This document shows positions 1 to 42,572 of a stretch of 42,572 bases of DNA, in pieces; position 1 is the stretch's first letter, and every line of letters starts with the position of its first letter. Position numbers and translations under genes: made by a program. Below the pieces are notes generated by a model that did no database searches, was not told the origin of the DNA, and saw only the letters and a list, made by a program, of their open reading frames with translations. The stretch is from positions 1 through 42,572 of the forward strand of contig JAGWGN010000008.1 in assembly GCA_028867335.1 (NCBI GenBank), in the 5' to 3' direction. This stretch comes from Microcaldota archaeon (GTDB lineage Archaea > Micrarchaeota > Micrarchaeia > Micrarchaeales > CABMGC01).

Positions 1-2
1 TT

Positions 3-335
3 GTCGCAAACGCGAAGGAGCTAATACAGGGCGAGCTCGTTATAAAGGCGGACAAGGAGGGCCAGGCAATCCTAAAGAAGATGGGATACAAGGCGGAGCT
101 TGGATCCAAGGGGATCGTCATCCAGAACAGGGACGGCACGATAAAGATAGACGCAAGCCTTGAGAGCACGATAAACAACCACATCGAGATGATAAGGAGC
201 AGGATCTCGGAGAATCTCTTCATCGAGGACAAAAAGCCTGCGGCAAAGGCCGCAAAGCAGGTGAAGGCCAAGGCAAAGAAGGCTCCAAAGCCAAAGAAGG
301 TTGCAAAGAAATCCAAGAAGACAAAGAGGAAGTGA
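3..335 (+). CDS. atpE: A-type ATP synthase subunit E, C-terminal part (5' truncated by window), with Lys/Ala-rich tail
   Basis: Open frame from base 3 (VANAKELIQGELVIKADKEGQAILKKMGYKAELGSKGIVIQNRDGTIKIDASLESTI...); position upstream of atpC/F/A/B/D; ends AKQVKAKAKKAPKPKKVAKKSKKTKRK. Confidence 0.85.
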   Translation, partial: VANAKELIQGELVIKADKEGQAILKKMGYKAELGSKGIVIQNRDGTIKIDASLESTINNHIEMIRSRISENLFIEDKKPAAKAAKQVKAKAKKAPKPKKVAKKSKKTKRK

Positions 336-339
336 TAAC

Positions 340-1413
340 ATGCCAGTAGCGGGATATGAGGCGGCAAGCTTATACGGGTATTCCACCGCACGCGTCAAGG
401 CGATGGAGTCGAAGATGATAAGAAAGGAGGTTATGCAGAGCATAATCAACGCCAAGGACATCCCGAACATGCTCTCGATTCTGGTCCAGACCGACTACAA
501 GAAGAACCTCGAGGAGTACGGAGGGGTAAACATAAAGTCCGACATGATCGACTTTGCGCTCTCAAAGAACCTCGGAAACAACGTCGACAAATTGATAACG
601 ATCGCACCGATAGTGAACAGGGGAATCGTCCGCGCAATCGCAGGAAAGTGGGACATGTACAACATAAAGCTCGCAATAGAGGCAAAGGAGAAGGGATCAA
701 GCTTTGCAGACATCTCAAAGTACGTGATCGACTACGGAACATACAACTCTACAACGCTCAAGGAGCTCATGAACGAGCCTAACATTGAGAGCATGATAAA
801 CAGGGCGATGATAAACTCGCCTTACAGAAAGACGCTTGCTGCTGCGCTTGAGACCTACAGAAAGGAGAAGAGCGCACTGAGCGCCGCAGTGACAATTGAC
901 AAGCTCTACTACGAGCAGATGGGCTCAATAATAATTCGGCTAATCGACATGCACCACGAGTCCGCGCAGGTGATAAAGGCGGACATGGACATGAGAAACC
1001 TTCTGATGCTAATCCGCGCAAAGAGGCACGAGATGAAGTTCGCGGACTTCAGCGGGACGCTAATCGAGAAGGGATCAATAAAGGTGAACCAGCTAAGGGA
1101 GCTCTACGAGGGGGCAAAGGATTTAGAGTCAATGATAAAGGAGATAAAGGTTTTTGACCTCAGCGAGGAGCTGGGAAGATACAAGGCAAACAAGAGAAAG
1201 GAGCTCTTGATATTTGAGATGGGGATGAAGAACAGCATCTTCAACAAGAGCATAAAGCTGCTCAAGCACAGCGTCCTCTCAATTGGGACGATAATCGCAT
1301 ACGCATACCTCAAGGAGATCGAGGTATTCACGCTCAGGATAATAATCAAGGGAAAGACCTACGGGCTCGGACGAGAGGAGCTTGCAAAGATGATGGTATG
1401 GAAGGCAGAGTAG
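340..1413 (+). CDS. atpC: A-type ATP synthase subunit C
   Basis: ORF MPVAGYEAASLYGYSTARVKAMESKM..., V/A-ATPase subunit C/d-like; position in the ATPase operon. Confidence 0.88.
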   Translation: MPVAGYEAASLYGYSTARVKAMESKMIRKEVMQSIINAKDIPNMLSILVQTDYKKNLEEYGGVNIKSDMIDFALSKNLGNNVDKLITIAPIVNRGIVRAIAGKWDMYNIKLAIEAKEKGSSFADISKYVIDYGTYNSTTLKELMNEPNIESMINRAMINSPYRKTLAAALETYRKEKSALSAAVTIDKLYYEQMGSIIIRLIDMHHESAQVIKADMDMRNLLMLIRAKRHEMKFADFSGTLIEKGSIKVNQLRELYEGAKDLESMIKEIKVFDLSEELGRYKANKRKELLIFEMGMKNSIFNKSIKLLKHSVLSIGTIIAYAYLKEIEVFTLRIIIKGKTYGLGREELAKMMVWKAE

Positions 1414-1751
1414 CAAACAAGGAGTACAAGATCGCCGTGATCGGCAGCAGACTGCTAGCCATAGGCTCAAAGCTCTCCGGGGTCACAGAGTCATACACCG
1501 TGACAGAGCAGGAGGAAACAGAAAGCCTTCTCAGGGAGCTTCTGCAGAAGAGCGACGTGGGAATTATAGTCATAACTCAGAGCCTCATAAAGAAGATAAG
1601 AGACAGAAAGTTGCTCTACGCGATAGACAACAGCCTGATGCCTCTGATAATTGACGTTGCGGACTTCAACGAGCCGCAGCAGGAGACGGACGTTCTGAGG
1701 AAGATGATCCTCAGGGCAGTTGGAATAGACATCAATAGAATGTCGAAATGA
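1398..1751 (+). CDS. atpF: A-type ATP synthase subunit F
   Basis: 117 aa, KIAVIGSRLLAIGSKLSGV...VGIIVITQSLIKKI; between C and A, overlapping the end of atpC. Confidence 0.85.
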   Translation: MEGRVANKEYKIAVIGSRLLAIGSKLSGVTESYTVTEQEETESLLRELLQKSDVGIIVITQSLIKKIRDRKLLYAIDNSLMPLIIDVADFNEPQQETDVLRKMILRAVGIDINRMSK

Positions 1752-1760
1752 AGTGATGAT

Positions 1761-3527
1761 TTGGGAATAATAGAAAAAATAGCGGGACCCCTTGTGGTTG
1801 CAAACGGAATGATGGGCAGCAACATGTACGACGTGGTTAAGGTAGGGAAGCTGAAGCTGATAGGGGAGATTATCCAGCTAAAGAAGGAGAAGGCAGTTAT
1901 ACAGGTCTATGAGGACACAGGGGGACTTAGGCCAGGAGAGACAGTGGTTTCAACAGGGCTTCCTCTTGCAGTGGAGCTCGCTCCAGGAATACTCGGAAAG
2001 ATATACGATGGAGTGCAGAGGCCTCTTGACTCAATCGAGAAGATATCGGGAAGCTTCATCGGAAGAGGAATCGATGTCGCGCCGCTTGACAAGAAGAAAA
2101 AATGGAAGTTTGTCGCTCAGATAAAGAAGGGCGCAAGGGTCAGCGAGGGGGCAATCCTCGGATTCGTCCAGGAGACCCAGCTGCTAAAGCACTACATCAT
2201 GGTTCCAAAGGGGATATCAGGAACAGTCGAGAAGATCAAGGAAGGAAACTTCACAATCGAGGATGAGGTCGCAGTCGTAAAGAGCAACGGAAAGATGGTA
2301 AGCCTCAACATGATTCAGAAGAGATCGGTTCGAACTCCGGGAGAGTACAAGAGCAAGTTCGCATCGGCTGAGCCTCTGGTTACAGGGCAGAGGGTGGTCG
2401 ACACGTTCTTCCCGGTCGCAATGGGAGGAACCGCAGCGCTTCCGGGACCATTTGGATCTGGAAAGACAGTTCACCAGCACCAGCTCGCCAAGTTCTCAAA
2501 CGCGGACATAGTTCTCTATGTCGGATGCGGAGAGCGAGGAAACGAGATGACTGAGGTGCTTGTAGAGTTCCCGGAGCTGCTCGACCCAAAGACAAACAGG
2601 CCGCTCATGGAACGAACCGTTCTGATTGCAAACACAAGCAACATGCCTGTCGCAGCAAGAGAGGCGAGCATCTACACAGGAATCACAATCGCGGAATACT
2701 TCAGGGACATGGGATACAACATAGCACTCATGGCCGACTCCACATCAAGATGGGCTGAGGCAATGCGAGAGATGTCTGCAAGGCTTGAGGAGATGCCTGG
2801 AGAGGAAGCATACCCAGCATATCTGCCAAAGAGGCTCGCTGAATTTTACGAGAGGGCAGGAAAAGTGGAGAGCCTAAACGATAAGATAGGCTCAATCACA
2901 ATTATCGGAGCAGTCTCACCAGCTGGGGGAGACATCTCAGAGCCGGTGTCACAGGGAACACTTAGAGTCACAAAGACCTTCTGGGCACTTGACGCATCGC
3001 TTGCGAACTCAAGGCACTTCCCATCGATAAACTGGCTAAACAGCTACTCGCTCTACCTCAACGCACTAAACGAGTGGTACGTGAAGAACATCGGAGAGAG
3101 CTTCCCAGACAACCGCAAGACGGCGATGACTCTGCTCCAAAGAGAAGGAGAACTAAAGGACATCGTGCAGCTGGTGGGTGCAGACGCGCTTCCTGACGCG
3201 GAAAGAATAGTGCTCGAGGTCGGAAGGATAATCAGGGAGGACTTCCTCAGGCAGAACGCATACGACTTTGTGGACGCATTCACGGGAATGGAGAAGCAAA
3301 AGAAGATGCTTGAACTCATACTCTACTTTGGAACAAGGGCAAACGACGCAGTCAAGGTCGGCGTGCCAAGCGACAAGATAGTGACGATGAAGATAAGGGC
3401 TGACATCTCCAGAATGAAGGAATGGAAGGAGGAGGATGTCGCAAGCGCCTCAAAGAAGCTAAAAGGCGAGATAGACTCTGCCTTCGACGCTCTGATAAAG
3501 GAGGAGGCAATATCGGCAAGAAATTAG
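1761..3527 (+). CDS. atpA: A-type ATP synthase catalytic subunit A (apparent TTG start)
   Basis: Walker [33 protein letters not shown]; 588 aa without intein. Confidence 0.97.
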
Positions 3528-3534
3528 TGATAAC

Positions 3535-4920
3535 ATGAAGTTCGAAATAGAATACAAGACAATTGAAAGCGTTGCAGGGCCACTGGTGGTTGTGAAGAAC
3601 GTGAGGAACGCCTCTTACAACGAGATCGTGAGAATCAACATGGCAAACGGCGAGTCCAGGCTTGGGCAGGTTCTCGAGACGGGATCGGGATACGCGGTGG
3701 TGCAGGTGTTCGGAGCGACAAGCGGAATGAACATAGACAAGACATCGGTAACTTTCCTTGGCGACACATTCAGGTACGGAGTGTCTGAGGACATGTTCGG
3801 AAGGATCTTTGACGGACAGGGAAGGCCGATTGACGTTAAGGCGAGCGTTAAGTACGAGGAGAAGTTCGATGTCAACGGAGAGCCGATCAATCCAGTGTCA
3901 AGGGCGATGCCAAGCGACTTCATCGAGACAGGAATCTCATCAATTGACGGACTGATAACGCTGGTCAGAGGGCAGAAGCTGCCGATCTTCTCCGCATCAG
4001 GACTTCCGCACAACGAGCTCACGGCGCAGATCGCAAAGCAGGCAACGGTGAAGGGAAGCGAGTCATTTGCGGTCGTGTTCGCCGCAATCGGAATCACATA
4101 CGATGACGCAACATACTTCATCAACGAGTTCAAGAAGGCAGGATCGCTCTCAAGGACGGTCGCATTCATCAACCTTGCAGACGACCCAAGCATCGAGAGA
4201 ATCCTAACCCCTAGAATCGCGCTAACAACCGCAGAGTACCTTGCATACGAGAAGGGGTACCATGTGCTTGTCATCCTAAACGACATGACAAACTACGCTG
4301 AGGCTCTCAGAGAGCTTGCAAGCGCAAGGGAGGAGGTTCCTGGAAGAAGAGGATACCCGGGATACATGTACACCGACCTTGCAGGAATCTACGAGAGGGC
4401 AGGAATAATCAAGGGAAAGAAGGGAAGCATAACGCAGCTGGACGTCGTGACGATGCCTGGCGACGATGTCACCCACCCAATCCCGGACCTGACGGGATAC
4501 ATAACTGAGGGACAGATATTCTTGAGTAGGGACCTTGCAAACAGAAACATCTACCCACCAGTCAACCCGCTCGGTTCGCTCTCAAGGCTCATGAACAACG
4601 GAATCGGTTCCGGAAAGACAAGAGAGGACCACAGGGGAGTCGCAGACCAGCTCTACGGGGCATACGCAAAGGCGCAGGAGGCAAAGAACCTTAGCTCGGT
4701 GGTAGGCGCAGAGGCGCTTAGCGACTCGGACAAGGTTCTGCTCAAGTTCGGCGAGGACTTTGAAAAGAGGTTCCTTGGCCAGGGAAGAAACGAGGCAAGG
4801 ACAATTGAGGACACGCTAAACATCGGATGGGACCTGCTATCGTACCTAAAGGAGGAGGACCTCACAAGGATAAAGCGGGACTACATCGCAAAGTACTACA
4901 AGAAGGACGTGAAAAAGTGA
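3535..4920 (+). CDS. atpB: A-type ATP synthase subunit B
   Basis: [20 protein letters not shown]..., [36 protein letters not shown]. Confidence 0.97.
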
Positions 4921-5549
4921 AGAAGCTCAGCCCAACTAGGATGAATCTGACAAACCTCAAGAAGACGAGGGCGATGGCAAAGAAGGGCCACGACATACTC
5001 GAGAAGAAGAAGGAGGTCTTGGTGATCGAGTTCATGAAGCTCCTCCAGCAGTCGAAGAACGACAGGACCTATCTCTACGAGATGATCCAGGGGGCCTACA
5101 AGACCGTTGCGATTGCATCAACCTACATCGGGGACTTCGAGCTCGAAAACGTCGCGGCAAGCATGCCCGAGACGACCCCTGTAAAAATAACCCTAAAGAA
5201 TATCATGGGGGTTAGGCTGCCGGAGATCAGCAAGGCGCCAAGGAGCATGACGATGCTAAACCGCGGATACAGCCTTCTCACGACCAGCACAGCAGTTGAC
5301 GATGTGAGCGACTCGTTTGAGGAAGTGCAGAACTCAATTATAGAAATCGCAAAGCGAGAGCAGGGGCTCAAGAGGCTTGTGATCGAGATCGACAAGACGA
5401 AGAGAAGGGTCAATGCGCTCGAATACGTGATCATGCCGGGGCTTAGGGCGCAGTCCAAGTACATAGCGATGAGGCTTGACGAGATCGACAGGGACATGTT
5501 CTCCGCGCTCAAGCACGTCAAGAAGAAGCTTGCAACGGTGTCGAAATGA
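4917..5549 (+). CDS. atpD: A-type ATP synthase subunit D
   Basis: GTG start overlapping the atpB stop; [40 protein letters not shown]...[13 protein letters not shown]. Confidence 0.93.
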
Positions 5550-6214
5550 CAAACGCCTGCCTCTTCAGCGGTGGCAAGGACTCTACTTTTGCATTGCACA
5601 AGGCGCTGGCAAGCGGCATCGAGATAGACCTACTCATTACAGTCCAGACCCAAAACGATTTCAGCTACATGTTCCACTACCCGAACATTGAGGCGACAAA
5701 GCTGCAGGCCGAGGCGCTTGGAATACGGCAGGTTATAGTCAAAACAAAGGGTCTCAAGGAGGATGAGGTGCGGGACCTCGAGCAGGCGCTTATCGACAAT
5801 GACGTGAAGCTGTTTGTGAGCGGCGCGATCGCAAGCGAGTACCAAAAGGAGAGGGTTGAGGGAATCGCAAAGCGCAACAAGATGAAGTCAATTGCGCCAC
5901 TCTGGCACATAGACCCCGAAGTCGAACTCAAAGAGATAGTGGAAAACTATGAGGTCATAATATCCCAGGTGAGCGCGGAGGGGTTTGACAGGAGCTATAT
6001 CGGGGCAAGGATAGACGCGCAGATGGTGGAGAGGCTCAGGGAGCTCAAGGCAAAGCGAGGGATAAACCTGTTATTTGAGGGAGGCGAGGCTGAGACATTC
6101 GTGCTCAACGCACCGCTGTTCAAGAAAAGGATAGTGATTGAGGAATCGGAGACGCTCTGGAACGGGAGCGTGGGCAGATTTGTCATAAAGAAGGCAAAGC
6201 TGACTGAGAAATAG
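5546..6214 (+). CDS. Diphthine-ammonia ligase-like ATP pyrophosphatase (Dph6 family)
   Basis: N-terminal SGGKDSTFALHKAL PP-loop; GGEAETFVLNAPLFKKRIVI typical of the family. Confidence 0.85.
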   Translation: MTNACLFSGGKDSTFALHKALASGIEIDLLITVQTQNDFSYMFHYPNIEATKLQAEALGIRQVIVKTKGLKEDEVRDLEQALIDNDVKLFVSGAIASEYQKERVEGIAKRNKMKSIAPLWHIDPEVELKEIVENYEVIISQVSAEGFDRSYIGARIDAQMVERLRELKAKRGINLLFEGGEAETFVLNAPLFKKRIVIEESETLWNGSVGRFVIKKAKLTEK

Positions 6215-6270
6215 TCAAAAAAAAGGGAAAAAATCGGAGATTTAATAAACACTTTGAGGCAAATAATATT

Positions 6271-6543
6271 ATGGATGACATTAAGATCTGGAAGGAAAAT
6301 GGATGGTATATTGCACATATCCCTGCGTTGGGCGTAGTAGACCAGGCAAAAACTTTGAAAGGGCTAAAGAAGGAGTTAAATGAGGCAATAGAGCTCTCGC
6401 TTGAAAGCATAATTATTGACGATTTGAAATTCACAGGAAGCAGAGTAAACAAACTGAGAAGTTTGCTCGCAAGCGCGGTTATAAACAAGATTGATGGCAT
6501 TATTTCTAAAAAGGAAGGTAAAACGATTATGGCAAAGGCATAA
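6271..6543 (+). CDS. HicB-like antitoxin
   Basis: IKIWKENGWYIAHIPALGVVDQAKTLKGLKKELNEAIEL, partial RNase H-like HicB fold; adjacent HicA. Confidence 0.7.
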   Translation: MDDIKIWKENGWYIAHIPALGVVDQAKTLKGLKKELNEAIELSLESIIIDDLKFTGSRVNKLRSLLASAVINKIDGIISKKEGKTIMAKA

Positions 6544-6553
6544 GGTCGGAATT

Positions 6554-6772
6554 ATGGCCAGGCTTGTCATAAAAGATAGGGAACTGCTTAAGATTCTTAC
6601 TAAAAGATTTGGATTCACAGTGCTCCGACAAAAAGGTAGTCATGTGCGATTATCAGATGGAGGGCATAGAGTTACAATCCCGCTTCATAATAGAGAATTA
6701 AAAGAGGGGACACTTCATGCCATATTGGAACAAGCAGGCATCAGCAAGGAGGAACTCATAAAAGAGCTTTAA
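6554..6772 (+). CDS. HicA-like mRNA interferase toxin (YcfA/dsRBD-like)
   Basis: FGFTVLRQKGSHVRLSDGGHRVTIPLHNRELKEGTLHAILEQAGISKEEL, HicA signature incl. GSH. Confidence 0.88.
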   Translation: MARLVIKDRELLKILTKRFGFTVLRQKGSHVRLSDGGHRVTIPLHNRELKEGTLHAILEQAGISKEELIKEL

Positions 6773-6777
6773 GGGGA

Positions 6778-7695
6778 TCAGAACTTTATGCACTTAAGTA
6801 TCTTGCCGGCAGCCTGCCGAGGGTCCTTTGATTCAGATAGGATTTTCTGAAACTCCTTGTAGTTCTCAGGCACGCTTAGCTTCTCGTCCAGGCGGTTTTT
6901 GAAAAGCGAAAAAAGCTCGTCGCGGATCTCGCTTTCCAGCTGCAGCTTTCTTCGCTCCGCGGTTGTTGGGGCTTTATCGCTTATTATTTTGGTGAGCACA
7001 TCAAAGAGTTCCCCAATCCCCTTTCCGGATTTCGTTGAAATGCTAAGCACTTCCTTGCCCGAGAAACTTAAGTGGTATTTCAACGAGTCGTATAGCTGCG
7101 ATGCGCCCCTTAGGTCCGACTTGTTTGCAAGGTAGATGTCCCCTATCTCGGTGAGGCCTGCCTTTATCACCTGTATTCCGTCCCCCGTATTTGGGCTGAA
7201 GACCACAGCAACAACATCCGCAATACCCCTGATGTCGGTTTCAGTCTGTCCTGCCCCAACGCTCTCTATTATTATCAGATTAAATCCTGCGTATTCCAGC
7301 AGGCGTATGTCATCCCTTAGCGCAAGGGATAGTGCGCCAGTCGCCTCACCTGAGGGTATGCTGTGCACGAAGATCTTGGCGTCGGTAAGCTGCTGCATCC
7401 TCACTCGATCCCCCAAAAATGAGCCGCCAGTTATCTTGCTTGAAGGATCAACTGCAAGAACGGCAACTTTGTAGCTTTCGGAATCGAATTTCTGGGCGAG
7501 CTTGTTGATCATAGTGCTCTTGCCAGAACCTCCTGGACCAGTAACCCCGATTCTTACGCTCTCCTTGGGATCCCTAAACAGCTCCCTAATTATTGCGGTG
7601 GAATTGGAATCGGCAGCCTCTATGCTTCGTATCGCCTTTGCGATGTAGCGCCTTTCGCCTCGCTTTATGCCCTCTAGGATCTCCCTTGAATCCAT
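6778..7695 (-). CDS. MeaB/ArgK-family P-loop GTPase
   Basis: GVTGPGGSGKSTMINKL, VDPSSKITGGSFLGDRVRMQQL, ESVGAGQTETDI. Confidence 0.93.
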   Translation of the reverse strand: MDSREILEGIKRGERRYIAKAIRSIEAADSNSTAIIRELFRDPKESVRIGVTGPGGSGKSTMINKLAQKFDSESYKVAVLAVDPSSKITGGSFLGDRVRMQQLTDAKIFVHSIPSGEATGALSLALRDDIRLLEYAGFNLIIIESVGAGQTETDIRGIADVVAVVFSPNTGDGIQVIKAGLTEIGDIYLANKSDLRGASQLYDSLKYHLSFSGKEVLSISTKSGKGIGELFDVLTKIISDKAPTTAERRKLQLESEIRDELFSLFKNRLDEKLSVPENYKEFQKILSESKDPRQAAGKILKCIKF

Positions 7696-7746
7696 AATGG
7701 GTTAGAAGTGCCACCCTTTATAACATTTATCCACGGAATGTATACT

Positions 7747-8964
7747 ATGGCATTATCCGAAAGGAGCAAGTACGCATTCAATCCAATAGACGAGGACAAC
7801 GAGCTTGCGGAAAGGATCGTAAAATCAGGAAAGAAGGTCATCCAGCTCAACAGGGGGGACATCTCGCTCTATTTTCCTACGCCCAAGTACATAGAAGATG
7901 CATACGTCAAGGCGATACGCGAAAATAGGACCTCCTACACGCGCTCAAGCGGAATTCCGGAGTTGATTGATGCTGTCAGGGGCAGATACAAGAGAATGTT
8001 CAATCTGAACCTCAAGGAAGAGGACATAATAACAACGCAGGGAGTCTCTGAGGGGCTCTATTTCCTCAACGCGTCACTGCTCAATCCGGGAAACCACGCG
8101 ATAATCTTTCGGCCATACTACACGCAGTACATACCGAACATCGAGCTTGCGGGCGGAAAGGCATACTACTTAGACTACGATGAAAAGAAAGAATGGGACA
8201 TAGACACCGATGAGCTTGAGAACCACATAAAGAGGATGAAAAAGAAGAGGGGGATAAAGTACATAATGATCACCAACCCGAACAACCCCACAGGGACTGT
8301 TTTGGGGAGGGGGACGCTTGAGAAAATAGTGGATCTTGCCAACGAGCACAAACTCATACTTGTCAGCGACGAGATATATGATGAGATAGTATACAACGGC
8401 GCAAAGTTCACAAGCATCTCGCAGCTTGCAAAGGGGGTTCCGCATGTAATACTTAATGGAGCGTCAAAGAACCTTGACGCGACCGGATTCAGAATAGGAT
8501 TCATGATAGTCCCAGGGGAAGACAGGGTGTCAATGGAACTAAAGAGAAAGTTTGCAGACTTCGCGTCGGTTCGCGTCTCCGTAAATGCGCCAGCGCAGTA
8601 TGCGATTGCCGAGGCGATAAGAAACGTCAAGGAGCACAAGAAGGCGATAGGTTACATGGTGAGGGAGATCGAGGATCGGGTGAACTTCGCGGTGAAGAGG
8701 CTCGGGGAGAACCCTTACCTTGAGATGGTCAGGCCAAACAGCGCCTACTATATCCTGCCGAGAATAGATTTAAAATCATTGAACTACAAGAGTGATAAGG
8801 AGTTCGTTGACGAACTTCTAAGAAGCAAGCTTGTCCAGATAACCAGGGGATCCGGATTTGGCGCAAAGAGCCACATAAGAATCGTGGCGCTACCTGACAA
8901 ACAGACCCTTGGCGAAGCAATAAATAGGCTAAACGAGTTTTGTATGAAGCGCTCAGGCAGGTAA
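7747..8964 (+). CDS. Pyridoxal-phosphate aminotransferase, class I/II
   Basis: ITNPNNPTGTVLGRGTLEKIVDLANEHKLILVSDEIYDEIVY; LNGASKNLDATGFRIGF (PLP Lys). Confidence 0.95.
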   Translation: MALSERSKYAFNPIDEDNELAERIVKSGKKVIQLNRGDISLYFPTPKYIEDAYVKAIRENRTSYTRSSGIPELIDAVRGRYKRMFNLNLKEEDIITTQGVSEGLYFLNASLLNPGNHAIIFRPYYTQYIPNIELAGGKAYYLDYDEKKEWDIDTDELENHIKRMKKKRGIKYIMITNPNNPTGTVLGRGTLEKIVDLANEHKLILVSDEIYDEIVYNGAKFTSISQLAKGVPHVILNGASKNLDATGFRIGFMIVPGEDRVSMELKRKFADFASVRVSVNAPAQYAIAEAIRNVKEHKKAIGYMVREIEDRVNFAVKRLGENPYLEMVRPNSAYYILPRIDLKSLNYKSDKEFVDELLRSKLVQITRGSGFGAKSHIRIVALPDKQTLGEAINRLNEFCMKRSGR

Positions 8965-8969
8965 AAGAT

Positions 8970-9040
8970 GGAGGTATAGTCTAGTGGTAGGACGCGACCT
9001 TTACACGGTTGAGGCAGGAGTTCAATTCTCCTTACCTCCA
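8970..9040 (+). tRNA. tRNA-Val (anticodon UAC)
   Basis: Acceptor GGAGGTA/TACCTCC plus discriminator A; anticodon arm CGACC-TTTACAC-GGTTG; T arm AGGAG-TTCAATT-CTCCT; CCA not encoded. Confidence 0.95.
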
Positions 9041-9103
9041 TAGAACTCAGAGTAATGGTTCTCTAGGCTTAGTCTTATATATGTTTCCCAGAACATAATA
9101 AAT

Positions 9104-10300
9104 GTGGAAGACGAGAAAAAAAGGCTGCAAAGGAAAATCGACGACCTACTTGCCAGGATAAAGGAGCGCAAGATGCCGGCGGCGAATGTGAGCGCGGTTA
9201 ACAACTGGATAAACTTCATGCGGGCCAAGGGCTCAAATCCAAATACGATACTCAAGAACCTTTACTACATGTCATGGTTTCTAAATTCCCTTTCCGCAAA
9301 AACAGACATCACAAAAGCGACTCGGCAGGAGATTGAGTCGGCCATGGCGAAGATTGAGAGTTCGGACTACTCGGGCACCACAAAGGGAAACATCAAGGTA
9401 ATAATAAAGGCGTTCTACAAGCACTGCCTCGGGGAGGACCTCTACTATCCCAAGCAGATCGCATGGGTCAAGTCCTCAAAAAGCCGCAAAAAGATCCTGC
9501 CTGAGGACATCTTGAGCGAGGAGGAGGTCCTGAAGATGATAGAGGCATCGGGCAACATGAGGGACAAGGCGATAATAGCGGTGCTCTACGATTCCGGAAT
9601 AAGGGTCGGGGAGCTTTTAAGCCTCAGGATAAGAAGCGTCGATCTTTCAGGCGAGCCGGCGCACATAATTGTTGACGGCAAGACAGGCATGAGGAAGATA
9701 CCGATACTCTTCAGCGCCCCGTACCTTTCAAATTATCTGGAGCTTGTCAAGGGCAAGAAGCACGACGAATTCCTCTGGACAGGAATAGGCACTTGGACGG
9801 CATCCAACAAGCTGGTGGATAGCTCCGCAATAAGGAAGCTGCTTAGGATAGTTGCAAAGAAGGCGGGAATACATAAGAGGATGTATCCGCACCTCTTCCG
9901 CCACAGCAGGGCGACATACTACGCGAACAGGCTTACCGAGCAGCAGCTCAAGGCGCTCTTCGGATGGACTGGGGACAGCACGATGGTCAGCACTTACGTC
10001 CATATGAGCGGAAGGGACATCGATGACGCGGTGATGCAGACATACGGCAAAATCCCAAAGGAGATGAGTGCGCCGAAGCTGATCGAGAAGGTATGCCCAA
10101 GGTGCAGGTACGCAAACGGCATCGACTTCCTGCACTGCAAGCGCTGCGGCGCCTCCCTTGAGATGGGCATGACAATGAAGGGAGAGCAGGTGAACAACGC
10201 GCTTAGGGATTCGCTCCTGGAGTCGGCCAAGGACCCGAAGTTCCTAGAGGATTTGATAAATCTACTTTCGCAAAAGAAGGGTGGAAAAAGGAATAGGTAA
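9104..10300 (+). CDS. Tyrosine site-specific recombinase (XerC/D/A-like integrase) with C-terminal zinc ribbon
   Basis: DSGIRVGELLSLRI, KTGMRKIPI, PHLFRHSRATYYANR, STYVHMS catalytic motifs; CPRCRYANGIDFLHCKRCG zinc ribbon; GTG start 64 nt after the tRNA. Confidence 0.93.
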   Translation: MEDEKKRLQRKIDDLLARIKERKMPAANVSAVNNWINFMRAKGSNPNTILKNLYYMSWFLNSLSAKTDITKATRQEIESAMAKIESSDYSGTTKGNIKVIIKAFYKHCLGEDLYYPKQIAWVKSSKSRKKILPEDILSEEEVLKMIEASGNMRDKAIIAVLYDSGIRVGELLSLRIRSVDLSGEPAHIIVDGKTGMRKIPILFSAPYLSNYLELVKGKKHDEFLWTGIGTWTASNKLVDSSAIRKLLRIVAKKAGIHKRMYPHLFRHSRATYYANRLTEQQLKALFGWTGDSTMVSTYVHMSGRDIDDAVMQTYGKIPKEMSAPKLIEKVCPRCRYANGIDFLHCKRCGASLEMGMTMKGEQVNNALRDSLLESAKDPKFLEDLINLLSQKKGGKRNR

Positions 10301-10304
10301 TGAT

Positions 10305-10982
10305 ATGGCCGAGAATGTTTTTCATAGGAGCCTGCTTGCAATAAGCAGCGTAAGCCTCATCGGGAGCTGCGAGACCAGGTTCATGGAGGCGATGGTAGGC
10401 AAACCTAAAGTCACCAAGCAGATGCAGATCGGCAAGGTGATGCACGAGAAACTTGCCGCTCCGCTTCCTAAGATAACAATTGAGGAGGTTATAGAGAAGA
10501 TAAAGTCCGGGGGAACGGGAGGCGTCAGGGAGCTGCCTGTGACGGATAAGATAAACAGGCTAATCGGAAGGATCGACCAGCTGGAGTTGATGGGTAGGAA
10601 CGCCAAGGGCGTCAACAATGCACTCATAATAGATGACAAATACCCCAAGTTCAAATTCAATGAAATGCCGCTCTACTACAAGCTGCAGCTATCCGCCTAT
10701 GCGGTTGCAATAAAGAACTCAGAGGTATTTGGCAGCATATGCGATATAGTTGGCCTTAGGTTGATTTCACGGGAACCAGGATCTCATGTGATAACTGGCA
10801 CTTTTGATGTTGAGGGAGAGGAACTTGCGCAGTGCAAGTCAAATGTCGCAGAAGCGGCAAATGAGGCATGGCAGCTCTATGATCGCAAGAGGGAACCCGA
10901 GCACAGGAGGTTCGATGTCGGGAAGGGGGAGTGGGTCAGGTGCTATTGCAGCTTGGGGAAGGCGGGTTTGGGGTGGTCATAA
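10305..10982 (+). CDS. Cas4/RecB-like PD-(D/E)XK nuclease, possibly altered at its C-terminus
   Basis: N-terminal Cys (GSCETRF), IGRIDQLEL...ALIIDDKYPKF (D...DxK core), YYKLQLSAYAVAI (QxxxY), C-terminal RCYCS. Confidence 0.7.
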   Translation: MAENVFHRSLLAISSVSLIGSCETRFMEAMVGKPKVTKQMQIGKVMHEKLAAPLPKITIEEVIEKIKSGGTGGVRELPVTDKINRLIGRIDQLELMGRNAKGVNNALIIDDKYPKFKFNEMPLYYKLQLSAYAVAIKNSEVFGSICDIVGLRLISREPGSHVITGTFDVEGEELAQCKSNVAEAANEAWQLYDRKREPEHRRFDVGKGEWVRCYCSLGKAGLGWS

Positions 10983-11947
10983 GCACGCAGCAACTCGATG
11001 ACCTACCTCAGGTGTTCGCCAACTCTAGCGCGGTTACCATGTTGCACAACTACAGGGACATCAGCATATACGCCAAGAACGCGTTCAACCTGAATCCTTT
11101 TGAGATTGCATACCTTAGGTCCGCGGCGCAGGGCGAGGCCCTTGTCTTTGACCGCCATCTCGCGCAGCTCGGGCAGTGGTGGCCCGAATATGTGAAAATT
11201 AATCCACTTACAAACGAGGAGAAAGTGAGGCTAGCCGGAATGAATTCCGAATATGCCCCGGAACTCATAAATGAAGCGCAACAGAAGATATCTTTGGGCA
11301 ATGCAGTGACGAAGGCAAGCAAAAGCGTGAAGGCTCATACAATACCGTTGCCTGAAGGGGCGCCAACACCCGGAGAACACGCCGGGCTTCTGGGGATATA
11401 TCGCAATCAGGGCAAGGACCTTGGCACAATCGTCAACTTCATCAGGCAAAAGGGCTGGCTCACAAGTGCCAACTCATTATACGGATACAAAGGAAAACCA
11501 AGTATATTCGAAACACTGGCAAGCAGAGGAATGGTGAAAGTAGTGAATAACATGTATGTGCTCACCGAAGCAGGAATGGTGTGGGTGGATCCAAATGTGA
11601 TTGTATCCGTTCAGTCGGATAAGCTGGGATCGGAGCAGCACAAGCAGCTCCTCATAAAGCTGGTAGACAAACTGCATGAGGACAACATGCTGACAGTATC
11701 AAGAAAGGAAAAGCACTCATTCGACATAGTCGCATATCCGGTCAATGCAAAGAAGAAGAGCCTCTGGGACACAAACGGCGCAAAGGGGTATGAAGCGCAG
11801 ACTAGTGCAAGAACGGATTCGGTAAAAGAGAACATGCACAAATCAGAGAAGTGGAAAATGCCGACGGTGTGGGCTGCAGACAATGCGGAAGTGCTTGAAG
11901 GGATAAAGGTCCAGACAGCCCGTAAGAACGAGTACCTGCTGGTGTAG
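10931..11947 (+). pseudogene. C-terminal fragment of a HerA/VirD4-type ATPase fused to a winged-helix/nuclease-like tail; Walker A and B region missing
   Basis: LGEGGFGVVISTQQLDDLPQVFANSSAVTMLHNYRDISIYAKNAFNLNPFEIAYLRSAAQGEALVFDRH resembles the motif after Walker B in HerA/TraG ATPases; then a winged-helix-like stretch and FDIVAYP...YEAQTSARTDSVKENM. Confidence 0.6.
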
Positions 11948-12272
11948 TCGATATTGAAGGGCCAGAGGCTCCAATCATGGGGACCGAAGCCTCCAACCCC
12001 ATTTAACATATGCGGGTAGTCATATTAGTAAGCTACGATTATGGTACAAATCGATAGATTAGATTTATATAGTAAAACGGACAACATTAATTTGTACAGT
12101 GTTGAATATGAAGAATTTAATCGTCAATAATAAGAACAAGAGCATAATTGTGGTGAAATTTTCAAATCCTAATTGCCCGCGAATGCTTGCGAACGAGAAC
12201 TTTGTGGCATTCAGGGATGACTATAGTGGCAAAATGAGGATAAAAAATATCAAGCTAATGAAAAAACTGAGC

Positions 12273-13304
12273 TCATTTTGATTCTTTCTCAAATAATCTT
12301 TTGTAAGATTCGTATTCTTCCAAATGGAACGGCCATTTGCCGATTATCAAATAAGTCAGCATAGCCCTGTCTATGCGTGGGCTCTCTACTGCCCATAATC
12401 GCTGAATAAGATCAGGACCTCGCTTGGATAGTCTTTCCCCGTCTTCAAATGTGCAAAGATACATGCCGTCATACGCTCCGGTTACGTCTGCAATAAAGCA
12501 ATAGTCGTTGGTTATCTCACTGGCGGTTTCGTTGAGGAGTTCTTTGGCAAAATTTATGAAAAATTTGTGATGGTGTTCCTTGGTGGGAATCAGACGAAGA
12601 CCATATGCCGATATTATCTTTTTGTCTGGTTTCTGAGTAAGTGCAGAAAACTTCTTTATTATCCCTTTTTCTTTCAATTTTCTTAGGATGTAAACAACAT
12701 GCATCGGGTTTTTGATTTTGCATTTTTCACATATCTCTTTTAGCCTCGCTCTAGAATTATTATTTAGGAGCATCAGTACTTTTTTCTCTGAATTTGACAA
12801 TATGGGACTTTCTTTAATGAGTTCGCTCCTCAAAGCTAAAAAGCCTATCGATTTTTCATCCATGATTGATGATTTGAATACTGGTCTGTATTCTCCCAAA
12901 TCCATCCGCAGCCTCCATTCCCAAGCCTTGAAATCTTTGGAGGTTATGCCCACCACATACAACAAAAGATCAAAATCGCCAGTGGCAAGATATGCGTCCT
13001 GAACGAAAATGTCCTTCGTGAACCTCTCCCTCAAAAAATCTATTGATGGGGCCGGATTCTCAAATTTGATTGTTATAATCCTTCCCTCTGTGAAGCCTAG
13101 TGCGGCCTCGTCTAGTTCTAAGGTATATTCAATGTCGTATCTTTTCTCGAGCTCCTTAAGGGCGGCGGCGATATTATGATATGAAATATTGAACCTTCTC
13201 CCCAACTCTTGGAGTGAAACCCTAGAATCCTTGTAAATCTCTCGCAGTATATCGTATGGCAATCCGCTTTTAACATATTCTTGCGTTTCTCGTTTAGCTG
13301 GCAT
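12273..13304 (-). CDS. Lrp/AsnC-like transcriptional regulator with two HTH units
   Basis: KDSRVSLQELGRRFNISYHNIAAALKELEKR and NNNSRARLKEICEKCKIKNPMHVVYILRKLKEKGIIKKFSA. Confidence 0.75.
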   Translation of the reverse strand: MPAKRETQEYVKSGLPYDILREIYKDSRVSLQELGRRFNISYHNIAAALKELEKRYDIEYTLELDEAALGFTEGRIITIKFENPAPSIDFLRERFTKDIFVQDAYLATGDFDLLLYVVGITSKDFKAWEWRLRMDLGEYRPVFKSSIMDEKSIGFLALRSELIKESPILSNSEKKVLMLLNNNSRARLKEICEKCKIKNPMHVVYILRKLKEKGIIKKFSALTQKPDKKIISAYGLRLIPTKEHHHKFFINFAKELLNETASEITNDYCFIADVTGAYDGMYLCTFEDGERLSKRGPDLIQRLWAVESPRIDRAMLTYLIIGKWPFHLEEYESYKRLFEKESK

Positions 13305-13431
13305 AAATGCATCTCAAAATATCATTTATATTTTAATATTATAGGATGTTTTTCTCATTATTAGTATTTTTTTAACAATAACTATATATACAACAAAACT
13401 TATAATACTTATCGAAGTGTGGGGACACAAC

Positions 13432-13545
13432 ATGGCGAACAAATTCGTAAAAGAATCTGGCCATGTGGCTTGTTCTAAGATTCACTCCCTGAATCCCCCA
13501 AGAACCTCCCAAGGGTCCCCACTACTTTCCCTCAAGTCATATTGA
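13432..13545 (+). CDS. Possible 37-aa microprotein (weak)
   Basis: ATG-TGA frame MANKFVKESGHVACSKIHSLNPPRTSQGSPLLSLKSY; TATA-like CTTATAATA about 30 nt upstream; not in ORF track. Confidence 0.3.
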   Translation: MANKFVKESGHVACSKIHSLNPPRTSQGSPLLSLKSY

Positions 13546-13559
13546 ACCTAGTGGATACC

Positions 13560-13715
13560 ATGGACTATCACGAAACAACCAGGAAGATGCTTGCGGCATC
13601 CAAGGCGATGAAAGAGGATTTACCAAAGGTGTACGACTTCCTTCCCCGCAATGACTACTACAGACTCAAGCAACTGCTAGATGAGGCAGAGTCAATACTC
13701 GCCAAACATCAATAG
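13560..13715 (+). CDS. 51-aa microprotein, paralog 1
   Basis: MDYHETTRKMLAASKAMKEDLPKVYDFLPRNDYYRLKQLLDEAESILAKHQ; similar to the next ORF. Confidence 0.6.
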   Translation: MDYHETTRKMLAASKAMKEDLPKVYDFLPRNDYYRLKQLLDEAESILAKHQ

Positions 13716-13723
13716 GTAATCCC

Positions 13724-13882
13724 ATGAACTATTACGCATATATTAGAAGGCGCGTGGCTGACCTGTGCGGCCTGAGATTCAAAATCCAAAAGCTCTTTGC
13801 ATTCGTGAACTATTCAGATTTTGACAGACTGCAGTCGCTGATGAACGAAATGGAGCAGATACTGAAGAAGTACGACAATTAG
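13724..13882 (+). CDS. 52-aa microprotein, paralog 2
   Basis: MNYYAYIRRRVADLCGLRFKIQKLFAFVNYSDFDRLQSLMNEMEQILKKYDN; aligns with the preceding ORF. Confidence 0.6.
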   Translation: MNYYAYIRRRVADLCGLRFKIQKLFAFVNYSDFDRLQSLMNEMEQILKKYDN

Positions 13883-13890
13883 GTGTTGAC

Positions 13891-14031
13891 ATGAAGCTTG
13901 GATTGGAAAACTTTAGATCTTTGGTGTATGGGGAGCCGGCGGAAACGCAGAAGAAGACGTATCTTTGCTGGAAGTGCGGCAAGAACTATGTTGATCCTTC
14001 AGACTACCTTTGGCATATTCAGTCCTGTTGA
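13891..14031 (+). CDS. 46-aa C2HC-type zinc-finger microprotein
   Basis: MKLGLENFRSLVYGEPAETQKKTYLCWKCGKNYVDPSDYLWHIQSC, CxxC-x13-HxxxC. Confidence 0.65.
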   Translation: MKLGLENFRSLVYGEPAETQKKTYLCWKCGKNYVDPSDYLWHIQSC

Positions 14032-14051
14032 ATCCTGAATCGGTGGGGGAT

Positions 14052-14315
14052 ATGGAAAAAGAAAAAGGATTTTTGCTGTTAAAGCCAAAAAGATTAAAGG
14101 ATGCGGGCAAAATTGCAAGGGCAATCGCGATGTGCAAGGGCGTGAAGGAGGTTTTTTTGACTAGCGGAGAATACGGGTTTGTCGCGGCAATCGAGACTAA
14201 TCTTAATGGAGGCATTCAAAATATTGGCAAAATGGTGGAAAAAGGAACCAGATGCGTGAAAGCCAGCACAGTAATCAAACATTACACCTACAGGAAAAAA
14301 TGGGATGGGCGTTGA
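14052..14315 (+). CDS. Stand-alone Lrp/AsnC ligand-binding (RAM-like) domain protein
   Basis: CKGVKEVFLTSGEYGFVAAIETNLNGGIQNIGKMVEKGTRCVKASTVIKH. Confidence 0.6.
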   Translation: MEKEKGFLLLKPKRLKDAGKIARAIAMCKGVKEVFLTSGEYGFVAAIETNLNGGIQNIGKMVEKGTRCVKASTVIKHYTYRKKWDGR

Positions 14316-14387
14316 AAAGAATCTACTAAAGGAATTATAGGCAAAAATAAAGAGCTTAATCCCTTCCAATGGGGCAACGGTGTAAAA

Positions 14388-15401
14388 ATGGAAAAAAATG
14401 TAGATGAAGTAATCTCTAGAAAACTTGGCCATTCAGAAGCGTTGAATGTGAGGTTAGATAAAACAGTGCCAACAGGGTTAAAATTAACAAAAAGAATATG
14501 CAACGAAAACTGCGTATTCAGTAAAAATATGGCGGTTGCCTGCCACGATGACAATTCGTATCGCGGGACAGGTACGGCCATATCAAATACCGAGTTTATA
14601 GGTGCAGTGAAAAAACTATTTGCTGCTACAGGTAAGAAGCAAATAATACATATTGCAGGGGATGGTGAACCAACATTATTTAGGGGAGAGCTGCTTGATT
14701 TAATTAAAAAGTTGAGGGAGTTGCCATATGTTAGTTCCATAAAATTAACAACCAATGGAACGTTGATATCAAATGGTAATCCAGATCTGGCCACACAATT
14801 AAAACGGGCTGGATTGGACAGCGTAAACATATCCCTTCACTCCTTGGATTCGGGAGAATTCAATAGAGTAACAGGACTTAATTCGTTGGGTGAAGTTTTG
14901 AAGGGAATTGATTGTGCCATAACCTCTGGGTTAAGGACTACTATTAATTGTGTTGTGCGCAAAGAGACTTTTGGGGAGGTAGAAGATTACATAAGACTAT
15001 CCGCAGCCAAAGGGGTAAAAATTAAGTTTCTCTTCATGATCGGAGGCGCAGATCAAGCTTACTCTAATAATCTTATAGAGAAAATGGTGGCCTTGCTCTC
15101 AAAGAAGACTACGAAAATATATGACTATGTAGATGGATATCATGCTGAAAAGATTTTTTTCATAGGGGATGCAATAATTGAGGTAAAAGATCCAATAACA
15201 AATAATTGCCCAAATATGAAATGTTTAGTGAGGGATAAGTGTTTAGAGACGTGTAGATATTTTCTACGCATCACTCCTACGGGTTCACTACAGCCTTGCG
15301 GTGTTCGAAACGATAATATTATTGATTTGCTTTCAGAATATACATCAGATAAGACTATAGTATCAGCAATAAAAAGTGGGGGGAAACTACTTGGTGGATA
15401 A
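14388..15401 (+). CDS. MoaA-like radical SAM protein with SPASM/MoaA-like C-terminal Cys cluster
   Basis: RICNENCVFSK (CxxxCxxS), HIAGDGEPTLF, KLTTNGTLI, GLDSVNISLHSLD, C-terminal CPNMKCLVRDKCLETCRYFLRITPTGSLQPCGVR. Confidence 0.85.
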   Translation: MEKNVDEVISRKLGHSEALNVRLDKTVPTGLKLTKRICNENCVFSKNMAVACHDDNSYRGTGTAISNTEFIGAVKKLFAATGKKQIIHIAGDGEPTLFRGELLDLIKKLRELPYVSSIKLTTNGTLISNGNPDLATQLKRAGLDSVNISLHSLDSGEFNRVTGLNSLGEVLKGIDCAITSGLRTTINCVVRKETFGEVEDYIRLSAAKGVKIKFLFMIGGADQAYSNNLIEKMVALLSKKTTKIYDYVDGYHAEKIFFIGDAIIEVKDPITNNCPNMKCLVRDKCLETCRYFLRITPTGSLQPCGVRNDNIIDLLSEYTSDKTIVSAIKSGGKLLGG

Positions 15402-15402
15402 G

Positions 15403-15933
15403 ATGAGAGAGATTGAAACGAAAATTGTGGATTTTGATGAGGAAGATGTGGAGAGGTCATTAAATAAAAATGCGGAATTTGTCTCCGAGAACCTACAAAG
15501 AAGATGGGTTTTTGATCTAAGAGGTGAGGGAAGACACGATTTTGATAAGTTTATAAGAGTGAGAACAAACGGGGACAAAACCACCATAGCATACAAGTTT
15601 AGAGAAGGGAAGGGGGTCGATAACACCGAAGAGTTAGAGGTGAATGTTGATAATTTTGATACCACAGCAGAGATTTTCACAAGACTGATCGATAAGAGAT
15701 ATTATCAGGAGAATAAAAGGAAGACATACAGATACGGAAAAGTTGAGATAACGATAGATTATTGGCCTAAAATCCCGCCAGTAATAGAAATTGAGGGAAA
15801 TAGTGAGGGGGAGATAGAGCAGGCAATTGCCGAACTTAAAATTAAGGGGAGGAATCTTGGAAATATGAGCTGGGAGAAGGTATATGCGTCGTACGGCTTA
15901 GATATTCACTCCTTCAAAATTTTGAAATTCTAG
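15403..15933 (+). CDS. CYTH-domain triphosphatase / class IV adenylate cyclase-like protein
   Basis: N-terminal ExExK (EIETK), FIRVRTNGDKTTIAYKFREG, YGKVEITIDYWPKIPPVIEIEGNSE. Confidence 0.88.
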   Translation: MREIETKIVDFDEEDVERSLNKNAEFVSENLQRRWVFDLRGEGRHDFDKFIRVRTNGDKTTIAYKFREGKGVDNTEELEVNVDNFDTTAEIFTRLIDKRYYQENKRKTYRYGKVEITIDYWPKIPPVIEIEGNSEGEIEQAIAELKIKGRNLGNMSWEKVYASYGLDIHSFKILKF

Positions 15934-15941
15934 ATGATTTT

Positions 15942-16562
15942 ATGCCAAAAATAGTAATTGAGGGAGTCGATGGTTCTGGAAAGACCACCATCGCCCAATC
16001 TCTGAGTACCAAGATAGGTGGTAATTTAATAGCGTCATCACAGGTTTCATTCCTTCCTGCAATAAGAAAATATACAAATTTGGACACTGCAAACACAATA
16101 GCCCGCTTTGGATACTACCTTGCCGTAAATAAATATACTACAGACATTTTAGCAAACGGTGATTCGAAAACCGATGTCTTCGATAGATACATCTATTCCA
16201 CATTGACCACACACATCGCATTGGATACATTGTATAATGACGGAAGGAATATTAAACACATAAAAGAAATTTTTGAACAAGAAAGTCAAAACTTCCCAAC
16301 GCCCGATACTGTTGCTTTTCTGTATGTAAACCCAGAGGTAAGAAAATTGAGGGTTAATCTGCGAGATGTGAGGGCAGACAGCAAACTAGATTTCAATAGT
16401 TCATTTGCTATAGAAACAGAAAAATTACTCAAGGAACTTGCGAAGGATATGAGAGGGGAGGGGATAACAAATGTGGTTGAAATCGATACAAGTAACAAAA
16501 CAGTTGAGGAATCGATGAACATAATACTTAAATCGCATTTGGGATTGATTCAACGTGTTTGA
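15942..16562 (+). CDS. Thymidylate kinase-like nucleoside monophosphate kinase
   Basis: IVIEGVDGSGKTTIAQSL (Walker A), VFDRYIYSTL (DRY motif). Confidence 0.85.
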   Translation: MPKIVIEGVDGSGKTTIAQSLSTKIGGNLIASSQVSFLPAIRKYTNLDTANTIARFGYYLAVNKYTTDILANGDSKTDVFDRYIYSTLTTHIALDTLYNDGRNIKHIKEIFEQESQNFPTPDTVAFLYVNPEVRKLRVNLRDVRADSKLDFNSSFAIETEKLLKELAKDMRGEGITNVVEIDTSNKTVEESMNIILKSHLGLIQRV

Positions 16563-16574
16563 GAAGGTGGTTTT

Positions 16575-17162
16575 ATGCAGAAAAAATTAGGCAAAGATGA
16601 AAAAATAGAAATGCGCGCACTAGAGATCATGCGCGGAATTAATTTGCCTTACCACAACATTGAACATGTAATAAAAGTTTATGAAAGCGCGAGGAATCTT
16701 TGTAAAAATGAGGGCATTTCCGAAGCAGATACTCGTTTAGTCTTGATAGCCGTATTATTCCACGATACGGGCTTTTTAGTTAGGCCGGATGGTGGGAATC
16801 ATGAAGCGGCAAGTGCCCACATTGCAAATACGTCAATGGATTCCCTTCGCTATATGGATACAGAGATAATCCAGGTAAAAAAACTTATTATGGCAACAAA
16901 GTTTCCGCATAATCCGAAGACGCTTTTAGAGAAAATTGTCTGCGACGCAGATCTGGCAATAGTAGGCAGTGACGGGTTTTGGGAGCAAAATGAAAATTTA
17001 AGAAAAGAACGTGGAATCGAGAACATACATGAATGGATTGAGCAGCAATTAAAATTTATGGAAGAACATACTTACTTTACAAAATCTGCAGACAATGTGT
17101 TTGGTGAGAAAAAACGAAAGCATGTCTTTGAGATGAGGCTGAAGCTTCAAAAAGGTGGTTGA
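16575..17162 (+). CDS. HD-domain metal-dependent phosphohydrolase
   Basis: LPYHNIEHVIKVYESA, VLFHDTGFL, ICDADLAIVG. Confidence 0.88.
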   Translation: MQKKLGKDEKIEMRALEIMRGINLPYHNIEHVIKVYESARNLCKNEGISEADTRLVLIAVLFHDTGFLVRPDGGNHEAASAHIANTSMDSLRYMDTEIIQVKKLIMATKFPHNPKTLLEKIVCDADLAIVGSDGFWEQNENLRKERGIENIHEWIEQQLKFMEEHTYFTKSADNVFGEKKRKHVFEMRLKLQKGG

Positions 17163-17507
17163 ATGGAATTCTGTGCAAAATGTGGAACAAAACTTAAGAT
17201 TAAGGTTGCTGGAAAGGACGATGGAAATTTAACTTGCAAGTCGTGCGGGTACAGCGAGGATAAAAAGAAGGAGATGAAAGCAGTTGTTAGGGATCCTGAG
17301 GAACATGTACAAATACATGTAGTAGAGAATGTTAAAGAAGGAAAGGCTATAGTTGAACATGAATGTGGCAGATGTCAGTCAAATGAAGCTTATATCGGAG
17401 AGATTCCCCCAAACAGATTTAACGATGAGCAAACAGTCATTGTTTATACCTGTGTAGACTGTAACAAAACAGAGCGTGTACAAACATCCGGAGGAAATGG
17501 TCTGTGA
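17163..17507 (+). CDS. TFS/RpoM-like (TFIIS-type) zinc-ribbon transcription factor
   Basis: N-terminal CAKCGTKL...CKSCGYS ribbon and C-terminal CGRCQSNEAYIGEIPPNRFNDEQTVIVYTCVDCNKTE; DE dyad retained. Confidence 0.8.
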   Translation: MEFCAKCGTKLKIKVAGKDDGNLTCKSCGYSEDKKKEMKAVVRDPEEHVQIHVVENVKEGKAIVEHECGRCQSNEAYIGEIPPNRFNDEQTVIVYTCVDCNKTERVQTSGGNGL

Positions 17508-17650
17508 TGGGTAGCTTCTCGTTGTTAAAACAAGATATTGTAGATGCAGAAGATGTTTTTACTGGTTTTGTTTCTTGCCAAAAGATGGTCCTATATTACT
17601 TACAGAAACAAATGCCACAAGCCATTCAGGAAGGCGAGTGTGTAGTATAT

Positions 17651-18244
17651 TCAAAGGTAGCGCGCTTCCCTTGCCCCCATCGCGACAACAATTTGCGCAG
17701 TGAGCCGCTTTTCGATGTTCAGGCTCTCCCAGTAACTTTCGATGATGAGCGGCTTGGCATCTCTGCAACCCTTCAGGAGCTTTTGGTGCACCGGTTCCAG
17801 AATGACCGTCCTTTTGGGCAGGAGGTCATACAGGTTGCCCCTGCACGGGATGGACACTACTCCTAGCTCATGCGCCGCCGCAACCCTATGGTTCCCGTCA
17901 ATCATCACGAAATATATGGCGCTTCCGTCCCTTAGCCTAAAGCCGGTGAGAATCGGAGGCTTCTTCTCAAGGAGATCCATGAATTTGTCCTTCGGCAAGC
18001 TAAGGAGCCTTTCCAGCCTCTCGTTCTCCCATGCCTCGAACCCTATGTCCCCTACATTTACCCTGCGGACCCGGTCTCTGCACTTCAGCTTCGCATTGTA
18101 GGCTACGTTACAGAAGAACCGTCCGAATGCCTTTTGTCGCTGCTCCCCTCCTGCCCCGAGCAGCTCTCGCTTGAGCTCTGCTATTCTTGGGCCGCCCATC
18201 TCCGCCGCCGTGACCTTCTTCACCCTCTTGAAAATGTCCAACAT
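17651..18244 (-). CDS. ParB/sulfiredoxin-fold protein
   Basis: YFVMIDGNHRVAAAHELGVVSIPCRGNLYDLLPKRTVILEPVHQKLLKG; start at MLDIFKRVKK. Confidence 0.65.
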   Translation of the reverse strand: MLDIFKRVKKVTAAEMGGPRIAELKRELLGAGGEQRQKAFGRFFCNVAYNAKLKCRDRVRRVNVGDIGFEAWENERLERLLSLPKDKFMDLLEKKPPILTGFRLRDGSAIYFVMIDGNHRVAAAHELGVVSIPCRGNLYDLLPKRTVILEPVHQKLLKGCRDAKPLIIESYWESLNIEKRLTAQIVVAMGAREARYL

Positions 18245-18282
18245 ACGCACTAATGCTGTGCTTTTCTGATTCAAAACCTTTG

Positions 18283-18415
18283 CTGGCGAGCGCCGCCATG
18301 GCGAGCCCGAAGGGCGAGGACGCGGCGCGAGATATGCAATTGCATATTGGAACGCGGGACGAGCCGCGCTAAAGCGCATCGAACGAAGAGAGATGCGCGG
18401 GCCGCGGCGAGGCAA
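18283..18415. repeat. GC-rich cluster of inverted repeats (possible structured RNA or centromere/origin-like site)
   Basis: CGCGGC(18321-18326)/GCCGCG(18363-18368) enclosing the 16-bp palindrome ATATGCAATTGCATAT (18332-18347); GCCC-GAA-GGGC (18305-18315); GCGCATC/GATGCGC (18374-18380/18392-18398). Confidence 0.5.
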
Positions 18416-18887
18416 TAGAGTTCTGGATCATCTTTTACTTAAGCCTAAGGCAAAGCTTAGGCTAAGCTTTTGGTGGATATGTTGGTGGAGGGGGCGGTCA
18501 AGCCGTTGATGTGGGCTAAGCGGGTGGCTAAATTGGTGGTGAAGGCTGCGGTGCTTATGGAGGCTGTGATCTGTCCAAGGCCATAGTCAGTAACGACTAT
18601 GCGCTCGCCTCGCCCTCCTAGGCTAGGGCTCGGCTCGCGGCTTGGCCAGAATATCTGCAAGTCCATTATTGCAGGAAGAGTGTCTTATCGTCTGGGCACA
18701 TTCTCTCCTTAGAATGCAAATCTCCTCATCGGTCGGGAAGAGTTTCAGGGAGAGTTATGGCTGAAGAATAGAGTTTTAGTTCTTAATCGCCTATATAGGA
18801 AACGCGGGATATGCAGGTCAACATTTGGGCACAATTACCCTCGAAACTACATGAGTCTCTAGGCGTCGTGTCCCTTACCTCCATTTC

Positions 18888-19145
18888 TCAATCTCTCTTG
18901 TCGTATGGTGAAAGGGTGACAAGCTGCCATTTCACCTTGTGCTCACAGCATATTAGGCCCGGAACCTTCGTTCCTGCGGCGAGGAAAAGCCCGCTGGTGG
19001 CCTTTTCCACCACAGAGCAGCCCTTATCCTCGTCTTTATTCGAGTGGGCGACATAAACGTAATCCCCGGAGGTTGTGACTTTTTGCCCCGACTCTATTAT
19101 CTCACCAAGTTTTGTCTTGGTCTGATTGTTCTTGTTCCTAAACAT
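18888..19145 (-). CDS. Small protein, weakly YjzC-like
   Basis: 85 aa ORF GEIIESGQKVTTSGDYVYVAHSNKDEDKGCSVVEKATSGLFLAAGTKVPG...VKWQLVTL. Confidence 0.5.
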   Translation of the reverse strand: MFRNKNNQTKTKLGEIIESGQKVTTSGDYVYVAHSNKDEDKGCSVVEKATSGLFLAAGTKVPGLICCEHKVKWQLVTLSPYDKRD

Positions 19146-19163
19146 AATCCCATCTCTTAAGCG

Positions 19164-19742
19164 TCAGATTACTTTGGTTGCCGGCTTCTTTGAAGGCTCT
19201 AGATTGAAGTGGCTGCGTATGAGCTTTGCCGCCTCGTTGGGGCTTAGCTGACTGTTCTCTATTGTGAAGCTGCCATCTATTGGCGCGACCTTTGGCAGAT
19301 CGTAGCTCCTGAGGAACTCCTTTAGTTGATCGGCATCCCGAATCTTGCCAAAGTCCTGCCTTGATTTTCCGTCGACCCGCTCTATAAGAACCTCCCTTGG
19401 TGCGTAAAGGTAGACAAAGCAGACCTTTCCCCCGTTCTGCTCTATCCTAAACCTCAGATTGTCGGCGGTCTGCTGGTGGCTCCCCTTTATCCATGCCGAG
19501 GTAAATATCGTGCTTATCTGCTCCCTTGCCGCATTCTCGAGCAGCTCAATTCTGTACTTGTTTACAAGCCTGTTGAATGTCGGGGTGCCGAACTCGAAGA
19601 TAGTCTTGACAAAGTCGACCGAGACATGGTTATGGAAGAGCTTGTAGTTTGTCATCGTGGCAAGCTCCATCGCGACTGAGAGCTTTCCCACTGCCGGGGG
19701 TCCGTAGATGACCACAAGCTTCATCGGATTTGCAGTGCTCAT
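19164..19742 (-). CDS. P-loop kinase-like NTPase
   Basis: MKLVVIYGPPAVGKLSVAMELA; ATGA overlap with the upstream HD gene. Confidence 0.75.
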   Translation of the reverse strand: MSTANPMKLVVIYGPPAVGKLSVAMELATMTNYKLFHNHVSVDFVKTIFEFGTPTFNRLVNKYRIELLENAAREQISTIFTSAWIKGSHQQTADNLRFRIEQNGGKVCFVYLYAPREVLIERVDGKSRQDFGKIRDADQLKEFLRSYDLPKVAPIDGSFTIENSQLSPNEAAKLIRSHFNLEPSKKPATKVI

Positions 19743-20374
19743 AGACTTCTCAGCGCCCTCTTCAAGTTTTCCCTTGCCCTCGCCTCGTAGAAGAGTGCGA
19801 AGAATTCTGTTGAATAGATTGACTGCCTCTCCAAAAATCCTTTTAGCACATTCGAGCGGCCTTTCTTGTAGTCCGCAGCCGGAACCCACGAATACTCCTT
19901 TCTCACATTCTTCTCGTATCTGTCGAAGATAACTTTCGGCTGCGCGAGTATGGAGAGGTCAATGTCAACCATGTATCTTGTGTCCCAATCGTAGATCGGG
20001 TTACCTGTGTGTTTTGTGGCAAGAATCATCCGTTCTACGCTTCGTATAAACTTCTCGCCTTGCCCCAAACCCTGTGCGAGCGACGTGGCCCATTCGGCGC
20101 TTTTCTCCTCGTTGTCCTTCCTCTTTGAGTCGTAGATTGCATCGTGGAAGTAGAGAGCGAATTCAATTGCCTTCTTGTCGTTTACCAGGTGCCCGACCTT
20201 GTCTAGTTCATTTAGGCATGAGGCTATGTGGTCAAGATTGTGGTAAGGCCTTGAGGAGTATGAGTGCGAAAGCGAAGAATAATGCGGAGCGTGGCCGTTA
20301 TCTGCTCCGCCAAGCCCCTTCCAGAGTGTCGCAAATCTGCTCTCCAAAGCATCCGCACTTAGAGTCTTCTCCAT
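19739..20374 (-). CDS. HD-domain phosphohydrolase
   Basis: RPYHNLDHIASCLNEL, ALYFHDAIYDS, MVDIDLSILA. Confidence 0.85.
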   Translation of the reverse strand: MEKTLSADALESRFATLWKGLGGADNGHAPHYSSLSHSYSSRPYHNLDHIASCLNELDKVGHLVNDKKAIEFALYFHDAIYDSKRKDNEEKSAEWATSLAQGLGQGEKFIRSVERMILATKHTGNPIYDWDTRYMVDIDLSILAQPKVIFDRYEKNVRKEYSWVPAADYKKGRSNVLKGFLERQSIYSTEFFALFYEARARENLKRALRSL

Positions 20375-20440
20375 GTTCTCGGTATAAGTAGAAATTTCCC
20401 TTTATTTAAGTATATTGTGTTGCTTTGTTTTCTTGATCTT

Positions 20441-21781
20441 TCACTCGAACTTGATGCCCCTTAAAAAGTTGATTATCCTCTGGTCCATCATGATGTGGCG
20501 CTTCTCTATCTTCTTTGTGAGGACTATCCCCTCAAGGGAGGTGCACCTGCTCAGCGCCACGTAGAGCTGGCCGTAGGCGAATGTCCCGCTGCCTACATCG
20601 ATTATCACGTGCCTAAACGTCTTTCCCTGGCTCTTGTGGATAGTTATCGCCCATGCAAGCATTATTGGGTACTGAACAAAGCTGCCCGCAACCTTTGAGT
20701 TGAGCTTGAGGGAGGTCTTGTCGTATGAGGACTTGAACATCTCCCACTTGTGCGGATTCACCTCTACGATCGGACCGTCCGCGAGCTCGACGAGCACCTC
20801 ATCGCGCATTGTTATCCCAGGGGTTATCGCGGTTATCGTGCCGACGCTTCCGTTCACCCACAGGTCGTTCTTGTCATTGTTTAGCATCATCACCTGCGCG
20901 CCAACCTTTATTGCAAGGTTCTCCTCTGCCGGGAAGCTCTTCTTCTCGAAATCCCCATCGTACTTTGCGGCGTAGGTGTACTCCCTCCCTGGAAGCCTCT
21001 TCATCTGCGCGCTGTTAATCTCCTCGGCAAGCTTGTTTGTCGTCGTGAGGGAGATGTACTTGTCAGAGACATTTGGTGAGAAGAACGGGTTGAAGCGGCT
21101 GTTAATCTCCTCGAGGTCCTCCTCGGTTGCGGTGTTGTTTCTGATTGCGTTGAGCAGGCCTATGAAGTGCTCGTCTGTGTGGCGGTAGTTCTTCTTTAGC
21201 TCTATGTATGTTATCGGAAGCTTCTCGAATGAATGGGCATCGAAGAAGTACTCGCTCTTGTAGTTCGCTCGAAACATCTCAAACTCTTCGGATGCGACCA
21301 CCGGCGGGAGCTGGTAGAGATCACCTATGAATATCATCTGCACTCCTCCGAAAGGAAGTGAGCGGTCCTTGCCGTTTAGCCTCATAAACGAGTCTATGCA
21401 GTCAAGCAGGTCGGCGCGGACCATGGAGATCTCATCTATCAGTATCGCGTCGAGCTTTCTGTAGGCCGCCCTGAGGTTGGGGTAGAGGATCTTTGTCGTG
21501 TCAGGGGTGATTCCTGGCTTGAAGTGGAAAAAGGAGTGTATGGTCTGCCCCTTCACGTTCAATGCGGCGACGCCCGTGGGGGCCAAAACGACCACGTTCT
21601 TCTTTGTGTTGCTTTTGAAGTGGTCGATCAGCGTTGACTTGCCCGTACCTGCCCTTCCTGTTATGAAGACGTTCTTTGCCGTCTCGTTCATCAGCGAGAG
21701 TGCCCGCTTGAAGTCGCCGTTCAGCTCGATGTGCAAGCTCTCCTCCTTCCTACTGCTCAGGTTTGCTTGCTCTGGTGCCAT
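20441..21781 (-). CDS. Pif1/RecD-like superfamily 1 helicase
   Basis: FITGRAGTGKSTLIDHF, VLAPTGVAALNVKGQTIHSFF, ILIDEISMVRADLLD, AWAITIHKSQGKTF, YVALSRCTSLEG. Confidence 0.93.
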   Translation of the reverse strand: MAPEQANLSSRKEESLHIELNGDFKRALSLMNETAKNVFITGRAGTGKSTLIDHFKSNTKKNVVVLAPTGVAALNVKGQTIHSFFHFKPGITPDTTKILYPNLRAAYRKLDAILIDEISMVRADLLDCIDSFMRLNGKDRSLPFGGVQMIFIGDLYQLPPVVASEEFEMFRANYKSEYFFDAHSFEKLPITYIELKKNYRHTDEHFIGLLNAIRNNTATEEDLEEINSRFNPFFSPNVSDKYISLTTTNKLAEEINSAQMKRLPGREYTYAAKYDGDFEKKSFPAEENLAIKVGAQVMMLNNDKNDLWVNGSVGTITAITPGITMRDEVLVELADGPIVEVNPHKWEMFKSSYDKTSLKLNSKVAGSFVQYPIMLAWAITIHKSQGKTFRHVIIDVGSGTFAYGQLYVALSRCTSLEGIVLTKKIEKRHIMMDQRIINFLRGIKFE

Positions 21782-21873
21782 GAGTAGAATTTGCCAGAAA
21801 CGTAATATATATCTGATTGGTAAGCGGCCGATATGCTCAATTAAAGTATCTTTGTTTTCTTATTTTTACGGAT

Positions 21874-22677
21874 ATGATGGACCCGATAACGATGCTCGGA
21901 GTTATTGCTTTGGGGCTTGCGGTAGGCGCCATTGTGGGCATGACGAGCGTGGGCTCTGGGGCGCTTATGACTCCGATACTTTTGCTTGACTTTGGGGGAG
22001 TTATAGGCAGAGCGTTTGTTGTTGGGACCGCAACCACCCAGGGGACAATAATCAAGTTCATTGCGAGCGCCAGAAACTATTTTCGAAAGGGCCTTCGCGG
22101 AGAGTACGCTTTCATGATTGCAGTAACCGGAGTTCCGCTTGCGATCTTCGGCGCGTTCTTCAGCAAGTCCTTCATCACCTGGAACCTGTTCCAGCCCCTT
22201 CTTTCCGTGGTGCTCTTGCTGGTTGGAGTCCTGATAATTGTGCAGCTTAGGACAAACAGGATGAACCATACTGAAAACCCTAAGGTCAGCGGAAGGCTTC
22301 GGGCAAAGGGGATGCTGGTCGGCCTTGTTGTGGGGCTTATTGCAGGGCTCACGGGCATTTCCACAGGCTCGCTGCTTGTCTCTGCGCTCATAATACTGCT
22401 AAAATTCCCAAACCGCACTGCGGTGAACATAGCGATATTTGAGGGAGGGCTGATACTTCTTGCTGCGACCTTTGCACAGATCTACCTTGGCAACGTCGAC
22501 TTCCCGATCACCGGGCTGCTGGTTGTGGGGGGAATACCCGGGATTTTGATAGGCAGCCACTTCAAGGACAGGATAAACCAGAGGCTGCTTGGATACGGAA
22601 TCGCAGGAGTCATAATCATAGAATCCGCAAGGACGCTCTCAAGCTTCCTTTTCGGAAAGAGCTTCTTTGTCCTCTAG
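21874..22677 (+). CDS. TauE/SafE (TSUP) family permease
   Basis: Hydrophobic, GLAVGAIVGMTSVGSGALMTPILLL and internal repeat GLVVGLIAGLTGISTGSLLVSALIIL. Confidence 0.88.
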   Translation: MMDPITMLGVIALGLAVGAIVGMTSVGSGALMTPILLLDFGGVIGRAFVVGTATTQGTIIKFIASARNYFRKGLRGEYAFMIAVTGVPLAIFGAFFSKSFITWNLFQPLLSVVLLLVGVLIIVQLRTNRMNHTENPKVSGRLRAKGMLVGLVVGLIAGLTGISTGSLLVSALIILLKFPNRTAVNIAIFEGGLILLAATFAQIYLGNVDFPITGLLVVGGIPGILIGSHFKDRINQRLLGYGIAGVIIIESARTLSSFLFGKSFFVL

Positions 22678-23402
22678 GACTTGAGCCTTGCACCGCCGTC
22701 AACAGGTATGACTGCGCCGTTTACCCACTGGGCCTCATCGGTCATAAGCCAGACGATGACCTTTGCGAATGCGTCGGGAGGGGCGCTTGCGTCCCCGAGC
22801 TTCCTTGCGCTCTTGAACTCTGTGTCCGGCCTGAACTCCCCATCGATTGCAAGGGGGGCGATCCCATTCACCCTTATTCCTCTCTCCATCAGCTGGTTTG
22901 CAAGCAGCTCGACCTCCTTTGCGGTGCCTATCTTTCCCAGAGTGTATGAGAGCGGGCCGTGCGCCTTGTGCATCGCCATGCTGGATGAGATCAGGACTAT
23001 CGAGGAACCTTTTTTGAGGCTCCGCAGGGCTGCATTCACGACGTAGAGGGGTATCTTTATGTGGTTTAGGGTCATCGACTCAAGGGCCTCGAGGCCCTCG
23101 ATCCTGTCCGCTACGAATCCGCCGACCAAAACCGCCAAATCGTCTATGCCCTTCATGGAATCGGCAGCGGATACGACAAGCTTCTTTGCGCCCTCCGGGG
23201 TTGATGCGTCTCCCTTCACCTTGTAGAGCCTCTTGGAATTTGACAGGATTTGTGAGATCTCGTCAAGCAGCTTCTGGTCCCTTGCAGAGATTGCCACAGA
23301 CGCCCCTTCGGACAGAAGATAGCTTGCCGTTGCGGCGCCGAGCCCCTTGCTCACGCCAACTAGCAGAACCTTCCTTCCCTCAAGCCTGCCTTTGTCTGGC
23401 AT
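22674..23402 (-). CDS. Short-chain dehydrogenase/reductase
   Basis: KVLLVGVSKGLGAATASYLLSEGASVAISAR; SYTLGKIGTAKEVELLA; GAVIPVDGGARL. Confidence 0.92.
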   Translation of the reverse strand: MPDKGRLEGRKVLLVGVSKGLGAATASYLLSEGASVAISARDQKLLDEISQILSNSKRLYKVKGDASTPEGAKKLVVSAADSMKGIDDLAVLVGGFVADRIEGLEALESMTLNHIKIPLYVVNAALRSLKKGSSIVLISSSMAMHKAHGPLSYTLGKIGTAKEVELLANQLMERGIRVNGIAPLAIDGEFRPDTEFKSARKLGDASAPPDAFAKVIVWLMTDEAQWVNGAVIPVDGGARLKS

Positions 23403-23795
23403 CTACACGAACCTGTTTGCAATCGCAAGGATTATGAGTATCAGTGTCGGTATCTCGTTTCCAAAGTCTGCGGGATCGCTCATCTCTATGAATATCGCAG
23501 CGATCTGGATCAGAAGAGCCGCGACAAACAGCACGGTTATCACATTGTGCTGCATTATTAGCTCCTTGAGGCTCACCTTCTTGCGCGAGACGGCAATGAC
23601 AAGCAACACGATTACTGAGAGCCAGAAGATCGCCACATCGTCAAATGCGTGGGAGAGGATATCGCTCTCCTCGCCTATCAGGCTGCCAAGGACAAGCATC
23701 GCAAACAGCGCGGCGAAGATGAAGACCCTCCTCTTTGAGAGCTCCTTTACGACCTGTTTTGATTGCGACGCATTGGGCTTCTTTTTTGTGGCCAT
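23403..23795 (-). CDS. Small multi-pass membrane protein
   Basis: 130 aa with several hydrophobic segments; no family recognised. Confidence 0.65.
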   Translation of the reverse strand: MATKKKPNASQSKQVVKELSKRRVFIFAALFAMLVLGSLIGEESDILSHAFDDVAIFWLSVIVLLVIAVSRKKVSLKELIMQHNVITVLFVAALLIQIAAIFIEMSDPADFGNEIPTLILIILAIANRFV

Positions 23796-23854
23796 CCTAT
23801 CGGTTCAAGTGCGCATCCAAGATTTAAATTCTTTGCTGTGGCATACCTGATTGT

Positions 23855-25258
23855 ATGAGGTATCGAACCGAAAAGGATTCGTTGGGAAGCGTGAAGGTAA
23901 GAGAGTCCTCGTACTTTGGTTCGAATACCCAAAGGGCTGTCGGAAACTTTCCGATATCCGGGATCAGGCTCCAAAAAAGCTTCATACGTGCGTATGCCAT
24001 AGTAAAGAGGTCTGCGGCGCTGGCAAACATCTCCGAGGGACTGCTAGACAGGAAGAGAGGGGCTGCGATAGTCAGGGCATGCGACGAGATAATCGCGGGA
24101 AAGCTTGAGGACCAGTTTGCAGTCGATGTTTTCCAGGCTGGCGCAGGAACGAGCACGAACATGAACCTAAATGAGGTCATAGCAAACAGGGGCATAGAGC
24201 TCCTCGGGGGAAGAAAGGGGGAATATACAATTTTACACCCAAACGACCATGTCAATATGTCGCAATCCACAAACGACACCTTCCATGCCGCGATGCACAT
24301 CTCCGCATATCTTGGGATCAAAGACAGACTCATCCCGTCCCTTGAGGGACTTGAGTCTGCACTCGATAGGAAGGCACGGGAATTTGCGGGCCTGCTCAAG
24401 GTTGGGAGGACCCATCTCCAAGATGCGGTACCTATAACGCTGGGACAGGAGTTCTCAGGATACTCGTACGCAATAGAGGTGGAATCAGACAGGCTGCGAA
24501 TTGCAATGCGCGAGGTAGAGTACCTGCCAATAGGCGGCACGGCTGTCGGGACGGGCATAAACACCACTGCAGATTATTCAAAGATCGCAATAAAGGAGAT
24601 AAACAGGTCGACAAAGTGCAGATTCAAGAGGTCAAAGAACCTATTCTATGAGCAGCAGGACCAGGCCTCGGAGGCATTTGTGAGCGGAGCGGTGAGGGGT
24701 ACTGCAATGACGCTGCTCAAGATGTCTGCCGACCTCAGGCTTCTTGGCTCAGGGCCATCTGCAGGGCTTGGGGAGATACGGCTGCCGGCGGTGCAGGCGG
24801 GATCGTCGATAATGCCGGGAAAGGTGAACCCGAGCATGGCGGAGATGCTCAGCATGGCATGCTTTGAGGCGATAGGCAACGACCTTACAATCTCAGGCGC
24901 GGCGCAGGGAGGCCAGCTTGAGCTGAACGTTTTCATGCCGATCATCGCATACAAGCTCATCAAGTCGATCGAGACGCTTTCTAATGCGATTGATGCGTTC
25001 ACGTCAAGGTGCGTCATGGGGATTGAGGCAAATGAGGAGGTGCTGGGCGCATACTTTGAGGCAAGCCCGGAGATAGCGACGCTGCTTGCGCCGGTAATCG
25101 GATACGACAAGGTGGCTCTGGTGGTGAAGGAGGCGATAAAGACGCACAGGCCGGTTAGGGAGATAATCCTATCGAAGAGGCTTCTCGACAAAAGAAGGCT
25201 CGATGAGCTGCTAAAGCCATCGAATGTGACAGGGCCGAACCTGAAAAGGAAGAGGTGA
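23855..25258 (+). CDS. Fumarate hydratase class II (fumarase/aspartase superfamily)
   Basis: GAGTSTNMNLNEVIANRG, NDHVNMSQSTNDTFHAAM, GRTHLQDAVPITLGQEF, GSSIMPGKVNPSMAEM. Confidence 0.92.
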   Translation: MRYRTEKDSLGSVKVRESSYFGSNTQRAVGNFPISGIRLQKSFIRAYAIVKRSAALANISEGLLDRKRGAAIVRACDEIIAGKLEDQFAVDVFQAGAGTSTNMNLNEVIANRGIELLGGRKGEYTILHPNDHVNMSQSTNDTFHAAMHISAYLGIKDRLIPSLEGLESALDRKAREFAGLLKVGRTHLQDAVPITLGQEFSGYSYAIEVESDRLRIAMREVEYLPIGGTAVGTGINTTADYSKIAIKEINRSTKCRFKRSKNLFYEQQDQASEAFVSGAVRGTAMTLLKMSADLRLLGSGPSAGLGEIRLPAVQAGSSIMPGKVNPSMAEMLSMACFEAIGNDLTISGAAQGGQLELNVFMPIIAYKLIKSIETLSNAIDAFTSRCVMGIEANEEVLGAYFEASPEIATLLAPVIGYDKVALVVKEAIKTHRPVREIILSKRLLDKRRLDELLKPSNVTGPNLKRKR

Positions 25259-27001
25259 TCACTCAAGCAGCTTATGCTCGGTCTTTTCGACAGCCTTTAG
25301 CGCATCGTTTAACTTTCCCTTCACAGCGGGGACCTTTCTCTTTTTCAAGACTATCCCTCCGTTTAGCTTGCTTGCGATTATGTTTACCTTCCACCTCCTG
25401 TCGTCCCTCTTTGGATAGTCGGTACGATAGTGTGCGCACCTGCTTTCCTTCCTTGCGAGCGCGCTCTGAAGCAGTACCTCGCAGAGATCAAGCATCTTCC
25501 CCATCTCAAGAGCCATCTTCAGATGGAGGTTTCCCTTAAACTCTCCCCTCACACGCACTCTATCAAACTCCGCTCTGATTGATTTGAGATCTGATAGGCC
25601 AGCCTTCAGCGACTTAGCATCCCTTGCTATTCCGGCATGCTTCCAGATTGATGCCTGGAGCCTTGACCTGAGCTTCTCGATGTCAACCTGATCCCTGCCA
25701 AAGTAACCCACAACCTGCATCATCTTCTTTCCAATGTAGTCCGGGCTTATAGCCTGCATCTTGCAGCCTTTTGCGAACCTTGCTGCCTCCTCACCTACGA
25801 TCTTTCCGAAGACGACAGTCTCGAGCAGGCTGTTGCCCCCAAGACGATTTGCGCCGTGGATCTGCCCAACTGTTTCCCCAACGGCAAATAGTCCCTTTAT
25901 CTTTGTTGCGCCCTTAAGTGAGACGTCAACGCCCCCCATGGTGTAGTGCGCGGTCGGCGCTACCTCCATCTTCTCCTTTGAGATGTCAAGGCCGACCAGC
26001 TCCTTGAACTGTGCATACATCTTCGGCAATCTGTCGAGTATCTTCGCTTTTGGAATTCCGGTTATGTCAAGCCAGACCCCGCCGTGCTTGGTGCCGTTGC
26101 CCTTCATTATCTCAAGGTATATCGAGCGCGCAACAAGATCGCGCGGGCCAAGCTCCATGTGACCTGGGTCGTACTTCCTCATGAAGCGCTCCCCCTTTGC
26201 GTTGAGGAGTATCCCGCCTTCGCCTCGGACCGCCTCAGTTACAAGGGTTCCCTGCGCGCTCTTTGGGTAGACCATTCCGGTCGGATGGAACTGCACCATC
26301 TCCATCCCCACCAGATCGACTCCTGCCTCGAATGCCAGCGCTGCGCCGTCACCGTGGTTCTCGTAGCTTCTAGACGAGCTCCTTGAGTAGAGCTTTGAGT
26401 ACCCGCCTGCGGCAAGAATAACCGATTTGGCGTTAAACACAACCATCTCTCCCTTTTGGAAATCTATCCCGATTGCCCCCGATATCGTTCCCGCATCTTT
26501 GAGCAGCGAGAAGATGAAGATGTCCCCTAGGAATCTTATCCTGCGCCTCTCCACCTGCTTGATCAGCACCCGCATTATCTCCTTGCCGGTCTGATCACCG
26601 TAGAAGCAGGTCCTGCGGTAAGTGTGCGCGCCGAAGAACCTTTGGGTTAGTCTGCCGTCCTTCTCGGTGTGGAATCTTGCCCCCCATCTTACTAGTTCCT
26701 CCACGGCATCGGGCGCATTTTTGCAGAGGGTCTCAACCTCGCGGTAGTCCGCGATATGCCCGCCCTCCCTGAGAGTGTCGGCGGCATGGATAAGCCAGCT
26801 GTCCTTTGGGTCCATTGTCCCAAGCGCCGCGTTTATCCCGCCGGTTGCAAGCACGGTGTGCGCGTCGCCCTTTTTGCACTTGCCGATGACAATCAGGTCC
26901 TTGACGCCCCCATCATGCGCCTCGATTGCGCTCCTTAGGCCCGCGGCCCCGGAGCCTATTATAAGAAGGTCGCACTTAACAGTGCGGTAGTTGTGCATCA
27001 A
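25259..27001 (-). CDS. FAD-dependent succinate dehydrogenase/fumarate reductase flavoprotein or L-aspartate oxidase
   Basis: DLLIIGSGAAGLRSAIEA, VQFHPTGMVYP, EAVRGEGGILLNAKGERFM, APTAHYTMGGVDV, GANRLGGNSLLETVVFG. Confidence 0.92.
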   Translation of the reverse strand: MMHNYRTVKCDLLIIGSGAAGLRSAIEAHDGGVKDLIVIGKCKKGDAHTVLATGGINAALGTMDPKDSWLIHAADTLREGGHIADYREVETLCKNAPDAVEELVRWGARFHTEKDGRLTQRFFGAHTYRRTCFYGDQTGKEIMRVLIKQVERRRIRFLGDIFIFSLLKDAGTISGAIGIDFQKGEMVVFNAKSVILAAGGYSKLYSRSSSRSYENHGDGAALAFEAGVDLVGMEMVQFHPTGMVYPKSAQGTLVTEAVRGEGGILLNAKGERFMRKYDPGHMELGPRDLVARSIYLEIMKGNGTKHGGVWLDITGIPKAKILDRLPKMYAQFKELVGLDISKEKMEVAPTAHYTMGGVDVSLKGATKIKGLFAVGETVGQIHGANRLGGNSLLETVVFGKIVGEEAARFAKGCKMQAISPDYIGKKMMQVVGYFGRDQVDIEKLRSRLQASIWKHAGIARDAKSLKAGLSDLKSIRAEFDRVRVRGEFKGNLHLKMALEMGKMLDLCEVLLQSALARKESRCAHYRTDYPKRDDRRWKVNIIASKLNGGIVLKKRKVPAVKGKLNDALKAVEKTEHKLLE

Positions 27002-27055
27002 TTTAGTATTGGGCAGAAAGAAATAAAAATAAAAGAAACAGAAGAAGGCCGTTTT

Positions 27056-27700
27056 TCACTCCGACTCGCTCAGCTCACTTCGCAGTTCCCGAAGAAAAGA
27101 CCTGAGGAATGCGGTCCTTCTGATCGAAAGCCTCCTTGCGGTTTTTGTATGCATCCTGTTTCTTGCTATGAGGAGCCTTGTGAAAAACAGGTCGAGCGAG
27201 TACTTTCGGTCATCAGGGCTTCTTTTGGAGGCAAACGGGTCTTTTGTGTGGAAGAACTGCCTGTTTCCCATCGCCGCGCTTGAGCCGAACGTCCTCATTA
27301 TCGAGATTGCGCCTGTCGCCTCAAGGAGGTCGGCGTCCTGGACAATCTTTGCCTCGAGAGTCTTTGGGTTTATGTTCTTTGAAAAAGAGCAGACCGAGAT
27401 CACATAGGTCACCCCCTTTATCTTCTCCTTCGGGTATTCTTTGATTTTGCCCAGAATCTCCTTTGCGATCATGGCACTATCCTCTGTTTCCATGTGCTGC
27501 TTTGCAGTTCCCTTGTATACGACGATGTCATGGAAAAGAGCTGCAGGGACGATCACGTCGAGATCAGCCCTCTGGGCCCTCCCGATCTTTTCGGCAAGGG
27601 TTAGGACACGGTAGATGTGGTCAAAGCTGTGCGAGATGTCGTTCTTCACCATCTTCTTTGTTATGGTGATCAGCTTATTTCTGAGTCGGCCGTCCATCAC
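27056..27700 (-). CDS. HD-domain phosphohydrolase
   Basis: ISHSFDHIYRVLTLAEKI, AALFHDIVVYKG, IVQDADLLEATGAI. Confidence 0.88.
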   Translation of the reverse strand: MMDGRLRNKLITITKKMVKNDISHSFDHIYRVLTLAEKIGRAQRADLDVIVPAALFHDIVVYKGTAKQHMETEDSAMIAKEILGKIKEYPKEKIKGVTYVISVCSFSKNINPKTLEAKIVQDADLLEATGAISIMRTFGSSAAMGNRQFFHTKDPFASKRSPDDRKYSLDLFFTRLLIARNRMHTKTARRLSIRRTAFLRSFLRELRSELSESE

Positions 27701-27936
27701 TCCCTTTTTGGCGGGTAGAGTTCCTTTCCCTTGGCCGTCAATTCAACGTGCGTGTTTCCGACTAGCGCCACAAGGCCCTTCTCCCTCATTGCGTCAATCA
27801 AAAGGAACGCCTCGCCCTCAGTCTTGCCCCTCTTTGCGATGTCCCTCTTTATGTCGATGATCGGAAGAGGCCCTCCCTTGTCGCCAAGCTGATGCAGGAT
27901 ATAGTTGCTGTAGCCGTCTAGTTGGATTTGTTTCAT
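27697..27936 (-). CDS. Small winged-helix-like protein
   Basis: IIDIKRDIAKRGKTEGEAFLLIDAMREKGLVALVGNTHVELTAKG. Confidence 0.55.
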   Translation of the reverse strand: MKQIQLDGYSNYILHQLGDKGGPLPIIDIKRDIAKRGKTEGEAFLLIDAMREKGLVALVGNTHVELTAKGKELYPPKRE

Positions 27937-28120
27937 AGTTACCGGTTAATAATGGGTGGGAAATTTATATAAATTTTTAGAGAAGAACGGCGCTTATAAG
28001 ATTTGGAGAAATTTGTCGGTCCCAATAATCATTTATGCAGAGCATAATTGAAAAACCGAAACAAAACCGAAACGTTTGGAACAGTATTTAAATCTTAAAT
28101 CAGACTTACTTGTAGATACG

Positions 28121-29782
28121 ATGGGGAAGACGGGCAGCACAAAGAATGCGATTCTTGGAATGATCGCAAAAAGGGAAAGAACGCTCAGCGAGATAAGCGA
28201 GGAGCTCGGGCTCTCGCCGTCGACTGTAAGCCAGCACCTGCACGAGCTGGAGGCGGACGGGGCGATAAGGGAGATAGAAAATACGCACATAAGAAAGTGG
28301 AAATATTACGGACTGCCGGAGGGCGCCATTACTGCTTCGAAGGGGAAAAATATGACAAACAATAGAACACTGCTGTATTATGGGGGAGGGATTGTGGTGA
28401 TTGCCGCAATAGCGCTTCTTGTGCTGTCCGCGCAAGGCACGGCAGGCGGAAGCCTGCAGGGATACTTGCATGTGCCTATAAGCCTTACAGATCCGCCACA
28501 TGTGCCTGTGGGAACAACTGCGCTCATGATAAACTATTCATCGGTAGAAGCCCATCTTAGCGGCTCTGCAAACTCATCCGGATGGATCAGTTCGAACGCG
28601 TCAGGACGCATAAACCTACTCTCGCTGCTAAACGTAAGCCAGACGATAGGAAATGTGAGCATCCCGCGAAATTCAGTCATCAACATGGTAAGATTCGAGA
28701 TCAGGTCTGCATCGATAGTCATAAATGGAACAGATTACAACGTGACTGTTCCTAGCTCGCAGATCACTGCACACATCGACAGCCAAGAGGCGCTGAATGG
28801 ATCGGCAGCCATACTGCTGGGCCTATCGCCTACGGTAGCTACTATATTCACCCAAAACTCCACCATTTTTGTGATGGTCCCATCGCTTAAGGCGGTGGTG
28901 ATTCCAAATGCGAACACCACGACAAGGATTGGGGAACGAAGGGGGCTTAGCGCAAACGAGAGCGATGCGCTTCAGTCATCAAAAGCTATGGTAAACATAA
29001 CAAGCGCGTCGTTTGGCGTGAGCGGGAACGAGACCACGCTTTTCATAACCGTCAAGAACAACGGCAACCAGAGCGTTAAAATAATGCACATCCTGATTTA
29101 CGGCAACGAAAGCGCAGTCATAACTGCAGAAACAAGCGTAGCGCGGAACGGGGAGGACAACAGCTCAAACAATAGTTCAAGCGCCGCATCCCAGCAGCGA
29201 AGACCCCAGGTAAATGCAAGGCTCGACGGAGTCAACGGGGAGGACAACCATTCTGCGACTTCGGTTCTCGGAGCAGGCTCAGCGAATGCGAACGGCTCGG
29301 CAGCAGTGAACGCCAGCATAGAGGACCATTCCCAAACCAACAAGACCCAAGTGTCAGCAAATGCAAGTGCAGAATCAGATTCACAGTCTGGAGGGGATTC
29401 GAATGCGAGCTCCCAGGGCGAAACCCGCGGCTCGCTGAACATAACCGAGCACAGCGCCAGCAGCAACCAGAGCTCGGATGCGCATGAGGGGGAGAACCAC
29501 ATGAACACGACGGCGGTTGTGAGGACAATAGAGATTCTCAGGACTGTGAACTTCGTTGTGCAGAGCAACAGCAGCGCGCTTGCGCTGCCATCCTCTGAGG
29601 GGGAATTTGACCAGAATGGGTACGTTATTGCCGCAAACTCAAGCGCGACATTCACCTTCAACGGGGTCATGTCCGCAGGGCAGGGCAGCATAAAGATATT
29701 GCCTATTGCAGGCCAGCCCTACAGGATCGTGGTTACTGGGGAGAATGACGCATCTGCTTCGCTCAACGTGACTGCAGGATAG
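28121..29782 (+). CDS. Membrane-anchored HTH regulator with extracytoplasmic DUF4382-like domain and Ser/Asn-rich stalk
   Basis: HTH (RTLSEISEELGLSPSTVSQHLHELEADGAI), TM (LLYYGGGIVVIAAIALLVLSA), LQGYLHVPISLTDPPHVPVGTTALMINYSSVEAHLSG, long N/S/A-rich region. Confidence 0.75.
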   Translation: MGKTGSTKNAILGMIAKRERTLSEISEELGLSPSTVSQHLHELEADGAIREIENTHIRKWKYYGLPEGAITASKGKNMTNNRTLLYYGGGIVVIAAIALLVLSAQGTAGGSLQGYLHVPISLTDPPHVPVGTTALMINYSSVEAHLSGSANSSGWISSNASGRINLLSLLNVSQTIGNVSIPRNSVINMVRFEIRSASIVINGTDYNVTVPSSQITAHIDSQEALNGSAAILLGLSPTVATIFTQNSTIFVMVPSLKAVVIPNANTTTRIGERRGLSANESDALQSSKAMVNITSASFGVSGNETTLFITVKNNGNQSVKIMHILIYGNESAVITAETSVARNGEDNSSNNSSSAASQQRRPQVNARLDGVNGEDNHSATSVLGAGSANANGSAAVNASIEDHSQTNKTQVSANASAESDSQSGGDSNASSQGETRGSLNITEHSASSNQSSDAHEGENHMNTTAVVRTIEILRTVNFVVQSNSSALALPSSEGEFDQNGYVIAANSSATFTFNGVMSAGQGSIKILPIAGQPYRIVVTGENDASASLNVTAG

Positions 29783-29809
29783 CAGGAAACGATCTTTTGC
29801 CTGGGGAGC

Positions 29810-30211
29810 TCAGTAGAGCTCCTCGAGCTTAGATCCCTTGTCCAGCCTTAGGAGTGCGGAACCCACTACAATAAGGTAGAGATACGACGCCACGGAGAAA
29901 AGCCTGCTTATGTCGTAGCTCATGAAATTTAGGTTTGCGCTAAGCGGCGCCTGCGTGATGCCTGGCATCGCGATTATCCCGGCCAGGAAAAACAGCGCAA
30001 TGTTTAGGGCCGAGTACGCGATAAATATCGGGTACCAGCGCCTTAACCCCAATAGGTACATGATAGCGATCAGCGCGTACGCCACAACTTCTAGATTGAA
30101 CCAGAACTGCCCCGCCATGCTGCCGCTAGGGCTTGGAAAAAGATGGGCAGCGGCATTTAGGAGGGCGAATATTGCAAGCGAAAGCCTGAGCAGAGATATC
30201 TTTGAGAGCAT
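29810..30211 (-). CDS. Small multi-pass membrane protein
   Basis: 133 aa, several hydrophobic segments. Confidence 0.65.
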   Translation of the reverse strand: MLSKISLLRLSLAIFALLNAAAHLFPSPSGSMAGQFWFNLEVVAYALIAIMYLLGLRRWYPIFIAYSALNIALFFLAGIIAMPGITQAPLSANLNFMSYDISRLFSVASYLYLIVVGSALLRLDKGSKLEELY

Positions 30212-30224
30212 AGGATCAGAACCT

Positions 30225-30404
30225 CTATTTCTTTGAGGCCATCTTCTGGATCTCTCTCACTTCCTTTGCGTTCGGCTTCTTCTTGAGCTTTACCTCGAAC
30301 TTGTAGCATCTCTTTGAGCAGAAGTATCTGATGGTGCCTATCTTCTTGACATACATCATGCCTGTCCCCTTCTCGATTTCCCTTGTGCAGTGAGAGCAGT
30401 TCAT
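30225..30404 (-). CDS. Ribosomal protein eL24 (L24e)
   Basis: 59 aa MNCSHCTREIEKGTGMMYVKKIGTIRYFCSKRCYKFEVKLKKKPNAKEVREIQKMASKK; not in ORF track. Confidence 0.93.
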   Translation of the reverse strand: MNCSHCTREIEKGTGMMYVKKIGTIRYFCSKRCYKFEVKLKKKPNAKEVREIQKMASKK

Positions 30405-30408
30405 ATTA

Positions 30409-30723
30409 TCATCTTACCCTGATTTGCTTTGCCTCCCTTGTTGTGTCCGGGAGCCTTACGTGGTCTCCGACCTTGATTCTTCCGGCTATGTTTCTTCGGA
30501 TGACTCTTCCCTTGTCGTTCCCTTCGAGAATCTTCGCCATTATCTGCCTTACCTCACCGTAGATTCCCGTCCTGACCTTCACCACCTCGACCACCTGTGC
30601 GAGGTATCCATCGAATGGCTTGTCTGCCTTCTGAGCGCCCTGCACCTGAGCTGCCGGAGCGGCCGCTGCTGGCGGCTGTGGCTTGTCAGGTTTTGCTGGC
30701 TGGTCGGCGGACATGGTGTTCAC
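30409..30723 (-). CDS. Ribosomal protein eS28 with Ala/Pro-rich N-terminal extension
   Basis: AQVVEVVKVRTGIYGEVRQIMAKILEGNDKGRVIRRNIAGRIKVGDHVRLPDTTREAKQIRVR. Confidence 0.9.
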   Translation of the reverse strand: MNTMSADQPAKPDKPQPPAAAAPAAQVQGAQKADKPFDGYLAQVVEVVKVRTGIYGEVRQIMAKILEGNDKGRVIRRNIAGRIKVGDHVRLPDTTREAKQIRVR

Positions 30724-30729
30724 TTAAAA

Positions 30730-31179
30730 TTACTCTGCCTCCTTAGGCTTTGCTGCCGGCTTCTCGTGCTTCTCCGCCTTCGGGGCCTCTGCGTGCGCAG
30801 GCTTTGCGGCCGCTGCAGACTTCCCTGAAATCTTAGAGACGATATCCTTCACCATTGCCTCAGAATCAGCGTTCTTCTCGATAGCAACCGATGCGCATGG
30901 GACCTTGAGCCCTGCAGCGGCACCGAGTGCGAGCTTTGTAGGAACGAAAACTATGTGTGACTTCTTCTGCTCGCAGAGCATAGGGATGTGCATTACAACC
31001 TCCTCCGGCTCAACGTCCTCGGCAAGAACTACAAGAACGGATAGTCCGCGCTCGATGCTCTTTGTGGTCTCGTTGACTCCCTTGCGCACAGCATTCTTCT
31101 GCTTTGCAAGTCTGACAGCTTCTAGTGCTTTGTCCGAAACTTCCTTGGACACTTCGAATTTTACGTAACTCTTTGCCAT
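30730..31179 (-). CDS. Ribosomal protein L7Ae with Lys/Ala-rich C-terminal tail
   Basis: RKGVNETTKSIERGLSVLVVLAEDVEPEEVVMHIPMLCEQKKSHIVFVPTKLALGAAAGL. Confidence 0.95.
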   Translation of the reverse strand: MAKSYVKFEVSKEVSDKALEAVRLAKQKNAVRKGVNETTKSIERGLSVLVVLAEDVEPEEVVMHIPMLCEQKKSHIVFVPTKLALGAAAGLKVPCASVAIEKNADSEAMVKDIVSKISGKSAAAAKPAHAEAPKAEKHEKPAAKPKEAE

Positions 31180-31261
31180 AGTTTCACCTCATCTCATTGG
31201 TGTTAAGTACAAGATAAGAACAGTATCATCTACTGGGTTCTTAACATATAAATAACTATCA

Positions 31262-33454
31262 TCAGTCCATGAACTGCTCCGGTGTCGGAGGCTCTGGCGG
31301 GACGCCCTTTCTGGTCCTCACTTCCCTTACGACCTTTGACTGCAGCTCCTTTGGCATCTTCTCGAATCCCAGATACTCGGTGTACCAGATTGCCTTGCCC
31401 TTTGTCGCGCTTCTCATCTCATTCGAGAAGCCCTTGATTACCTCTGCCACAGGCATCTTCGCGATGATCGTTGCGCTCTCCCTCTCCTGCTCGATGTTTA
31501 GAACCTGACCTCTCCTTCCCTGCAGCAATGTGATGACCTCCGACATGTACTCCTGGGGTATCGATACAGTGAACTTCTGCTTTGGCTCAAGAAGCGTCAC
31601 TCCTGCCATGAGCATTCCTGCCCACACCGGCCTTCTCATTGCAGGTATTACCTGCGCCGGACCTCTGTGCACAGGGTCCTCGTGGATCGTTGCATCCGTT
31701 ATCGTGACCTTTATTCCGTAGACCTTCTCCCTTGCGAGCGGCCCGTCTCTTACCGCCTCGGTGAATCCCTCGACAAGGAGCTCCATGACCTCGTTTAGGT
31801 ACTGGACTCCGTGGCTTCCGTCGATTAATAGCGATGAGTTGCAGATGTACTCTATTCCCTTTGCCTCCTCCCTTGTGAGCCCCGCCTTGATGAATTCCTC
31901 GACGTGGGTCTTGCCCTTTGGCTTTCCGTCCTTGATTGTTCCTGTTTCGAGGAGGTCAATCACTGTCTGCTCGAGAGGCTCGACGTTCATGTAGAATCTT
32001 GTGTGCTTGTTTGGCGCCTTGCCCTCGACATCCTTTACGCCCTTGTCGATCGTCTCCTTGTAGACTACGATCGGCTCGCTTGTCTGGATCGGGATCTTGA
32101 AGTCGTCCTTGAGCTTGGTCTCGATAACCTCGAGGTGCAGCTCCCCCATTCCGGACATCAGGTGCTCTCCAGTCTCCTGGTTGATTTCGACGACAAGCGT
32201 CTGGTCTCCCTTTGTGAGGTCCCTGAGTGCCTGAATGAGCTTCATTGTGTCCCTCGGGTCCTTTGCCTCGACCGCCTTTGTGACTACTGGCTTTGAGTAG
32301 TGGACGATCTGGTCGAACGGCTCGATCTCGTTCTCGCTGATCGTATCCCCGATTGCAAGATCCTTGATTCCGATGAGCGCTGCGATGTTGCCCGCCGGTA
32401 TCTCATCGACAAGGACCCTTTCTGGTCCCATGTAGATTCCTACCTGCGATACTCTTTGAGGCTCTGCCTTTCCTGAAATATGAAGTAGCGTTCCCTTCTT
32501 TACTGAACCTGAGAAGATCCTCCCGATTGCAATGTCTCCGCTGTGCGGGTCTGACTGCACTCCGAAGATTACTCCGTTTGTCTTAGCCGCCTGGTCAACA
32601 TGTGCCATCGCAACTCCGTCCTCGCTTGCGATGTCGCCGTGCCAGAGGTACGGGATTCTGTATTCCTGCGCTACCTTTGGATTTGGAAGGTGCTCAATAA
32701 TCATGGTTAGGGTTGCCTCATCGATTGGCGCGACCCTCTGAAGCTCTGCCTCGTTGTTTGCGGCAGTGAGCGCGAAGATGTCCTTGAATGTGACCTTGTG
32801 ATTTGCCATAATGGTCTTTGAGATCGCCCACTTCCTTGCTGCGCTTCCGATGCACACGCTTCCGTTCTCTACGCTGACCTTCCACTTTCCTCTGAATTCC
32901 TCAGGGCAGTAGGAATCGATCAGCTTGTTGACGCTTGCGATAAGCTCGAGAAGCCTCTCGAATGTCTGCTCAGGTGTGAGCCTAAGTTCAGTGAGAAGCC
33001 TGTCGACCTTGTTGATGAATAGTACCGGCTTTGCCTTCTCCTTGAGCGCCTGCCTGACGACCGTCTCGGTCTGAGGCATGATTCCCTCGACTGGGTCCAC
33101 TACCAGAATGACTCCGTCGACTGCCCTCATCGATCTTGTTACGTGTCCCCCAAAGTCAACGTGACCTGGGGTGTCGATTAGGTTGATTATGAAATCCTTT
33201 TCCTTGTACTGAAAGGCAAGCGAGATATTTGCCGACTTGATCGTCATCTTTCTGTCCTTCTCGATCGCCTCGTAGTTTGTGTAGAGCGCGTCTCCCGCGA
33301 CCGCCTTTGAGATGATTCCCGCCTTTGCAAGCAGAGAGTCTGTGAGCGTTGTCTTTCCGTGGTGGACGTGTGCGACGATTGCGACGTTCCTAATCCTGTC
33401 GATGTCAGTCATTATCTTTGCCGCTTCCTCTGCCGCAAATTCTCGTCTTACCAT
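31262..33454 (-). CDS. Translation elongation factor EF-2
   Basis: 730 aa; NLIDTPGHVDFGG, FINKVDRL, diphthamide loop VHRGPAQVIPAMRR. Confidence 0.97.
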   Translation of the reverse strand: MVRREFAAEEAAKIMTDIDRIRNVAIVAHVHHGKTTLTDSLLAKAGIISKAVAGDALYTNYEAIEKDRKMTIKSANISLAFQYKEKDFIINLIDTPGHVDFGGHVTRSMRAVDGVILVVDPVEGIMPQTETVVRQALKEKAKPVLFINKVDRLLTELRLTPEQTFERLLELIASVNKLIDSYCPEEFRGKWKVSVENGSVCIGSAARKWAISKTIMANHKVTFKDIFALTAANNEAELQRVAPIDEATLTMIIEHLPNPKVAQEYRIPYLWHGDIASEDGVAMAHVDQAAKTNGVIFGVQSDPHSGDIAIGRIFSGSVKKGTLLHISGKAEPQRVSQVGIYMGPERVLVDEIPAGNIAALIGIKDLAIGDTISENEIEPFDQIVHYSKPVVTKAVEAKDPRDTMKLIQALRDLTKGDQTLVVEINQETGEHLMSGMGELHLEVIETKLKDDFKIPIQTSEPIVVYKETIDKGVKDVEGKAPNKHTRFYMNVEPLEQTVIDLLETGTIKDGKPKGKTHVEEFIKAGLTREEAKGIEYICNSSLLIDGSHGVQYLNEVMELLVEGFTEAVRDGPLAREKVYGIKVTITDATIHEDPVHRGPAQVIPAMRRPVWAGMLMAGVTLLEPKQKFTVSIPQEYMSEVITLLQGRRGQVLNIEQERESATIIAKMPVAEVIKGFSNEMRSATKGKAIWYTEYLGFEKMPKELQSKVVREVRTRKGVPPEPPTPEQFMD

Positions 33455-33466
33455 AAAAATCCACTA

Positions 33467-34216
33467 CTATCTTGCGCTTCTCGCCATTCTCTCGGACTCG
33501 GTTCGCTTCTTTATTGCATAGCTTACCGGATCGTTGTTGGACGCAAGGATCAACTCGTTTGCAAGGGCCTCAGAAAGAGTCTTTCTGTTCTTGAATGCCC
33601 CGATGACAGCCGAAAAAGCGAGATTGTTGATTGCGACGTTCACCCTTCTAATCGAGCTTATGTCGACTGCGACGTTGTATGAAATGCCTCCGTATCTGAC
33701 CCTTGTCGTGTCCTCGATAGGCGCAGCCCTCTCGAGCGCGTTGACGAATATCTGAAGCGGATTCTTCTTTGTGTTCTTTGCGATTATGTCAAATGCGTCC
33801 TCGACCACGTGCATGACCTTGAGCTTCTTTCCCTGAAGCTGTCCCTTCGTTCTAATCACGTGTCCTCCAACCTTGTGTCCGGTTCCTCCCCTCATGAGCT
33901 TGTTCATGAGCCTCTCGACAACGTTAACGTTGCCCTGGTGCTTTTGCCTTCCATAGACGTTAGGATAGCTCTTTGGGACCATGTTGATGTAATTGGCAAG
34001 GGACAGATCGTTTATCACGACGTCCTTGTAGCTGTACTTCTCGAAGAGAAGGGCCTCCTCGATTCCAGTGTCGAATGACTTCTTTCGATTCGACCTTGGC
34101 TTTGATTCTGTTGCCTCGACTGCCATCTCTGCTGCAGCCTCCACTACCGGTGTTGCAGCCTTCTTTGGCTTTGCCGCCTTCTTCTCCGAATTATTTGCAA
34201 CTATCTCATCTGCCAT
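33467..34216 (-). CDS. Ribosomal protein uS7 with Ala/Lys-rich N-terminal extension
   Basis: NVVERLMNKLMRGGTGHKVGG...NALERAAPIEDTTRVRYGGISYNVAVDISSIRRV...SYAIKKRTESERMARSAR. Confidence 0.95.
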   Translation of the reverse strand: MADEIVANNSEKKAAKPKKAATPVVEAAAEMAVEATESKPRSNRKKSFDTGIEEALLFEKYSYKDVVINDLSLANYINMVPKSYPNVYGRQKHQGNVNVVERLMNKLMRGGTGHKVGGHVIRTKGQLQGKKLKVMHVVEDAFDIIAKNTKKNPLQIFVNALERAAPIEDTTRVRYGGISYNVAVDISSIRRVNVAINNLAFSAVIGAFKNRKTLSEALANELILASNNDPVSYAIKKRTESERMARSAR

Positions 34217-34220
34217 GTTA

Positions 34221-34649
34221 TCATCTCTTTGGCTTCTCCTTCTTGCCCCTTATTATCTGGTAAACGTCTACCCCGTTGATTGCGACGACCCTGTACTTCA
34301 TTCCCGGGATGCATCCCATCTGTCCTCTTTGGGATCCACCAAGACCCTGGATCGTTACCTCGTCGTGCTCGTCGATGAAGTTGATTGTTCCGTCGCCAGG
34401 CACAAATGCGCCGACGACCTTTGCGTTCTTGATCAGCTGGACTCGAACGCACTTGAGCTGTCCGGAGTGAGGTTGCTTCTGACCGACTGCGAACTTTTGT
34501 AACACTATTGCCTTTGCCCTCGGCACCGTTCCGACAGCGTCGTACTTTGCCTTGTTTTTGAAGTACTTTCTCTTCCACCACTTCTTGAGCATTCGCTGAT
34601 GCTTTCTCTTCTTGATCAGTTCCTTCGCTGCAAATTCTCCTCTTGGCAA
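34221..34649 (-). CDS. Ribosomal protein uS12
   Basis: VLQKFAVGQKQPHSGQLKCVRVQLIKNAKVVGAFVPGDGTINFIDEHDEVTIQGLGGSQRG. Confidence 0.95.
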   Translation of the reverse strand: MPRGEFAAKELIKKRKHQRMLKKWWKRKYFKNKAKYDAVGTVPRAKAIVLQKFAVGQKQPHSGQLKCVRVQLIKNAKVVGAFVPGDGTINFIDEHDEVTIQGLGGSQRGQMGCIPGMKYRVVAINGVDVYQIIRGKKEKPKR

Positions 34650-34659
34650 TATAACACCG

Positions 34660-34971
34660 TTAAACGTAATTCTCCTCGAGTATGTTCGAGTTTCCTGGCT
34701 CCATTATCGCAACCGCGTTGACAGAGTATGGCTTTCCGCATACTGTGCCGAGCTCAAGCGAGCCCTCCTTGTAGGTTATGATCTTGACGCTTGCGACGCT
34801 GCAGGTGTGTGAGATGTCCGCGACGACCTGCTTCTTTCCCTTTGCTGCGATGATGACCAGCTTTGCGCCGTTTGTGCTGATCGCCCTCATGACCTCGTTG
34901 GTTCCCAGTGCCACCTTGCCCGTGTCGACGGCGAGTCTGATGTCTTTGACTAAGTCACCCATAATTATCAC
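34660..34971 (-). CDS. Ribosomal protein eL30 (L30e)
   Basis: DLVKDIRLAVDTGKVALGTNEVMRAISTNGAKLVIIAAKG...GTVCGKPYSVNAVAIMEPGNSNIL. Confidence 0.92.
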   Translation of the reverse strand: MIIMGDLVKDIRLAVDTGKVALGTNEVMRAISTNGAKLVIIAAKGKKQVVADISHTCSVASVKIITYKEGSLELGTVCGKPYSVNAVAIMEPGNSNILEENYV

Positions 34972-35080
34972 ATAAAAAGATGCAACGCATCCGACTGCAA
35001 AAGCACTTTAAGTAACCTTTTCAGTACACATATTGTTGTTATAAAGATATTTAAAGCTTACAGATTTATCGAGACGAAGC

Positions 35081-35539
35081 TCAGAGTTCCTCTGCATGCT
35101 TTATGTGGCTTGAATGCCTTGGGGCCAGCAGCTCCCTGACCTTCTTCTCTGAATTTTCTATTGTAATTCCTTCATCTCTTGAGGTTATTACGAGCCAGGA
35201 CTTCTTGTGGTGCCTTGGGACCCTCACGACTGCTACGATCACCAGCTCCTTTTCGTCGCTTTCCACAAAGCTTATCGAGTGGCTGCCCGGCCCGGAGACA
35301 TGCGTGTTGTCGAACTCCATCCTCACGTTCTCGAGCTTCTGGTAGAGCGCCGACTCTCTGGGCCATAGCTGCCTGTAGCTTGCCATTGCCAGCTGCAGAT
35401 TCTGCTTTGCCAGCAGCTTGTCCTCCCTGTCCCCCCTCGAGAGCATCAGGACGTGCTCGGTTATCCGCCCGACAAGATCGCTCTTCTCCTTTAGGGTTAT
35501 GTCGAGCTTGTCGAGATCGCTTTTCTTTTTTATAAGCAT
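35081..35539 (-). CDS. Conserved-looking protein of unknown function
   Basis: MLIKKKSDLDKLDITLKEKSDLVGRITEHVLML...; no family recognised. Confidence 0.6.
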   Translation of the reverse strand: MLIKKKSDLDKLDITLKEKSDLVGRITEHVLMLSRGDREDKLLAKQNLQLAMASYRQLWPRESALYQKLENVRMEFDNTHVSGPGSHSISFVESDEKELVIVAVVRVPRHHKKSWLVITSRDEGITIENSEKKVRELLAPRHSSHIKHAEEL

Positions 35540-35603
35540 AGTCTCACTTTGGATGCCATGCAATTGCTGGATTAATAGGCTTTACTAAGCGATTGTTTCC
35601 ACA

Positions 35604-36695
35604 TTATTGAGAAGGGGCCGGAGTTATTACCTGATCGCAGCCAGGCGGCTGCGCGAACTGCCCGCTGATCAGCAGCCTCGCATATCCTATCAGCGGTATC
35701 CTGGCATAGACATATCCAATAACGTCGCCCTGGGAGGCAGGATAATTATCAAACTCAATGTCAAGCGCCTGGTTGTTGTCGCCCTTTGTGAGGGTGTAGT
35801 AGGTTCCGTTAACCGCTATTTCCGCGACAAGCCTGTGGATTATCGGGCCGCTAAAGGAGTCCTGCGCCGTGGTCTGGTAGACTATTATCGGGTTGCCGTA
35901 GTTCTCGACGATTGTTGTGTTTGCAATCGTTATCGCAGAGGTGTATATTGCGCGGTAAGTTAGCCCTTGCACCAGAAGCTTTCCTATGCTGTAGTTGAAC
36001 TTGATTAAATTGCTCTGAGGGTTTTGGCCCACATAGCAGAAGTGAATAAATTGGGGCCGACTTATTTGCTGATATTTTGCAAGGCACTCGTTGTTGTATA
36101 GGGCTATGCTATAGGTGAAGTTGTCACCTGGCGGGAGCACCGATGTTATCTTTGACTTGTTGCCGTTAAGGTACGCATAGTATGAGACAAACTCGTTTGC
36201 CATGTTGTTTTGCAGCGAGGCAAACTGCACTACGCTTAGGTTAACTACAGGCACATTGTTTGATTGGGTGAACGCCGTGAAGTTGGAGATCCCGTGGAGA
36301 ATTATTCCGTCTCCCCTCTGGAGGGCAGGAAGCATGCTGCAGCTGGAGACAGCGTTTAGCGGAGAGGTAGTTTGAAGGACCAAAATTAGTGCAACCCATA
36401 GCACAACGACGACGCCGATCACCATTGCGATTTCCTTGAAGGACTGCTTGCTTCCCTTCTCCTGCACCTCGTCTTTCACCTCCTTGAGGATCAACACGAT
36501 TATTACTATGAACAAAATGAACGCTGCTACTCCGATTAGGATGTTGTTTTGCAATGAGTAGAAAGCGATTAGGGCTACAAGAAGTATTGCAAATGGCCAC
36601 AGCGGAATCGGCTTTGGTTTTTGTGCCCCTTTTGCATCGGCTGCGGCGGGCCTTTTTCTGGGCAATTCAAGCACCCGCGGCAGGCTTCTGCGCAA
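35604..36695 (-). CDS. Signal peptidase I/SEC11-like membrane protein with large internal insertion
   Basis: N-terminal hydrophobic segments; SCSMLPALQRGDGIIL (catalytic Ser box), IIHRLVAEIAVNGTYYTLTKGDNNQALD. Confidence 0.78.
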   Translation of the reverse strand: MRRSLPRVLELPRKRPAAADAKGAQKPKPIPLWPFAILLVALIAFYSLQNNILIGVAAFILFIVIIVLILKEVKDEVQEKGSKQSFKEIAMVIGVVVVLWVALILVLQTTSPLNAVSSCSMLPALQRGDGIILHGISNFTAFTQSNNVPVVNLSVVQFASLQNNMANEFVSYYAYLNGNKSKITSVLPPGDNFTYSIALYNNECLAKYQQISRPQFIHFCYVGQNPQSNLIKFNYSIGKLLVQGLTYRAIYTSAITIANTTIVENYGNPIIVYQTTAQDSFSGPIIHRLVAEIAVNGTYYTLTKGDNNQALDIEFDNYPASQGDVIGYVYARIPLIGYARLLISGQFAQPPGCDQVITPAPSQ

Positions 36696-39600
36696 CGTTT
36701 GCCACCTGCAGGCCGACGGCCCTCGATTCTCCGTCTATCTTTGATACGCCGATCGCGGTGTCCGAGTTCACGATCAGCGAGTCGTTGTGGCTGACCACGA
36801 CGAACTGGGAGCTCTTGCTGAGCTCCTTGATTAGGTGCGAGAGCTTCTTTGAGTTCTCCTTGTCAAGCGCCGCATCAACCTCGTCGAATAGGTAGATCGA
36901 GGACGGCTTGTACATGTGGATTGCAAACAGTATTACCAGAAGTCGCAGGGACTTTTCTCCCCCTGACAGTGACTTCTCGCTCTTGAAGCCCTTCCCTTCC
37001 GGGATCTTCATCTTGAGCCCCGACTCGAAAGGATTCTTCAGATCGTCAAGCTCAAGCTGCGCCTTCTCGGGGAAGAGCATGCCGTAGAGCTTCATGAAAT
37101 TCTTGTTTACTGCGTCGAATGTCTCGAGGAATATCTTGAGCTTCTTGGAGTCTATCTCCTCTATCATCTTCATTATCGCCTCCTTCTCGACGACCAGCGT
37201 GCCGAGCCTGCTGTCGGCATCCTCTACGTCCTTCTTTCGTGACTCGTATATCTCCGGCGCCTTTAGGTTGACGTTGCCAAGCTGCTCGATCTTGACTGAG
37301 AGGACATTCGCCTCCCTGTCCATCGCCTCTGTCGTCCCCTCGATCTTCTCAAGCCCTGTCGGATACGCCGCGAGTTCCGCCTTGAGGTCGACGAGCCTCA
37401 CCTCGAACTGGCTTCTCTTAAGCTTGATGTCGTTTAGCTGCCTCTCTATCTCGTCGCTCTCCGCACCCTTCTTTCCCTTCTCGCCGTTTAGCTTTGCGCC
37501 CTTCTCCTCGATCTCGTGCAGCTTCTCGGTCGCCCTCTTTCCCGAGGCGCTGATGTTGTTTATCTGCTTCTCAAGCTCGAGTCTGCTCTTCTCAAGCGAT
37601 CCCTTTCGCGACTCCTTGTCCTTAACCTCGAACTTCATCTCCTCGACTGATTTTATCGTCGCGCTGAACTGGTTCTCGAGATCCTTTTTTCTCTCCTCTG
37701 ACATCTGGTTCTGGGTGGTTAATTCTGCGCTCTTCACCTTGAGATCTGAGAGTTCCTCCCTCATCCTCTTTATCTTCTCCTTCTCCTCCTTACTCATCCC
37801 GTGCTTTGACGCAGCCCTTGCCGCCTCCGCCGCCTTGTTGTAGAGATCTGCGGCCTGGGCCCTTGAGTCCTCAAGCTCCTTTACTGTCTTTGCCTCCATC
37901 TCTGAGTTCTCTCGTATCCTTATCTCTAGCTCCTTCACCTTTGATGAATGTGACTTAAGTGTTCCCTCGAGCTTCTTTAGCTCTCCGGTCATCTCGCTGA
38001 TCTGCTCTTCTATGTCGGATGCGTGGGAGCCTATCTTTGCCTGCTCAAGCTCATGGGCTGCCTTCTCCTTTCTGGACTTGAATAACTTGTCTGAGAGTTC
38101 CCTGTTCTCGATCGAGAGCTTCTCCTTGTTTGAGGAGAGCTCCTTTAGCTGGTTCTCAATTGATGCAAGCGATACCCTCTTCCGCGCCGAGCCTCCGGAT
38201 AGGATGCCGGATTGCTCGACAAGCTCGCCTGCAAGCGTCACGTATCTGTGCTTGCCGACCCCAACCTTCTTTGAATCCTCGACCTTCTCGATTATGAAGG
38301 TGTTGCTGAAGACGTACTCGAACACCTTCGAATACTTCGAGTCGAACTTGAGCATCTCGATTACCGCTGAGAGGTTCTTCTCCGTCTTTCTCTCGCGGTC
38401 AAATGCAAGGTCCTTTAGCGGGATGAATGTCGCTCTCCCCAGCTCGTTCTTCTTTAGGTACGCGATTATCTTTGAGGCTGATTCTATGGAGTCGACAACA
38501 AAGTAGTCAAACCTCGCCCCTGCGCTCGCCTCGACCGCAAGCGAGTACTCCGATCCGTAGCTGCATAGCTGTGAGACCCTTCCATAGAATCCGTCCTTCT
38601 CCTTGAAGTTTGAGCTGAGCCTCTCGGAGATGTTGCTCTCCCTTGAGCTCTGGGAGGCGCGCTGCTCCTTTAGTGAGAGTAACCGCGTGTCGATTTCGCC
38701 GATCTCGCTTGTTATCTCCCTTGACCTTGAGTCAAGCTTTGTTATCTCCGATTCCAGGGACTTGATTGACTTTGTGATCGCATCTGAGCTCTCCGTTATC
38801 TCGGAGAGGAGCGCCTTCTTCTCCTTTATGTGCGCCTCGAATGTCTGTGACCTGGACGAGAGGTCGCCAAGGGAGTTGTTTGTCGATGCAAGGTCCGCCT
38901 GCAGCGCCGAGATCGTCCCCTGCACGGAGCCTGAGTCATGCTCGAGCTTTGTGATGCGCAGCTGGACGCTCTGCATCTTGTTGTCTGCGGACTCGCCCTT
39001 CTTTTCCTCAGCCGAATCGTTGAAAAATGGCTCTATCTCGGAGATCTTCTTTTGGTAGCCGAGGAGCTCCGACTTGTTCTTTAGGACTGTCTCCTTTAGC
39101 TTCTCGATCTCCTCCTTCATCGCCTTGGACGCTGCGCTCTTCTCTGCGATCTGCTTTGAGTTTGTCTCAAGCGCGGCGTCGATTAGCGCGAGTTCCTTGT
39201 TGACGTTCTCGAGCTTCTTCCCCTCCTCGCCTGTTGAGACCGTGCTGTCACTTAGCGCCTTTGTTATCTGCTGCCTCTCTGCATTGAGCTTGTTTATGGA
39301 ATTTGAAAGCTCGTCAATCTCCGCGGTCAGCTTCTGCTTCTTTGAATCGAGCAGCGCGAGGTCCCTTGTGTACTTGTCGTAGTTCTGCCTTATTTCCTGT
39401 TCCCTGCTCACAAGTATGTTGTATTTGAGAAGCCTGAGCCTTGTCGTCATCCCGGTGTAGTTCTCGGCCGATGTCTTCTCCTTCTCGAGCTCCTTGAGGT
39501 ACCCGAGCCTCACATTCAGCTCTGCCTGGACCTCGTTTGTCTTTCCGTTGACCTTCTCGAGCTCCTTGAGCGACTCCTTCTTTTTCTCCTCGAACTCCGT

Positions 39601-40080
39601 GATTCCGGATGCGATGTCGATTAGCTCCCTTCTCTCCCTCGGGTTGAGGTCCATCATCCTGCTGATCTCCCCCTGGGTTATTGTGTTCGTCTCGTCGATT
39701 GTGATGTTGTGCTGCTTTAGGATCTCAAGGACCTCGTGCCTTGTCATCTTCTTTCCGTTGACCTTGTAGAGGCTCTTTCCGTCGGACCTTGCGGCTCTCA
39801 CGATTTCTATTGTCTCGTCCCCGTCAAAAATCGCCTTCACGTGGGTCTTTGAGAGGCTGCCCTTGCCCTGCTTGGAGGAATTTGTTATGAGCGACTGGAG
39901 ATTGTCCGCCCGCATTCTCTTGAGGGACTTTTCGCCGAGCGAAAACAGGAGCGCATCGCAGATGTTGCTCTTTCCGGACCCGTTTGGGCCGACCACGCAG
40001 GTGAAGCCCTTGCTGAAAAGTAGATCCGCGCTTTTGAACGATTTGAACTTACTTAGGCTAAGACTCTTTAGATAAAGCAT
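36667..40080 (-). CDS. smc: Chromosome segregation protein SMC
   Basis: GPNGSGKSNICDALLFSLGEKS, long coiled coils, hinge around SLAVEASAGARFDYFVVDSIESA, LSGGEKSLRLLVILFAIHMYKPSSIYLFDEVDAALD. Confidence 0.97.
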   Translation of the reverse strand: MLYLKSLSLSKFKSFKSADLLFSKGFTCVVGPNGSGKSNICDALLFSLGEKSLKRMRADNLQSLITNSSKQGKGSLSKTHVKAIFDGDETIEIVRAARSDGKSLYKVNGKKMTRHEVLEILKQHNITIDETNTITQGEISRMMDLNPRERRELIDIASGITEFEEKKKESLKELEKVNGKTNEVQAELNVRLGYLKELEKEKTSAENYTGMTTRLRLLKYNILVSREQEIRQNYDKYTRDLALLDSKKQKLTAEIDELSNSINKLNAERQQITKALSDSTVSTGEEGKKLENVNKELALIDAALETNSKQIAEKSAASKAMKEEIEKLKETVLKNKSELLGYQKKISEIEPFFNDSAEEKKGESADNKMQSVQLRITKLEHDSGSVQGTISALQADLASTNNSLGDLSSRSQTFEAHIKEKKALLSEITESSDAITKSIKSLESEITKLDSRSREITSEIGEIDTRLLSLKEQRASQSSRESNISERLSSNFKEKDGFYGRVSQLCSYGSEYSLAVEASAGARFDYFVVDSIESASKIIAYLKKNELGRATFIPLKDLAFDRERKTEKNLSAVIEMLKFDSKYSKVFEYVFSNTFIIEKVEDSKKVGVGKHRYVTLAGELVEQSGILSGGSARKRVSLASIENQLKELSSNKEKLSIENRELSDKLFKSRKEKAAHELEQAKIGSHASDIEEQISEMTGELKKLEGTLKSHSSKVKELEIRIRENSEMEAKTVKELEDSRAQAADLYNKAAEAARAASKHGMSKEEKEKIKRMREELSDLKVKSAELTTQNQMSEERKKDLENQFSATIKSVEEMKFEVKDKESRKGSLEKSRLELEKQINNISASGKRATEKLHEIEEKGAKLNGEKGKKGAESDEIERQLNDIKLKRSQFEVRLVDLKAELAAYPTGLEKIEGTTEAMDREANVLSVKIEQLGNVNLKAPEIYESRKKDVEDADSRLGTLVVEKEAIMKMIEEIDSKKLKIFLETFDAVNKNFMKLYGMLFPEKAQLELDDLKNPFESGLKMKIPEGKGFKSEKSLSGGEKSLRLLVILFAIHMYKPSSIYLFDEVDAALDKENSKKLSHLIKELSKSSQFVVVSHNDSLIVNSDTAIGVSKIDGESRAVGLQVANVAQKPAAGA

Positions 40081-40165
40081 CTGTCCACCGGTCGCAATAG
40101 TATTTACGATGTAAGCTTTTTAAACGTTCTTGCCGAGAGCAATTCGACGGAAGATTCGGGCGTTT

Positions 40166-40744
40166 CTAGACAAGGGTGTTTTTCAGCACCTTGGCGCGCG
40201 ATTTTGTGATGCTTAGCGCTAGGACCCCTCCATTTTTGGGCCAGGTGTGCATCGCAACGTTGATCGGAGTGTGCAGGTATATCGAGATGAGGACCTGGCT
40301 CACGCCTGCATGGCACACGAAGAGGATTGTCTTGTCTTTGTACTTTGGGTAGATAGATTTTGTGAATTTCAGTATCCTCTTGTAGAGATCTTGCCAGCCC
40401 TCCCCGTTTTTCGGGACGAATTCCATCACGCCAAGCCCGCTCTTTCTGTGCGCCTCGAAATAGACGTCGTGGCTCTTGCCCTGCAGGGCGCCCATGTGCC
40501 GCTCCCTGAGCTCCCTTGTGTATCTTATTGGGAGATCGTGGAATTTTGCGATCTCCTTGGCCGTGTCCTTTGCGCGCCTTAGGTCGCTTGAGAATATCGC
40601 GTCTATGTGCTCGGACTTTAGCCTAAGGGCGGCGGCCTTTGCCTGCCGTTTCCCCTTCGGCGTGAGCTTCCCCGGCCTGTGGCCCGTGACCACCCCGTTG
40701 ACATTGTCGTATGTTTCACCGTGCCGGACTATTAGTAGCTTCAT
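40166..40744 (-). CDS. Histidine phosphatase (phosphoglycerate mutase-like)
   Basis: LLIVRHGETYDNVNGVVTGHRPGKLTPKGKRQA; ILFVCHAGVSQVLI. Confidence 0.93.
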   Translation of the reverse strand: MKLLIVRHGETYDNVNGVVTGHRPGKLTPKGKRQAKAAALRLKSEHIDAIFSSDLRRAKDTAKEIAKFHDLPIRYTRELRERHMGALQGKSHDVYFEAHRKSGLGVMEFVPKNGEGWQDLYKRILKFTKSIYPKYKDKTILFVCHAGVSQVLISIYLHTPINVAMHTWPKNGGVLALSITKSRAKVLKNTLV

Positions 40745-40753
40745 TTCCCCGCC

Positions 40754-41800
40754 TCACTTCCTGCTTGCTATGTGCATTGTGACAAAGGCCTCCATCATGC
40801 TCGCAGTCGCGATCCCGACAAGCTTTCCGCCGGAAACTATTGCGACCATTGAGGAATCAGAGGACTGCATCTTTGAGATCGCGTCCATTATGCCAGTGGC
40901 TGATGAGACCTCCGGGATTTGGACTGCTATGTCCTTCACTATTTCAGCCTTGCCCTTTGCCCTCTTGAATACGTCGACTAGCAGGTAGCGGCTGCCCATC
41001 TTGGTTATGACGATGTGCTGCTTGCTGCGCTTCATTGCAAGATACAGTTTTGGAAGAGGCATATTCTGGTCTACGGACAGGTAGTTCTTGCTGGCCGCAT
41101 CCAAAACACGCATCCCCTTCGTATTGCGCCTGAGGGTTACAAGCTGCGCCTCCTGCTGCACCCCTCCGTAGAGGAAGAAGACAATGATCAGGCTCCAGAA
41201 GACCAAAAATTCCCTGTAGTCCGCGGAATAGGCGGATGCAAAAATTGCAAATATCACTGTCGCAATGACTATCAGGGCCATTATTGCCTTGCTGACCTTT
41301 GCCGTGAGCATCGTCGCGTCGAAATAGCTCATTCTCTTCTGCAGATAGCTCCTAAACACCCTTCCCCCATCCATCGGGAATGCAGGGAGTATGTTGAAAA
41401 TGCCAAGGAAGGCGTTTAGGACAAACAGGTTCTGCATAAGGAAGGTTATCTCGCCAGGAGGCGTGAAGATGGCGGCAAGGCCAAATATCGCAGCGAGCAC
41501 AAAGCTCATGACTGGCCCGGCGAGAGCTATGTTGAACTCAACCTTCGCCGGAATCTTGGTGTCATCAATCACCGATGCCCCGCCGATCGGGAGAAGGATT
41601 ATGCTCTTCACCCTCACCTTGTTTCTCGTCGCAGTTACGGAGTGGGCAAGCTCGTGTATCAGAACGCAGACGAATAGGAGAATGATTATTATCAGGAAGA
41701 ATGTGCTGAGCAGAAGCGAGAGGAGCAGCAGGAGGATGAACGTCCAGTGGAGCTCGACTTTTATGCCGAAGATTCTGCCGATCACAAGAGAGTTCGCCAT
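40754..41800 (-). CDS. M50 (site-2 protease-like) membrane metalloprotease with C-terminal CBS-type region
   Basis: VCVLIHELAHSV (HExxH), NILPAFPMDGGRVFRS, C-terminal CBS-like repeats. Confidence 0.92.
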   Translation of the reverse strand: MANSLVIGRIFGIKVELHWTFILLLLLSLLLSTFFLIIIILLFVCVLIHELAHSVTATRNKVRVKSIILLPIGGASVIDDTKIPAKVEFNIALAGPVMSFVLAAIFGLAAIFTPPGEITFLMQNLFVLNAFLGIFNILPAFPMDGGRVFRSYLQKRMSYFDATMLTAKVSKAIMALIVIATVIFAIFASAYSADYREFLVFWSLIIVFFLYGGVQQEAQLVTLRRNTKGMRVLDAASKNYLSVDQNMPLPKLYLAMKRSKQHIVITKMGSRYLLVDVFKRAKGKAEIVKDIAVQIPEVSSATGIMDAISKMQSSDSSMVAIVSGGKLVGIATASMMEAFVTMHIASRK

Positions 41801-41849
41801 CAGATCCCTTTTAATACATTGAAAAATAAGTATTTATAGGTCGTAGCGG

Positions 41850-42572
41850 ATGGAGGAAAATTTGCTCTTTGTCAAGGACGAGCCCGCACTTTTGCTGAAG
41901 AAACAGAGAATCTTGGTGGTGGGCGATCTGCACATCGGTGTGGAGTTCAAGATGGGCAGGGAAGGGATAAACTTCCCAAACTCAAGCCTTAGACTAGCCG
42001 CAAGAATCAACAAAATCTGCAAGGAGAGCAGGGCCAAGTCGGTGCTCTTTCTCGGGGACATAAAGGAAAGGATAGGATTCCCGACATCGGATGAGGCAGA
42101 TGAGATCCGCACATTCTTCCGCGCACTTGAGTGCAAGAGAATAATGATAGCAAAGGGGAACCATGACTCGAGAATCGGCGACATACTAGGAAGCATGGGC
42201 CTTGACATCTCAATTGAGAGGGAGTTCATTGTTGGAAAGTTTGTCCTTATGCACGGCAACTCATGGCCGAGCGAGGAAGGGATGAAAAAGGAATATGTGA
42301 TTACAGGACATCTACATCCCGCCCTAAAGTCCGATAGCAATGCGAGAAAGGTATGGCTCATCTCTCCGATAGGGAAAGGGGCTGCCAAGGCATATCCGGA
42401 TTGCAACAAGGGAATTAAACTTGTGATTGCGCCTGCCTTCAACAACCTGATCATCGGAAGCAACGTTGACAGTAGGACTAGAGGAAAACTAATTCTCTTC
42501 AAGAACGAGATCTTCGATTTCAACAAGACCAAGGTTTACGGCCTTGACGGCCATCTGCTTGGGACACTCAAG
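41850..42572 (+). CDS. Metallophosphoesterase (calcineurin-like), 3' truncated by window
   Basis: Open frame from ATG 41850: MEENLLFVKDEPALLLKKQRILVVGDLHIGVEFKMG...LFLGDIKER...IAKGNHDSRIG; runs off the end. Confidence 0.88.
   Translation, partial: MEENLLFVKDEPALLLKKQRILVVGDLHIGVEFKMGREGINFPNSSLRLAARINKICKESRAKSVLFLGDIKERIGFPTSDEADEIRTFFRALECKRIMIAKGNHDSRIGDILGSMGLDISIEREFIVGKFVLMHGNSWPSEEGMKKEYVITGHLHPALKSDSNARKVWLISPIGKGAAKAYPDCNKGIKLVIAPAFNNLIIGSNVDSRTRGKLILFKNEIFDFNKTKVYGLDGHLLGTLK

Follow-up and report, generated by a model that had tools for sequence, protein, structure and literature searches.

Organization of the tRNA-Val locus

The window, a 42,572 bp stretch of DNA from an assembly of 0.96 Mb in 61 contigs that is 83% complete, contains a rightwards-transcribed tRNA-Val gene with a TAC anticodon (8970–9040; Rfam RF00005, 69.7 bits; ARAGORN reports 8969–9041), followed closely by a tyrosine integrase gene on the same strand (9104–10300). 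An earlier note on this DNA had placed the integrase 64 bp beyond the tRNA, which agrees with the Rfam end at 9040 and the ORF start at 9104, and all of its coordinates are right to within a base. A 12 bp sequence, CCTTACCTCCAT (9030–9041), made up of the final 11 nt of the tRNA and the T that follows, is repeated exactly and on the same strand at 18873–18884; the note had found this pair by eye, and an exhaustive count on both strands identifies exactly these two copies in the 42.6 kb. We refer to them as the attL and attR cores. When the downstream DNA is shuffled with its dinucleotides preserved, a match of at least 12 nt that includes the tRNA end occurs in 8 of 1000 shuffles.

A second repeat, TCTCTAGGC, is also present in only two copies in the window, both on the forward strand, at 9060–9068 on the inner side of attL and at 18856–18864 on the inner side of attR. 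The note had placed a copy on the inner side of each core and proposed a role as arm-type integrase sites. A 9-mer common to the attL inner flank and a random 80-nt piece is found in 1.7% of trials. The arm-site role is possible but weakly supported, as the other members of the integrase family lack matching direct 9-mers at their two inner flanks. Two members (L143 and L170) have inverted repeats of 9–10 nt in place of the direct 9-mers. An inverted repeat (AGTTC/GAACT) around the attL core was also considered as a family feature and rejected, as it is not general among the members.

The integrase gene is followed by a rightwards-transcribed backbone gene (10281–10982) encoding a PD-(D/E)XK or Cas4-like nuclease (PDDEXK_1 1.9e-4; Cas4 1e-3), and a nuclease of this type adjoins the integrase in two further cases, G002 (84% identity) and L139 (40% identity). 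The nuclease gene has an altered end, and frame analysis places a deletion junction near 10950, where it is joined to the middle of an ATPase gene. What is left of the latter (10931–11947, forward strand), as defined by alignment and frame analysis, encodes only the C-terminal half of an ATPase of the HerA type, and it aligns to the C-terminal halves of the 719-residue and 686-residue ATPases of L089 and L131. These are full-length HerA-type proteins with membrane helices and both Walker A and Walker B motifs; the remnant in the window has lost both motifs because of the junction. The HerA-type ATPase has no match among phage records. At the right end of the interval a leftwards-transcribed gene (17651–18244) encodes a putative ParB-like protein, assigned by its DGNHRVAAAHELG motif and without a Pfam match, and this is followed by a segment that is non-coding according to the ORF list and has no Rfam match (18245–18872).

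Between the ATPase remnant and the ParB-like gene lies a block of cargo genes (11948–17650) of 37–42% GC (38%), compared to 50–55% in the backbone. The earlier note had described accessory genes and a change in base composition inside the interval; both are real, but the shift fills only 11948–17650, with steps at these two coordinates, and it is this block alone that looks foreign. The integrase, the nuclease and the ATPase remnant have the GC content of the host, and both ends of the interval are host-like at 50–55%.

A family of tRNA-targeting integrases

The 398-residue integrase (Pfam Phage_integrase 1.4e-18) has a complete catalytic set (R167, K193, H263, R266, W288 and Y298). Its C-terminal zinc ribbon contains cysteines C331, C334, C345 and C348, and both sets of residues are invariant in 11 homologues. 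Genomes named Candidatus Micrarchaeota hold its nearest relatives, and the assignment of the host to this phylum is based on them. The family is patchy, multicopy and tRNA-associated across the Micrarchaeota: of 60 related genomes, 16 encode it, with a maximum of four copies in one genome.

We assembled 79 loci of the family from a public genome collection and scored each for a tRNA ending within 500 bp upstream of the integrase gene. Fifty of the 79 have such a tRNA on the same strand, and no locus has one on the other strand. Of the first 26 loci (44–73% identity), 24 have the same-strand tRNA, and one of the two that lack it begins near a contig end. The targeted tRNAs represent 17 amino-acid isotypes and many contain introns. 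At the tRNA-Val(TAC) gene itself, adjacent either to ATP-synthase and diphthamide-synthase genes or to aspC, genomes of two other genera (G017 and G025) carry diverged integrases of the family.

Thirty-one loci have at least 3 kb of downstream DNA and were examined for a downstream repeat that includes the last nucleotides of their own tRNA. A repeat of at least 11 nt is present in 11 of these, compared to none of 31 in antisense and 8 of 860 (0.9%) when loci are swapped; at 12 nt or more the corresponding numbers are 9 of 31, none, and 2 of 860. In the other 20 loci no repeat of 11 nt or more was seen within the downstream DNA examined. The family repeats are 11–16 nt long, begin in the 3' strand of the T-stem and end at the tRNA end or a few nucleotides beyond it, and the attL core in the window has the same register as the cores of 10 other family members. 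The elements that they delimit are 5.3–13.6 kb in size. The earlier note had cautioned that 12 bp is short; within this family it is the normal length. An 11-mer at the tRNA-Val element of G017 was dropped as an att candidate because the 3' end of the tRNA is not included in it.

Boundaries of the element and comparison with related genomes

A congeneric genome (G001) provides the most direct comparison. Its aspC gene, 84% identical to that in the window, is followed by tRNA-Val, two unrelated ORFs within 1.36 kb, TauE and a short-chain dehydrogenase gene, the last two in the order that the window shows beyond 21.8 kb. All of the DNA from the integrase to a PIF1 helicase gene is absent at this tRNA-Val, which has neither the integrase nor the cargo beside it. 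The interval was not seen as a set of core genes common to sister genomes, and it is absent from this congener at its target tRNA. The earlier note had expected a sister genome in which tRNA-Val is joined directly to 18885. This exact empty site was not found in the congeners searched with the right-flank DNA and the flanking kinase gene, and no clean one was found among relatives of the sister elements in G017 and G039.

The earlier proposal of an integrated element bounded by tRNA-Val and the 12 bp repeat is supported by the family target rule, the register of the core and the absence of the interval from G001. Sequence comparison establishes these features together with the anatomy of the interval, and we conclude that 9030–18884 is very probably a mobile element of 9,843 bp integrated at the 3' end of tRNA-Val. 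By analogy with other tyrosine recombinases, the integrase would have recombined an attP core with the last 11 nt of tRNA-Val plus one, by strand exchange inside the core and by way of a circular intermediate carrying a single core. Integration would have rebuilt an intact tRNA-Val at the left and left the 12 bp copy at the right, with tRNA function preserved as the core restores the 3' end.

Compared with G001, the window has about 12.7 kb of inserted DNA, as the genes at 18888–21781 (coding for an 85-residue ORF product, an AAA_33 kinase, a 211-residue ORF product and the PIF1 helicase) are also absent there and have no counterpart in any of the four congeners. Together with the position of TauE, 1.36 kb past tRNA-Val in G001, this could indicate a larger element that begins at tRNA-Val and ends close to TauE, at about 21.8 kb and on its near side, with the 12-mer at 18873 as an internal or older att site. 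We consider this improbable, as no forward-strand copy of CCTTACCTCCAT with two or fewer mismatches is present between 18885 and 25957, with none before TauE, and the PIF1 and kinase genes are host-like in GC and are found elsewhere without this integrase. PIF1 has relatives (~60% identity) in six further genomes of the family and in none of the four congeners, and in G005 PIF1 and the kinase are adjacent, again without this integrase. The simplest reading is that the genes at 18888–21781 were probably chromosomal before the element bounded by the two 12 bp cores arrived.

An immobile genomic island, with a resident integrase gene, a 12-mer repeated by chance and acquisition limited to the low-GC block at 11948–17650, is a very unlikely alternative. 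The host-like GC of the integrase, nuclease and ATPase remnant and the steps at the two block edges are what such an island would show, but the integrase is patchy, multicopy and associated with tRNAs across Micrarchaeota, the 12-mer has a probability of about 0.8% by chance even before the statistic for the whole family is considered, and the whole interval is absent from G001. A provirus, such as a pleolipovirus-like one, is similarly hard to credit: the closest viral integrases are indeed those of Pleolipoviridae proviruses of Archaeoglobales (GacPV1 and ThalV2; 37–40% identity), but no VP3-like, VP4-like or other viral structural gene and no rolling-circle Rep gene is recognised in the interval, in which PHROGs matches are restricted to the integrase and generic enzymes.

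No relaxase is present among the Pfam, NCBIfam or PHROGs matches, and with this absence and a truncated ATPase the element does not qualify as an integrative and conjugative element. Truncation of the HerA-type ATPase has probably left the copy in the window defective in transfer. With an intact integrase and two intact att cores, it could still be excised.

Relationship to other archaeal integrative elements

The integrated element in the window belongs to the known class of tRNA-targeting integrative elements, for which its host group lacks a direct description in the literature searched. The pNOB8-like archaeal elements, with an unsplit integrase, share with it an integrase located inside the element near one att site, a tRNA 3' end as target, and restoration of the tRNA (PMC8371274). 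They differ in having a core of 40–50 bp rather than the 11–16 bp of the family described here, and an integrase motif of R..YxxR..Y rather than R..K..HxxR..W..Y. The usual length of archaeal att sites is 40–60 bp, and short ones are found in integrated elements of Thaumarchaeota (8 bp), Msmi-Pro1 (11 bp) and SNJ2 (13 bp) (PMC8371274). These resemble the element in the window in having a very short exact att repeat, although their hosts and cargo differ, and it is distinguished from them by an integrase family that as one family uses many tRNA isotypes. An SSV-type (suicidal) integrase element was rejected, as the integrase ORF is unsplit and complete on one side. The main text of the archaeal-element review (PMC8371274) does not mention the host group, and we found no direct report of tRNA-integrated elements of Micrarchaeota or DPANN archaea in the literature searched; the Mia14 genome contains an island with a XerD-family integrase (PMC5498576).

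The element illustrates how ultra-small Micrarchaeota archaea may gain accessory genes. The integrase family is widespread and appears to enter many tRNA genes at their 3' ends by way of 11–16 bp cores, ferrying exchangeable cargo that often includes restriction or other defence genes.

The cargo operon

Five closely spaced rightwards-transcribed genes in the low-GC block constitute a conserved, uncharacterised operon. The first (14388–15401) encodes a radical SAM protein that is MoaA-like by profile (MoaA models to 1.7e-33, below the cut-off), by sequence and by predicted fold (pLDDT 80; best PDB match MoaA at 7e-12, with viperins among the structural matches). Its first-cluster motif is CX3CX9C instead of CX3CX2C and is invariant in all seven aligned homologues, and the alignment of the seven also reveals a second, C-terminal Cys cluster; the CX3CX9C region is one of low model confidence in the structure prediction. 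The string was not found in the papers listed by a literature search, which does not prove its absence. The second gene (15376–15933) encodes a CYTH or triphosphate-tunnel phosphohydrolase with an ExExK motif (EIETK; cyaB 3.5e-10, below the cut-off), and it is followed by genes for a thymidylate-kinase-like nucleotide kinase (15942–16562; Thymidylate_kin 8.8e-12, PADLOC PDC-M51B 3e-16), an HD-domain phosphohydrolase (16575–17162; HD 2.3e-9) and a TFS/TFIIS-like zinc-ribbon protein (17163–17507; TFS_arch 4.3e-10, below the cut-off). Relatives of the radical SAM protein (44–53% identity) are found in about nine other Micrarchaeota genomes, with CYTH genes next to them in six, the kinase in four and the TFS-like gene in three. 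No viral contigs were found for the radical SAM cargo, and its best plasmid matches are ordinary MoaA proteins.

The operon is predicted to modify and process a nucleotide. Proximity of a radical SAM gene to a thymidylate-kinase-like gene is reminiscent of pVip and VakA, and PADLOC reports weak profile matches of the cargo to viperin (3.6e-9) and to the viperin-associated kinase VakA (1.8e-10). However, the radical SAM protein is far closer to MoaA (1.7e-33 vs 1.4e-6 for viperin), and unlike pVip it has the CX3CX9C motif and the second C-terminal Cys cluster, so we reject its identification as a viperin or pVip; the CYTH, HD and TFS-like genes further distinguish the operon from pVip and VakA systems.

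Because four sister elements carry recognised defence genes in a space comparable to that of the low-GC block, namely a ThaI-type restriction-modification system (L089), a type II methyltransferase and nuclease (L117), type I HsdRMS with an OLD-like ATPase (L100) and Pbe/Dnd-like proteins (L142), the five-gene operon is a candidate, albeit unproven, for defence cargo. From this company and from the predicted chemistry we hypothesize that it might act in defence through a modified nucleotide. A specific version, in which the operon is a new viperin-like antiviral system whose modified nucleotide would block transcription of viral genes, with the TFS-like protein enabling the host RNA polymerase to recover, is conceivable but rather unlikely. 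The cargo slot of the element nevertheless points to a conserved nucleotide-chemistry operon that is worth testing.

The remainder of the block, to the left of the operon, contains a leftwards-transcribed gene for an Lrp/AsnC-like winged-helix regulator (12273–13304; HTH_24 2.2e-9, with matches to LysM/Lrp models) and four small rightwards-transcribed ORFs (13560–14315), one of which codes for a zinc-finger-like protein (13891–14031) as judged from the ORF reading. Homologues of the small ORFs occur singly beside related radical SAM genes at two other loci (L226 and L225).

Outside attR, the core copy at 18873-18884 that forms the right end of the proposed element, there are four genes (18888-21781), namely an 85-aa ORF, an AAA_33 kinase, a 211-aa ORF with an HD-like appearance (judged by eye) and a PIF1 helicase. 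These have no counterpart in any of the four congeners compared, and the segment is a second variable module adjoining the element. The congener G001, which has the same tRNA-Val and lacks the integrase, carries 180-aa and 186-aa ORFs between tRNA-Val and TauE (L033, 17.5-18.6 kb), and no counterpart of either was seen in the window.

A T-loop-like sequence (GGTTCAAATCC) downstream of the tRNA scores at least 8 in 14 of 51 integrase-family loci, versus 2.0 expected, and may be an integrase binding site. It is located 19-22 nt past the tRNA end in L116, L117, L120, L123, L133 and further family loci. In the window, a GGTTC lies near 9057 and overlaps one of the TCTCTAGGC copies.

Within the element, there is a deletion junction at 10930-10985, where a nuclease gene is fused at its end to the middle part of a gene for a HerA-type ATPase. 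The gene at 14388-15401 belongs to a MoaA-like radical SAM family (with L219, L220, L221, L222, L223 and L226) in which an invariant CX3CX9C replaces CX3CX2C, and which a CYTH gene usually adjoins.

Elsewhere, a family element adjoining tRNA-Ala (L134, 9903-18709) encodes a 993-aa secreted-looking protein and could be a provirus. Integrase relatives (34-42%) are also present at L146, L159, L164 and L174, in genomes labelled bacterial (WOR-3, Zixiibacteriota, Phycisphaerae), which may reflect binning error or cross-domain transfer.

Follow-up and report, generated by a model that had tools for sequence, protein, structure and literature searches.

The question raised by this locus is what five closely packed genes on a mobile element of a tiny-genome archaeon accomplish together, and whether the nucleotide theme suggested by their domains reflects a single function. 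In the window, by which is meant the whole stretch of 42,572 nucleotides that was analysed, the five open reading frames lie on the forward strand with gaps of 1, 8, 12 and 0 nt, exactly as the original prediction had described them, and the domain names given there are upheld by family searches. The frames encode a MoaA-like radical SAM protein (14388..15401, 337 aa), which was characterised using Pfam, NCBIfam, a seven-member alignment, an AF2 model and a fold search; a CYTH or triphosphate tunnel enzyme (15403..15933, 176 aa); a TMPK/dNK-like kinase (15942..16562, 206 aa); an HD-domain phosphohydrolase (16575..17162, 195 aa); and a TFS-like protein (17163..17507, 114 aa). The domain matches have E values of 5.5e-16 (Radical_SAM), 1.5e-5 (CYTH), 8.8e-12 (Thymidylate_kin), 2.3e-9 (HD) and 1.2e-4 (Zn_ribbon_TFIIS). 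Every frame begins with ATG and is preceded by a GGTG or GATG stretch that resembles a Shine-Dalgarno sequence; a sigma-70 promoter scan is uninformative, since the host is an archaeon. The reading favoured here, to which we assign a probability of roughly 45%, is that the operon is a mobile cassette for producing a modified nucleotide, phosphorylating it and detoxifying it, in which a dedicated cleavage factor protects RNA polymerase.

The operon is AT-rich, as had been noted, with a GC content of 38% compared to 50.5% in the rest of the window. The AT-rich segment spans approximately 12.05-17.6 kb and also contains two genes identified by family searches, each of which is a possible regulator of the operon: one for an Lrp-like protein with two HTH domains (12273..13304, reverse strand), which has a relative at locus L013, and a small Lrp/AsnC ligand-binding (RAM-like) gene directly upstream of the operon (14010..14315, forward strand).

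The location of the operon within a mobile element, which had also been predicted, is supported by an empty site and by a tRNA repeat. The operon is absent from G008, a genome of the same genus that is syntenic with the window up to the last base of a tRNA-Val (TAC) gene (8969..9041, forward strand) and again from position 21913, and the interval between these points measures 1.4 kb in G008 and 12.9 kb in the window. The tRNA gene is the probable integration target: its last 12 nt (9030-9041) recur as an exact copy (CCTTACCTCCAT) at 18873..18884 on the forward strand, a putative far attachment site, and a XerA-like tyrosine integrase, recognised by family searches, is encoded at 9104..10300 on the forward strand. 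When the 9.1-22 kb region was shuffled 2000 times under a first-order Markov model, one shuffle contained this 12-mer; it is the repeat that was found, there being no attachment repeats of at least 16 nt. The operon is probably carried by an integrative element that spans some 9.8 kb (9030-18884) in tRNA-Val, with a boundary that is provisional because the region at 18.9-21.9 kb is also non-syntenic with G008. That region (18885-21900), which is possibly a second insertion or part of a longer element, contains a Dda-like helicase (20441-21781), a P-loop protein and another HD protein. The element itself carries, in 10281-11947 and 17654-18415 (-), genes for a PD-(D/E)XK/Cas4-like protein, for a protein of 338 aa that belongs to no known family, and for a ParB-like protein without a family match, in which the stretch IDGNHR was read by eye; no replication genes of its own were recognised. 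A viral origin is rejected, since no relative was present among the viral contigs scanned, and the phage and plasmid matches are distant (at most 36% identity among the matches listed), the plasmid ones being mostly to MoaA.

The best family of the radical SAM protein over its whole length is MoaA, at about half of the family cut-off or less, with scores of 116.1 bits against 231 for the equivalog model NF001199, 114.1 against 325 for TIGR02668 and 90.8 against 284 for TIGR02666. The AF2 model (pLDDT 82, pTM 0.85) has a MoaA fold, with 1tv7 as its top PDB match (E 2.3e-13, TM 0.62/0.64); the albomycin enzyme AbmM ranks second among the solved folds, viperin-like enzymes with CTP come next, and BlsE is also found in this company, while PDB matches of the sequence profile at E <= 0.001 are to MoaA and AbmM only. 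When the protein is aligned to S. aureus MoaA, the third cysteine of the N-terminal CX3CX2C is seen to be replaced, and none of the seven aligned members retains this canonical cluster cysteine. The seven share an invariant C38-X3-C42-X9-C52 (CX3CX9C), a first motif CNENCxF[D/S/V], and invariant C-terminal cysteines C274, C279, C285, C289 and C304. With the third canonical cysteine missing and low confidence in this loop of the model (pLDDT 54-62 around the cysteines), radical chemistry is a prediction for this protein, and both points weigh against the cassette reading. A literature search returned no report of a CX3CX9C radical SAM motif or of this gene set, and the invariant alternative spacing lends itself well to testing how much departure a radical SAM site tolerates.

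An identification as MoaA proper is rejected, because the scores fall below the cut-offs and a cluster cysteine is replaced. MoaA (GTP 3',8-cyclase) nevertheless remains the best match in both sequence and fold and has a similar C-terminal cysteine region, which in the operon protein has the spacing CX3CX14C; no Moco context was seen. This affinity is a point in favour of a cofactor or signal pathway, in which the protein would act in a MoaA-like manner on GTP or another small molecule, the kinase and the CYTH enzyme would make or break a signal, and the TFS-like protein would be a transcription regulator or the genome's only cleavage factor. The presence of adenylate cyclases among CYTH proteins (TIGR00318) and the lack of a detectable canonical TFS in the window genome fit such a pathway, but sporadic occurrence, a mobile setting and the decay of the copy at locus L034 are ill-suited to a needed cofactor, and the shortfall from the MoaA cut-offs and cluster motif also weighs against it, so that we regard it as unlikely, though deserving of serious attention.

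A viperin or SAND identity is likewise rejected. The CxxxCxxC cluster motif that is the defining feature of viperins (PMC9642334) is absent from all seven aligned members, in agreement with the original prediction, which had seen no recognisable viperin motif, and the viperin models score weakly (27.7 bits against a cut-off of 180 for NF038283; 34.5 bits for PADLOC pVip). The analogy with viperins drawn in that prediction holds at the level of fold, where viperin-like enzymes with CTP are near, and extends to the kinase, which matches the viperin-associated kinase model VakA, but it fails at the level of membership. That the protein fails to qualify as a viperin or as MoaA makes it less likely to be a viperin, without lowering the case that it acts in the manner of a nucleotide-modifying radical SAM system. 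Prokaryotic viperins (pVip, SAND) share with the operon a radical SAM enzyme of near fold and a nucleotide kinase, while the operon adds the CYTH enzyme and the TFS-like factor. A narrower version of the cassette reading would be a viperin-type antiviral defence, with a chain-terminating triphosphate directed against viral polymerases and a TFS-like factor that lets the host polymerase excise it. Residence on a mobile element, the near folds and the pVip and VakA matches are what would be expected of such a defence; the missing motif, viperin scores far below those for MoaA, the absence of known defence genes adjoining the operon, and the presence of disposal enzymes (CYTH and HD) that a true chain terminator would make needless leave it rather improbable.

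The kinase, which has the P-loop GVDGSGKT, exceeds the Pfam domain cut-off but falls below the dTMP-kinase equivalog cut-off (42.4 against 83.25 bits), and its nearest solved relative is a thymidylate/uridylate kinase. It matches PDC-M51B, a component of the PADLOC phage-defence candidate PDC-M51, better than it matches the Pfam kinase model; the partner PDC-M51A is absent among the matches. The CYTH assignment rests on a PF01928 score of 25.4 bits against a cut-off of 23.2 and on an intact EIETK (ExExK) motif which, with the tunnel residues, is invariant in six members; the nearest solved relative is the triphosphate tunnel metalloenzyme Saci_0718. The HD protein is rejected as a core gene, because the neighbourhood comparison places it beside the radical SAM gene only in the window.

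The TFS-like protein has eight cysteines in two zinc ribbons and a catalytic Asp-Glu pair (D88 E89) that is invariant in four members; the TFS-like factor named in the original prediction thus has its catalytic residues in place. Archaeal TFS1 has the same two features, and its transcript cleavage depends on Asp-Glu, whereas the inhibitor TFS4 has lysines instead (PMC5715097); a TFS4-type inhibitor of RNA polymerase is rejected here, since the pair is kept and there is no lysine tip. The operon protein differs from TFS1 in scoring below the TFS_arch cut-off (40.2 against 64.75 bits), in being linked to an operon and in its sporadic occurrence. Of 302 genomes of the Micrarchaeota phylum, 7 have a full-length TFS-like gene, which in each case has a gene for a kinase, a CYTH enzyme or a ribonucleotide reductase as its neighbour; four of the seven lie in radical SAM operons and three in loci L087, L086 and L039. 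In the window genome the operon copy is the sole TFS found, and it might serve a general role, which counts against the cassette reading. As a separate matter, none of the 302 genomes has a TFS above the family cut-off; TFS1 is reported to be conserved throughout the archaea, with Methanopyrus as the sole exception (PMC5715097), and the phylum-wide absence may represent either real loss or strong divergence.

At L086:302-3039, in a genome of the same genus as the window (G009), a ribonucleotide reductase-like gene, recognised by eye, is followed by CYTH and TFS-like genes and thus stands in place of the radical SAM and kinase part. This substitution, together with the phage thymidylate-kinase-like families that match the operon kinase, would suit a different function, in which the radical SAM enzyme and the kinase supply a precursor that is deliberately incorporated into the element's or the host's RNA or DNA, and the TFS-like factor helps a polymerase to read or make the modified strand; a kinase, a triphosphate enzyme and a radical SAM enzyme are also compatible with precursor synthesis. 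The core, however, has no polymerase, glycosylase or transferase partner, and the element has no recognised replication genes, and nucleic-acid modification is in our judgement a poor prospect.

The radical SAM gene is present in 10 of the 302 genomes, and in other genera its homologues (44-50% identity) accompany homologues of the CYTH gene (48-53%) in the same or permuted order. Compared to the arrangement rSAM-CYTH-TMPK-HD-TFS in the window (rSAM denoting the radical SAM gene), L016 has rSAM-CYTH-TMPK-TFS and L009 has TMPK-rSAM-CYTH-TFS, both with a divergent TyrRS-like gene; L034, at 9679-12154 on the same contig as L021, has TMPK(truncated)-rSAM(frameshifted)-CYTH-TFS, a decaying operon of 32% GC in surroundings of 49%; L035 has TMPK-rSAM-CYTH without TFS; and L008 has TyrRS-like/rSAM-CYTH, where the contig ends. 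A second type of locus, L011-L013, has TyrRS-like/rSAM-uridine-kinase-like and is without CYTH and TFS, so that the kinase beside the radical SAM gene alternates between a TMPK-like and a uridine-kinase-like form. A Nudix gene is the neighbour of the TyrRS-like gene at both L012 and L013; in the L011 genome it comes after the rest of the TyrRS-like gene, which lies on a separate contig (L095), and at L010 it begins the arrangement Nudix-TyrRS-like/rSAM. In L071 a radical SAM remnant adjoins CYTH. The recurrent set therefore consists of the radical SAM, kinase, CYTH and TFS genes and, outside the window, the TyrRS-like/winged-helix gene. An order peculiar to this locus, or a set of housekeeping orthologues, which had been named as grounds for abandoning the prediction, is not what is seen for four of the five genes, HD being the exception, and the conserved, nucleotide-themed character of the operon is supported by its recurrence in other genera. 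The labelled relatives are metagenome-assembled genomes (MAGs); calls of absence depend on genome completeness and search sensitivity. Scanning contigs with the alignment yielded eight close relatives, all in archaeal MAGs that carry a Micrarchaeota or Marsarchaeota label (one "Marsarchaeota"), which are not counted as independent because they are mostly on the same contigs as the loci above, and a distant bacterial match of 29% identity (L022); a single-sequence scan of genome contigs gave no matches. That unrelated housekeeping genes are chance neighbours, as the uniqueness of HD and the differences in gene content between loci might suggest, is hardly credible when the radical SAM, CYTH, kinase and TFS genes recur in tight order in other genera and when, of the 10 genomes among the 302 that have TyrRS-like genes, 8 also have the radical SAM gene (Fisher 1e-12, computed, like all significance values here, without regard to phylogeny or relatedness).

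The TyrRS-like protein, which accompanies seven of the radical SAM loci, is a divergent protein that combines a winged helix with a tyrosyl-tRNA-synthetase fold, and its model (pLDDT 72) matches tyrosyl-tRNA synthetases with E 4e-6. Since the HIGH-like stretch shows no conservation and a winged helix is present, it is read as a probable sensor or regulator. Searches of the window's genome, 83% complete, did not reveal the gene.

The operon resembles the clusters for nucleoside antibiotics that combine a radical SAM enzyme, a kinase and a triphosphatase. The closest working precedent, when compared by gene type, is thmABC, the 4'-thiothymidine cluster of Photorhabdus, in which the radical SAM enzyme is accompanied by a nucleoside kinase and by a triphosphatase, thmC, that gives self-resistance (PMC12691670): here too a radical SAM gene adjoins a kinase and a triphosphate-removing enzyme, and all three types are present in the window, L009, L016, L034 and L035. 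Albomycin AbmM/AbmG is a further parallel through the AbmM fold. The operon differs from both in that the kinase is of the TMPK or uridine kinase type, the triphosphatase is a CYTH enzyme, TFS-like and TyrRS-like proteins are added, and the setting is archaeal.

The cassette reading takes as its observed basis the gene set, its conservation, the motifs, the predicted folds and the mobility. From these we infer a substrate, a product, an order of steps and a purpose as follows. The radical SAM enzyme, related to MoaA, AbmM and the viperin-like enzymes, would alter a nucleoside or nucleotide, probably a pyrimidine, given that the partner kinases are TMPK-like or uridine-kinase-like and that a dCMP-deaminase-like gene occurs in relatives. 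The kinase would shift the modified nucleotide between phosphorylation states, and CYTH, with HD in the window and Nudix in relatives, would strip phosphate from the triphosphate form. Analogue built into RNA would stall RNA polymerase, and the TFS-like factor, through its Asp-Glu pair, would prompt cleavage of the 3' end so that the producer survives, much as Gre factors rescue RNA polymerase from oxazinomycin triphosphate (PMC6821320). The TyrRS-like/winged-helix protein in relatives, or the Lrp-like proteins in the window, may sense the state of the system and control the operon, whose likely use would be to attack competitors or viruses or to defend against them.

The evidence counted for the cassette comprises the radical SAM-kinase-CYTH-TFS sets in other genera, folds near the nucleotide-acting MoaA, AbmM and viperin-like enzymes, the alternating kinase types, the CYTH ExExK motif, the TFS-like Asp-Glu pair and the neighbours of the TFS-like genes in the 7 genomes, the dCMP-deaminase-like gene beside TyrRS-like, TMPK and CYTH genes in L091/L092, the mobile setting, and the thmA-C and Gre precedents. 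Counted against it is the absence of CYTH and TFS from the uridine-kinase-type loci and of TFS from L035, which means that the immunity part is not universal. A bolder claim, that the operon represents the first toxin or antiviral system of archaea to be based on a nucleotide analogue, in which a CX3CX9C radical SAM enzyme makes an RNA-polymerase poison, an operon-borne cleavage factor gives immunity and a catalytically dead TyrRS-like protein exerts control, is speculative and on balance doubtful. If the cassette reading holds, rescue of RNA polymerase would be a second immunity principle beyond the triphosphate destruction of the nearest known system, and such chemistry would extend to DPANN archaea whose genomes measure about 1 Mb.

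Wider gene sets in L087, L086, L039 and L091/L092 indicate that the handling genes stay together while the type of radical SAM enzyme can change. In L039 the order is uridine kinase, NifU-like (named by eye) and TFS. L091:6616-10935 and L092:6383-10579 have a row of NifU-like, DUF6036-like nucleotidyltransferase, TyrRS-like/winged-helix, TMPK and dCMP-deaminase-like genes with a convergent CYTH gene; NifU_N was confirmed by family search for the L091 relative. A large cluster surrounds the TyrRS-like gene at L093:1-13283 (G230:C7, of which 1-10000 is L087), with TFS, a different radical SAM enzyme (NF045502, 195 bits against a cut-off of 125), TMPK, a glycosyltransferase, CYTH, a methyltransferase and a Nudix fusion. 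It also encodes an HMG-CoA-synthase-like protein and repeated ParB-like proteins, read by eye, and has the look of a biosynthetic gene cluster within a genome of the Micrarchaeota phylum. RAM-like and Lrp-like genes also lie near the ribonucleotide reductase-CYTH-TFS genes of L086.
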